A stretch of DNA of 64,000 nucleotides, taken from contig NW_026622874.1 of the NCBI RefSeq assembly GCF_023065955.2, positions 6,864,001 to 6,928,000 of the forward strand. Direction: 5' to 3'. The notes beneath the pieces were generated by a model. The model did no database searches and was not told the DNA's origin. It saw only the letters and a list, made by a program, of their open reading frames with translations. This document shows, piece by piece, positions 1 through 64,000 of this stretch. The DNA comes from Ursus arctos. Its lineage: Eukaryota > Chordata > Mammalia > Carnivora > Ursidae. Position numbers and translations under genes: made by a program. Numbering within the stretch: the stretch's first letter is position 1; each line of letters opens with the position of its first letter.

Positions 1-60
1 CCAGGATCATGACCTGAGCCGAAGGCAGACGCTTAACCAACTGAGCCACCCAGGCATCCC
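1..60 (-). mobile_element. Can-SINE, truncated by window start
   Basis: The tRNA-like head of a carnivoran SINE in reverse orientation, ending in the complement of the GCCTGGGTGGCTCAGT head. The tail lies outside the window. Confidence 0.85.
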
Positions 61-90
61 AAACATATATATTTCAAAGAAATGAAGAGG

Positions 91-239
91 GGTACTTGGG
101 TGGCTCAGTTGGGCGTCTGACTCTTGATTTCGGCTCAGGTCGTGATCTCAGGGTCGTGAGACCTCGTCAGGGGCTCCGTGCTGGGCATGGAGTCTGCTTA
201 AGATTCTCTCTCTCACACCCTTTCCGGAAAAAAAAAAAG
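91..239 (+). mobile_element. Can-SINE
   Basis: Starts with a diverged GGTACTTGGGTGGCTCAG head, continues through the GGTCGTGATCTCAGGGTCGTGAG internal region (seen at 140-160) and ends in a short pyrimidine tract and poly-A. Diverged, so not among the youngest copies. Confidence 0.85.
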
Positions 240-2179
240 TCTCCAGGTTATTTCTAGATGTGGTCTCTTCTTTAATAGTTCATAGTATTGGGTGACACAT
301 TTTAGGTTAGAAGACTGGCCTTTATTTTAGACCATTATTCTCCTGTTACTTGTTGCTTCTTTCCTGTGCTCGGTTCCTATGGAACTTGAGTTTCCTGTTG
401 TGTCCAGTGTGCCGTGTGCCACTCTTTGTGTGCTCATTAATTCAACAATTAGGTTTTTCCTGTAGAGAAATCTTCCTCAGATTGGACCTGGCCATGCTTG
501 CTTGCTTTGGTCTTAGAAACATGCATACGCAAGCTAGGCTCAGCGTATCTTCAGTTTCTTTCATGGGAACACAGTTCCTCTGATGCCTCAACTTGTCTCT
601 TTACAAATACTCATTTTCTTAGGATCTCCGCTCATGCAGGAGCCAAGGTCTAGGGTGGGGTAGATGTGTAGGAGATTCACTGGGGGCCGGTGCGGGAGAG
701 GGACTCCCCTGGAAGGCCAGGGAAGAAGGAAGGATAGTGTAGGAAGAGTCCCAGCCTGCAGTGCATTTCAGGGAATGTTCGTCCAGGCCAATGAAGGGCC
801 CTTCAGTTAAAGTCACCTGCCGGAATCCAGCACCTTGCTGGCCGGGCCAGCCTTCACACCGCCACTGCACTAACTGGCTAGAAAGCGACCGCAGAAAGCG
901 TGGCCTGGGTGTGAGCCTGGTGCACCCGGAGGGGCACCCATCACGCTCCTGTGGGCAATCTCTGTGCTCTCTGCCTGTGACAGTGAGGTTTTCCCATTGC
1001 TTCGGGAGTGTTACTTTTCTAGTTGTTGAAAATGGGTGCATGTGCCCATCTTGGCAAGCATGCTTAAAGGGGGAAGGGGAAAGTTGAGACTTCGTGGGGG
1101 TTTCCTCTGTCAGGTCTGAGATGCTTTCACATGGGGGAGAGTCAGACAGCCAGAGCCGAAGACTTGGTTTTCTGAATGGCAGCATGAAGCTGGCTGGGCC
1201 AGCGCCCTTCCCCCAGTGGCCCCGCCGCCCCTTCGGCTTGTCTGGCGAAGGGAGAAGTCCGCAGTTCTGCAATTGCCCTTTTCTTGGAGCATGAAAGGCT
1301 GGAAGCAGGGGGTTCGCATCCTCACGGCCCTGCGCGGGGATGCCCGTGGCCTTGTGCCCTGGCTCCTCTTTGCCTGCACTTTGATAGAACCTCCTTGTCC
1401 CGTTCCTTCGGTCACTTCAAGGGGACTTGGCAAGTCCCACCTTCCGTGGGCTGAGGTTACCCGTCGCGCCGGCCTGTTAGTGGATTTTCTAGCTCAGAGG
1501 TGCCCCGTCCAGTGACTTAACACCAGCTCTGGGTTCTAGGCTGACTCTGATCAGAACCGGGGAGGTACCGAGTGTTAGGCTTGTGGCACTGCTCTTGGGT
1601 CTGAACTCAAACATGGGGACGGACATCGTGGCTTCCGGGGGGCTGAGCTCAGCCACCTGCCCATCGCCCCGTGTCTGAGGGAGAAGTCTGGTTCAGGCTG
1701 TGCATGTCTACTCTCTGCCGTGGGCAATTCAGTGTCAGAGTCAAAAAATGCTACGTGGTGTTAACCTTTTCATTCGTCTCCAGAAGTTCCCATTCGAGTA
1801 TAAATTAATAAATCCGAGGGCAGCCAAAGTGCCAACAGGAATGGGAGTCCTCTAGAAAGGGTTCTGTTTTCCACCACCACCAGCCATCAGAAACACTACT
1901 GATCTCGGTGGGGAAGGCAGGCTCCCCCCGTTGCCAGTAGAGGGAGCTGGGCACTACCAAACGGGGTTCGAAGCTGGGGCAGCGGAGGGTCCTTAAGACC
2001 AGCAGCACCGCACACAGAATAAGTGGCCACGTGGATGGTTTGGTCTGGATCTGACCGGACTCTGTCCTTTCTGACTCTCAGATCCTCGTGTTTTGCTTGT
2101 GCTCTCCCTCTGCAGAGGAGAACACATCACTTACAGGCTTGCTGAGTGTCCCCTAACAGTACCACCTCTAACAAACAAT

Positions 2180-2180
<1 letters not shown>
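240..2180. other. Intergenic, no gene recognised
   Basis: About 1.9 kb without a recognisable gene, conserved protein similarity or complete repeat. Several open frames of 60-217 codons on both strands have no domain, signal peptide or family resemblance and look like chance GC-rich frames. Confidence 0.5.
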
Positions 2181-2220
<40 letters not shown>

Positions 2221-2221
2221 G
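2181..2221. repeat. (ATCT)n tetranucleotide microsatellite
   Basis: About ten perfect CTAT/ATCT units directly abutting a reverse-oriented SINE. Likely polymorphic in length. Confidence 0.95.
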
Positions 2222-2229
2222 CAGTGGGT

Positions 2230-2398
2230 AGGATTTTTTTTTTTAATTCATTTGAGAGATAGAGAAAGAGAGGGAGGACAAACCAGAGAGAGAGGGAGAA
2301 GCAGGGGAGCCCGATGCAGGACTCGATCCCAGGAACCCCGGGATCATGACCCAAGCCGAAGGCAGATGCTTCACTGACTGAGCCTCCCAGGCGCCCCA
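2230..2398 (-). mobile_element. Can-SINE
   Basis: Reverse-oriented element: T-run, GAGAGAGAGGGAGAAGC tail region, then the complement of the tRNA-like head ending in CAGGCGCCCC. Confidence 0.92.
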
Positions 2399-3387
2399 AA
2401 CAGTTCTTTCCAAATCGCTTGCTTTTGTGTTCTAAAACATATTTTTTTGGGGGGTGTAGCTGTGTTTTGTACAGTTCTGACATAGGTATTTCTGCCCGAG
2501 CCCCTCGTGTCTCTTCAGTGGGAAAGGTGTGCCCTGATGCGATGTTCCAGCTCATTACTCCTGCGCGGGTGGCCCCCAAGTCACCCTGTCCCCTTCGTGT
2601 GCTGAGTGCTTGCCATCATCCTAAGCAAATGCCAGGACCTTGATTTGGAAAACAAATGTATTTGCATAAAATATCTTTGCTATCTCTTTGTGTATCAGAG
2701 TTCCACCCAAGATGCTATTTATACAAATAGGGTTTACCGATAAAAACAATTTTGAAAGCTTCTAGGCGTAATTCTTTGTATCTTTATTTTGGAAACATGA
2801 TTTTTGGGAAAATGGGTAGTCCCGAGCTGAGTAAAGATGATGCCGAGATAGAAGCCTGAAATATTGTAACTCTTGTGGAGAGAGGCCAGATGTAAAAAAT
2901 CGTATGCAAAGAAGGCAACATCATTATGTGAAAACAAAGATGATGCCTGGGGAAGACCGCCCGTGAGGCCGTACAGGTTACTGTTTCCCCAGGTCGTCCG
3001 TGGGGGATCGGAAGCGGACCATTTCCCCCTCTTCCCAATCTCCTGTACTCCCTAAACAATCCATGATCAGCCTCCTCGTGTAATAAGGAGACATGTTAAG
3101 GCTCCTGTACGGGAACACGTCCCTGTGGTTTGGTTCCGTTTTATTCAACAGACGCCCGTGAGCGCCTGCCCCGCGCTCTGCTCTACTCGGCCGTGGGATG
3201 CCCCTCTCCCGGACGGGGCTCAGGGCTGCTAGCAAAAGCAGGTGTCCGCAGTGTGGCTGCAGTGGTTTCAGACACAGAAGGCCAATGATGGGCGTATTCA
3301 TGGGGGGTCGTGGGATGCAGGAGGAATGACTCTGTCCCTCTGGCAGAGTGAGGCAGGGTCACTGGGGAGGTGACTTGGGCCCAGGGT
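2399..3387. other. Intergenic, no gene recognised
   Basis: Mixed AT-rich sequence without a recognised repeat or gene. Confidence 0.45.
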
Positions 3388-3587
3388 CTTTTTTTTATTT
3401 TCAAGATTTTATTTATTTATTTGAGAGAGAGAGAGCATAAGCAGGGGGAGAGGCAGAGGGAGAGGGAGAGGGAGAAGCAGACTCCCCATTGAGCAGGAAG
3501 CCCGATGTGGGGCTCAATCCCGGGATCCTGGGATCATGACCTGAGCTGAAAGCAGATGCTTCACCGACGGAGCCACCCCGGCACCCC
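3388..3587 (-). mobile_element. Can-SINE
   Basis: Full-length reverse-oriented SINE: T-rich start, (TTTA) repeats, GAGAGAGAGAG block, head ending CCCCGGCACCCC. Confidence 0.92.
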
Positions 3588-3787
3588 TGGGCCCCGGGTC
3601 TTTAAAGATACTCTCCTGCCCCTGGCAGAACATGGCTCTGAAATGAGGGGGTTCGTAAGAAGCAGCCCTGCATGCCACACCATGACCTCCTGTCCACTGG
3701 GAGTGCCCAGGCCTGAGGAGGGGAGCTTAGCTGCTGCCCTTGGCCCCCAGAGCCCCCAGCAGACCCTCCCAGTCCTCCCCAGATAAA

Positions 3788-3985
3788 CAAACGCTGTGCA
3801 AACACCTTATCTAATTTGCTGCTCACAAAACCCTTCAGAGTAGACACTGTTCACCCCCCGTGTTACCGGAGCCTCAGAGCACCGAGGCTTTCAAACACTA
3901 AATACCCAGCCCGGAGAGGGCAGAGCTGGGGCTGAAGCAGAGGACCTCTGGCTCGCAGCCTGTGCTCTTCCAGCACCTTCAGCCC
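3788..3985 (-). mobile_element. MIR-type SINE remnant
   Basis: Ancient mammal-wide repeat signature in reverse: a run resembling 'ctcacaaaaccct...agagtag', followed by 'gagcctcagagcaccgagg' and 'cagagctggggctgaa'. Heavily diverged. Confidence 0.55.
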
Positions 3986-4973
3986 TCCTCGCCTGCCAGC
4001 CCTCCCCGAGCCCAGCCGGCTTCTCTCTCCGCAGAATGGCCCCCGTGCACCACTCCGGTGAGGCCAGGTCCAGCCCCGGGGCCAGAGGACGATCTGGCCT
4101 CTTAGGATCTCTGCATCGCCCTCTGCCTCTGTTGGGCCCCTCCCTGAGGATGGAGAATTCTCTCCATCGCTGTCGGACGGCTTAGTGTCTCCCTCTCAGG
4201 AGCACCCACCTGGTGTGGACAGTGGCGTTCGGCTGGCTGACCGGCTGGGCCCAGCTGTGGGGAGCAGAGACGCACGGCTCTTTCAACCTCTATGAGCCCC
4301 ACGTCCCTTACTTGTAAAATAGGGACCCTAGTCCCTGCCTCCTAAGGGGGTCTTAGGGTTCAACGAGGCCCTTCCCCAAAACACCCCTCCTGGGGACTAG
4401 ATTTATGACCCTGTGCTGTCAGACCAAAGCCCGGGAGCGGGGAGCAGGTGGGGCTTGCTGACCAGACCCCACCGGATCAACAGCCACTGTGGACGTGGAT
4501 TTGACGCCGGCTGTCCTGCGCCCCGACACATGCTCGGCTTGCAGACGTGCGGTGGCCTTACATGTGGGCTTTTAAATCTTCTTGTTGAAAAAAATGATAT
4601 ATCGTTTTGAAGACAACAGTGTGAAAGACAGTTCTGAAAATTCAAACATCAAAGGGCGCGCTCACACCATCTGTCTTGGAATGCTTTCTGGTTCCTCTCG
4701 TATTCCGTCATTGTCATTGGTCAGTGGGTCAGAAACATATTGACCTTCCCCTCTGCGTCCCCCTAAAGCATCCATGGCTGAGCTCTGAGTGACCTGGTGG
4801 GCTAATCTGCCCACCGCCCATCCCACTGAAGCTGCCCAGTCAGGCCTCTGCCCCGCCGACAGGCCGCCCCGTACCGTGGGCGCGGAAGGTCCCTCTGCCT
4901 CCTCTCTTGGACCTAGTTACTGCCGTCCATCCTCCACTCAGCAGGTGGAATTATCTCTTAAAATGAGTTTTCT
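3986..4973. other. Intergenic, no gene recognised
   Basis: GC-rich unique-looking sequence with no coding or splice pattern that I can assign. Confidence 0.45.
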
Positions 4974-5144
4974 TGGGGTGCCTGGATGGCTCAATCGGTT
5001 AAGCGTCCCACCTGTGATCTCAGCTCAGGTCTCGATCTCAGGATCGTGAGTTCGAGACCTGCGTTGGGCTCCATGCTGGGCGTGAGCCTACTTAAAATTC
5101 TCTCCCTCTTTCTCCCCTTGTCTCTAAAAAAACAAATAAATAAA
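4974..5144 (+). mobile_element. Can-SINE
   Basis: Head GGGGTGCCTGGATGGCTCAA, internal GATCTCAGGATCGTGAGTTC, A-rich AAATAAATAAA tail. Confidence 0.92.
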
Positions 5145-5565
5145 TTAGTTTTCTTTTATTGTGGTAAAATATGCATAACATACCATTGACTATTTTGACC
5201 ATTTTCAAGTGCACGGTTCTTGGGCACCAAGCCCATTCAGGCTGGGATAGAACCATCACCCCGTCCACCTCCAGAACTCTTTCACCGTCCCAGACTGAAA
5301 CTGTCCCCATGCAACAAGGAGCGCCTCTGTGCCGGCCTCTGGCACCCACCACTATGCTTCCTGCCTCTTTGAATCTCCTGACCGGGAGGACCTCCTAACA
5401 GTGGAGTCACCTGGTGTTTGCCCGTCTGAGACTGGTGCATTTCTCAGAGTGTGAAGGCCTCAGGGTTCATCCACGTGGTCGCAGGGGTCCGGCTTGCTTT
5501 TTTAAGGCTGAAGAATATTCCATTGTATGAGTATGGGACATTTTGTTAATACATTAGAATTATCT
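5145..5565 (-). mobile_element. L1 fragment (antisense)
   Basis: Contains the L1 reverse-strand phrases 'gtggtaaaatatgcataac', 'ttttcaagtgcac', 'ccagaactctttcaccgtcc' and 'aggctgaagaatattccat'. A decayed piece of L1 ORF2/3' region, non-functional. Confidence 0.75.
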
Positions 5566-6640
5566 TTTAAAATGCGAATAAGATCGTGTCTCTTTTTTTG
5601 CTTAGCCCTCCTACTGGCTTCCCACGGCTCTGAGTTAGAGCCTTCCCATGGCCTGGGACCCCCTCCGCTGGCCCCTTCCCCTCACCCCTGTCTGCAGCCC
5701 CGAGGGCCGCTTCCTGACTTCAAACCCCCCCCCACACACACACACAGCGCCCTTCTGGGCCCCACACGGGCAGCTGCCTGGCCTGACCAGCCCTCCCCAC
5801 CCCCGTGCTGGCCCTTCTCACCCCAGACATGGCCCCTTGGGGAGGCCTTGCCAGTCACTCTCTCTTTCATGACCCTGTTTACTTCCTTCCCGTTATCTGG
5901 TTTCTCTGCTGTCTTGTTTATCGTCTGTCTCCTCCCCTGGAATGACCCAGGCCCAGGCCCCAGACTGTGTCTGGGTCATGGCTGCAGGGCTCGCGGGGGA
6001 TGTGCTGATGGGCGCCTGGGTGAAGGGGTGCCGGCAGGTGGTCTGGGGGGCGTGACCTGTTGTGACTTGTTGTCACCTGCCCTACAAGCTCATTTATAGC
6101 AGTGCCGGTATCGGCAGGCGGTCGCCTGGGGAGGGGCTGCCCTAGCTGGTTAGAGTCCCGGCTTTCCCCATCTCTGATCACGGCGGGGGGGGGGGGGGGG
6201 ACAGGGCCAGCCCCCCTTCGCCTCAACCCTAAGGAGGTGACCCTGCAGTGGCCTCATCTTCCCACTTCGTTGCGATTTTGTGCAGCTGTAGGAGACAGAG
6301 AAGCTAAAAACATTGGGTAAAGATAAAGAGCTTTAGAAAGAAACATATAGAATCTTTTCGCCACAGGAGACCAGAAACCAAGGGCAACATCATAACATTA
6401 TTTGAAGACTCTTCCCCAGAGAAAGGGCCGAAGTTCCATCCACCTGCGTTCAGAAGTTTGTGCTGGGGGAAAATCGATCCAATAAACACAAAAAGGAGTT
6501 TATTTTCAAAGTACATGTATCTGTAGAAACATGTAAAAATATGTCTTTAGGGAAAGAGGAAGGGACCCTAAAAGGGGGGCCCCTGGTTTACAGAGCAGGC
6601 CAGGCCTCAGCCATGTTCTACTCTCCACCTGTCTTTTCAT
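5566..6640. other. Intergenic with G-tract and local duplicate
   Basis: No gene recognised. Includes a C-rich/CA stretch near 5726-5750, a run of about 20 G at 6182-6201 and the first copy (6263-6335) of a 71-bp segment repeated at 7607-7677. Confidence 0.5.
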
Positions 6641-8000
6641 TAACGGTGACTTACAATAAACGTGTTACTGAACATAACATACACACAGAAGAGTGAGTAA
6701 GTCGTAATGTACGAGGTGAAGTTCCTACAAGTAAACTGTGTGACCAGCGCCCAGATCGAGGCTCAGAACATTGCTGGCATCTCCAAAGCCCCTTTCTGCC
6801 GGCCTCTGGGCTACACGTCCCGAGGGGAAGCGGGATCCCGGCTTCCGTAAGCGGAACGCGGAGTCCGTTCTCTTTTGCGCGTGGAGGGATGTGGAGTCGG
6901 CGTATGGTTTTGGGTAGGTGTCATTCGCTCACGTTTGTCACCGTGCAGCCTTCTGTTCATCGCGTAACAGAGGACGGATGGGCGTTTGGATGGTTCCGAG
7001 GTCGGTGGCCTTACCAGAAGCGCCGCTATGAACATTCTAGCACATGGTTTTGGCGAACACACAACGCTTTCTATTGGCCACACAGCTATGCTGGTCATGG
7101 GACGTGTGTACCGTCAGCTTTAGGCAATAGTGGCAGAAATGCCAACACTGGGTACTTTCTGTCCTTCTTAACAGTGGGATCGTGGTGGGACCGCACTGTG
7201 CGTTGACTTGCATTCCCTGATCCCTAGTGAGGGTGGGCATCGTTTCCCGTTTGTTGGCCGTTTGGACGTCCTCTCTGTGACTGTCTGTGCTGGTCTGTTG
7301 CCCATTCCGCAGTTGGATTTCCGTTCCGAGCGACTCTTACTGAGTCTTTATATATTCTGAATACGAGTTCTTTGTCAAATACATGAATTGTATCTTCTCC
7401 CGCTGTCTGGCTAGAATTTTTACTCTTAATGGAGGCTTTTGAGCAGAAGTCTCACATTTAATATAGGCTAGTTTATCAAATTTCTTCCTTTATGGTTAAC
7501 TCTTTTAGTTTTCTGTTTAATTAAAATATCTTTGATAGGTAAACATCCCTGATTTTCATATGGTTTAATTGAACAATCTGTTTTTTTACGATAGTTCTCA
7601 TCCCCCTACTTCATTATGATTTTGTGCAGATGTAGGAGACAGAGAAGCTAAAAATATTGGGTAAAAAGAAAGAGCTAGTTTTATGATAGTGTCTTATGTG
7701 TCTAAGAAATCTTGCCCTATCCTGTGTTCATTGAGACATGAACCCTTGTTGTCTCCTGAAAACTTGATAGGTTTGCCTTACACATTTAGGTCCATACTCC
7801 ACCAGAAATCGATTTGTATGTATGATGTGAGGTAGGGGTCCAATTTCATTTTTTTTGTATATGGATCCTTAATAGATTCAGCACTATTTGTTGAAAAGGC
7901 TGTTCTTTTTCTACTACGATGCTGCCCTACCTTTGTCATAAACCAAGTGTTCGCATATCCACGGGTCCTGTTTCTAACTCTCTTATTCTATTGGTGTATT
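6640..8000 (-). mobile_element. L1 fragment (antisense, degraded)
   Basis: Antisense L1 phrases recur: the 'cgctatgaacattc' region near 7025, 'ttctgaatacgagttctttgtcaaatac' around 7350, and 'cagcactatttgttgaaaaggctg' near 7880. Frame-broken throughout. Interrupted near 7607-7677 by a short segment that also occurs at 6263-6335. Confidence 0.75.
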
Positions 8001-8349
8001 TATTCCTAACCAATATCACACTGTCTTGCTTACACTAAAGACTTTGAAGACAAGTTGCCACTGTCGCTAAAAGTGGGGATATGACCTCTTGATATTTTCT
8101 GCAATAGGATGTCTACAATTATCCTTTTCCAACACGACAGTCTGGAGGAAATGAAACAATAAATACGGAAAATAATTAAATCCTAAGGAAGGGCAGCTTC
8201 AGACAACACTGAGTAGTCATTTTATAGCTTTCGTCTGAGTAGCTACACAAGAAAGCTAGCTTTGAAGATTCCCTGTTGAGGATTCTGGGAAACCCGTACC
8301 CTCATGTCATTGCAGGAGACTTAGAAAATGTGAACATCCTTTTGGAGTG

Positions 8350-8700
8350 GAACTAGGCAGAGTAACGAAAATGCTAGTACCATCTGCAAATTCACCCCCC
8401 ACCCCAAGGAAGTAGGTCGAAAGAGAAAAGAATCGTATGCACAGAGATGTTTATAATAGCAGTGTTTCCAATAGTAAAAACTGGAAATGCCTTTGCTGTG
8501 GCTGCAAAATTAAATCAAATACCTATGAAAATGGTAAGTATAGTAAATGTGTACAACAGGGACGAGTATGAAATTCCACTACATTAAAAGCACAATCTGC
8601 CAAACTTGGAGGTAGATTATCTTTTAAGATTTGCTGTTTACACGGATACAAGTTGTAAGGGCATGAAAAGAGGAAGGAATAAATACCTCATAGTGCAATT
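8350..8700 (+). mobile_element. L1 3' fragment (sense)
   Basis: Sense-strand L1 phrases 'cacagagatgtttataatagcag' and 'gtaaaaactggaaatgcc' (around 8440-8490), a degraded ORF2 3' end. Confidence 0.6.
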
Positions 8701-8703
8701 GCT

Positions 8704-8899
8704 GGGGGCGCCTGGGTGGCTCAGTTGGTTAAGCATCTGCCTTTGGCTCAGGTCATGATCTCAGGGTCCTGGGATCGAGCCCCACATCGGGCTCCCTACT
8801 CAGCGGGGAGTCTGCTTCTCCCTCTCCCTCTGCTCCTTCATCCCTGCACAGCGCATGCTCTCTCTTGCAAATAAATGAGTAAAATCTTTAAAAAAAATA
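8704..8899 (+). mobile_element. Can-SINE
   Basis: Nearly canonical copy: head GGGGCGCCTGGGTGGCTCAG, ends AAATGAGTAAAATCTTTAAAAAAAAT. Confidence 0.95.
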
Positions 8900-9110
8900 G
8901 TGCGATTACTGGATTGGCAGCAAAGCCAATGCACCCTGCTTCTGAGGAGCCCCCGGATGCTGGTGCTTTATTTCGTTTTCTTATCCCCAAACTCTGTGAA
9001 GTAGGTATCCTTTCTCCCCTTGTTGTGGGTCATCAGACTGAGTGTCTGTGGTTAAATAACTCACCCCAGGTTCTAAGCAGGCAGGTTATTGGCAGAAAGT
9101 TATCTGTTGT

Positions 9111-9330
9111 GGGGCGCCTGGGGGGCGCAGCGGTTAAGCGTCTGCCTTCGGCTCAGGGCGTGATCCCGGAGTCCTGGGATCGAACCCCACATCAGGCTCT
9201 TCTGCTATGAGCCTGCTTCTTCCTCTCCCGCTCCCCCTGCTTGTGTTCCCTCTCTCGCTGGCTGTCTCTATCTCTGTCGAATAAATAAATAAAATCTTTT
9301 AAAAAAAAAAAAAAGAAAAAAAAAAAAAGA
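9111..9330 (+). mobile_element. Can-SINE, bear-type subfamily
   Basis: Carries the GGCGCAGCGGTTAAGCG head and the 'ctatgagcctgcttcttcc ... cgctggctgtctctatctctgtcg' body, which I associate with arctoid (bear-like) genomes. Flanked by copies of 'gaaagttatctgttgtg', a target-site duplication, so a fairly recent insertion. Confidence 0.93.
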
Positions 9331-9439
9331 AAGTTATCTGTTGTGACACCTGAGCTGTGCAAAGAAAAACAAAGCAAAACAAAAATCTCATTTTTCTGAT
9401 GATTAAAAATAAATAAATAAATAAATAAAGCAAGCTCTC

Positions 9440-10110
9440 AGGAATTCTGGGAACTACAGGAAGAGTATAAAGATGACATTAAAAATCACCCAGATTTCTT
9501 CAACTCAGGAGTAATCACCGTGAACACATTGGTAAATTTCCTTTTTTCTTCTGTGTATGTTGACTGGAATCCTACATTAGAAACAATTCGATGCATTCCT
9601 TTTTAAATTGACATGGTGTGAGCTCTCCTCATGCCATTTAAAATTCTTTTTTTTAAAAAAGATTTTTATTTTAAAGTAATCTCTGCACCCACTGTGGGGC
9701 TTGAACTCATCACCCTGAGATCAAGAGTCACGTGGTCCACCGACTGAGCCTGCCAGGCGCCCCTTTTAAAATTTTTTTAAACATGAGTTTTCATGACTAA
9801 TAATTCATTTTGTGTATATACCATCCTTTGGTCTTTCTTTTGTTGGGCATTTATACTTTTCTTAATTTTTTTGTAGTTCTAGAAATGCTGTGTAGAATCT
9901 TTGTAGACAACTTTTACCTGAGTCTCACAGTATCTGCCTGGGACAGATCCTCAAAAGGGGACTTGCCTGGAGCAAGGCTCGGAATATTTTTTACGTCTTT
10001 AGTTCTTTTTCTTTTATTTGTATTGACGTCTAGTTGACACACGATGTCGCATGCACTCCAGGAGACAGCACGGCAATCGGGCGGCTCTCCCTTACCCCCT
10101 GCTCACCACT
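9440..10110 (-). mobile_element. Old L1 fragment(s), antisense
   Basis: AT-rich sequence with L1-like reverse-strand phrases ('ttttgttgggcatttatactt', 'ctagaaatgctg', and 'gacgtctagttgacacacgatg' at 10024, resembling the carnivoran L1 3' end). Interrupted by the SINE at 9648-9763. Confidence 0.5.
9648..9763 (-). mobile_element. tRNA-type short SINE
   Basis: A short variant whose complement holds a tRNA-like B box (GGTTCRAANC-like, around 9700) and the CCAGGCGCCCC end. Lacks the GAGAGA body of the main family. Confidence 0.85.
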
Positions 10111-10156
10111 GGTGCAGCTACTGGCTGTCAAGGCCACAGATATTTTTAAGGTCCTT

Positions 10157-10360
10157 TTTTTTTTTTTTTTTTTAAGATTTTATTTATTTATTTGACAGAG
10201 AGAGACAGCCAGCGAGAGAGGTAACACAAGCAGGGAGAGTGGGAGAGGAAGAAGCAGGCTCACAGCGGAGGAGCCTGATGTGGGGCTAGAACCCAGAATG
10301 CTGGGATCATGCCCTGAGCCGAAGGCAGATGTTTAACCACTGCGCTACCCAGGCGCCCCT
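10157..10360 (-). mobile_element. Can-SINE, bear-type
   Basis: Long T-run, GACAGAGAGAGACAGCCAGCG block and 'ctcacagcggaggagcctgatg', with the head CCAGGCGCCCC. The target-site copies 'ttaaggtcctt' lie on both sides. Confidence 0.93.
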
Positions 10361-10511
10361 TAAGGTCCTTGATACATATTACCGACTTTTCACAGGGGGT
10401 CTTCACTAAGCAGGTGCCTGTGGGATGCTATCTTCCCGTTGACCAGGGCTGTGCTGCACGGATGGGCCCTGGCTGAGGGCCCTGGGGTCAGTGAAGCAGC
10501 TTCTGGGATCC

Positions 10512-10718
10512 TTTTTTTTTTAAAAAAGATTTTATTTATTTATCTGACAGAGAGAGAGACAGCCAGCAAGAGAGGGAACACAAGCAGGGGGAGTGGGAGA
10601 GGAAGAAGCAGGCTCCCAGCGGAGCAGGGAGTCCGACGTGGGGCTTGATCCCAGGACCCTGGGATCAGGCCCTGAGCTGAAGGCAGACGCTTAACGGCTG
10701 AGCCACCCAGGCGCCCCT
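10512..10718 (-). mobile_element. Can-SINE
   Basis: Reverse copy with flanking 'tctgggatcctttt' on both sides (target-site duplication), a recent insertion. Confidence 0.93.
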
Positions 10719-10789
10719 CTGGGATCCTTTCTTTTCCTTTTTTTTTTAAAGCACTCACGTAGGGTTTTCCTGTTCTTTCTAAGTGCTTT

Positions 10790-10980
10790 ATTTTTTTTTA
10801 AAGATTTAATTAATTTATTTGAGAGAGAGAGAGAGCGAGCACAAGTGAGGGGAAGAGCAGAGAGAGAAGCAGACTCCCCACTGAGCAGGGAGCCTGATGT
10901 GGGACTAGATCCCAGGACCTCGGCATCATGATCTTGAGCAGAAGGCAGACCCTTAACCGACTGAGCCACTAGGAGCCCCT
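10790..10980 (-). mobile_element. Can-SINE
   Basis: Reverse copy. Flanking 'tctaagtgcttta' occurs on both sides (about 10777 and 10981), a target-site duplication. Third SINE in 650 bp. Confidence 0.93.
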
Positions 10981-11690
10981 TCTAAGTGCTTTATAAGTAC
11001 TAACTGATTTAACAGCCCTACAAAGAAGGCTCGGTCCTTCTCCTTGCTCTGTAGATGTGGAAGATGGCCCAGGGACAGGCCCAAAGCCACGTGATGTGTG
11101 GCCATGACCAGCATGTGACATCACCTGGAGGCAGGCGCTGGGGCCCCTCAGAAGCAGGGAGGGGTCGTTGCTGTGGGAAGAAGCCGGCATCTCTGGCCTG
11201 GGTCTCATGCACACATTTCCCGACTCATCGCTTTAGTTCTTTAGGCCCCGTCTTATTTGTTCAGGTGCCCTGAGCTTTGACGCTGTTGCCAAGCCTGGTC
11301 TCGTGACCTGGGGCCCACAGGCAGTCTGGCCAGTGTCCTTTGGGGTGGCGAGGAGGCCACTGGCTGTGCAGTCAAGGATGTGGCACGGCCGGCCGGGCCT
11401 TGAGGAGCTTAGAGCCGTGAGTCAGCTTGGGGGGCCTTTGCCCAGCCCAGAGGCTCGGGGGATGGCAGTCAGCATGCAAGGGCCCCCCACCCCAAGGGGA
11501 GGAAAATCTGAAACAGGCTGCTTCACACATCACCTGAGTACTGGGGGTGAGCTCCCCCAGCGCGGGACCTGTCTCTGGGTCCCCAGCCCCGAGGTCTGCT
11601 GATGGACGGATGCTCAGGGACTGCAGACAGGATTCGCTGGCCTCCCAGGAGGACCCTGCTGCTGGGATTAGGAGCTTGTTTACCCACAAG
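10981..11690. other. Intergenic, no gene recognised
   Basis: GC-rich unique-looking sequence. Nothing assignable. Confidence 0.45.
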
Positions 11691-11830
11691 ATGAAGGTGC
11701 AGCCTGGCTGGTCAGGGGCCCTGGGTTTGAATCCCAGTGGGGGTTCGAATCCCTCAAAGTCAGGCTGCATGACCTCAAAACGGAATTAGTTTGTGCACTT
11801 TGGCCTCAGTTTCCCTTCTGAAAGCCTCCA
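11690..11830 (+). mobile_element. MIR-type SINE remnant
   Basis: Contains 'gggtttgaatccca', 'catgacctcaaaa' and 'ggcctcagtttccc' in the order of the MIR core. Confidence 0.65.
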
Positions 11831-12615
11831 CTGTTTTGAGGGTAGAAAGAGAGATGTGTCAGCAAGGAGGCCTGGATAGACAGACACCATGGGCGATGAG
11901 CCTTGGGGTGGGGGCAGGGAGCCACAGGGCCCCCGTCTGCTCCCTGTCTTGCTCCTTCTGAGGACAGGGGACACCCTTTGGGGTTCCTAGGTCAACTGAC
12001 CTCCCTTCCTCATGAAGGGGCTCTGCCCTTTGACAAGGCTTCGGCCGCCTGAGGCAAGGAGCTGGCGTGCAAAGGCCGCTGGGGGTCTGCCTGGAGAAGT
12101 CTCACAGCCATCCCCGTCTCTGGAGAGATTCTGGCAGACACCCCCCGCCCCGCACCGTGCTATCTCCCCTGGGGTGGCTGGGCTCCCCCAGCGCAGACAT
12201 CTCCAGTGTCCCCACCCCCTGGTCGTGCCTCGTGACATAGCGAGACACTGGGGGCAGCTCCAGGGCAAGAGCCGGAGGTTTGAGTGTTCCGTGTGCGTTT
12301 GCACAAGTGGCAGAACCAAATTACGCCGTGTGTATTAAACATTGGCGAGGAGGGGGGAATGCAGAGTGAGGGAGAGGAGCCAAGGCCTTGCTCGTTGTGG
12401 CAGGGCGGCAGTGTCTAAGTTAGCAAATTGAAGGAAGGAGACCCCCCCACCCCCACCCTGTGCAGGATGTGTGTCCCAAGTGGGGTTTGTCGCTGGGAAG
12501 GACCAAGCGGGGAGACTGGTGCTTGTGGCTGCAGATCCTTCTTCCCTGTGGGGTTCTGTACCCCAGACACGTCCTTGAAAACACACCGTGCAGATGTCAC
12601 GCACGTGCACACACG

Positions 12616-12666
<51 letters not shown>

Positions 12667-14233
12667 CTCTTTAGGGAACTCATCAGCTCTCACCAGGAAC
12701 CTCTCAGAGCCCCCGGACCAAGCGGCGGCCAAATGCTCCCGGGACGGCTGAGCGCGGCATTGCATAGGAAGCAAGAAGTGTTTGCAGGAGGTGTCGGGGC
12801 TGCGTGGTGGCCCGAGTGTCACACCCTCTAATGAACGTGCAGGAAGTGGGCCCGAGCAGGCCAGGGGCTTCGCACGGCAAAAGCTCGTTTCCTTTCCCAG
12901 ACAGCCGCTGTGCTGAGCTCTTGATAAAACGCTGGGGAAAGGGTCGGCCCCAGCGGGACAGGGCTAATCCTCAGATTCCCAGATGATGCCTGCTCGTTAT
13001 TATGTATTTTGTTTACTCAGCCCAGCTTTCTAGTCGCCCTTCAGAGGTGCAAATCCTTCCTCCCACTTTATCAGCCCCGCTCTGGAGATTAGAGCAGCAC
13101 CACCACCGCCTCCCTCCCCAGGGCTCGAGGGCTCTTCCCTGGACTCGGGGGGCGGGGGGGCTGGGTCCATTCTGATGGGCTCAGTACTTGCACCCTGGAA
13201 ACTGTGATCCGGTCTGCGCCGTGAAGACTTCCCATCTAGAACAGGGTGACCCCAAAGAAAGATGAGGCGATGATCCAAGGGCAGAACTGGGGGGCCTCCC
13301 TTCGGCCCTGAAAACTCCCGAGGGCAGAGAGAGAGCTTAGACGTGGGCAGGTGAGAACAGGAGAACGTGCCCCCATCCTGGTGTGATCGCACACCTGGGC
13401 TTGTGCAGGTTGATGGCTCTGGAAGGGCACCCACAAGACAGCCGGGGGTGGGGGGCGGGCAGTGTAGGAGACACCTGTCACTGTCCGTCCATCTGCCAAT
13501 GGTATGTTTTTCAGCCTCGAAGTTGTATGTGTTACTAGCTACGAGTAACCTAATCTGGACTAAGAACTCAAGTCTCTAATTTCCCCCTTCAGGCTTTTTT
13601 TTTTTTTTTTTTTTTTTTACTAAAAAGGAACTCACCCATCCATGCATTCTTGCTTCCCTTCCTCCCGTCCCCCGCACCCAGCATACACTGTTTGAGCACC
13701 AGTTGTTTGCACATCCCAACAAGAGCGTGTCCATCCCTTGCTGAGCTAGTCTGCTGGATATCTGTGTCCACAGTGCCACCAGGGTGGGCCATCCCGCTGT
13801 TCCCACGAGGGGTCAGAGACATCCAGAGAACAGAGGGATGCCCTGGACAGGGAGAGACGGGGGTGAGCAGAGCAGCAGGGGAGGATTTTCATGGAGGAAG
13901 TGAAGTTTATGCCAGACTTGCCAGACGAGACTCTCTCGAAGGTAAAGAAGCGTGAAGAACGAGCCCATAGCTGGCCGTCCGGGGCTGTTCCATGAGAGGC
14001 CAGCGTGCGGCGGGCAGGTGGCTGCTGGCTGGGCGGGGTGTGGGCTTGGGAAGCCAGGCTGGGCCTCAGGAGAGCCTCTGGGGGTCAGGTTAGGGGTCAC
14101 CCCGGCAGAGGGGCACGGCTCAGAACGAACACCGGCCTCCCGCTCCTCTGTCAGGGCTCCCGAGAATGAAAATATTCAGAACGACGCAGAATGAGTTTTT
14201 TGCAGGAAAGCCTGGTGGTGGAGAAGTAAAAGT
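11831..14233. other. Intergenic; microsatellite and poly-T inside
   Basis: No gene recognised. Holds a (CA)n tract and a 23-T run (about 13596-13618); the rest is GC-rich without splice-framed coding similarity. Confidence 0.5.
12617..12665. repeat. (CA)n dinucleotide microsatellite
   Basis: About 24 uninterrupted AC units. Generates spurious His/Thr and Cys/Val open frames on both strands. Confidence 0.97.
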
Positions 14234-14420
14234 TTATTTTATTTTTTAGATTTACTTATTTATTTGGGAGTAGGGGCAGACAGAGAAAGAGAGAGAATCT
14301 CCAGCAGGCCTCGCGCTGAGCGTGGAGCCCCATGCAGGGCTTGATCCCAGGACCCTGAGACCATGACTTGAGCCGAAATCAAGAGTCGGACGCTCAGCCA
14401 GCCGCGCCACCCGGGCGCCC
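14234..14420 (-). mobile_element. Can-SINE
   Basis: Reverse copy, with TTTATTTTTTAGATTTACTT start and the complement of the head GGGCGCCCGGGTGGCGCGGC. Confidence 0.92.
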
Positions 14421-15207
14421 TGAAGTAGCAGAAGTTTCGAGGGAAATATTGACCTACGTGATGTTAACTTTAGATGTTAAATATGAAACTTCGTTTGCAT
14501 ATCATGATTATGTTTGGAGCATTTAGAGAGAGAAAAAAACCTTTCCATTCATCTGTTCTTACTCTCAAATGCTCAGGGAGAGCCCAAAAAAACCTCAGGA
14601 AAAAATTCTTTTACTTTTTTTTTTTCCCTGGGCCCTTTCTTTCTTCTCTGAGGCAATCAGGAAGCTGAGGAACCATCTGGAACAGGCCAGATCACCATCA
14701 CCTTCGTGGCAGGACCGCTGTTTTACCCTCTTGGGCCTGCTTCTGCAGCTGCAGCCGGCCTCCCCCTGCTCCGGTCAGGTTCTCGACTGTGTGCCCAGTG
14801 GGGCCCAGGCAGGAGGCCCGGGGTCCGGACGTCTGTGGATAGACAGGTTGCTGGGTGGTTCTGGGCAGAAGTCACCACACCGGGGACTGTGCCACAGAAC
14901 AAGCCGGGCTAGGGAGAAGGTGGGATGCTGGAACAGGGATCGTGGGAGAGCTGTGTGGGGCTCCGTGCCAGTGTGGGGTGGGAGCCCACCGTCAAACTCA
15001 GGCCGGCTGACACCGTGTCCAACACAGCCGCGCTGTGCAGCGCGAGGGGACCGGGCCACTGCAGAATCCGAGGAATTCTGAACCAACAGGATGGAGTGAG
15101 CTGGAAGGCTGGGCTCTCTAAGGGCCACCTAGGTTGGGGGAGACTTTGGTTCAAGTGTCCCGGGTCCTAAAGCATACGCGTGCAACAGACCCAGTGTGAG
15201 CGCAGGG
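14421..15207. other. Intergenic, no gene recognised
   Basis: Unique-looking sequence. The apparent 170-codon open frame here has no recognisable domain and no support from splice sites. Confidence 0.45.
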
Positions 15208-15720
15208 TACAGCTGACCCTTGAACAACATGGGGGTTGGGGCGCCAACCCCCGTGCAGTCGAAAATCTGCGTAGGATTTTCAACTCCCCCAAAACTTCAC
15301 TACTTGACCAGAAGCCTTACCGATAACCTGACCAGTTGATTACCACGTCGTTTGTATGGTCTGTGTATTATATGCTGTATTCCTACAGTAAGGTAAGCTA
15401 GAGAAAGAAAATATCATTAAGAACATCATAAGGAAGGGGCGCCTGGGTGGCTCAGTCGGTTGAGCACCTGACTCGTGATTTCGGCTCAGGTCATGGTCTC
15501 TGGTTGGTGGGATCGAGCCCTGAGTGGGGCTCTGCGCTCAGCGGGGAGTCCGCTTCCCCTCTCTGTCTGCCCCCTCCCTGCCTGTGCTCTCTCTCTCTCT
15601 AAATAAATAAATCTTAAAAAAAAAATCGTAAGGAAGAGAAAATACACTTACAGTCCTAGACTGTATCAATTGAAAAAAAAAATCTGTGTATAATTGGACC
15701 CATGGTGTTCAAAGGTATTT
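15208..15720 (+). mobile_element. Tigger-type DNA transposon remnant
   Basis: Begins with ACAGCTGACCCTTGAACAAC, the characteristic pogo/Tigger terminal repeat, followed by 'gcagtcgaaaatctgcg' and 'aagccttaccgataacctga', and ends with 'ttggacccatggtgttcaaa'. Too short for a transposase; split by a SINE at 15437-15626, whose target duplication 'atcataaggaag' / 'atcgtaaggaag' is visible on either side. Confidence 0.8.
15437..15626 (+). mobile_element. Can-SINE nested in Tigger element
   Basis: Head GGGGCGCCTGGGTGGCTCAG, tail CTCTCTCTAAATAAATAAATC. Younger than the DNA transposon that it interrupts. Confidence 0.95.
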
Positions 15721-16129
15721 GCATTCAGACAGATAACACTCCCAGCATCCCAACGTATCTCTGAAAGATAAAAGTCTTTACATACACCTGAAGCTAATAG
15801 AACACTGTATGTTAACTACACTGGAATTAAAAAAACAAAAACAAAAACTCATTTTACCTTTCCCTGGTTAAAAAAAAAGTCTTTGCAAAACTTTACAATT
15901 CCTAGCAGTACAGGTTGCTGAATGGTATGGGTTTCTTCTGTCTCACAAAGCCTGGGGGAGAAGGGGCGGATTTAGACAGCTTTAGAAGTAGTCTTCCCTC
16001 CCACAGGTCAGAAGAGGCAACTTCGTTGTTTTCCCTGCTCTTGGAGCCCACCCCGAGCCCACAGACCGCCAGACCAGACCGTCCACCCAGATCCGCAGTG
16101 TGGGCCAGCAGGCAGGCCTGCGTCCCAGC

Positions 16130-16345
16130 TCTGCACGACAAAGGCCGCTGCTCTCCCTCCTGCTGGGTAATGAGCCCCTGGTAAAAAGTGTCCCAATCCA
16201 CATTCGTGTTTTTCTTTTGGCCACTAGCTAATTGCCCAATTATTTTATTTCCCCAGCAAAACTCCAGTCGGCCTGGAATCCACATTCAGGACTAAAAGCC
16301 CATGTCCAGGGAGTCCGGAGATTTGTCCTCTGTCTGTCTGCCTCT
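16130..16345 (+). promoter_or_regulatory. LEFTY2: Candidate LEFTY2 asymmetric enhancer (ASE)
   Basis: Two exact AATCCACA elements (16195-16202 and 16277-16284), the FoxH1/FAST binding consensus AATMCACA, lie 82 bp apart about 2.9 kb upstream of the LEFTY2 ATG. Between them is an AT-rich homeobox-like stretch (TAATTGCCCAATTATTTTAT). In mouse, the Lefty2 left-side enhancer is known to depend on paired FoxH1 sites upstream of the gene that respond to Nodal-SMAD signalling. A homologous segment in reverse orientation lies at about 48455-48675, which supports function rather than chance. Activity itself is inferred. Confidence 0.7.
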
Positions 16346-16434
16346 CCATGGTCCCTGCCCAGCCCTGGCCTGACCCTTCTGAGTCCCCAGCTCGTCTGGG
16401 GCTGGGAGGTGTGCTCTGCCTGATTCAGGGGTTG

Positions 16435-16595
16435 GGCAGGACTGTGCCCTGGAAAGAGCTCTGGGGTGTGGAAGGAATTCAGGCCTGGGAATCGAAGAAC
16501 GAGCTTTTTGCTGGCAGCCATCAGAAACTGTGGAAGCTTGAGCAAGTGGTCACCTCTCCAAGCCTTAGTTTTCCTGCTTTAAAAATGGGGGTAGG
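16435..16595 (+). mobile_element. MIR-type SINE remnant
   Basis: MIR core phrases 'ctgggaatcgaag', 'gcttgagcaagtggtcacctctcc' and 'cttagttttcctgctttaaaaatggggg'. Interrupted at its 3' part by the bear-type SINE at 16597-16805. Confidence 0.65.
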
Positions 16596-16596
16596 G

Positions 16597-16805
16597 GGGC
16601 GCCTGGGTGGCACAGCGGTTAAGCGTCTGCCTTCGGCTCAGGGCGTGATCCTGGCGTTGTGGGATTGAGCCCTGCATCAGGCTCCTCCGCTATGAGCCTG
16701 CTTCTTCCTCTCCCACTCCCCCTGCTTGTGTTCCCTCTCTCGCTGGCTGTCTCTGTCTCTGTCGAATAAATAAATAAAAAATCTTTAAAAAAAAAAATAA
16801 AAAAT
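16597..16805 (+). mobile_element. Can-SINE, bear-type subfamily
   Basis: Head GGGGCGCCTGGGTGGCACAG with the CGGTTAAGCG change and the 'tccgctatgagcctgcttc' body. Perfect 17-bp target-site duplication AAAAATGGGGGTAGGGG at 16581-16597 and 16806-16822, so a young insertion. Lies about 310 bp downstream of the candidate ASE. Confidence 0.96.
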
Positions 16806-16822
16806 AAAAATGGGGGTAGGGG

Positions 16823-18084
16823 CAGATTGGCCTGGATAGGCCATGTCGGCTCTCAGCTCCCTGAGTCTACAAAGTAGCCGGGGACAGGAGCAGGGGGACC
16901 CTTGCTGGGCAAACCCTCTGGGGTCCCAAATGCTCCCAGGCTACTCCCGCCTGAGAGAGGTCCCCAGGATCGAGAAGAGTTCTGTTTCCCAACTGTGGAC
17001 CACCTGCCCACGTGCCCACTGGCCCCGAGGGGCCCCCTGAGCACCGGGTTCCAGAAGTCCCATTCCTCAGTCAGAGATGCTGGGTGTTGACTAGTAGTTC
17101 CAGTCCCCACTGAGGACGAAACTCTAGAGTCGTCTGTGTGCTGGAAGGCCAACCCAGGAGCCCAGTGTCTGGCCTGGGGGAGGCAGAGAATCCGGGAGAG
17201 GACAGTCTTTTCTGTTTACAGTCTTCTTGGGAAAATGAAGTTTCAGTGTAACTGATCGGTGATCCCTGCTACAAAAGGGGCTCGGGCCACTGAGGAGTCC
17301 CAGGGGTCCTCAGCCCCGAGGTGTCTCCTGGGGGGAGGGGGGCGGCAAGAGAACCTCGTGTTCTCCTGCCCGGATGGCCAGGGAGCAGCAGCACTGGGCC
17401 TGACCTCTCCCAGTCCTGGGACAGCAGGTCCCTGTTGAAACCAACACAGGGGGCCACATGGCCTCATTGTGAACTTCCAGCCCCAGGGGGCTCCTGGGGC
17501 CTAGATGTTGGGGGCCTGGGGAGGGGTCCCCGACCTGCGAGGGGCAGCTCGGGTGTTACTTCCTTGGCACCATCCTGGCCCGTGATAAGCCACCGGGCTT
17601 CCTCTCCGCAAGTGGCAAGGGAGGTGGACCGTTGCATATTTATGGAACAGCAGCTCAGGACAGCTTCCAGGGACGAAGGGCCATGGGTCCTGGGTCGCCT
17701 GCGAATGTGACACTTCTGCACCTTTTGGCTTGACTTAAGGCCCAAATGTTTGCATCAAGTAAGTCCCTGCTAATCACTTGCAAAGAGAAGCCACAGCTCA
17801 GCTCCCGGTGGAGGCTGCGCTTGTCCCAGAGAGAGCAGGAGGCCAGTGGGGTGCAGGGGGTTTCAGACTATGGGAGACGTGAGCACTCTGATGGGACTCA
17901 GTCCCTCCCTCTGCGTTGCTCCTTCCCTTTGCTTCTGGAAGGTGCGTTTGGACACCTGCTTCCTCTGCTGTTGTGAATACATGCTCAGAGCTGAGCACAG
18001 TGCCTGGCGCGTGGTGAGCACTCAAGAAATTATTGTTCTTGTGTGCAATTTTAGAAAGACCATGGGTAAGAGGGATGGCAAGCC
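16823..18084. other. LEFTY2 upstream region, no gene
   Basis: Unique-looking sequence between the candidate ASE and the promoter. No exon recognised. May hold further LEFTY2 control elements, but I see no specific motif cluster. Confidence 0.4.
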
Positions 18085-18275
18085 CTTATTGTGCACTTAC
18101 TGTATACCAGGTTCTGGGATACACATCCTCCATGTGCCAATGCATTTGCTCTCCAGACTAGCTCTGTGAAGTAGACCCAGTTCTTACCACCCCTCCTTCA
18201 GATGAGGAAACTGAGTCACTAAGGCATTGAGGAACTTGCTAGAAGGTCAAACAGCCAGCAAGGCACGCAGGCCCC
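18085..18275 (-). mobile_element. MIR-type SINE remnant
   Basis: Reverse MIR phrases: 'ttgtgcacttactgtatacc', 'agctctgtgaagtagaccc', 'cagatgaggaaactgagtc', 'aaggtcaaacagccagcaag'. Confidence 0.8.
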
Positions 18276-19068
18276 ATATTTGCACCCAGCCTGGGAGGCT
18301 CCCATGCCCATGTGCTCTGTACCTGAGGCTTTGGACAGGACATGGGTCTGGGCAGCTATGGCCTCACTTTCCAGGTCCCTGCCCCTTGACCCAGGTCCCC
18401 CTGAGCTCTGGTGAGCGCCCACGGCCTGACTCAGGGCCTGGAGCGCTCCCAGAATGATGTGTGCAGCCTGAGGGGTTCTCTTGCTCTGAGGTCGGTGACT
18501 GCAAAGACACTTGCAAAGTTGCCCTTCCTGGGACAGCCAGAGAGCCAGGTCTGACGGCAGCAGCTTCCTCGGTCGTGGACAGGACACGGTCTTCCGAGGG
18601 CCTGTGGAGGGGAGCAGGAGGGGGCCCTCAGGGACAGACAGTGGGCAAGGATGGGTCCAGGGGCTTCTGTGGGAGCTCGCTGAATGGGGCCTGGCCCAGA
18701 GCAGGCAGGAATACAGGGTCCTCTCCCTCCTTCCTTCCTGACGAACACACAGACACCCAGTCTGGCCTCCAGGGAAGATTTCAACAGTTGCCCAATAGGA
18801 TTCTCTTTCTTACAGAATAGGCCCACCTTTTCATAGACCAGGACCGGCGCAGGGCCAGGGAAATTCAGCAGGCACTAAAATGATCACTGAGCTGCCCAGA
18901 CAGCAGTGGCTGGAGGCCCCAGGCTGGTGTGGCATGCAGACAGGCCTTTGTGCCCGTTCTAGACGGCCCCCTCCTCGAGGCTCCTGGACCCGTCTGGCCG
19001 CTGAGCTCCCAGGAGGTCCGAGGGGTGTGGCCTCCCTCCCTCCACCCCAGGCCCGTCCCGGGGCTGGC
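18276..19068. other. LEFTY2 proximal upstream, no gene
   Basis: GC-rich sequence between a MIR remnant and the LEFTY2 TATA box. Open frames overlapping it are out of frame with LEFTY2 or intergenic. Confidence 0.4.
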
Positions 19069-19075
19069 TATAAAG
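19069..19075 (+). promoter_or_regulatory. LEFTY2: LEFTY2 TATA box
   Basis: TATAAAG in a GC-rich setting, 108 bp before the start codon, which puts the transcription start near 19100 and leaves a 5' UTR of about 80 bp. Confidence 0.8.
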
Positions 19076-19182
19076 CTGGCCCAGCCTGGCCCTCCGCACA
19101 GCCCGCGTTGACCCTCCTGGAGCCTCCTAGGGGGACACGTCTGTCTGCTCCGCCCCTCCTCCTCCATCCCACACGCGGCACC

Positions 19183-21924
19183 ATGAGGCCGCTGTGGCTG
19201 TGCTGGGCACTCTGGGCGCTGCCCCTTCCCGGCCCCGGGGCCACCCTGAGTGGGGAGCAGATCCGGGGCCGTCTGCTGCGGCAGCTGCACCTCAGCGAGG
19301 TGCCCGTCCTGGATGAGGGCGACGTCGGGGAGCTGGTCACCCCTGCCCACGTGATGGCGCAGTACGTGGCCCTGCTGCAGCGCAGCCATGGTGTCCGCTC
19401 TCGAGGGAAGAGGTTCAGCCAGGAATTCCGAGGTGAGGCCTCCCTGCCGCCGTGCCCCTCATCCTTGCTGGGGCTGGGTGGGCGGAGATGGGATGAGCCT
19501 GAGGGGGGCCGTCTGGGGGCCCAGGGTCCACGGGGCCGGGCCGGGGGACCCCGGAGGGTGAGGACGGCTGCGTCTGGGGGCCCGATCTCTGCGCCGAGCG
19601 CCCCACCGCTCGGCCAGGAGGAGCTGTCCCTCTGTCAGGGCCGCAGCACGAGAGCAAGGACCTCTGGGCTTGGGTCTCAGCTCTGCTGTTTGCCGTCCAG
19701 CCCCGGACGGGTCACCCAACATCTCTGAGCCTGTTGGCTTCTCTGGAAATGAGGCTGAACCAGCTCTGACTCCCTCCCAGAGTCGGGGGCGGTTTGTGAG
19801 ATGAGACAGAAGGGCCGATTCCATCATTTTAAAGGTCAGGCGGTAGGAGATGGGCCAGGTCTGAATCCTACTGCACCCTCTCACCTCTGTGGGGCTGGGG
19901 CTCCCCTCCTCAGAGCCCAGGGCCAGGCCGGGTGGGGTGCCTGGAGGCCTGGAGACTCCGCAGAGGTGACTGCGCTCCCATTTCTGCTGTGCCCCCTTTG
20001 CCCAAAGAAGGCTGTCCGGGGACCTGCTGGCTCAGCCGGTGGAGCACGTGACTCCTGATGTCAGGGTTGTGAGTTCGAGCCCCACATTGGGCATAGAGAT
20101 TTCTTAAAAGTAAAATCTTAGGGGCGCTCAGGTGGCTCAGTTTGTTGAGTATGAACTCTCGATTTTGGCTGGGGTCATGATCTCAGTGTCATGACATTGA
20201 GCGCGGCCTGGGCTCCGCACTGGGGGGGGAGCCTGCTTGAGATGCTCTCTCTTCCTCTGTCCCTCCTCCCGCACCCCCACCTCAGGCACCCACGTGTGCT
20301 CTCGCTCTCAAAATAAAATAAAAGAAAATATTTAAAAAAACAAACAGAAAAGAAGGCTGCATGTCTGTGCACTGAGGCAAAGCCCCAGCCCGCACATTCT
20401 CCCTAGGGATTCCTGGGCAGCTCCCTGCGATCTCCCTGGGGACTCCTGGGGAAATGCTGTTCCCTGGCTGGGGCCCTGCCCCCCTCGCAGCCGCCCTGGT
20501 GCTAGAGAGGCCTCCTGACCCTGCTCCTGTCCCCAGAGGTGGCGGGCAGGTGGCTGGCGTCTGAGGCCTCCACGCACCTGCTGGTGTTCAGCATGGAGCG
20601 GCGGCTGCCCCCCAACAGCGAGCTGGTGCGGGCTGTGCTGCGCCTCTTCCAGGAGCCGGTGCCCAGGGCCGCACTCCGCAGGCATGAGCGGCTGTCCCCG
20701 CACAGCGCCCGTGCCCGCGTCACCATCGAGTGGCTGCACGTCCGGGACGACAGCTCCAACCGCACCTCCCTGGTGGACTCCAGGTGGGGGACTGAGAGCA
20801 GGGATGGGGCGGAGGAAGGGTGTGGGAGGGGAGGGGGCAGGGGTCCCGGCTGGAAGGGAAGGAGACGGGAGGGCAGCAGCAGGAGCGGGGCCCGGGGGTC
20901 CCAGCTCGATTAATTGGTGATGGGGGAAGGGGGGGCCCAGCACGGGGGAGGGGAGTGGGGGAACCCGCAGCCCCCAGCCCCCAGCTCAGGCCCCTGTCTC
21001 CGTGCTGCCCTGTCACAGGCTGGTGTCCCTCCACGAGAGCGGCTGGAAGGCCTTCGACGTGACCGAGGCCGTGACCTTCTGGCAGCAGCTGAGCCGGCCT
21101 CAGGAGCCCCTGATCCTGCAGGTGACGGTGCAGAGGGAGCACCTGGGCCCCCCGGCCTCGGGCGCCCACAAGCTGGTGCGCTTCGCTTCCCAGGGGCCAG
21201 CGGGCCCCGGGCATGGCGAGCCCCAGCTGGAGCTGCACACGCTGGACCTGGGGGCCTATGGGTAGGCACCTGGGCCCCACGGGGAGGGGGGGCACTCACA
21301 AGGCACAGAGGGAACGCAGCTCAGTCCAAGTGGGTCTTTTCAGGGTGCCTGGGAGTGAATGCCCGCAGATTTCTTCTTTGGTCTCGGGACTAATGGCACT
21401 TGTGATGTTTGGTTGTTGGTAGTGACCCGTCCTGATCATAAACAGCCAGGCTTTTGAACATAAGGAGCGCTGGATGATAAACCTCCCTCCCAGATATGCC
21501 CCCCCCCACCCTCTGCCCTGGGCCCTCCCCGCTGACCTCTGCCTCTCCTTGCCCCTGCAGAGCTCAGGGCGATTGTGACCCCGAGGTGCCCGTGACGGAG
21601 GCCACCCGCTGCTGCCGCCAGGAAGTGTACATTGACCTGCGGGGGATGAAGTGGGCTGAGAACTGGGTCCTGGAGCCCCCCGGCTTCCTGGCCTACGAGT
21701 GTGTGGGCACCTGCCAGCAGCCCCCGCAGCCCCTGCCCTTCAAGTGGCCGTTTCTGGGGCCGCGGCAGTGTGTCGCCTCGGAGACGGCCTCGCTGCCCAT
21801 GATCGTCAGCATCAAGGAGGGAGGCAGGCCCAGGCCGCAGGTGGTCAGCCTGCCCAACATGAGGGTGCAGAAGTGCAGCTGCTCCTGGGACGGGGCGCCC
21901 GTGCCCAGGAAGCTGGAGCCTTAG
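19183..21924 (+). CDS. LEFTY2: LEFTY2, Nodal-antagonist TGF-beta family protein (4 exons, 367 aa)
   Basis: Coding exons: 19183-19432, 20537-20783, 21019-21261, 21561-21924; all introns are GT-AG and the joined phases give 367 residues (human 366). The secreted protein blocks Nodal and its EGF-CFC co-receptor in left-right and mesendoderm patterning. Visible features: a hydrophobic signal peptide (about residues 1-20); a propeptide with proprotein-convertase sites RGKR (74-77) and RHER (132-135, where I recall RHGR in human); an N-glycosylation sequon NRT at 158; and a C-terminal cystine-knot domain with Cys 252, 264, 265, 294, 298, 317, 352 and 354. The cysteine used for dimerisation in other TGF-beta ligands is lacking, as expected for Lefty. 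The start codon context is GCACCATGA. Identity as LEFTY2 rather than LEFTY1 rests on position upstream of PYCR2. Two SINEs sit in intron 1. Confidence 0.96.
20016..20119 (+). mobile_element. tRNA-type short SINE (LEFTY2 intron 1)
   Basis: Diverged tRNA-like head with 'gtgagttcgagccccacattgggc' (B-box region, about 20070) and an A-rich end, immediately followed by a second SINE. Confidence 0.85.
20121..20341 (+). mobile_element. Can-SINE (LEFTY2 intron 1)
   Basis: Head GGGGCGCTCAGGTGGCTCAG, CT-rich body, ends AAAATAAAATAAAAGAAAAT. Lies within the 1.1-kb first intron, well away from both splice sites. Confidence 0.93.
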
Positions 21925-22449
21925 GTGTGGGGTGCAGCCTCCGAGGCCTCAGACAGCACAGGTGCACAGAAGCAGGTCTTGACGTAGGTGTTAATTTCCT
22001 CCTTAGCAAGTGACCCCTGGCCCCACTCAGTGCCCCCGTTTCCCCTTTCCTGCACGTTCTTCCACTTCTTGTCCTTCTGGGCCTCACCCACCCGAAGCAC
22101 TTACACGAGTAACTGATACTGCTTGGATTGCTGAGCTCTTGAAGGAAAGCCCAGGTAATCTTCGTTAAAGGATGCAGCTGGGCATGGACAGCTGGGCGCT
22201 TCTCCGGCAAATTCTCAGCTGAGTGTGGGACAACGTGCCCTATGATGTGAACTGGGGAAACAGACTGATTTACTCTATTACACGATGAGAATTAAAACAA
22301 AAATTTTAAAATATCCCCCAGTTTCCCCTAGGTAGGGAGGAGGTCTAAAAAAAACACCTGTTCCCTAAAGCGTTGACCTGTTCTGAACTCTTGTGAACAT
22401 CTCGGGTCCCCACTCCCCTGCGGTGTTGCTAGGGGGGAGGACGAAGGGC

Positions 22450-22595
22450 TTCCAGCTGGGGCAGTGGGCAGGGAGTCAGGACGCCTGGTTTCTGGATCGA
22501 ACAGGGTCACAACTGTGACCTCAAGCCAATGGGGAAAACTTTGGGCCACCGTTTCCTCTTAAAAGGGAGGAGTTGGGCTCCAGTTCTGAGTCAGT
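22450..22595 (+). mobile_element. MIR-type remnant in LEFTY2 3' UTR
   Basis: MIR phrases 'gagtcaggacgcctggtttctgg', 'gtgacctcaagccaatggg' and 'ccaccgtttcctcttaaaa' appear in order between stop codon and polyadenylation signal. Confidence 0.6.
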
Positions 22596-22774
22596 ACCCT
22601 GGGGGTGAGAGAGCCCTAACCTCACCTGCTCCTCCCCCTCCCCACGCAGACCCAGCATTTCTTGTGCGTAGTTAGGTTATTCTCCCCACTGTTTTAGATT
22701 TGCCACCAGAACCCACATGTATTTACTTTTTTAAAAAACGTAGCCAAAAGAGTTGAGTGTAGATAATCTGCTGA

Positions 22775-22780
22775 AATAAA
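22775..22780 (+). terminator. LEFTY2: LEFTY2 polyadenylation signal (AATAAA)
   Basis: Canonical AATAAA 851 bp after the stop codon, giving a 3' UTR of about 870 bp. A weaker ATTAAA at 22291-22296 could give a shorter transcript. Confidence 0.6.
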
Positions 22781-23025
22781 GTGATGTTTCGCTCTGTCTC
22801 TGCATTTAGTTCCTGGTATCCTTTACACGAGAGAGAAGGCAGCAATGATGGGGACGAGATCTCGTAATGATATGAAGAGAGGGGGCGACCGAGACCCCCA
22901 ATCTTTGGGGGTGCCAAACACTGCAGTAACTAGGTTTAGATTAAGCTTTCATTTATAATGCTTATATCCTTCCCCAACTGTCACTCCAAAAACAGTATTG
23001 TGAACACACACACATGGCACCTCTT

Positions 23026-23222
23026 TATTTTATTTTTTAAGATTTTTATTTATTTATTTGACAGAGAGACAGTGAGAGAGGGAACACAAGCAGGGGGAGT
23101 GTGAGAGGGAGAAGCAGGCTTCCCAGCAAGCAGGGAGCCCAATGTGGGGCTCAATCCCAGGACCCTGGGATCATGACCTGAGCCGAAGGCAGACGCCTAA
23201 CGGCTAAGCCACCCAGGCGCCC
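23026..23222 (-). mobile_element. Can-SINE
   Basis: Reverse copy with GACAGAGAGACAGTGAGAG block and the head complement GCCACCCAGGCGCCCCC. Flanking copies 'catggcacctcttt' and 'catgtcaccttttc' suggest a target-site duplication. Confidence 0.95.
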
Positions 23223-23309
23223 CCATGTCACCTTTTCAGAAAGCACTTTCACTGCAGCTGTGGTTACGGGGACAGGACACGGGGTGACAACGGTGTGGCA
23301 AGCAAACGG

Positions 23310-23470
23310 TAAGCCAGGGCGCTGTGCCAGGCTATTTTGATACCTCACATCACCTAGTTCTTACAGTGAATTCCTCGAGGTAGGTATCATGATTCCCATT
23401 TTCCAGATGAAGAAATCGAGGCGGGGGCGAAATCTGTTGAATCTCTACGCCGAGGCATGGGTTGTAACCC
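23310..23470 (-). mobile_element. MIR-type SINE remnant
   Basis: Reverse MIR phrases: 'gccaggctattttgatacctcac', 'cgaggtaggtatcatgattccc', 'cagatgaagaaatcgaggc'. Confidence 0.7.
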
Positions 23471-24039
23471 TCCTTCCCACTGCGTGCACTCCCGTAAGCG
23501 TGCTCTGCTGATGACACGGGCGTTAGTGACCAGCTTATCCGGAAGCGGCCACACCTGGCAGTGCCCTTATGGAACCTTTCCAGGCAGCTGGGTTTCCTTA
23601 CACCTGGCTGTTGAAGTTCTTGGGCTCTGTTTTTACCCACAAAGCTAATTAGTGACAACGGATTAGTGGAGGGGAAAATGGAGGCAGTCTTGGACAGCCA
23701 GGATCTGAGGACATGGCAAGCGTATGGTTGGAGGCAAGGAAGAGGACTTGGCTTGGACAGAAAGGCCTAGATCACCTCCATAAGTTGTCTGAATGAAGTC
23801 CTTCCGTGCGGGATGCTGTGAGTACTAGGATAGACTATTGTTTTCTTTACAAGAAGGGTATCCATACCTTCTAAAGAGTTCTACCAGCTACTCAGTGACC
23901 TACCCTAAAAGATCTGGGGACTCCCAGCCAGTCCATTCAACCAGTGGCAAGGATGGGTCTGCTCCCATCATCCCCTGTGAGCTAAAAAATCCAGGAGATT
24001 GGCCTCACCTCAAAATGTAAGGATGTGGTCCTCAGCATA

Positions 24040-25010
24040 GGGAGACGGTGTGGTAGACAGAATGTTCTCCCAGTACATCCAGGCCTCCCAGTCCTTGGAG
24101 CCTGTGACTCTGTTATTTTATATTTCAAAGGGATTTTGCAGATGTAATTAAGGTTACAGACCTCAAAATAAGGAGATGATCTTGGATTAACCAAGTACAC
24201 CCAATCTAATCACAGGATCCCTTCAAAGTAGAGAATTTTCTCTGGCTAGAGGCACAGAGATGAGGCTTTAGGGAAGGTCCATGAGAAGATGTGACTGCCA
24301 GCTGACCTGGCAGCTGGACCCCAGCACCTGCAGGCTTTTCACCCCCTCCCCTGTCCTTGGAATGTGGGTTCTGGTCACCTTGCCCGGAAGCTGCCCCAGG
24401 AGGACCTTGAAACAGTGATGTGGTGCTGGCACCAGCAGGAGGGAGGGGGTACGTGACTGAACCCCAGTGAGGCCTCTCTATGAAGGGTTACAATGTGGTG
24501 GGCAGGCACAGGGATCCACTATCTTGCAGCCCCCAAGACAGGCCTCGTACATCTGTTCCCTGTGCTCGTTCAACTCATCTGGAGTGGCCTGTCTCTTTCC
24601 TCCGCCCCTCCCTGCCCACGGTGTCTGGGTGCCCGCTTCAGATCACACCCGGGAGCCCCCAAGAGGATGTGAACCAACAGAGGCAAAAAAGGCCAGAAAG
24701 ACCTGAAGCATGAAAAGGACCAGACTTGTCATTGCTGGTTTGCAGATGAAGGGGACCGCGAGCCTGGGAATGTGAGTGGCTTCCAGAAGCTGAGAACGAC
24801 TTCTGGCTGGCAGCTGGGAAGGAAAGGGGACCTCAGTCCTATAGCCACCTGGAGGCAAATTCTGCTCCCGAATGAGTCTAGGTGTTGATCTCCCCCACAG
24901 CCTCTAGAGAAGGTTCCAGATCAGCAGCATCTTGATGTGGCCTGTGGGACCCAGAGCAGAGAAACCAGCAGGACCTACGGAGACCTCTGAGCTGCAACGT
25001 GTGAGGTAAC
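24040..25010 (+). mobile_element. MLT1-like LTR retrotransposon remnant
   Basis: Contains MaLR/MLT1 phrases in order: 'gtgtggtagacagaatg', 'tttcaaagggattttgcag', 'atgtaattaaggttacag', 'cttggattaaccaag', 'gaagatgtgactgccagc', and near 24945 'cctgtgggacccagagcag'. The middle section (about 24300-24720) is less recognisable. No coding capacity. Confidence 0.6.
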
Positions 25011-25269
25011 ACATTTATTCAGTGATGCAAAACCTGCAGGGCCTTTGTAGGGGGGCAGCAAAGATGAAGACGTCAGCCAGGTGCATTACAAGCAAGGAGT
25101 GATTACAATGTTTTCACCTAAAGACGAAGTAACAGCATTAAAGGTGATTTTGAATGATCTGAAAACTGCCTGCCCCAAATCCCTATGGTTTTTGCATGTC
25201 TCCTCTGCATACAACCTGGCCTGTTTACATACAACACGAACACGTACTTGTTTTAAAAAATCAGGTTTA

Positions 25270-25455
25270 AGGGCCCTGGGGGGCTCAGTCGGTTGGGTGT
25301 CAGTCTTCGGCTCAGGTTGTGATCCCGGGGTCCCGGGATCGAGTCCCACATCAGGCTCCCAGCTCAGTGGGGAGTCTGCTTCTCCCTCTCCCTCTGCCTC
25401 TCTGCCTGCTTGTGCTCTCTCTCCCTCTCAAATGAATAAATAAAATCTTTTTAAA
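25270..25455 (+). mobile_element. Can-SINE
   Basis: Head GGCCCTGGGGGGCTCAGTCG, tail AATGAATAAATAAAATC. Target-site duplication 'aaaaaatcaggttta' on both sides. Confidence 0.95.
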
Positions 25456-27070
25456 AAATCAGGTTTAAGACATGCCTGATTTAGAGGACAAAGAAGGGTA
25501 GAGTTATGTTCCTAAGAGTCACATTGATTCCTTCAGGTGGTGGGATTAAAAGCAATGTTCATTTTCCCATTTGATCAAATTAAAATTTTTTCTACAATCA
25601 ACATGGTTACTGGTGTAATGTAAAAAAAAAAAAGAAAAAGAAAAACGCATGCAAAATGTGCCTGCCTGGAGAGGTCCCCAAGTCAGGACGGGCTGGGGTC
25701 AAGGGGACCTGCCATAGGATTAGCTGGAAGCAGGTCAGGACCCTCCCTCATTCCCCGGGTCATGTGCATTGTGACAACAGTCGAGCCTGCTAATCAGACC
25801 AGGAAGGAGGCCCAGAGGCCCTGGGGAGTGAAGAACCGGGGGAGTGGAGGCAGAAATGATACATCTTGTCTGGGAAGGCAGGAGGGAGAGGAGCAGGACT
25901 GTGGTGGGGGGAGGGCAGCAACAGCTGATCTAACTGACCAGAGGAGGAGGAGCGGGGAGGAGGGAGGAGGGAGGAGGAGAGGGGTGAAGGTGGGCGGTCT
26001 TGGAAGCTTGATGAGCTTCCCCATTTTCCTTCGGGGCTTCTCTCTCTGCCTGTTCAGATGGAGTAAAATGGGTGGAGCGGGCGCCCAAGGACGCAGGTGC
26101 CGGACATGGAGAGTGTGTGTCCGAGGCAGGATGGCAGCACCAAGCTGGGGCCCTCCTGACAGGGGTGGGTCCTAGGTGGCTGGGGGGAGGAGGGGACTTT
26201 CCTTTCCACGTCTCGCCAAGGGAACCCTGGCAAAGTCATCAAGGTCATTACAAGAGAATGAAATGGAATTGCCTATAATTAAAACAGAATAAAACTTTGT
26301 ACATATACACTTTAAACTTTGGAGATGAAAAAAAAAAGATAGATCTCGAAGTACCACAAAAAAAGAACCGGTTTCTGGCCGGTGACTCACCCGTCCAAGA
26401 TCCGTCAGGAGGGCCACGTGCCTTGGCTGCGCCCTCTCTCATGTGGCCTGGCCTGGCTGGTGGTCAAGGCGGCACGGGGGCCACCACCTGGGCCCTATGG
26501 TCCTCCTCACATCTCACCTCCACCCCCGGACACCGAAGCAGGAGATACCAAGGCGACCAGGTCAGGGATGGACGGATGTGGGAAGGAGTGAGACACCACA
26601 CTTCGCCCCGCCCCAATCTTGTGTTGCAGGCCAGAGCCAGACACCAGGGGAAGCAAGGGGGCCCGCAGCCTCCCAAATGGACTGTGGAGAGCCCAGCATC
26701 CCTCAGAGGAGCAGAGAGCACTCAGAAGCTCCCACCTTCCCCGCTGCCTGACGAAGATTCTTCCATAAGAAAGAAGGCCAAGTGGGAACAACTGAAGACC
26801 AGAGAAGAGAGGAAGGATGTGGGCAGCGTTGGGCCCTAGTTCTGGTCCCCGAGCTCCTCCAGAGGCAGGTGCCCCTCCCAGATGGCATGCTCCCCAGTAC
26901 CTTCCCAAGGGCTCTATCAAAAGTCCCCCTTTCTTCAGCTAGTTTGAACTGTCGAGTTGCTGGTGCCCCTTGGCCACCATGGGGAGCCTTTAAAGCCATT
27001 ACCCATGGAACTAAGAACATAATCAGAGAGTTAGACAAAGATTTTCTCACAGTAGTATGAATAATTTTTT
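25456..27070. other. Intergenic, no gene recognised
   Basis: Purine-rich (GAG/GGA) stretches and unique sequence. The open frames of 80-180 codons on both strands show no family resemblance. Purine-rich tract around 25930-25985. Confidence 0.45.
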
Positions 27071-27082
27071 AGTTTTTTAAAA

Positions 27083-27268
27083 TTATTTTATTTTTTAAAA
27101 GATTTTATTTATTTATTCATGAGAGACAGAGAGAGATAGGCAGAGGCAGAGGGAGAAGCAGGCTCCCTGCTGAGCAGAGGGCCCAATGTGGGACTGGATC
27201 CCAGGACCACGGGATCACGACCTGAGCCAAAGGCAGACACTTAACCGACTGAGCCACCCAGGCGCCCT
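27083..27268 (-). mobile_element. Can-SINE
   Basis: Reverse copy with TTTTTTAAAAGATTTTATTT start and head complement GCCACCCAGGCGCCC. First of two back-to-back copies. Confidence 0.95.
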
Positions 27269-27283
27269 GAGTAATTAAAAAAA

Positions 27284-27468
27284 AATTTTTTTTTTATTTA
27301 TTTGAGAGAGAAGGAGAGAGAGCACGAGCTAGGGGGAGGGGCAGAGGGAGAGGGAGAAGCAGACTCCCCACTGAGCAGGCAGCCTGATGTGGGGCTCATC
27401 CCAGGACCCTGAGATCATAACCTGAGCCGACGGTAGACGCTTAACTGACTGAGCCCCCCAGATGCCCC
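27284..27468 (-). mobile_element. Can-SINE
   Basis: Reverse copy directly after the previous one, ending GAGCCCCCCAGATGCCCC. 'gaataattt' flanks both ends of the pair. Confidence 0.93.
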
Positions 27469-28900
27469 TGAATAATTTCAAAAACTGATATGTTTGTGAG
27501 GACAGGGACCTTTGCTTTGTTCATGGCTGTACCCCCAGAATCTGGCTCAGGAAGCATCTGTGGAATGAATTAATAAACCTAATTTTGATCTTTGGGAGAA
27601 TGGTTAGTGTGGTGCCGCTGTAGATGGAACATTAGTAGTCACACAAATCTTGTTTTAAACAACTTTTCAGTGACATTGGGAAGTGCTTATTATAGATCTC
27701 ATGTAGAAGTTTCAAAACTATATCATTTATTTCCAAGGATGGAAAAGTATATATGCATAGACAATAATAATGTAAGGAAAGCCACCGAAAATGTTTCCAA
27801 GAAATTATCCCTAGGAAGTCTGATTATGAGACTATTTTGACCTTTACTTTTTTTTGGATTTCCCATATTTTCCTCAATATGGATGTGTTCTTTTCTAATC
27901 AGAAGAAGTTATTGAAATATTATTTTGCTTCATAGTGAACATTTGGTCTGCACCTTTAAGGGTGCAGGAACCAAAGAGGTGGGGGCTTGATCAGGGATGT
28001 GAGCAGGCGGGGGGGGGGGGGGGGGGGGGAGGGGGGGTGCTGCAGGGAGGGGGCGGGGCAGGGGTGCAGAACCACCCGCAGACAGGCCGTGGGGAGCCCA
28101 CAGTCTCTCCCGCCCTGTGAGTCCTCCACGGATGCCCCCTGCTACCTCCCTAATTTCGTGACACCCGCTCCGGAGGCCCCTTACTTACTTTTACTGCTGA
28201 TGGAAACGCAAACCTACTTTCCGCGGAGCGTTTACAGCAAATGGGGGGTGGGGTTGGGGGTGAAGTCATAGACTTCCAGGTGTCTTGGCTGGGCCCTACC
28301 TGCACCTGGGGTGCAGCGGGCCAAGAGCACCTGGCTCTGGGGGTCCCAGACACACCAGGTTCAGCCACTCACCACTCACTAAATCAAAGGCAGAGAAAGG
28401 AGTGGGAGGGGAAAGAGGAAAGGAGTTTATTTCAGCGAGGTCAACACTGGGAAGACAGCCGACTAGCGTCTAAGACGGTCTCCGAAGTGCTGAAAATACC
28501 TCCAGGTTTGCATAAGGAAAATGCAAAGGACAAAAGCCAGTGGGAGTGCAGGTGGGCAGCAAAGGGCACGTCCATCGGTCTTGGGGTCAGTCATGGGTGG
28601 TCTTGCCGGGGCAAGCTCAGGGCCGTCCCTATTGCTTGAGAGGGCCATGTCAGTTCTCATCACCGGGTACTTTGCCCCAGGGTGTTGGCCTGAGTTAAGA
28701 GATAAGTTGGCCAGACAGGTTAGAATGGAGGTGGCAGACCACTCTCACACTTAACGAGTGGATCCTCCTAAACGCAGGGAAGAAGCCTATCCTCAATCTA
28801 GTTCGGACCAATTCTTGGGAACCGTGCAGCTTCGGGTGGACAACTCCAGCTGCTGCCGCGCCCACCACCCCGCAAGCCGGGAGGGAGAGAGTAGTAGGGG
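27469..28900. other. Intergenic upstream of PYCR2 CpG island
   Basis: Holds a 27480-27580 stretch with L2/MIR-like 3' phrases ('ggacagggacctttgctttg', 'gtggaatgaatt'), AT-rich DNA of unknown origin to 27920 and a long G-run near 28008-28037. No gene recognised. Confidence 0.45.
28008..28037. repeat. Poly-G tract
   Basis: About 21 consecutive G, one A, then more G. Strong G-quadruplex potential; length in the assembly is likely uncertain. Confidence 0.85.
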
Positions 28901-28929
28901 CTTCCAGCAGCCCTCGGCCTACCCGAGCC

Positions 28930-32136
<3,207 letters not shown>

Positions 32137-32620
32137 GGCGGCTCTGCTCTCCTTTCTAGAACCAGAGCCCTGAGGAGGACCGTGCAGAGCGAGGGCAGGT
32201 CCGGCAGTTTTCAGGTCCTTGTGATAAAACCTTAAATCTGTTCAGTCCCGGCCACACTAGTTTCCTGTCTTGTCCACGTTGGAAGATGCTCCAGGGGGTT
32301 TGATGGTGACGGCCAGAGGCAGGCCTGTGTACCTGTTTGGGGAGAGAGAGGCCACGATTTGTACAAGGTCTGGAGACCTTCAGCTGGGATCCTCCATCGG
32401 GAGCCCGAGGCAGGGTCTGCTTGATGCCAAGTCAAGGCGGAGAGAGGTACAAAACGTGACAAGGGCTTTTCTCTCTGAATTATAAATGGAAAAGAAGCGA
32501 GCAACTTAGAATTGTTACAGTTAATCAGAAAAGCACGAAGTTAGACCATTCTTCTATTTAACTCTTGCTTCGTAGGTGTCCCGTTGGAAAAGTGTTAGCG
32601 CGGTTAAGTTTAGCTGCTTC

Positions 32621-32626
32621 AATAAA
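32621..32626 (+). terminator. PYCR2: PYCR2 polyadenylation signal (AATAAA)
   Basis: AATAAA followed by a T-rich stretch, 485 bp after the stop codon. A SINE lies directly downstream. Confidence 0.75.
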
Positions 32627-32648
32627 GTTTTATTTTTTATTATCCTGC

Positions 32649-32679
<31 letters not shown>

Positions 32680-32765
32680 AAGCTCTGTGCCCAGTGTGGG
32701 GCTTAAACTCACAACCCTGAGATCAAGAGTCATATGCTCTACTGACTGAGCCAGCCAGGCACCCC
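32649..32765 (-). mobile_element. tRNA-type short SINE
   Basis: 25-T run then the complement of a tRNA-like head, ending CAGCCAGGCACCCC. 'tattatcctgcctttt' and 'tattattctgctttt' flank it (target-site duplication). Confidence 0.93.
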
Positions 32766-33360
32766 TATTATTCTGCTTTTTTATGTTCATTCTAGGGAAC
32801 TTGAGGACCTGCCCAGGCATTCCTGCTTCTGTGAGGAGCGCTGTCTGAAGGCAAGAAGTAGGGATGACAAGAAATTATAGGCTAGGCCCTCAGAGCTGTA
32901 AAGATGTTCTGCTCCAGCCTGGCCCCCAGGTCAGGGTCAGGAGATTGTTCTAGGATGGGCCAGCACGGCCGAGAAGAGCCAAGTGGCCTGAGCGGGGGGA
33001 GGGCAGCAGTGCAGACCAAAGGAGGAAGCCGCCTGCTTTGTAGTTGGCCATGCACCTGACAGGCTTTGGATCCGACAGACTGCCGTCTGAGGGAGGAATT
33101 ACTTTTTCCCTCACTTGATCGAAGATGCTGAGGCCTGGAGGGGACAAGCAGCTTAGCTCACTGAGCTGCTGCTCATGGGGGGGGCACAGTTGGGTGTGCT
33201 GCACACGCAGCGGGACGGAGCCTGCAGGCCCCCCACGCGGGCCAGTGTGCCTCCCACTCGACCCCGGGAGCTCGCCGCCTGTGGCGTTGGCATTGGCATC
33301 ATCTCTGGGTTCAAATCTGAGTTTCTGCCACTTTTTTCCCCACAATTTGCTGGTAGATTT
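32766..33360. other. Intergenic, no gene recognised
   Basis: Unique-looking sequence. No supported gene. Confidence 0.4.
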
Positions 33361-33475
33361 CTTTTTTTAAATCTTAATTCCAGTTAGTTAACAGACAGTA
33401 TTGTTTTAGGCGTATAATACAGTAATTCAACACTTCGGGATGTCCCCCTGTGCTTATCACAAGTGTGCTACTTTC
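33361..33475 (-). mobile_element. L1 3'-end fragment (antisense)
   Basis: Contains 'cttaattccagttagttaac' and 'taattcaacacttcggg', the reverse of the carnivoran L1 3' end. Confidence 0.7.
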
Positions 33476-33884
33476 TGCCACTCTCAACTGCGGAACCTTG
33501 GAGAAGTTACTGAATCTGGTCTCCGGATTTCATCCCCTATAAATAGGGAGGTCCTGCTCCATCAGGAGGTTCTGGTAGGTTTGCAGTGCAACCTTGTGGG
33601 ATGGCTCAATGGAACATCTGGAACACAGTGGACCCCTAGAGCAAGCAGTGCTCATCCTTCACTTTCCAGCTGCGGGAGGGGAGCCTTCGGCAAGAACGGC
33701 AGCCTGGGCTCCAACTCCAAACCTGCGAGGCCCGTTCCTATGGGGCCACAGTGACAAGTTCAACCCTGTGCAAAGCTATCATTGTAAAGCTCCCGTTACG
33801 TAAGGAGGCTCTGCACGCCCTTCATAGGAAATCTCAGAATTTAAGCACTGGGTAGAGTAAGGCGAAGCTCAAGGTTAAATAAGC

Positions 33885-34670
33885 TGCCCCCAAAAGATTC
33901 GAACAGACATTTCACCAAAGAAGATACACGGCAAACGAGCTGTGAAGAGATGTTTAAATTGACTGGGGAAATGCCAGTCCAAGCCCAGGGAGATACCACG
34001 GCACAGCCACTAACGTGGCAGGTTTTGGTGGTGTCGGTGTTCCCCGGAAAGCTGATCTCGGATGTTGGCAAAGGTGTGCAGGAATGAGAGCCCGCCTGTG
34101 AAATGGTACGGCCACTCTGGCCGACAGTCTGGCAGCTCAGAAAGCTAGAGAGTCACCCTAAAAGCCATCGGTGCCCCTCAGCTCCCCACCCGAGAGAAGC
34201 AGCACTTGTCCGCACAAACCCCTGGGCGTGAGTATTCAGGGCAGCATTATTCACAAGAGCCGAGAAGAGGAAACCACCCAGATGTCCACCGACTGGTGAG
34301 CGGACACCCACCAGGCGTCACGTCCACTCAATGAAAGAGCGTTCGGCGGTAAAAAGGGAGCGCGGGCCTCTACGCCGTGAAGGCGCTCAGAAACGTCACC
34401 GGCAGCGAGAAGCCAGTCGCAAAAGGCTGCAGATTCTACGATTCCATGGATCTGAAATGTCCAGAAAATGTGTGTCTGTACCAACAGATCGTGGCTGCCC
34501 AGGGCCGGGTGGGAATGGGAAGAAAACGGGGTTTCTGTTGGGAGCCACGAGGTGATTGAGGTGAGAGGCAATGGTTGCAGCACTGTGGACGTGCGTGGTC
34601 ACTGAACTGCACATTTAAGTGGGTGAATTTTAAGGTACGTGAATCCCACTAATGCTTTAAGAAGGGAAAG
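33885..34670 (+). mobile_element. L1 ORF2/3' fragment (sense)
   Basis: Sense-strand L1 phrases: 'gaacagacatttcaccaaag', 'cagcattattcacaagagcc', 'cacccagatgtccaccgact', 'tgaactgcacatttaagtgg'. Stop codons and indels throughout. CpG-rich for an L1, so possibly formerly methylated and decaying unevenly. Confidence 0.85.
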
Positions 34671-36471
34671 GCAGTTTCCCAAGTTAGTACCAGGACTCTG
34701 ACCCAGGCCTGACACTGAATCCTGTCCCCTTGGCACTGAGCCTGCTGGAGAGCTGTCCTAGGTGACGGGAGACTGTCCCCTCATCTTCTCTTCACCCCCT
34801 GCAAGGCCACCCCCTCCCAGGCCTAAATCCACCAACGTACATTTACTGAGGACCTGGTGCCTGGGGTCTGCCCGGCTCAGGTGAATCCTCACCTGCTAAG
34901 GACCTCTGCCCTTCGCTTCTGAGCTCTGACCCCGCGCAGTCGGGGCTGGGTTCGACTGAAGGGGTCTGGGGCCCCAGTCCTCCGGGGAGGCGTGGAGAGG
35001 GTCAGGCCTTGGAGAACAGTTCTGTTCCTCTCTCCCCAACACCTCGGGCTGCCCACTTTCTTACCAGGCTGAGTGGCACTGGGGCTGGGGCTGGAGCTGC
35101 AGGCAGTCAGAGCCGGGGGCTGGGGACTCCCTGCGATGTCAAAGCCCCCCCCCCCCAAATGTCAGGCCCTGGTCAGGTTGAGATCTTGTGGCCTGAGCCG
35201 CCCGAGTGTCCCCTGCAAGCCTCTCTCCCTCTTCTTCTTCCTCTACCCTCCCCTCCAAAAAAGATTAAAAATGTTTGCGCTGCTCCCTGCTTCCCCCTGG
35301 CAGGCTGCGTGGGGACACATCCTTGTTCCCGCCTGTGCGACCGTTACTAGGCAGTGGTCTCTGGCTCTCAGAAAGACACTGGAGAGCCTGACTGTGCTTC
35401 CCTCACCGGTCCAGGGGGTGTAGACAGGTCTCTCTGCTGTCTAATCACATCAGTTCAGAGCCTTGACCTGTTCTTCCCTTTTACCAACAAACCCGAATGT
35501 AGGCAGAAGGGATAGTGAGTCTGCGGAATCAGGAGCATTTAGAAAACAAAGTGCACCTCTTTTCAAGGTCTGAGCCAGTGTGGAGAGCACACTACCTTTA
35601 TGAAAGACAGGGGAGTACGACGTTGGATAAAGAAACCCTAGAAGGATACGTAAGACACCATGAAAGAGGTACTTGGGGCGGGGACGACGGGAAGGCCTTT
35701 TCCCACTGACTTAGGAATCACACGAGAGTGTTATCACCAAATATATTTTGCAAACCTTTAGGGGGCCGCCAGGCTGCCCAGGCTGTTTGGGCCCCCAGCA
35801 GGACGCATCACCCCCTGTGGCCAGCCAAGGCTGGAGTGTGTCCTGCGAGACCCACTCTGGCCGTGGGAACGTCTTCCTAGGTCAAAGTGGGCAGACTGGT
35901 CCTCTGTCTCTTACCTCCACCTCCACCCACCTTCTGTGCTGCTAGCCTCCAGATGAGCTAATCTGTTTGTCTGCCTCCCCCAGCAGCCTGGGGTGCTGCG
36001 CGGGGTCGGGGGACAGGCTGGGTTGCAGGCCACGCCCCTGGTCCTGGAGCTTGATGCTTAGTGAACACCGCGGTATAAATGCAGGCAGGCAGGCGTGGCT
36101 GGATGAATGCATGACGACTCTTCTGCTTACAGGGCGGGCTGGGCTGTTTCTGTCTCTCAGGAGGCCTCTGGTTTGCTGGGGTGAAAGCCCCGTGCACCTG
36201 CTAGCCTGTCTTTGGACCTGGTATTTCACTGTTGGTTAGGTTCCGACTTTCTTTGGTTCAACCAGCAAATGTTTCCTGAGCACTTCCAGAATGCTGTGTT
36301 GTGGTCGGCTGCCTGGGATGTGCGGAACGCTTAGTGAATTTCTATCGGGGTCACTCTGTCTCGCGGCTGCTTCAACAGAGGGGGTGCCTCCCCCACGGTA
36401 TCGGAGCCTTTCCTGTAGCGTCGGGCTCCTTCAGGTAGGAGGGAGGCACGTCAGGAACATTTAGGTAAAAA
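34671..36471. other. Intergenic, no gene recognised
   Basis: Unique-looking sequence with a C-run near 35144. No exon pattern recognised. Confidence 0.45.
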
Positions 36472-36772
36472 GGGATTGGGATGGAAATCAACTTCAAAGC
36501 AGTTTTCAATTTTAGACTGCATAGTGTTGGGGCGCCTGGGGGGCTTAGTCGGTTAAGTATCCGACTCTTGGTTTCTGCTCAGGTTGTGATCTTAGGGTCA
36601 TGAGATCGAGCCCTGGGTCAGGTTCCATGCTTAATGTGGAGTCTGCTTGAGATTCTCTCTCTCCCTCTGCCTTTCCCCAACTCGTGCTCTCTAAATCAAC
36701 CAATCGATCTTTAAAAAAGGGGCGGGGGGAGATTGGGATGGAAATCAATTTCAAGGCTGTTTTCCATTTTAG
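36472..36772. repeat. 44-bp direct duplication flanking a SINE
   Basis: 36472-36515 and 36730-36772 are about 88% identical (shared core GATTGGGATGGAAATCAA). Longer than a normal SINE target duplication, so the SINE sits in or beside a small local duplication. Confidence 0.8.
36531..36722 (+). mobile_element. Can-SINE
   Basis: Head GGGGCGCCTGGGGGGCTTAG, tail 'ctctaaatcaaccaatcgatcttt'. Lies between the two copies of a 44-bp duplication. Confidence 0.93.
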
Positions 36773-38122
36773 GAGGGATTACATGGATAGATGTTTTCTC
36801 CCCTTTGAAAGTCACTGACCGAAAACGTACTCAATGGGCCAGAGAAGCAGTGAGAGAGGTTTGGTTGGACATTGGAGACGTTCCCACGCGTTGGGGTACT
36901 TCCGTCGGGGGCGACCGGGAAAGCCTGAGAAGTCTGCCTCTGGCGCGACAGCCAATTAGTCATCTTCAGTGGGTGCGCGCGAGCCTCTCGGTTACTGGTC
37001 CCCCCTGAGTTCTAAGATATGTGAATTTTCAATTGGATTTTCACGAGTAGGATCTTGTGGGTGAAATCACGGCAAACATTGTTCTCCTGCCGTCTTGGTA
37101 CATTTCTGCTACACAAGGAGCAAAGGCCTGGGTTCCAGTCTTCACCCTCCAGGTGACCTCAGGCAAGTCATTGGTCTGTTTCGATTTCAATTGACTATTA
37201 CGTCCCTTAAAAAGGAAAAATAACAATAATTGGCCGTCCTTCTCTGGGGGTGGGGACCGCCGCGGGTAAAGCGCAGCTTGGCGGCGTCTCAGCAGGTGAC
37301 AGTTCTGCTGATGCGGTCCCTGCTGTTTCTGTAGCCCCCGGTGCCGCCAGGCTGCCTCTTTGCTGAGATTCCTTGTCAGCTTCTCCTGTGTGGCCTAAAC
37401 TGTGCACACGGCCTGAAGCGACTAAGTGCCAGGCCCGGGATTACGTCTGCAAGATCTGTGACCTCATTTCGTCTTTAACAATTACGATGCGGTTAGCATC
37501 TCCCCATTTCACTGATGGGAACACTGCAGACGGAGAAGGTGGAGCACAGCCAGGGAGGAGGAAGGCCTGAATGTCTAAAACCTAGACCTCTTTTCTGAAG
37601 GTCTGAACTGTGTGCCTCCGGCGGGCGCTGCCCCCCTCGCCTCGAGGACGGAGGGGCCCTCCTGCGGGAGGAGCGGGAACAGGACTGGGCTGGCGGGGAG
37701 CTGGGGGATGGAGGCAGGGGGTAATGCTGCAGGGTTCCCCGGCAGGTGCCTGAGAAGGAGACCCGGAAAACCGAGTTGGGTCAGGACTGTCTTCCTTATA
37801 GCCTTCACTGGGGGGTGGGAACCTTGCTTTGAGCGTATCGAGCTACTGGGAAACGCACTCCGAGAAGTAGATGTTTTAATTTTTTACGTTTTGTAGAAGG
37901 AAATATAACTATCATTCCTACTGGCCTTTTTTATTTTATTTTTTTTGGATGGGAATACTTCAAATTCTTAGTTGATGACATTCCGAGTCATGAAAGTCTT
38001 GATAACCTATCCAGCCCATAAATATATTTATAAGTAAAGAACTATTAATAATGTGTTTGTATAACATTTTTAATAGAGTGTTTTATTTGAATTAGAATTT
38101 TTAAAAAATACAAGTTATTCAG
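36773..38122. other. Intergenic, no gene recognised
   Basis: Includes a MIR-like reverse remnant near 37420-37560 ('gtgacctcatttcgtctttaac', 'ccatttcactgatgggaac'). Otherwise unassigned. Confidence 0.45.
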
Positions 38123-38325
38123 GGCACCTGGTGGTTCAGTCTGTTGAGTGTCTGACTCTTGAGTTTGGCTCAGATCATGATTTCAGGGTCGTGGGATCGA
38201 GCCCCGCATCCGGCTCCACACTCAGCCCTGAGTCTGCTTGAGATTCTCTCTCCCTCTCCCTCTGCCCCTCCAACCCATGCACTCTCTCCCTCTCTCTCTA
38301 AAGTGAATAAATAAATCTTTAAAAT
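38123..38325 (+). mobile_element. Can-SINE
   Basis: Head GGGCACCTGGTGGTTCAGTC, tail 'gtgaataaataaatctttaaa'. Target-site duplication 'tacaagttattcag' on both sides. Confidence 0.95.
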
Positions 38326-38379
38326 ATACAAGTTATTCAGTTCCTTTAAACTAAAGAAAAACAGTTCACCCATTTCTTC

Positions 38380-39765
38380 CACCCCAAGTCCCTGCTTCTG
38401 GAAACCACCAAGCTAGTCTCTGTATCTATGATCTCGGTTGTTGTGTTTTTTTAAAGCTTCCACAGGTAACAGAAGTCGTACGGTATTTGTCTTTCTCTGT
38501 CTGACTTACTTCACTCAGGATAATGCCCTTGAAGTCCATCCAAGATGTCGAGATTTCGTTCTTTATGGCCGAATAATGTTCCATTATATTTGTACCACAT
38601 CTTTATCCTTCGTCTGTCGGTGAGTGGGTTATTGTTTCCGTGTCTTGGCTACTGTAATAATGCTGCAGTGAACATGGGGGTGCGGATACCCTTCCGAGTT
38701 AGGGTTTTCATTTTCCTTAGATAAATACCCAGAGGGGATCGCTGCATACAAGGTAATTCTATTTCCCATTTTTCATGGAACCTCCATCCCGTTTTCCACA
38801 GCGGCTGCCCCAGTTTGCATTCCCACCAGCAGTGCGCGAGGGTTCCCCTTTCTCCGCACCCTCGCCAACACCGGTTGTGTGTTGTGTTGTTGATTTTAGC
38901 CATCCTGACAGCTGTGAGGCGACATCTCACTGTGGTTTGCATTTGCAGTTCCCCAATGATCACTGATGCTGAGCCCGTTTTCATGCACCTGTCGGCCATC
39001 TGCCTCTCTGTTCAGATCTTCTGTCCATTTTCTAGTCAAATTTTTGTTATTTTTATTGAGTTGTGTGAGTTTATGTATTTTGGATAGGACCCCCCCCATC
39101 AGATATATGATTTGCAAATATCTTCCCCCACTCGGTAGGTTGCCTTCAGTCTGTGGATGGGGCCCTGGCCTGTGCAGAAGCTTTTTAATTTGATGTGGTC
39201 GCGCTTGGTGATTTTTGCTTCTGTTGCTTCTGCTTTTAGTATCAAATTAAAAAAATCATTGCTAAGACCAACGTCTAGAAGTTTACCACCTATGTTTTTT
39301 CTTCTGGGCGTTTTATGGTTTCAGGTCTTACCTTCAAGTCTTTCATCCGTTTTCAGTGCGTTTCTGTGTGTGGTGTTAAAGGTGGGCCAGTTTCACTCTT
39401 TCGTGCGTACCGTCCAGTTTTCCTACCAGTTTATTGAAGAGACTCTTCTCCACTGTATATTCTTGCCTCCTTGGTCATGAATTAATTGGCCATACGTGTG
39501 GGGCTTTATCTGTGCGCTCTGTCTTCTGCTCCCGTGATCGCTGTGGCTGTTTCTACGCTAACGCCGTGCTGTGTCTGTTCCCGTAACTTCGTCATACAGT
39601 TTGATCCTCCGGCTTTGCTTTTCTTTCCCAAGATGGCGTTGGCTCTTCAGGGTCTTTGTGCTTCCGCACAAATTTTAGGATGGCTTTTCTATTTCTGTGA
39701 CCAATGCCACTGGAATTCTGATAGGGATAGCACTGAATCTGTAGATTGGTTTGGGTAGTATGGCC
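38380..39765 (-). mobile_element. L1 ORF2 3' fragment (antisense)
   Basis: The minus strand encodes recognisable pieces of the L1 ORF2 C-terminal region, including the peptides RCWRGCGE and HCWWECKLGQPLWKT (about 38770-38880). The frame is broken by stops, so it is an inactive remnant. Confidence 0.93.
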
Positions 39766-41011
39766 CTGCCTGCCCTTTGGATTAAGGGAAAGGAACAAGA
39801 AATGAGTATTTGTCGGCTCCCTTTCCAACACCATTGCCTGAATGTCCCCAGAAGGCTAGCTTTGCCCTACACAGATGTCTCGGTCTCTGCTGAGCCCAGC
39901 CCTCCTTCCCCATGCCCTCCTCTCTGCTGGGGATGCCTTCTCCCCTCCTTGGCTCCTCTGCCCCCAGCTCCTTCCCCCACGCCAGCCCTTCAGTGGTCCT
40001 TGGCGTCCTGGACCTGCACTATTACTTCTTTTCTCTTGAGCGCAATGCTTTGCTCTTCAGTAGAGCTTTTGAACTGGCGAGGTGCTGTCGTCCATCACAT
40101 CCCATTGGAGTCTCACTAGGGTCCCAGGAGGCGGGTGGGGAGGGCACCCCTATCTCACACATGAAGAACCCGGGGCACTTATCTAAGGCAGCTTATCTAA
40201 GGGCCGGAATCCCAGTCTTCAGATTCCAAGTCTTCTTCCCTCCTGCCCCCTCTGCCCCGTTGTCTCACAGAGGAGCGCTCAGGGACAGCAGGTGGCCCCA
40301 CTAAATGCCCCTGACAAAGGGTCAGGCCTGGGAGGAAAGCGTGTTTCAGCCTCGGTGCCCCACTACCCAGCCGCGCCACTAGAGGGCACCAGGCACCAAC
40401 CGCTGAGACTCTGGGTCCCTGACGCGGAGACAGGACCCAGCAGGGACCCTGGATCAGGATCAGTGCCCAGCGACAGGTGATTTCATGCATTCCCACGACA
40501 AAGCACCTTAGTGTCTGTTAGAGGGAAGCACTCGAATCTTCCTCCTCCAGGCAGCCTCTGCTCCTGCCCCTGAGTGTTGCTGTCCCCTCTGGGAAGGCAG
40601 GTGATCTGCGGCTTCCCACACCCCCTGGGTGCCTCTCTGGGTGGCCCTGTGTCCAGGCTTGTCCGTGGTCATCGAGGTCAGGAAGAGGCCTGGAGAGTCA
40701 CATCCCTTACTAGCCCTGTGACCTTAGGAGGGTTGCTTGCCCTCCAGAAACTTCCCTGCTGGGTTTGGGGTCTGGCAGGAGGCAGCTGGAATAGCCAGAG
40801 GTTGCTCTTGTTTTCAGGGGGATTGTTAAGGGGTCTGAGGCTCAGGGAAGATAACTAGGAGGACAGGACCCAGAGCCAGGGCCTGGTGGAGCCAGGGGCA
40901 GGCAGTGGTCTGGGGGCGGGAGGGGGGGTGACCCGTCCATGGCGGTTCCCCAGGAGCCACTGGCTCTGGACCTGCTTCTCAAACCAAGTGATCGCCGGCC
41001 TGTTCGTTTGT
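39766..41011. other. Intergenic, no gene recognised
   Basis: Unique-looking GC-rich sequence. No supported gene. Confidence 0.45.
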
Positions 41012-41111
41012 TTTGTTTTCAAGTGATCTCTGTGGCCAACATGGGACTCGAACTCACACCCCTGAGATCAAGAGTCCCACGCTCCACCAGCTGAGCCAGC
41101 TGGATGTCCCA
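41012..41111 (-). mobile_element. tRNA-type short SINE (diverged)
   Basis: 'caagtgatctctgtggccaac' followed by 'gggactcgaactcacacccc' and CTGAGCCAGCTGGATGTCCC. Confidence 0.8.
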
Positions 41112-41709
41112 AATGCCTGCCTTTTTAAATGAAGGGACATGGAGACCACTGGCATTGTTGAGTTCTGTTTCCAGTCTGACAACCTCTACCCTCCAAGATG
41201 CTCCTCTGTCGGGAGCCCAGACCCGCCCCCACCTGGGTGTCCGTGGCGGGTCCTCATCTCCCACCCAAACCTCAGAACTAGAGGTTCTGACCCTCAGGTG
41301 GAAGGGGGGCCGCTGCCCGGCACTGCCCTGTGAGCCCCTGTTTGACCGAGTCGGGCTGACTGTGGCCCGCAGCCAACATGGGCCTCTGGGGAGACACAGC
41401 AGAAAGGAGGCAAATCCCTGAGATTACCAGTCGATATGTATTTATTTACGGCTTGTTTGGGGGCACAGGAAATACAGAGTATTCACTTACCGAGCCCCTT
41501 GATGTGACGGTGTCAGTGTCCTGAGATGTCCAGGGCCACCCTGGGGGACCGAGGCCCAGCTAAAGCCCAGCCCCAGGGCCCACGGCGGGCAGGGGACAGG
41601 CAGGGCAGAGACAGAAGCTGGCCTTGCTGCCTCTGAGCACTCCCTCGGCTGCGTGAGATGAAGTGGGGGAGCCGTAAGAGAAGCGTTGGGTTCCGTGGGA
41701 CCCACGTCT
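41112..41709. other. Intergenic, no gene recognised
   Basis: Nothing assignable. Confidence 0.4.
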
Positions 41710-41930
41710 GCACATACGGAGCACCACTGTATACCAGCACCAGAGCTGCAGATGTAACCAGACCCATCTCTTCCTCCCCTAAGGGAGTTCCCGATCTGGT
41801 GGGGAAGAGAGACAGGGAAGAGCCCATCCTACAGGGTGATCCTACAGGGTGATAAATGCTCTGACAGAGGCGGTAAAGGGCGCTGGGAGCAGACAGGAGG
41901 CGATGCTGGAGCGACGTCTTGAAAGATAAG
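41710..41930 (+). mobile_element. L2 LINE 3' remnant
   Basis: L2 3'-end phrases 'ctaagggagttcccgatctggtggggaag' (41780-41808) and 'gataaatgctctgacagagg'. Confidence 0.6.
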
Positions 41931-41935
41931 GGGAG

Positions 41936-42140
41936 GGGTGCCTGGGCGGGTCAGGCTGTGAAGGTCATGATCTCAGGGTCCTGGGATTGAGTCCTGTGCT
42001 GGGGGGGGGGGGGGGGCGGGGCTCCCTGCTCAGTGGGGAGCCTGCTTTTCCCTCTGCTCCATCCCCTCCCCCTGCTTGCGCTCTCTCAGATAAACAAATA
42101 AAAGCTTTAATTAATAAATAATCTTATTTTTAAAAAAAGA
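41936..42140 (+). mobile_element. Can-SINE with internal poly-G
   Basis: Head GGGGTGCCTGGGCGGGTCAG, tail 'cagataaacaaataaaagc'. A run of about 18 G (42000-42017) has expanded inside it. Confidence 0.9.
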
Positions 42141-42840
42141 AACTGTAAGCCTTGAGACTCGCAGCCGTCCTGGTAAGAGGTGGGAGACGCTGCTGAGGAG
42201 GGCTGCAAGTCTCAAGGCTTTAGGTCCCCTCCCCAAACCCACATCCCCTATGTTGTAACTGATCGTTTAAGATGGAATTTGTTTAATTAATGTGCAGATA
42301 AGCTGCTGCTCCCTGCCCCCCCAGCCCACACAGGCTGTACCCCGTGTACTCGGTAAAGCACTCTGGCTTGGTGGGGTGCTAGGGGCTCGGAGGGGGTGTT
42401 CAGGCTGGTGAAGTGGACACAGATCTGCGGAGGGGGCAGGCCAGGGGGAAAGCAGGTGTGGCGGCCTGGCCGAGGCTTCCAGCTCGGTGACTCCCTTCAC
42501 TGCAGGGCCAGATGCTGCAGGAGGTTGGCCCGTGAGAAGCACTAGAACAGCAGGTGCGCCCTTCGCGGAACACCAAGAACAGGTCAAGTCCAGGGCCGGA
42601 CCCTGCACATAACATGCCCACATCCCCCAGGCAACCCTGTCAAGTGGTGCCTCGGTTCCCCGCTTTTAGGAGAACGAGGCTCGCGGTGTGCCCGGCGCGG
42701 TGGCGAGCCACTGCAGAGCTACAGCCCATGTGTGCGCCCCACTCTGCCGAGGGGAGCCCCGCCCTAAGGAGCAGGCGGGGCCGGAGCCGGGGCTGGGTGC
42801 GGAGGTGCGGTCTCGCACTGTGGCTTAGAGCCGGGCGGAG
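42141..42840. other. Intergenic, no gene recognised
   Basis: GC-rich, CpG-containing block around 42660-42840 without an exon pattern. Not assigned. Confidence 0.4.
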
Positions 42841-43250
42841 TTAGGGCGTCGTGCCCATCGTGCGGGGAGGTCAGAGTAGTCGTTTCCTTGGGCTGTTCAC
42901 GAAAGTACCTCGGACGCTGTGGTTTCCGCGAAAATCCAGCGTCTCGCAGATCTGGAGGCTGGAAGCCCGAGATGCAGAGATGGGCCAGGCCGGGGTCTCC
43001 CGAGGCCTCACTCCCCGGCCTGCAGATGGCCGCCCTCCTGCGGTGCTCACACGGTTCTCTGTCTGTGTTCTAACCTCCTGTCCTTGTGAGGACGCCAGCT
43101 GTATTCCATCAGGGCCACCGACGCCACCTCGTTTTACCTTCCTTACCTCTTCACGGGCTGTATCTCCAAGGCCAGTCCCGTTCCGGGGCGCTGAGGGTTA
43201 GAGCTGCAGCGTGGGAATCTGGGGGGACACAATTCAGCCCTTCACAAGCC
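42841..43250 (-). mobile_element. MLT1-like LTR remnant (antisense)
   Basis: 'tccttgggctgttcacgaaag', 'gatctggaggctggaagcccg', 'ctaacctcctgtccttgtgagg' and 'tggggggacacaattcagcc' are the reverse of a MaLR LTR. Confidence 0.75.
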
Positions 43251-44724
43251 GAGTCTGGGGAACGTGGAGATTTCAGGGCTCAGGGTAGAGGACCAGAGAG
43301 CGACAGGAGGGGCCGTCCTGGCCGTGGCGTGGGGAGCTCGGAGGATGAGGGTGGACCAGAAGCCCCCAGGCTGGCAAGTGACACAGGCCCCTGGTGATCC
43401 GGGTGCATGGGGCCGAGCTCCTGAACCCAGAACTTGGAGGAATGGACAGCAGCTTGGGAGGGGAAAGATGTGGCTGGAGTGGCCATCTCCATCTGTGAAA
43501 TCACCCGTCAGACCCGCTGCCCACGAAGGTCAGCGCGGCTGTGGAGGGCGCCTCTGGTCACTGCTGGCCGGGGCTGTGTTGTCTCAGCTCCGTTCCATGT
43601 CTTCCCCAGGCTGTACTTGTCTGGAGTCTACCGAGAGCTGCTCCCCTCTGGACACCAGGGGAGCCTGGTGTGTGAGATGGGAACAGGCTAGGCCCTGTTA
43701 TTTTGGGGGCCTTAAGGGTACCCGGCATGAGGACCCGGCCTTCCCACTAACACCCAGACAAAAACATTTCCTGGGACCCCCGTGAGCCTGCTCGTGTCCC
43801 TCAGTCCTCAGTGCTGACCTTGGTCGGCTTGTAGGCAGAGAAGGGATTGCACCCTCACGCGCGCACACACACACACACACACGCACACACACAGGCACAC
43901 CCACACCCACACCCACAGCCCAGAGCATGCTTCTGTTTCACTCAGTTGCTGCTAACACCGAGCCAACACATCTTCTGGAAATCTCCAACTGTAAAAATGG
44001 ACTCCTCCAAATGAAACAGGGACACATCTTCGATGATCCTAACCAGAGGAGACAGCCGTGGTCTAGAACCAGAGTCTCTGGAAGGACATGAAGACCGTGC
44101 AGGTCAAATCCCTCATTGTCCAGAGAGGGTCCTGGGCTGCCCAGGATCACACAGCGCGCTGGTCCTGGCTGTGCCCTGCGCAGGACCCCTTAGCTGGTGC
44201 TCAGGCCGACTCCGGGCCGACCGTTGTCCGCAGGCGCTGAGGAGGCTCCCCCCCCGGGGCTGGGCAGCCTGGTGCTTCGATCTGAGGTGGGGCCTCCGAC
44301 CTCCCCCTCAGCCTCCAGCCCCTTTCAGGGTCCCCGGGCAGGACGCTAAAGCCGCCTGTGGGAAATGAGAGGCTGGTGCCACAGAGCCCTGGGGACCCGT
44401 CCCTCCCTCTCTTTACGTCTTACTCCATTCTTAATTGCAGAGCCGAGCAGCAGAGCCTCCCAGGCTGAGCCAGAAATAGTCAGCTTTTTAATTGGATTTT
44501 TGTTCTCCCAGAGGAAAGCCCCGTGTGCCCATGGCACTGAGCCTGCAAGGGGAGCATGCAGGGGGAGCATGCAGGGGGAGAATGCAGGGGACGCAGGGTG
44601 CACTGGGGCCCGGGGTTGGCGATGTGGGGGGGTCCTGTGACCGAGAGGTTTGACTCCAACCTGACCCCTCCCTCAGCAAGTAAGGTGACCTCCTCAGGCC
44701 TCAGTTTCCCCATGGGAACAAGGT
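43251..44724. other. Intergenic, no gene recognised
   Basis: Includes a (CA)n tract at 43863-43915 and a three-copy 14-bp tandem (GGGGGAGCATGCAG type) at 44546-44588. No gene recognised. Confidence 0.45.
43863..43915. repeat. (CA)n microsatellite, interrupted
   Basis: CACACA units broken by CG and CC. Moderately degenerate. Confidence 0.9.
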
Positions 44725-45495
44725 GTGGGAGCAAGCTTCCCCTCGGGGCCTTTCCAGCACTACCGATTGGGGAAGTCCAGGCAACTCTTCACCCCCACAT
44801 GGGCGCCCTTGCAGCTTCTCGGTCCTCTCCCATTCTGGACTCTCCTCTTTCACTGTAATGATGAAGGTGTTCTCCATCCCCGCCCCCCCTGCTCCTGACT
44901 GGAGCCCGGCCGGTGGCTCTCTGCAATAGGGTGGGCTGGGGTGGGGCCGGGCATCTCCTTCAGCTTCTCTGACAGTTCTCTCCTGTCCCATGGAGATGCC
45001 CTGCGGATGTGAGGGTCCCTGAGAATGCCCGGGGGGAGCAGAGCCTCTCCTGGTCCTGGGGACTGAACCCTGAAATGAGCTATTCTCTGAGAAGGAAGAA
45101 TAGGTGCAGGGGCAGCCCCAGAGCCCAGAACTGACTGGGGCCACGGTGTGGACCAGGAGCCCCCCCCCCCTTGCTGGAAGGGGGTCCTGGACAGGTGCAG
45201 ACACTTCCCAATCCACACTGGGGCTCGCTGCCTGCAGGGGCCTGGTGCTCCAGGGGCTCTGGGGAAGGTGGCCCACAGCTGCGGAGCGCCAATCCTTCCT
45301 GGTCCTGGGGAGGCCGTCCTTGGCAGGAACCTACAGCATCTCCCGGGGACAAGGCTTTGTCCAGGGAGAAGCCCAACCCACCCCTCTTCTCCCTCCCTTG
45401 GAGCTGGAAGGAAAATCCAGTTTATCTCCCTCGTTTTACAAAGACATTGAGATCCCGAGATGCTCAGAAAGTTTGCACAGAGCTAAAACTCCCAC

Positions 45496-46070
45496 CTTTC
45501 AATTCATTGGTTCATTTATTCATTCAACAAATACTGATGACGTATCCACTGTGAGTGCTGCTCCTTGTTCTCTGCGCAGGGACACAGCCGCGAGCGGGCG
45601 GGACATCATGGAGCCCGTGGAATCCACATCCTAATGGGGAGGTAGTCCAGGAACAGTTAAACAAATAGATAAAGAAGATAATTTTAGATAGGACTAAGTA
45701 GCAAGGGGAAAATAAAGCTGGGTGATAAAAGAGGTCTTGATTGGCGGGGGCAGAGGGGATGCACAGATTTTGTGAATGGGCAAGAGGGCTTTCTGAGAAC
45801 TTGATGTTTGATCTGAGGTCTGAATGATAAGAATTCACGAATCCTGGAAAGGTCAGGATGCAGAGCCTTGCAGGCAGACGGTACAGCTAGTGCAAAGGCC
45901 CTGGGGTGGAACCAGCGTGGCAGGTCTGGTGGCGGTAAGAAGGGCCATGTGACAGGCTGTCGTGGAGGCAGTGAGGAGCAGCAGGAACAGAGGCGGGAGG
46001 CTGAGCCTGGCTCAGGTCAGATACTTGAGTTTATCCAAAATGTAGTAGGAAGTCATCGGAGGTTTTTAAT
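45496..46070 (+). mobile_element. L2 LINE 3' remnant
   Basis: 'ttcattcaacaaatactgatg', 'aatggggaggtagtccag', 'cagctagtgcaaaggccctgg' and 'aggaagtcatcggagg' follow the L2 3'-end order. Confidence 0.85.
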
Positions 46071-46789
46071 TTTTTTGTTGTTGTTCTTATTTTTAATAGA
46101 CTTTATTTAGAGAAGTTTTGGTTCCCAGCAAAATTGAGCAGAAAATATAGGGAGTTCCCATATACCCCCTGACCCCCCACATGCACAACCTCCCCGGCCA
46201 TCAACAACCCCACACGGTGTGCGTTTGTGACAGTGCCTGAGCCCGCACGGACGCATCATTGTCACCCAATGTCCATCGTTTCCACTCCCTGGGTTTGGAC
46301 AAACGTGGAACGACGGGTATCCACTGTTATAACATCATACAGAGTATTTTCACTGCCCTAAACATCATCTGTGCCTCCCCCATTCATTCCCCCACCCAAC
46401 CCAGCCCCCGGCAACCCCCCTGATCTTTTTATAATCCCCATAGTTTTGTCTTTTCCAGAACGTCATGTAGCCTTTTCAGATCGACTTCTTTCCCTTAGTA
46501 ATATGAATGTAAGATTCTTCGTGTCTTTTCATGGCTTGAAGGCTCGTTTCTCTTTAGTGCTGGATAATCTTCCATTGTGTGGATGGACCACAGGTTAGTT
46601 GGTTTGTTTAATCCGTGGACCAGTGAAGGATGTCTTGGCAGCTTACAGGTTTTGGCAATTATGAAGAAAGCTGCTATAAACATCCATGTGCAAGTGTTTG
46701 TGTGGGTAGAAGTTCTCAGCTCCTCTGGGTAAATAGGGAGCATGATGGCTGGATCATACGGTAAGAGCATGTTTAGTTTATTTTTTATT

Positions 46790-46979
46790 TTTTTAAAACA
46801 TTTTATTTACTTGTCAGAGAGAGAGAGAGAGAGTACGAGCCTGGGGAGCAGCAGAGGCAGAGGGAGAGGCAGTCTCCCCACTGAGCAGGGAGCCCAACGT
46901 GGGGCTCGATCCCAGGACCTGCGATCATGACCTGAGCCGAAGGCAGACGCTTAATGGTCTGAGCCGCCCAGGCGCCCCG
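46790..46979 (-). mobile_element. Can-SINE nested in L1
   Basis: Reverse copy. 'agagcatgttt' and 'gagcatgtttca' at its two ends are the target duplication. Confidence 0.95.
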
Positions 46980-47284
46980 AGCATGTTTCATTCTGTAAGA
47001 GGCTCCAAACTGGCTCCCAGAGTGGCCGCACCCGTTTGCATCCACACCAGCGGCGAGGGAAAGTTCTGGTGGCTCCACGTCCCCGCCAGCTTTTGGTGGT
47101 GTCGGCGTTCTGGATTTGGGCCGTTCCAATAAGCATGTGGTGGAGTCATCCTTGTGCTGGTTTGCCTTTCCCTGATGACACGTGATGTGCAGCCTCTTCT
47201 CGAATGCTTATTCGCCGTCTTATCTGTTCTTTGGTGAGGTGTTTGGATCTTTCACCTGCTTTTTTATTTGGGTTGTTTTCTTTT

Positions 47285-47495
47285 TTTTTCTTTTCTTTTT
47301 TTTTTTAAGATTTTACTTATTTATTTGACAGAGATAGAGACAGCCAGCGAGAGAGGGAACACAAGCAGGGGAAGTGGGAGAGGAAGAAGCAGGCTCCCAG
47401 CGGAGGAGCCTGATGTGAGGCTCGATCCCAGGACCCCGGGATCACACCCTGAGCCGAAGGCAGTTGCTTAATGACTGAGCCACCCAGGTGCCCCT
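47285..47495 (-). mobile_element. Can-SINE, bear-type, nested in L1
   Basis: Reverse copy with GACAGAGATAGAGACAGCCA block and 'agcggaggagcctgatgtg'. 'tatttgggttgttttctt' repeats on both sides. Confidence 0.95.
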
Positions 47496-47804
47496 ATTTG
47501 GGTTGTTTTCTTATTGTTAAGTTTTGAAGGTTCTTTGCACATTTTGGATAACAGTTCTTTATCAGACGTGTCCTGTGAGAATGTTCTCTCCCAGTGTGTG
47601 GCTTGTCTTCTCATTCTCCTGACAGTATCTTTTGTACAATAGAAGTGTTTAATTGTAGCAAAGTCTGGCTTATTCATTGTTTCTTTCATGGATCCTGCCT
47701 TTGGTGTTCTGTCTAAAAGTCATCTCCAAACCCAGGTTCATCTGGATTTTCTCCTCCTTCTAATCTTCAAGGAGTTCTGTGATTTTGCATTTTAAAAAAT
47801 TGTC

Positions 47805-47914
47805 TTGTTTTATTTATTGTTTAAAGTAGACGCTTCCCCCAACGTGGGGCTCGAACTCACGACTCCAAGATCAAGAATCTCATGCTCCCCTGACTGAGCC
47901 AGCCATGCGCCCCT
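47805..47914 (-). mobile_element. tRNA-type short SINE nested in L1
   Basis: 'ggggctcgaactcacgactcc' (around 47846) and CAGCCATGCGCCCC. 'ttttgcatttta' repeats on both sides. Confidence 0.93.
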
Positions 47915-47999
47915 ATGGTTTTGCATTTTATATTTAGGTCTGTGATCCATTTCCAGTTAATTTGGAGAGGGTTTTAATTAATAGTGCACCTCTGATTAA

Positions 48000-48454
48000 A
48001 GTCTGTAGGAGACCTCTGTGGACTGTGGGGCGGGGCTGGGGAAGGCAGCGGGGAGGGGGAGGTGGCAGTTGCAGCCACGGAGGCCAGTGATGGAGGGTCG
48101 ATCCCAGATGGTCACAGCCTTATTTTGCCAGTGAGGACACTGGGACTTGCTGGGAGCTGAGTCTGGAGGGTGCGGGAGTCAAGAAGGAGCTGGTGCGGGG
48201 GCCCCCGCAGGGTGCAGGTGAAGGAAGGGAACCGGTGGCTGCAAGGGCTGGGATCTACGTTTCCAGGGCCAGTGGGGTGGTCAGGTTGGGGGCACCTGCA
48301 GCCAAGAGACAGGAGGCGACCACTCAGGAGGAATGAGAAGCGGGTTCTTTCCCTGGCCTCCTGCCGTGTGCATCACGAAAGGGGCCCTCTGGCTGGGGTC
48401 AGAGAGATGGGGAGCCACCTGTAATTTGGGGGGTTGATTGAGTGTGGACCCAGC
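48000..48454. other. No gene recognised
   Basis: GC-rich sequence between the L1 fragment and the enhancer copy, i.e. downstream of the enhancer copy when read on the minus strand. I found no LEFTY coding sequence here. Confidence 0.45.
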
Positions 48455-48675
48455 AAGGGGATAAGTAGAGGCGGACACAGGGCAAATCTCCCAGACCTGT
48501 TATCCCTCTGCAAACACAGCCCCTTTCCTGAATGTGGATTCCACTGGATTCAAGAGGTTTTTTGGTTGGGGAAAGAAAACATTTGGGCAATCAGCCAGAA
48601 GAAAGCCCAGTGTGGATTGGGAGCTGCAGCTGGGAGGACAGCCCTTTGTCATGCATGGGAAGGAGCCCAGCTCCG
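48455..48675 (-). promoter_or_regulatory. Second LEFTY-type enhancer (ASE paralogue), inverted
   Basis: On the minus strand this aligns with the LEFTY2 upstream segment 16.13-16.34 kb. Both AATCCACA FoxH1 elements are intact (TGTGGATT on the plus strand at 48533-48540 and 48611-48618), 78 bp apart versus 82 bp. Shared intervening text includes GATTGCCCAA and TTTCCCC, and shared flanks include GGAATCCACATTCAGG and GGAGATTTG. The orientation is opposite to LEFTY2. No LEFTY gene follows it on the minus strand, so it may be an orphan enhancer of a lost LEFTY1, or may serve LEFTY2 or a neighbour. Function is inferred. Confidence 0.72.
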
Positions 48676-50052
48676 CAGTCTGTGGAGCTGGGTGGGAGCC
48701 TGGATTTCTGTGTGGTTGGATTGGGCCTGGAAGTCATCCCAAAGCCAGAGCTGCTGTCCTGGAGGGGAGGAGGGCGCAGGGGAGAGGGGTCCTGACCGAG
48801 GGCCTGGAATTGAGGACATTTGAGGACAAGGGTGATGGGGTGGGGGGAGCCAGGATTTGACCCCAGCAGGAATCCAGGCTGCCAGGGCCCCAGCCGGAAT
48901 CCAGGCTGCCAGGGGAGGGCCATGGGAAAACATGGGGTCAGAGGTCATCCTCAGCCTCCATGGGTGGGCTGCTTGCTGGACCCAGCCTGGGCTCCGAACC
49001 AGAGGGGACTCTGAGGTCAGTGAGGCTGAAGCCCAGTAGCGGCTTCTGTCTACATCAGAGCCCAGCATCTGGGGGGATCCAGGGGGGCTCCCGTCCCTTC
49101 CCGTTCAGGCCAGGCACTGCTATCGGTGCTCCAGAGACACCCTAAGGCCCAGCCCCAAGTGCCCTGGGCCGTTCCAACCCCACACCCATCAGCCTCCCGG
49201 ATCCCAGGCCTGGGGGCCCATGTGGCCCCTTGGGGTCTCCAGACAAGCTCCTGGGTGGGCCCAGCCTGTCCTCCCTGAGGCTCCCTAAGCAGGATTAGGG
49301 ATCCATGTTTCAGTTCATCCAGCCCCTTCCCTGGCGGGAGCGAGCTCTGGGCTGTCTTTGTCGTGCCGCTCACTACCTGTGCGTAATCGGGTGAGTTTTC
49401 TACCCTCTTCGATACGAGTCTCCTCCTATAAAACAGGAACAATGTACTTTTTTTTTTTGCAAGGAATATCGTATTAACCAAGATGTCAGCCGAGCGCCTG
49501 GCACAGTCCCCTGGTATACAGTAGGTGCTTAATAAACAGCAGGAGTCTTTCATAGTGCTACTAATTTTTACACTGTTTTACTTTAAGAAAACTAAGTTAA
49601 CAATGTTTCTTAAATCCTTTTATACTTAACTCGCGTAGTACAAGAGTCAGAGATGCCCAGGATGTGAGACGGCCAGGCTCCTTCTCTCCTCCTCATCTGT
49701 TCCTTTCCCCTCCCCCGAGACGCTCTGTGCTCTGCAGAGAGATGTGTCGGTATTTCTTCCCACCGTGCAAATCTTACTCATCTGTCAGCACGATCTCTAC
49801 CTCTTTTGGAATTTGTAATTGTCATTTGTTATTATAATGCCATTTTTGTAAAGGTACACTGAGCCGTCTCTGCGGGTCTTGGCCCCCAGTCTCCCTGTGG
49901 CCCCTCCCGCCCCGCCCCTGAGCCAGGGCTACTAGCTTAATTGATTCGAAGGAGCTTCTTATTTTCTCTGACACCATCGCCTCCTTGAAATCAGAATTGA
50001 TCGTCAGCCAGGAGGCAGTTGAGACAAATTTGTACAACCTTCTGATGACGCT
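48676..50052. other. Inverted-repeat inner region, MIR at 49330-49550
   Basis: 49330-49550 shows MIR text in plus orientation ('gccgctcactacctgtgcg', 'cctggcacagtcccctgg', 'gtgcttaataaa'). A 28-bp unit is tandemly duplicated at 48870-48916 (GGAATCCAGGCTGCCAGGG). No gene recognised. Confidence 0.6.
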
Positions 50053-50308
50053 TGGTGGCTTAGTCTGCTCGGGCGGCCGTAGCAAAGACCACAGACTGAG
50101 GGCCTTAAACCACAGAGATGGATTTTCTCCCAGTTCTGGAGGTGGGAAGTCCAAAATCAAGGTGCCAGCAGACATGGTGTCTTCGAGGCCTCTCTCCTTG
50201 GCTTGCAGGTGGCTCCGCTCTCGCTATCCTCACACGGCCGATCCTCTGTGCTCGCGTACCCCTGGGGTCCATGTGTCCAAATTTTCTCTTCTTAGAAGGG
50301 CACTGGTC
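50053..50308 (-). mobile_element. MLT1-like LTR remnant (antisense)
   Basis: 'agcaaagaccacagactgag', 'cagttctggaggtgggaagtcc', 'aaatcaaggtgccagcagac' and 'tcctcacacggccgatcctc' are the reverse of a MaLR LTR. Confidence 0.75.
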
Positions 50309-50309
50309 A

Positions 50310-50515
50310 GGGGCACCTGGGTGGCTCAGTTGTTAAGCGTCTGACTTTGGCTCAGGTCATGATCCCGGGGTCCTGGGATCGAGCCCCGTATCAGACTCCC
50401 TGCTCAGCGGGAAGCCTGCTTCTCCCTCTTCCACTCCCCCTGCTTGTGTTCCCTCTCTTGCTGCCTCTCTCTGTCAAATAAATAAATAAAATCTTTAAAA
50501 AACAATAAAATAAAA
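50310..50515 (+). mobile_element. Can-SINE
   Basis: Head GGGGCACCTGGGTGGCTCAG, tail 'tgtcaaataaataaataaaatc'-type run. First of four contiguous SINEs. Confidence 0.95.
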
Positions 50516-50706
50516 AGTATTTTATTTATTTATTTGAGAGAGTGAGCGAGAGAGAGAGAGAGAAGGAGCAGGGGGAGGGGGCATAGGCAGAAGGAGCAGA
50601 CTCCCCACTGAGCAGGGAGACTGACATGGGACTCGAATCCAGGACTGTGGGATCATGACCTGAGTCAAAGGCAGATGCTTAACTGACTGAGCCGCCCCAG
50701 CGCCCC
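50516..50706 (-). mobile_element. Can-SINE
   Basis: Reverse copy abutting the previous tail, ending GAGCCGCCCCAGCGCCCC. The pair is tail-to-tail and could fold into a long hairpin. Confidence 0.93.
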
Positions 50707-50724
50707 TGTCCTTTCTTTTTTCCT

Positions 50725-50904
50725 TTTTCTTTTTTTTAAAGATTTTATTTGTTTATTTGTCAGAGAGAGAGAAAGAGAGAGGCAGTCAGAGGGAGAAGCA
50801 GGCTCCCTGCTGAACAAGGAGCCCAGTGCGGGACTCGATCCTGGGGACTCTGGGACCTGAGCTGAAGGCAGATGCTTAACTGACTGAGCCACCCAGTTGT
50901 CCCT
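50725..50904 (-). mobile_element. Can-SINE
   Basis: Reverse copy, ending GAGCCACCCAGTTGTCCC. Confidence 0.92.
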
Positions 50905-50909
50905 ATTTT

Positions 50910-51135
50910 TATTTTTTTTTAAAGATTTTATTTATTATTTATTTTGAGAGAGAGAGAGCACACAAGCGGGGGGGGGGGGGGGGAGGTGAGTTGGGGGGAA
51001 GGTGGAAAGGCAGAGGGAGAGGGAGAAGCAGACTCCCTGATGAGCAGGGAGCCCGATGTGAGGTTCGATTCCAGGACCCTGAGATCATGACCTGAGCTGA
51101 AGGCAGACGCTTAATGCCACCCCTGCGCCCCTGTC
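50910..51135 (-). mobile_element. Can-SINE with internal poly-G
   Basis: Reverse copy with an expanded run of about 17 G at 50968-50984. Ends with a diverged head complement. Confidence 0.9.
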
Positions 51136-51215
51136 CTTTCTTCTTTAAACTCAATGATTAGCCTACTCTACGTACTGTCTCATATTTTTTCTTTCATTTA
51201 ACAGTATGTCTTGGA

Positions 51216-51341
51216 GGGGCGCCTGGCTGGCTCAGTCAGAAGAGTGTGCGACCTTGATCTTGAGGTTGTGAGTTCGAGCCCCATGTTAGGTATTGAGATT
51301 ACTTAAAAAAAAATCTTAAAAAAAAAAAAACCCACACCAAA
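51216..51341 (+). mobile_element. tRNA-type short SINE
   Basis: GGGGCGCCTGGCTGGCTCAG, 'gtgagttcgagccccatg' B-box region, short A-rich end. Confidence 0.93.
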
Positions 51342-51644
51342 AAAACACAAACAAAACCATAATATATCTTGGAGAATCTTCTATGCGGTGCTGCCTCATG
51401 CTTTTGTTTTACTGCTACATAAGATTCCTCTGTATGGATGAGGCATAATTTATGTAACCAGATCTCTCTGAATGAAGTTCACATTGTTCCCAAGTGTTTA
51501 CTGTTACAAACGCTGCAGTACAGAGCCTAGTATAATAAGGGCCACTTTGTGTCTTTTGGGTATGAATGTGTCTTTTGGGTAAACATCTCCAAGTGGGTAC
51601 ACTAGGCTACAGAGTATATATATAGTTCTCTCTCTCTCTCTCTC

Positions 51645-51762
51645 TCTTTTTTTAAGGAGGCTCTGTGCCCAGCCTGGGGCTTGAACTCACGACCCTGCGA
51701 TCAAGACCTGAGCTGACACCAAGAGTCGGACACTTAACCAACTGAGCCCCCCGGGCGCCCCA
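51645..51762 (-). mobile_element. tRNA-type short SINE
   Basis: 'ggggcttgaactcacgaccc' (around 51676) and head complement CCCGGGCGCCCC. Preceded by a (CT)n run at 51627-51647. Confidence 0.92.
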
Positions 51763-52271
51763 TGTAGTTCTCCTTTTGATAGATATTGCCAAACTGAGCT
51801 CCATGTCCTCCAGCAACAGACGAGAGCACAGCCTCACCAGAAAAGGGTCATTAAAAACCAAACTTTAAAAAAGCCTAATCGAGAAAAAAATGGCATTTCA
51901 CTGTACTCTTAATTTGCATTTATTTTATTATGAGTAAGCATGAGCAGTTTTTCATGTTTAAAGCCATTTGTATTTCCATTCCTGACAACTGTTCGTTCAT
52001 ACCTTGTGTCCGTTTTTCTACCAGGTTGTCATTTTTGCTTTTTGTTGTGCGGACACTATACACTGTGGACGCATCTTCTGTTGCAAATGTTATATCTCCC
52101 CCTGGTTTATTAGTTGGTTTTGACTCTGTTTATGCTGAGTTTTGCCACACTCTAAAATTTTTATTGAGTTTGTTACATTTATAGATTAATTTAGGAAGCA
52201 TTGGCATTTTCTCATCCAAGGACGCAGTTGGTTTTTTCTTTCTTCATTAAGTCTTTTAAAAACTGTTGTTG

Positions 52272-52445
52272 GTGGATGCCTGGGTGGCTCAGTTGGTTAA
52301 GTGTCCGACTCTTGGTTTCTGCTCAGGTCATGATCCTGGGGTCCTGGGATTGAGCCCCGCGTCAGGCTCTGCACTCAGTGTGGAGTCTGCTGGAGATCCT
52401 CTCTCTCTCTCAAATAAATAAATAAAATCTTAAAAAAAAAAAAGC
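52272..52445 (+). mobile_element. Can-SINE
   Basis: Head GGATGCCTGGGTGGCTCAGT, tail 'ctcaaataaataaataaaat'. Confidence 0.94.
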
Positions 52446-52835
52446 CGAGAGTTTTCTCTGGCTGGTAGCAGAAGAGGAAGTCAGAGGGATTCAAAGCAGA
52501 AGGAGCATTTGACACATAGCAGCAGGCGTGAAAATGGAGGGGCCGCGTGGAGGGAGAGAGCTGCTATGGACAGAAGCCCCTCCCCGCTGAAATTCACACC
52601 TTGAAAGCTTAATCCCCAGTACAGTGGTGTTTGGAGGTGGGCACCTCTGGGGGGTGGTTAGGGCACGAAGGTGGAGGCCTCTGGATGGGATTTGCAGCTG
52701 TCTACAAACCTGGAGGGGGCTCTCGCTGGAACCCCACTGTGCTGGCACCCTGAACTTGGACTTCCAGCCTCAAGAACTGTGAGAAATACGTGCTGGCTGT
52801 TGAAGCTGCCCTGTCTGGGGTCTTCTGGTCCAGTG
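52446..52835 (+). mobile_element. MLT1-like LTR remnant
   Basis: 'agcttaatccccagtacagtgg', 'ggtggttagggcacgaagg', 'cttggacttccagcctcaag' and 'aactgtgagaaatacgtgc' follow the MaLR LTR order. Confidence 0.8.
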
Positions 52836-53179
52836 GCCTGAGCTAAGTCATGCCCTTAAGGAGCCAAGAGGGGCACGCAGGCCACGGCCAGCACGGGAAA
52901 GGGCGCAGCCCTCCAGCCCGAGGAGCTGGACCCCGCCAGCAGCCTGAGTGAGCTTAGAGCAGTGTCCTGCCCGGCAGACGCCTTGACCTCAGCCATGTGA
53001 CCCCTGAGCATAGACTCCAGCTGAGCCTGCTCAGACCTCTGACCTGCACAACCATGAGATGTTTCTGGAAAGTGTTGTTTGGAGCAGCTAAGTGTGTGAG
53101 CGTTTGTGAGGTGGGAAGGGAAGGGAAGGGTCTGCTTCTTTCTCTATAGACTTCTGCCCCCTGGGATTTTTATTTTTAT
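52836..53179. other. Intergenic, no gene recognised
   Basis: Nothing assignable. Confidence 0.4.
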
Positions 53180-53391
53180 TTTTTATTATTATTATTTTTT
53201 AAATATTTTATTTATTTATTCGACAGAGATAGAGACAGCCAGCGAGAGAGGAACACAAGCAGGGGGAGTGGGAGAGGAAGAAGCAGGCTCATAGCGGAGG
53301 AGCCTGATGTGGGGCTCGATCCCATAACGCCGGGATCACGCCCTGAGCCAAAGGCAGACGCTTAACCCGCTGTGCCACCCAGGCGCCCCTA
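53180..53391 (-). mobile_element. Can-SINE, bear-type
   Basis: 'ttcgacagagatagagacagcc' and 'catagcggaggagcctgatg' are bear-type diagnostics. Head complement GCCACCCAGGCGCCCC. Confidence 0.95.
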
Positions 53392-55430
53392 TTTTTTATT
53401 ATTTTTAAGTCATACATGGAAACGAAAGAGAAAATTTCAAAACAATACATATGCTGTGATGACGTTTTAATTTTATAATCTGTGTTTATACAGAGATTGC
53501 TGTATAATCCCACTAGAGATTTCTGTCGGCCTGCTTCCTTCCCTGGGGATGTTTACATTTTCAGCCTTATCTCCAGTCCCAGAGTAGCAAGCAGGCTTTG
53601 CCCCCTGCTTGAAGAATTCCAAAGGTTTTTAAACTCAGGGTAGAGGGCCACAGGGCCCTGGTGTGGGGGAGCCACCAGCAGGATCCCGGAATGACACCAG
53701 CCCCTAGAGGTTCCATAGTCTGTGGGGGGGGGGGGGGAGAGGGGATTGAGCACTGACACGGACAAATAAGGAAAATATTGAATGCAGTCTTTAATAGCAC
53801 CGTGTGAGCAAGAGAAACATTACAGCAGAAGAAACATCTCCACAGGGGGGGCTGGGGGGCCAGGGATTGCCCCCCCCAAGGGGGTACGGGGGCCGTGGGA
53901 CACAGGCCCTTGCCCAGCAAGGCACACACCCCAGCAGCTATGGGGCCAGGCATGGCCTGCCTGAGTCTGGAGGCTTCCTCGGGCCAGAAGGCTGCCTCGG
54001 AGGGAGCACTTCGATCTTGGGGGGATGTATGCCGGTGGAGGGCTGGCCTGGGACGTGCTCGACAGTGGTGGCAGGAGGAAGGGAGCCTCCCACCACGGCT
54101 GCAGAGCCCCCTTTGGCCCTTTGTCTCCCACGAGACAGTTTTGCTTCGATCTCTGAGCCCCTAAATACCTGATGGGATGAGGAAGGAGGGACTGGAGGTG
54201 GGTGGTGATCAGGTCCCATATTCAGAACCCACCAGAGCCCCAGGGAGGCTGCCATCCCGTCCTGAGCCACCTGCCTGACGCTGTCCCTCCCCTGGGTGGG
54301 CGGGCTGCTCCAGCCTGGGTGACAGAGGCTGGTCCGGCTCCCACAGCGCCTTCGAGGTATGTATGGAGGCTGAGTGCTCGACTCAGGGCCCATCCCCAGC
54401 TCCAGGGCAGCCACGGGCTGACACAGGCTCTGCCCCAAGGCTGCTGTTCTCTGTCCCCAGCGGCACAGGCCTCCTCCCGCACACCTCCAGGGGGGCGGCC
54501 ACTTCCCGGCGGTCGGGTCCAGATGCCGCCTTCCTTCCCCCTTGAAACACCAGACTTCCCAGGATTCAGAAACTCACGAACAAAATATCACTGTTGAGTG
54601 GAAGAGTTTTACCCAGATTGATCGATTGATTTGTTTTGTTTCTTTCTTCTCTCTTTCTTTTCTTCCTTGGGGGGGGGGGGAGGCATTAGCAATATTAGTC
54701 CCTTTTTTAACCACCAAGTAAAAAATGCACAAAAAGAAAAATGCCCATATCAACCAGTCTCTTTCCTCAAATCTTGGCCTGAAGAAGGATCTTCTGGAAG
54801 GCATTAGTCTCCATAAGCTCCTCTTCCTCCCTCCCTTTTTCTTCAATTAATTAAGCAAATGTTTATTGATGATTTTGCTCCTTCTCTGTGTCCTGGGGAC
54901 ACCCGAGGGGACCAAGAGGCAGCTGATAGGGAAAGGACGGCCAAGTGCAGGGGGGTAGGGACCTCCCAGGGAAAGGGAGGCGCCATGCAAAGCTGTGTTC
55001 CAGAGCCGGAGGCTGCCCTTGCGTCCCTGCTTTGGGTGGTTTCACAGTGCGCACCCCGACCTTGGCACAGCCTGGTCTCCCCCTTTGCTCTACGGACCTC
55101 ACGGTGCTCCTTCACTCTCCCCTACGCCCTGGGAGGAAAGCAGTGCTGACATTTCACAAAGGAGGCTCAGAGCAGTTAAGACCCTTGCCCAAGGTCATAG
55201 GTTGTTAAGGAGAGTGCTGAGGGGGACTCGTGCTGGCCCGTGACCTTGGACAAATACGTCACCAGCCAGTGTGTGCTCTCCTTCCTCCAGATACACATAC
55301 ACACGCTGGTAAGTGTATCCCGGGAGCTGGCAGGGAGGGGCCGTGAGTGCTCGCACAGGCCCCAGTACGCGCCCAATCCACATCAGCTCCTGGAACCTTC
55401 CTCCTCTTCTCAGAAGCCGGCTCTCCTGGC
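53392..55430. other. Inverted-repeat spacer, no gene recognised
   Basis: G-runs at about 53722-53738 and 54668-54680. A MIR-like reverse piece near 55150-55215 ('aaggaggctcagagcagtta', 'ttgcccaaggtcatagg'). No coding gene recognised. Confidence 0.5.
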
Positions 55431-55592
55431 CTCACCCAGTGAACTAGCAGACAGCTGTCAGATGAGGCTCAGTGACTCACAGGAGGCCGCACAGCTAGTG
55501 AGTGGCTCAGCAAGGCCAGCCCAGGGCTCACTCCTGCCAGGCAGGGGCTGGATGAACTGGCACATGGGTCCCTATTCCTGCTTTGGACAGGC

Positions 55593-55611
55593 AGCCCCCC
55601 CCCCCCCCCCG
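55593..55611. repeat. Poly-C tract
   Basis: About 18 C at the position where the left arm has about 190 bp of unrelated sequence. Confidence 0.85.
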
Positions 55612-56477
55612 GAGCCTCCCAGATGCTGGACTCTGATGCAGACGGAAGCCGCTCCTGGGCTCTAGCCTCACCGACCTCAGAGTCCCCTCTGGTTCAGAGC
55701 CCAGGCAGATCTAGCAAGTGGCCCACCCATCGAGGCTGAGGATGACCTCTGACCCCATGTTCTCTCCTGGCCCTCCCCTGGCAGCCTGGACTCTGGCTGG
55801 GGTCAAATCCTGGCCTGGAGGGGCAGGAGGGGGGTGGTGGGCACAGGGCCCTACTCCTCACCTGCCCTCCTGCCTCAACCCCCATCACCCATCTCCCCGG
55901 GACTGCCTGGGCACTGGGTTTGTCGCCCACTGCCCTCCGTGGTGCCCTCAGCTCTGAGCCCAGGGCTGGGTGTAGACTGGCTCTCAGCCAGCGCTACTGA
56001 TCCCCCAGCCCCTCACCGCCTTCTCCTCCCTCACGACACAAGATCTGGCTCTGGCTCTTTACCATTTCCGGCCCGAGGGACCCTGTGGAGATCTGGGCCA
56101 CACCCAGAGCAGGTGGAAGTGACACCGGGACTGCCATCCCTCAACAGTTCATCAGCCCATTGCCACAAACCTCCCAGCCCACGCTGGCTTTCTTGGGCCC
56201 CTGGCCAGGGCTGCCAGAGTTAGCAACCCAAAATATAGGGCTCCCAGTAAAATCCGGATTTCAGATAAACAACAAATACCTAATTAGTCTAAGTATGTCC
56301 CCAGCTGTATCCCGTATTTTATCTGGCAGCATTATCCCTAGCGACTGCCCAGGTGTTTCATTTCCCAGGTAAAACCCTCCAAACACCTGCAAACCCTCCA
56401 GCCCTTGCAGGAAGTCTCGGGAAGCAGGGGGATTGGCCCCACCCCCACCTGGCCCCATCACTTGGACTGAGTCCCCA

Positions 56478-56500
56478 CCTCCCCCCCCCCCCCCCCCCCG
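56478..56500. repeat. Poly-C tract
   Basis: About 20 C, interrupted once near its end; G-quadruplex potential on the minus strand. Confidence 0.85.
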
Positions 56501-57136
56501 CCCAGCTTCCGGGGTCAGGCAGGACTCTGGCTCTGGCTGGGAAGAGCTAGAGGGTGTGGAAGCAACTCGGGCTGGCCACCGGAAGGCCTGACGTTACGCT
56601 GCAGCCGTCAGCCACTGTGGGGGCTTCAGGAAGGGGTCACTTCTCTGAGCCTCAGTTGTCTTGGCTCAGAAGTTTGAGGGGGCAATGGATTGGCTGGTTC
56701 TTCCCCCTCTAATCTCTGAACGCATGAAGAGCCAGAAAGAGGGAGAGATGGCTCCTTATTGGACACACCCCCACTGGTGCTAAATTATCACAGGTTCCCT
56801 AGCCTAGGAAGGTGCCCCGAGAACAGTGGATTCCACCTGTGGACAACCCAGGATCTCAGCAGCCCCTGGAGCTCTCTGAGCACCAGGCCAGATGCTCGTC
56901 GCTGCAGACAGGATGGGTCCTTAATCCAGGAGCCCTGGTGGTGGGTGGAAAGTTCACTTGCAGCCAGCCACCAGACTCCAGGTCCACACACCAGGGACTC
57001 CAGTTGGCTCTGGGATTGGGGAGACTGGGAATCCGGCAGAGATGTGAATGAAATCCCAGCCTCTCCTCCCCGACACAAACCTTTCAGGTTCATTGGTCAG
57101 GCACCCCAAAACAAGGCAGACACTCATGAGCACCTG

Positions 57137-57396
57137 GCCTACGAGTGTGTGGGCACCTGCCAGCAGCCCCCGCAGCCCCTGCCCTTCAAGTGGCCGTTTC
57201 TGGGGCCGCGGCAGTGCATCGCCTCGGAGATGGCCTCGCTGCCCGTGATGGTCAGCATGAAGGAGGGAGGCAGGCCCAGGCCGCAGGTGGTCAGCCTGCC
57301 CAATGAGGGTGCAGAAGTGCAGCTGCTCCTGGGATGGGGCGCCCGTGCCCAGGAAGCTGGAGCCTTAGGTGTGGGGCGCAGCCACCGAGGGATGTG
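57137..57396 (+). pseudogene. LEFTY1: LEFTY last-exon remnant (probable LEFTY1 relic)
   Basis: Aligns with LEFTY2 21689-21951, from the codons of [11 protein letters not shown] (residue 290) to just after the stop codon, with about nine substitutions (about 96% identity) and a 2-bp deletion after the SLPN codons (57302). The deletion shifts the frame and destroys the CSC motif, so the cystine knot cannot form. Upstream of 57137 there is no match to the rest of exon 4 or to exons 1-3, and homology stops soon after the stop codon. An open frame runs through from 56759, but the first 120 codons have no LEFTY similarity. Position between PYCR2 and TMEM63A is that of LEFTY1 in human. The alternative is a short recent duplicate or gene-conversion tract from LEFTY2. 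Confidence 0.9.
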
Positions 57397-58474
57397 GCTT
57401 GCATGCCTCAGGGCCCGGGGAGAGCTGGGGGTTACAGAACTGCTGATGGGCAAATGCTCTGTGCCATCTACGGAGCTGTCCATTCAGCTCACCTCCTGAT
57501 TTTTGCTCCCCAGGGTCAAGACTCCCTGGCAACTGGGTAGCCCCCAGTTCTCTGTTCATGTTATGATATCCCAAGCACTTCACTCTGTCAAGTCTATAAC
57601 CTAAGAACAGAAAGCCAAATAGTCATTGTTTTCTTGAACTGTTGCTGGATCTGGGCTGAGCTCTGTGGAATGGGCCCGTCTTAGGGTCAAGATTGGGTTG
57701 TGTATTCCCAACCCAGATAGTAAGGGAATTTTCTAACAAACAAACAAAATACGTTTTAATCTGTATTTCTCTATTTTACCTGGAACGCCGAGGGAACAGA
57801 AAGTTCTAAAGGGATTAGGTCAACCTGCTTAGGAAGCCAGGGAAGGAGCTAGAGAGGACGCAGTCAAGGTCTGTTAGTAATATAGGCAGGTAGGACTGAA
57901 GCCATTCAGGGTCCAATGCACCCGTCCGGCTAGAATCCGAGCAGACATCTTTCTGTCACTGTTGACATTTTACCGTCCTGGGCACAGTGAGTAAGCTTTG
58001 TTTCATTTCTACTTGCTACAAAATAAAAAAGTGTGTGATGAAAAGCTCATGCCTTTACCTTTGGGGGCAGATGAAGGGAGCAAACGTTGAAAATGTTGGA
58101 TATGACATTTTCGAATGCCCGGATTACAGGGGCTGATAAGCTGTGACTTCCATCCCAGCCTGGACATCTTGAATTCCTAGCCAGTGGGCAGAGCTTTTAT
58201 TAGCTCTGAATTCCATGCCCTCCAAACCCTTATTTCCTTCCCTATCCGACGGAAAAGTCCCTGCCTCCCATACATTTACTGGAGATTTAAGGAAATGGTG
58301 TTTTTACCAGCAACCCCACACGGATGATACGTGACAGGGGTTATGGCTATCTCAACTCACATTGGGATCCAATTGGCCTTCTCTTGATTTCGAAATGAAC
58401 TTCACCTACTGAAAATCAAATTTAGAAATCCGTTTCCTCTCTGAAATTTTGAAATCAAAGATTCTAACGTTTCT

Positions 58475-58477
<3 letters not shown>
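57397..58477. other. Right arm interior, no gene recognised
   Basis: AT-richer unique-looking sequence. No resemblance to the LEFTY2 3' flank could be seen. Confidence 0.45.

Positions 58478-58510
<33 letters not shown>
58478..58510. repeat. Poly-T tract
   Basis: About 32 T, possibly the tail of a lost or very short reverse-oriented retroelement. Confidence 0.85.
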
Positions 58511-59099
58511 GTCAGTGTCTTCACCATTCTAACTCCTGGGGATAGAGCCTGGCACTTCCTGGACCCGTCAGTACAGACCAGGCAGGTGGTGGTGCCATTA
58601 ACTGAGGCAGGGAAGGAATGAGGACATGCAGGATGGGGGTGTGAGGGATGGGAGGGATGGGAAGAGAGCAGACAGTCTGAGAAGTCTGGGGTGGGGGGCG
58701 GACGTCCAGCCAACCACACCCAGGAACCTGGGGGAGGTCAAGTGAGAGGCCCTTGGCAGCAGGAGGTAACAGCAGGAGAGGACCGATGCCCAGGCACCAG
58801 TCAGGTGGACAAGGGCTGAGCGCAGGGGCCCTCGGCAAACTCCAGGAAACAGTGGCTGGGATTTGAGGTTGGGGTAGGGGGAGAAGGAGGAAGCCGGATG
58901 GGACAGAAAAGAACTGCTGGAGAAGCAGGAAGAGACGCCGGGCCCCCACCCCGGCGCAGAGAGCCACAGGCCGGGCTGCAATCAGGGGCAGGGAGGAACG
59001 GAGAATGCCTTTCACATTGCAACGTAAGAGGAGAGCTCAGACCTGGGAGAGGCCCGAGAAACTGCAAGGGCGCCCACGTGAGGGTCAAGTGCGGCCCGG

Positions 59100-59760
59100 G
59101 CTTTCCCGATGCGTAGTGGCGGAAAGGCCGCGAGGTTCCCCTGCCCGCACGCGCCGGGCCGCAGATGCGGAAACCCGGGCCCGCGCTGCGTCCCGTCCCG
59201 TGCGCTCCGCGCCGCCCCCGTCGAGCTGGCAGTCCCGCGGCGCAGGCCACCGGCTCCGGGCAGACCCGTTCCGGGCAGCTGGGGCCCCGGGAGCCGCCGG
59301 CCGCCCTGCACCCTCCGCCCGGATCCAAGCTGTGCGTCCTCCCGGGGCCGGCCGCCGGGGCGCGTCGGAGAGGCTGGGCGCCGCGCGGGGCTCGGGCCGG
59401 GCGGGGCCCGCGGGGCGCTGGTCGCCGCCCCAAATTGGGCCGGCGGCGCGCGCGGCTCTGCGCATGTGCGGGAGGCGCCGGAGTTTCCCTTTGCAACTTT
59501 TAAGGGAGTGGGGACGCCGCCCGGGCCGGCCAGGTGAAGCCCGCCGCGCCCGCGCCGCAGGTACAGGGGGAGGGGGCGAGGGGGAGGGCGCGGGGTGGGG
59601 GCAGGGGGTCGGGTCCCGGGCCCACAGCCCTCCCGGACTCCCCCTCCGAGGCTCTCCCTCCCCTCCCCTCGGGGGGAGCCCGACCTCCCAGCCGGGACGG
59701 GGAGCGAGGAGCGCAGCCGCGGGGCTCTGGCTTCTCGAACTCCGTGCGTGGCCGGCCTGG
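59100..59760 (+). promoter_or_regulatory. TMEM63A: CpG-island promoter, probably TMEM63A
   Basis: Very CpG-rich block with GC boxes and an NRF1-like element TGCGCATGTGCG at 59459-59470 (one mismatch to the palindromic consensus). No TATA box. Gene assignment comes from synteny with human 1q42, where TMEM63A follows LEFTY1 in the same direction; no coding exon confirms it here. Confidence 0.7.
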
Positions 59761-60479
59761 GAAGCGGCCAGGAGCCCGAGTCCCCTGCCGCTGGGAAGGG
59801 GTAGAAGCCGCTGGGGCTGTCCCTAGGTGACCCCTGCCCGCGGCCCTGCCGGAGCCCCGAGGAGGGAGGCCGGGGGTTCGGGGAGGGTGAGGAGAGTTCT
59901 GCCAGGAAACCTAAACCGCCCAGGTTCGGGGAGCTGATAAGACTGGCTACCCGAGACTCTGGGGTGGCCTCCACCGTTCAGCCCCAGGTGGTGTCCTCAA
60001 GGGCAGAACTGCACAGTGCAGAAGACCCGGTGACCGCGAGCTTCCTTCCCAGCCGAACTTGCGTGGCTGTGTGCCAGCGCCCCCGGGGGCCCGGGTTTCT
60101 GAGTAGGCCAGTGGGCTGTGCTCCCCAGTCCCCGCCCGGGCACAAGGGGGGCTGTGGAGGCACGTCGGGGCCTTTCTGAGGCCCTGGTGCCTGTTGGGTT
60201 AAAGACACTCAAGGGGTGTGGGCAGGAACAACCAGGATTTCTCCCTTTTCCCTCCTCCCCTCCTCTGAACACCTGTCAGAGTCCTGAGTGCGCTTCTGCC
60301 TCCAGGAGAACTGGAACAGAAGCAGAGGCCCCCTCCTCTTCGCAGGACCTCCTGTTTGTTTAGTGTCTGGGGCAAAGGTCTCCCTTGAATAGGGCTGTAA
60401 CAGGGACAAAACATCAGAGGGAGTCCTGACATTGTTTCCCGTTGGCTGGAAGAGTGACTTAAAATAAAAACCAAGAGCT

Positions 60480-60685
60480 TTTGAGTGCTCACTGGGCCTG
60501 GGCCCCGGGCTAAATGCTTCCTGGGCACTGTCTCAGGTGTGGGCCTCCCAACAGCCCTGTAAGTAAGAGGAACAATGTCATTGCCCCCATTTGATGGAGA
60601 AGGAAGTCAAGACACTGAGCTAAGCAACATGGTACCAAGGCCCTCAGTGCCCAGCCTGCTCAGGAACCTCCGGGTGCACTGCCCC
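60480..60685 (-). mobile_element. MIR-type SINE remnant
   Basis: 'tgagtgctcactgggcctggg', 'caacagccctgtaagtaagagg' and 'ccatttgatggagaaggaag' are reverse MIR phrases. Confidence 0.7.
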
Positions 60686-62942
60686 CTGATGCGCCCGGGG
60701 CCATGTCTGTGAGGTGAACAGTTGTCCAGGGTCCCGGCTCCTGTCTGGGGGTGCCCTAAGACCTTTGTGTTCACTTGGCAACCTTCTCCTGCGTCTGAAG
60801 ACCCCAGTCAGCTCCTGCGGCAGAAGGGCTTGAACTGCTTGTAGTCTTGCTGTTGTAACAAAATCGGAAGGTCTGTGCTGATAAAAATACCCTGAATTTG
60901 CATGGGGCCTTCTTGCAAGACCGACAGGGCCGCACACCTCCTGCAACATTCTGCTGGCTTTTCTGGAAGGAAGGTGTCGATGGTCAGGTGTGCTGTTGGT
61001 CAGGGGCCCATCCTTGCTGCCAGCTCAGGTGGACAGTGGGTTAGTGTGGGCGGCGAGTTTGAGACCAGCTGTTGGATTCAGCCCTCCGTCCCGATGGCTA
61101 TGACCAGACTGGGGTGCACACGGGCTGAATGAACTTGGAGCGGGGGTCCTGAGTCACCTGCTGCTCCCCTGGCTGCAGGGTTGCGGCGGTGAGCCTGCCT
61201 CTCCTACCCTCGGGTTACTAGAAAGCTCTCTGCAAGGAACGGAAATGGATCTACAAATAGGGGAAGACTGCCCGTGGGTGAAGTCAGGGCCAGGCGGGCT
61301 CCTGCGGCCGTGGGGCCTACTTGCTGGCTCCCCCCACTGAGCCAGCTCCCTGCCCCCTCCCCAGCCCGGTAGGGCTGCCCTGTGGTGCTTGTGCCCCCAG
61401 CTGCCAGGTCAGAGCTTGTCTGTTCAGGAAGATGCAGGGGAGCTGGTCCTGGAGGCACCGGGATGTTTCAGCAGAACTTGGATGTGACCTGTGTATAGCA
61501 CAGGGACAGTTGAGCTGAAAGGTCTGAGACGGTGGCGGGCCTCCAAAGCTCTGCCCTGCCCTGGGCGCCTGCCCTGGAAGGGGCTGACCTGGCAGGCCAC
61601 GGTCTGGGGCGCCCCGAGGCTCCCTCCCAGGCTGGCAGTATTGGCTGGCTGAGCTCACGAGCTCTTACCCAACTCTGTAAATCCACCCTGGGGAGCCTGT
61701 TTGGCAGCAGGAAAGCGACTTAGAGGTGTGCCTGGAGCTGAAGGAGGAAGGGAGGCCACAGGTAACTTCCTCCCACAGGGCCTCTACTCTTCTAGAACTC
61801 CGGTCGAGCCGCCACTTCCCAAGGACAGTACTCCCTCTGTGAGCGTTTTAGGAGGGTGATTTTTTTTCTTCCCACGTCACCTTTCAGGCCTTCTGTGTCT
61901 GTTCTGTGTTCCTTCTCCTGACTTTAGCACTTGGACAGCAGCTGCCCTTGGGGCTCCGATGAGGTCCTGGACTCAGAGGTTGACCCGGAGCCCACGGTCA
62001 CCCCTGCCCCTGTAGGGTGGACACTCCCCAGTCCCCAGCAGCTGCTGGAGCCAGAGAAGAGGGGAGAGGCTGCTGATGTTGGAGGAGGAGAGAGGAGCAA
62101 GCAGCATGGGAGAGGGCCCAGAACCAGTTCTGGGGGCTGGGGGGAGAGCAGAGTCGGGGAGCCCCTTGGGAAAAGCCGGAGGCCCCCTGGGGGTGTCTGA
62201 GCTCAGAGACTTGGGGCAGGTGTGAGCCTAGGGCAGTGCGCCAACCTGGAAACGGCGGCTCCCGGTGACTCGGGCCATCTGTGTTCCTTAGGGAAGCTTG
62301 TGAAGGCTGGTGCTCCCTGGTCCTGGGGGCAGGAAGGCCCTGCAGGAAATGAGTAGCAGGCCCGAGGCGTCTTGGAAAGTGGCTGGGGCTGCCTCTGTCC
62401 GCGCCAGAGCCAAAGCCGGAGCCGGCTCCAAGTGAGGGCCTCTGGGGGGACGCGCCCTCTGCCCTTCCTTCTGGTGAGTGTGGGGCGGGAGGGGCGGGCA
62501 CTGGCCTCATGGTATCAGGCCGGACCCTGCTGTCGGGGTGGTGCCGCTGGGTGACATTTAGAGCAGGGAAAGCAACAGGATCTGTCTCCCAGAGGTAGCC
62601 TTTGCGACTCTGTTCCGAGCCACCAGCGCCAAGGCTCTGGCCTCATATCTTCCAGCCATCGCCAAGTCTCTTATGGGGGTGAGAAAGTGACTCAGCCTTC
62701 TGGGGGATCCTCCCAGGTCCTCGGACCTGCCACCCCCATCCCCTTCCTGAGCTTCTTGTCCTGTGTGTGTGTGAGACTGTCCCCAAGCCAGCCAGCCCCA
62801 GGGGTCAGAGGTGGCGCTCGCCACCCCATACACACCCCAGCAGCATTCCCAGGTAGTGCAAACACCTGGTTGGGTTGTCTGTACCTTTTCTTCTTGTCCC
62901 CAAGAGTTTTGTTTCTGTAACAGGCTAGTAATATCAGAGCTA
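60686..62942. other. Intronic or intergenic, no exon recognised
   Basis: Unique-looking GC-rich sequence with no recognised coding exon. Confidence 0.4.
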
Positions 62943-63158
62943 GGGGCGCCTGGGGGGCTCAGTCAGTTAAGCGTCCAACTCTTGATGTTGTCTCAGATAG
63001 TGATCTCAGGGTTGTGAGATCAAGCCCCGTGTCGGGGTCCTCGTCAGTGGGGAGTCTGCTTGAGATTCTCTCTCCCTCCCTCTCCCTCTGCCCCCCTCCC
63101 CACTCATGCGCTCCCTCTCTCAAATAAAGAAAGAAAATCTTAAAAAAAAAAAAGGGAA
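62943..63158 (+). mobile_element. Can-SINE
   Basis: Head GGGGCGCCTGGGGGGCTCAG, tail 'ctctcaaataaagaaagaaaat' and poly-A. Confidence 0.94.
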
Positions 63159-63634
63159 AAAGAAATACCAGACCTAGCAGGGCCCCCTGACAAAGAGTCG
63201 TGCCGGATGTGGGGAGGTGGGAGCTTGAGGAAGGCTCGTCCAGTGTCTCTGCTGGCTCTTCAGCCACAGGCAGCGTGAGAAGGGGGCCAGAACTTGGGCA
63301 CTACCTCTGGGGCCTTGGGTATCAGGAGACAAACACCGGAGATTTCCATTAGCTTCACGGGGTGCCAGGAGCCTCGGAAAGGAAAGGTCAACAACCGCCG
63401 GGAGTGATATTTGCTTTGGGAATGCTGGGCCTTCCAGTTAGACCAAGGGTGCCCAGGAGGGTGGGGGTGAGACGACAGAGCTGGGGGTGTGCTCCAGGGG
63501 TCCCTGCGGAGTCCCCCTCCCTCCTTCCCATCCTCCTCCATCTCTCCCCCGCCCCCCCCGCCCCCCGCCTTTGCCTCCTCTGGCTGCCCCTTCTGGGCCT
63601 TCGCTGAACTAATATGTGTTTGTCATCGTGCCAG

Positions 63635-63724
63635 ACGGGGAGCGTGGCATGGCAGGAAGAGGCTGGGTCTGACGGCCGACTCTGCGCTGACAAGCTCCCT
63701 AGAGCCCCCGAGCCTGAGTTCCAA
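63635..63724 (+). other. Candidate 90-nt non-coding exon (TMEM63A 5' UTR)
   Basis: Acceptor TCATCGTGCCAG| and strong donor CCAA|GTGAGT bracket 90 nt without similarity to a protein. Could be a second 5' UTR exon, or chance splice-like sites. Confidence 0.25.
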
Positions 63725-64000
63725 GTGAGTAGCGTGGCCTGCGCCCGAGGTCCCAGCTGGATGTCCCGGGAGCAGTGGGCCGGGGGCCTGTCTGTGGCCA
63801 GGGGACCAACCGCTGTCGCATACTTGGATGTCCCCTCTTATTTATTCATTCCTGTGTTTCCTCCCACCTTTATCTCCCCCCGTCTGCCCCCCGCCTGCCC
63901 TCCAGAGCTCCCAGGGGCTCCCACAGGATGCTTCCTTAGCAGGCCCGGCCTCCCCTCCTTCCCCTTCACCCACTCCGGGGAGGCTGCCAGCTGTGTCCCG

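Follow-up and report, generated by a model that had tools for sequence, protein, structure and literature searches.

A probable LEFTY1 distal enhancer, orphaned and with both FoxH1 sites kept, beside a LEFTY1 remnant in Ursus arctos

Mouse Lefty1 has two FoxH1-dependent enhancers, a distal one (DE) at about -10 kb and a proximal one (PE) at about -1.5 kb (PMC5686177). As described in that source, DE and PE each carry two FoxH1 sequences common to mouse and human, FoxH1 ChIP signal is present at both of them in human ES cells, and the DE is required in inner cell mass cells at E3.5. The distal element of mouse Lefty1 acts in the inner cell mass and in ES cells (PMC5686177, PMC11676945). When a region of about 1 kb at about -9.5 kb was deleted in mouse, Lefty1 went down by about 70% and Pycr2 by about 10%, and Lefty2 stayed the same (PMC11676945). 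The upstream SMAD2 sites were reported to stand in a one-to-one relation, and SMAD2 is recruited less to the Lefty1 and Lefty2 sites when FOXH1 is knocked down (PMC5305219). Judging from their positions, we take the DE, the 'Lefty1enh' and the upstream Lefty1 SMAD2 site as one element.

Enhancers of the ASE type are defined by FoxH1 sites paired at 30-200 bp (PMC2627943). The Lefty1 ASE predicted in the same work is reported as conserved across mouse, human, chimp, dog and rat, with the dog sequence being either LEFTY1 or LEFTY2. Lefty1/2, Pycr2 and Tmem63a show like responses to Nodal/Activin (PMC3121749).

The window analysed here, meaning the whole stretch of DNA under study, comprises 64,000 nucleotides from Ursus arctos. 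It contains an element that is probably a known enhancer, orphaned by the loss of its gene. The genes and gene remnants that frame it are the following:

19183..21924, plus strand: LEFTY2, four coding exons (tblastn blocks 19183-19440, 20536-20784, 21017-21262 and 21562-21921; approximate splice borders).
29484..32133, plus strand: PYCR2 coding exons (tblastn with a human PYCR2 query).
56432..57041, plus strand: LEFTY1 upstream sequence, homologous to LEFTY2 16348-17200 (alignments).
57133..57390, plus strand: LEFTY1 pseudogene, represented by the end of exon 4 (2-base deletion; identity to LEFTY2 21687-21946 at 249 of 258 aligned bases).
58900..59900, plus strand: CpG island that may hold the TMEM63A promoter (TMEM63A coding matches start at 64224 in window numbering, shortly after the window end).

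LEFTY2, PYCR2, the LEFTY1 remnant and TMEM63A are all on the plus strand, and the remnant lies between PYCR2 and TMEM63A. The genes that we take to be PYCR2 and TMEM63A were named through human protein sequences. The LEFTY2 protein of the window agrees with an Ursus americanus entry at 292 of the 293 residues of that entry, which is without a middle stretch.

LEFTY1 is dead at this locus: a frameshifted piece of exon 4 is left, and the promoter and exons 1-3 are gone. The 2-base deletion shifts the frame of this scrap, and tblastn requires two frames for it. The 91 bases that separate it from the LEFTY1 upstream sequence hold no counterpart of LEFTY2 17201-21686, that is, of 4.5 kb with the promoter side, exons 1-3 and the start of exon 4. 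The upstream sequence is well recognizable, with 174 of 252 aligned bases identical to LEFTY2 in its first part and a score of 53 against the LEFTY2 upstream region for 56707-57041 (control maximum of 18). A run of about 20 C at 56480-56500 adjoins this upstream remnant. The original prediction had described the element as an orphan whose LEFTY1 gene was gone, and the frameshifted 258-base piece between PYCR2 and TMEM63A bears this out. It named neither this scrap nor the probable decayed copy at 56.3 kb nor the inverted arms described below.

We searched the animal's own genome (2.42 Gb, 362 contigs) with the LEFTY2 gene and obtained 48 rows: LEFTY2 itself, the exon 4 scrap, and 46 rows on an intronic SINE (query bases 826-1175). 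No other LEFTY copy was seen in this search, in which 40 of 7025 first-look candidates were scored. Among the 120 of 259 protein matches listed, the 12 carnivoran rows included no species with two clearly different LEFTY proteins; isoforms account for the pair of stoat rows, and hedgehog does show two LEFTY proteins. These entries are 90%-identity clusters with shortened names, and they only hint that the loss of LEFTY1 may extend beyond bears. Within the open-licence literature, the titles and abstract beginnings of the matches listed held no report of LEFTY1 loss in Carnivora.

The element itself, its paralogue and their sites are located as follows:

16046..16347, plus strand: ASE-like enhancer upstream of LEFTY2, whose start codon is about 3 kb away (octamers at 16195 and 16277).
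48464..48726, minus strand: inverted distal enhancer copy, candidate orthologue of the mouse/human LEFTY1 DE (alignment to LEFTY2 16046-16347).
48611..48618, minus strand: first FoxH1 octamer AATCCACA of the distal element (word match).
48533..48540, minus strand: second FoxH1 octamer AATCCACA of the distal element, within the 18-base identical block TGGAATCCACATTCAGGA.

Position and paired FoxH1 sites point to 16046-16347 as the ASE of LEFTY2. The distal element is a homologue of this enhancer beyond its FoxH1 sites. In a local alignment of LEFTY2 16046-16347 with 48726-48464 on the minus strand, 194 of 244 aligned bases are identical, and the unmasked score of 69 compares with a maximum of 31 in 200 dinucleotide shuffles. 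Masking of all four octamers leaves a score of 52, against a maximum of 21 in 1614 control alignments (807 window segments on both strands), so the similarity does not fall to chance outside the octamers. The stretch between the sites alone scores 24.5 (control 15) and the upstream flank alone 30.5 (control 19.5); the 63-base flank on the gene side, taken alone, did not beat its control (15 vs. 16). Chance similarity is ruled out by these scores. The match first proposed, between 48455-48675 on the minus strand and 16.13-16.34 kb upstream of LEFTY2, is therefore real and extends further, and the idea of an inverted paralogue of the LEFTY2 enhancer on the LEFTY1 side agrees with both alignment and gene order. 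Farther upstream, homology between the sequence before LEFTY2 16045 and the interval was unconvincing (22.5 vs. 19.0 for reversed and 17.7 for shuffled sequence).

The sequence AATCCACA is given as FoxH1-binding in a figure legend of PMC9634164. Both octamers of the distal element are perfect, and the spacing claimed for them was correct: 78 bp, compared with 82 bp at LEFTY2 (16195 and 16277, plus strand), which fits the 30-200 bp of the ASE type. Their bases are kept at 16 of 16 positions, against 194 of 302 LEFTY2 positions overall; the claim that the surroundings had diverged far more thus holds, though moderately. Intact octamer windows clear of both sites amount to 7 of 265, and intact octamer pairs 82 apart to 4 of 213, with the true pair and its overlaps counted. 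In the whole window, AATCCACA occurs 7 times when 1.74 are expected, a count that none of 100 shuffles reached. Three more octamers are found on the plus strand at 45210, 45621 and 55375, near the chance number of 1.74. Word scans for SMAD, SOX, OCT, NKX and T-box motifs gave nothing decisive.

A further stretch, close to the LEFTY1 remnant, is relevant to the history of the element:

56296..56445, plus strand: probably a direct copy of the enhancer, decayed and without either octamer, in LEFTY2-like position (alignment and three-way alignment).

This stretch directly precedes the LEFTY2-like sequence starting at 56432, which matches the place of the LEFTY2 enhancer. Over the whole interval 55815-56431, the LEFTY2 query scored 22.5, reached by none of 546 control alignments (maximum of 20.5), and the distal-copy query scored 21.5, reached by 4 of 546 (maximum of 23.0); both queries place the decayed copy at the same spot. 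For a narrower target, picked after a first look, 0 of 1050 controls reached the score with the LEFTY2 query and 1 of 1050 with the distal-copy query. The end-anchored score was reached by 3 of 1050 controls. When compared to block shuffles, which attained the scores of both queries, the copy was not significant (22.5 vs. a maximum of 23.5). Another placement, at 55979-56195, scored 27.0 with a longer distal query and was dropped on a shuffle maximum of 30.5. On these alignments, 56296-56445 is probably a direct copy of the enhancer that has decayed.

We suggest, with a probability of roughly two in three, that these parts are best explained together: the distal element would be the orphaned orthologue of the LEFTY1 DE, probably as an inverted second copy of the enhancer, with the gene-near copy decayed and a weak output to neighbouring genes. 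The orthology is proposed from position, gene order and site pairing. Like the DE, the bear element lies upstream of LEFTY1 on the PYCR2 side and has two FoxH1 sites; unlike the DE, it belongs to a dead gene. It lies 8.5 kb from the exon 4 scrap as measured, and about 10.4 kb from the LEFTY1 start codon only once the missing LEFTY2 stretch 17200-19183 is added back, as against about 9.5-10 kb for the DE.

The other described systems are more distant relatives. With the LEFTY2 ASE, the distal element shares sequence homology and both octamers (78 vs. 82 bp), but it is inverted and far from LEFTY2, beyond PYCR2. The decayed copy resembles the mouse Lefty1 PE (about -1.5 kb) in lying on the gene-near side, although it is without both octamers and reconstructs to about -2.7 kb. 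The distal and the probable proximal copy in the bear would resemble the DE and PE arrangement of mouse Lefty1. The Nodal and Pitx2 ASEs also have FoxH1 sites paired 30-200 bp apart; unlike the bear element, those of turtle lie inside introns of their genes (PMC9634164).

At the mechanistic level, 48464-48726 on the minus strand would have been the distal Nodal-responsive enhancer of the former LEFTY1, orthologous to the DE, the Lefty1enh and the upstream SMAD2 site. FOXH1 would sit on its two FoxH1 sites, spaced by about 80 bp, and SMAD2-SMAD4 would be brought in on a Nodal or Activin signal. The element would probably have arisen as an inverted second copy of the LEFTY enhancer, and the copy in the original gene-near place would have lost both FoxH1 sites. 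The loss of the promoter and exons 1-3 of LEFTY1 would then have orphaned the distal copy, which is most likely still able to bind FOXH1-SMAD2. Any remaining output would be weak and would go to TMEM63A and PYCR2, the closest neighbours that respond to Nodal, rather than to LEFTY2.

The alternative that survives best is that the distal enhancer is a pure relic, functionless since LEFTY1 died, with its sites surviving by chance or because of the short time elapsed; we place it a little short of an even bet. The exon 4 scrap speaks for it. It differs from LEFTY2 at 9 of 258 aligned bases, and if this dates the loss, 16 bases would survive neutrally with a probability of 0.57 (3.5% divergence, the exon 4 clock); the probability is 0.13 at 12% and 0.003 at 31%, the latter being the divergence of the neighbouring upstream region. 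Moreover, 5 of the 7 substitutions before the stop (in the LEFTY2 frame) change the amino acid, as expected of a dead gene. However, the exon 4 clock is unsafe, because gene conversion rather than a recent loss could explain the identity of the scrap to LEFTY2. The first 84 bases of the scrap are identical to LEFTY2, and scrap and bear LEFTY2 have a residue combination in common that is absent from the other carnivoran proteins compared. The likeness suggests either a recent loss or later gene conversion. In a word search, LEFTY was absent from a paper on gene conversion (PMC2720389). Also against a relic, the distal copy kept both octamers intact and the probable proximal copy lost both, which points to retention. 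Selection may have continued since the gene loss; the octamers could also have been constrained solely during the lifetime of LEFTY1.

Our reading of the element as an inverted second copy also depends on how the region between the two copies was formed, where two further features were found:

48849..49400, strand not assigned: inverted repeat, left arm, next to the distal copy (little or no right-arm counterpart for the 196 bases of 49088-49283).
55470..55814, strand not assigned: inverted repeat, right arm, with about 89% complementarity to the left arm.

A whole-genome search with 48849-49330 of the left arm matched the two arms only, and the arms are therefore probably no dispersed repeat. 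Arms and enhancer copies succeed one another in the same order, which suggests that the LEFTY1 upstream region underwent an inverted duplication. At about 89%, the arms resemble each other far more closely than the two enhancer copies do; gene conversion between the arms could account for this likeness, and a single duplication event alone does not.

The competing account is a simple inversion of 8 kb (48464-56431) that moved the LEFTY1 enhancer without any duplication, which we consider unlikely, though still worth serious weight. The LEFTY2 upstream region finds its counterpart in two halves, one at 48464-48726 on the minus strand and the other from 56432 onward on the plus strand, with the junction at LEFTY2 16347/16348, as an inversion would leave them, and the failure of the decayed copy against block shuffles is on the same side. 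A clean inversion at 16347/16348 was in fact the first idea, and it was demoted once the decayed direct copy appeared. Against it, that copy exceeds all 546 real-segment controls with the LEFTY2 query and all but 4 of 546 with the distal-copy query, and the interval holds inverted arms that are found nowhere else. The probable direct copy, together with locus-specific inverted arms in between, favours an inverted duplication over a simple flip.

Several weaker similarities were seen in the window. Direct ones link 7345-7520, far upstream on the LEFTY2 side, to 47532-47716, left of the distal enhancer (63%), and 24905-24996, downstream of LEFTY2, to 52955-53048, between the enhancer copies (68%). 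The match of 13150-13480 to 44862-45170 on the minus strand (30.0 vs. control 21.1) and that of 11314-11617 to 48738-49036 on the plus strand, which touches the left inverted arm (28.5 vs. 23.0), may both be a matter of composition. A further weak match was also above its controls (25.5 vs. 20.0 and 19.3).

A more doubtful proposal is that selection keeps the element as a Nodal-responsive enhancer of TMEM63A and/or PYCR2. Measured from the element, the TMEM63A CpG island is about 10.5 kb away, PYCR2 about 19 kb and LEFTY2 about 29 kb. Smad2/3 activation in mouse ES cells raised Tmem63a 3.4-fold and Pycr2 1.9-fold within 4 h, in the absence of protein synthesis, and each has 0 in a table column that we take to be the ASE count (PMC2627943). 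The Lefty1/2-Pycr2-Tmem63a stretch is reported as a pSmad2 hotspot (PMC3121749), and contacts of the Lefty2 promoter with Lefty1, Tmem63a and Pycr2 are described in mouse (PMC5484669). On the other side, deletion of the mouse Lefty1 enhancer makes Pycr2 drop by just about 10%, and the main text of that article is without mention of Tmem63a (PMC11676945). If anything retains the element, TMEM63A and PYCR2 would be likelier targets than LEFTY2. PYCR2, one of the two targets first put forward, is weakly favoured by the small drop in mouse; TMEM63A, which is closer and co-responsive to SMAD2, had been overlooked.

LEFTY2 was the other target put forward, and a role of the element as its distal left-side enhancer is very improbable. 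In its favour are the paralogy of the element to the LEFTY2 enhancer, the presence of both FoxH1 sites and, in mouse, the contact between the two enhancers seen by chromatin capture (PMC11676945). Nevertheless, Lefty2 stayed the same in two mouse studies in which the element upstream of Lefty1 was deleted, and an intact Lefty1 enhancer failed to stand in for the deleted Lefty2 one (PMC11676945, PMC5305219); in the bear, LEFTY2 also lies the farthest away, beyond PYCR2. As for the left-side label that the original prediction gave to the element, the paralogy to the LEFTY2 enhancer stood, and the element is more probably the counterpart of the LEFTY1 DE than a stray left-side enhancer, although it may still have a left-side role.

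Finally, that the similarity reflects chance or a repeat, as short octamers in a repeat-rich window might suggest, can be set aside as practically excluded by the masked-octamer scores given above and by own-genome DNA searches with the element, a single match there, and with the left arm, which rejected a dispersed-repeat origin. These DNA searches were coarse and leave room for other diverged copies: the element and LEFTY2-enhancer queries each retrieved themselves only, not one another, so that even the LEFTY2 paralogue was missed.

Beyond the orphaned DE orthologue that we favour, a broader and rather improbable scenario would be that the enhancer, which arose by inverted duplication of the LEFTY enhancer, outlived LEFTY1 by serving TMEM63A and PYCR2 in a common Nodal-SMAD2 hotspot, while the gene-near copy, serving LEFTY1 only, decayed. 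Separate LEFTY duplications have been proposed for mouse and human (PMC11676945). Should mouse and human also have the inverted distal copy, the LEFTY1/LEFTY2 duplication would predate those, and gene conversion would have misled the mouse/human gene trees.

The locus offers a natural experiment, in which a tandem left-right gene pair is minus one member, and the distal enhancer copy keeps the key sites and the near copy does not. Comparison of the bear with other carnivorans bears on whether enhancers persist for neighbouring genes after the death of their own gene, and on whether the LEFTY duplication of mammals was one old event or several.
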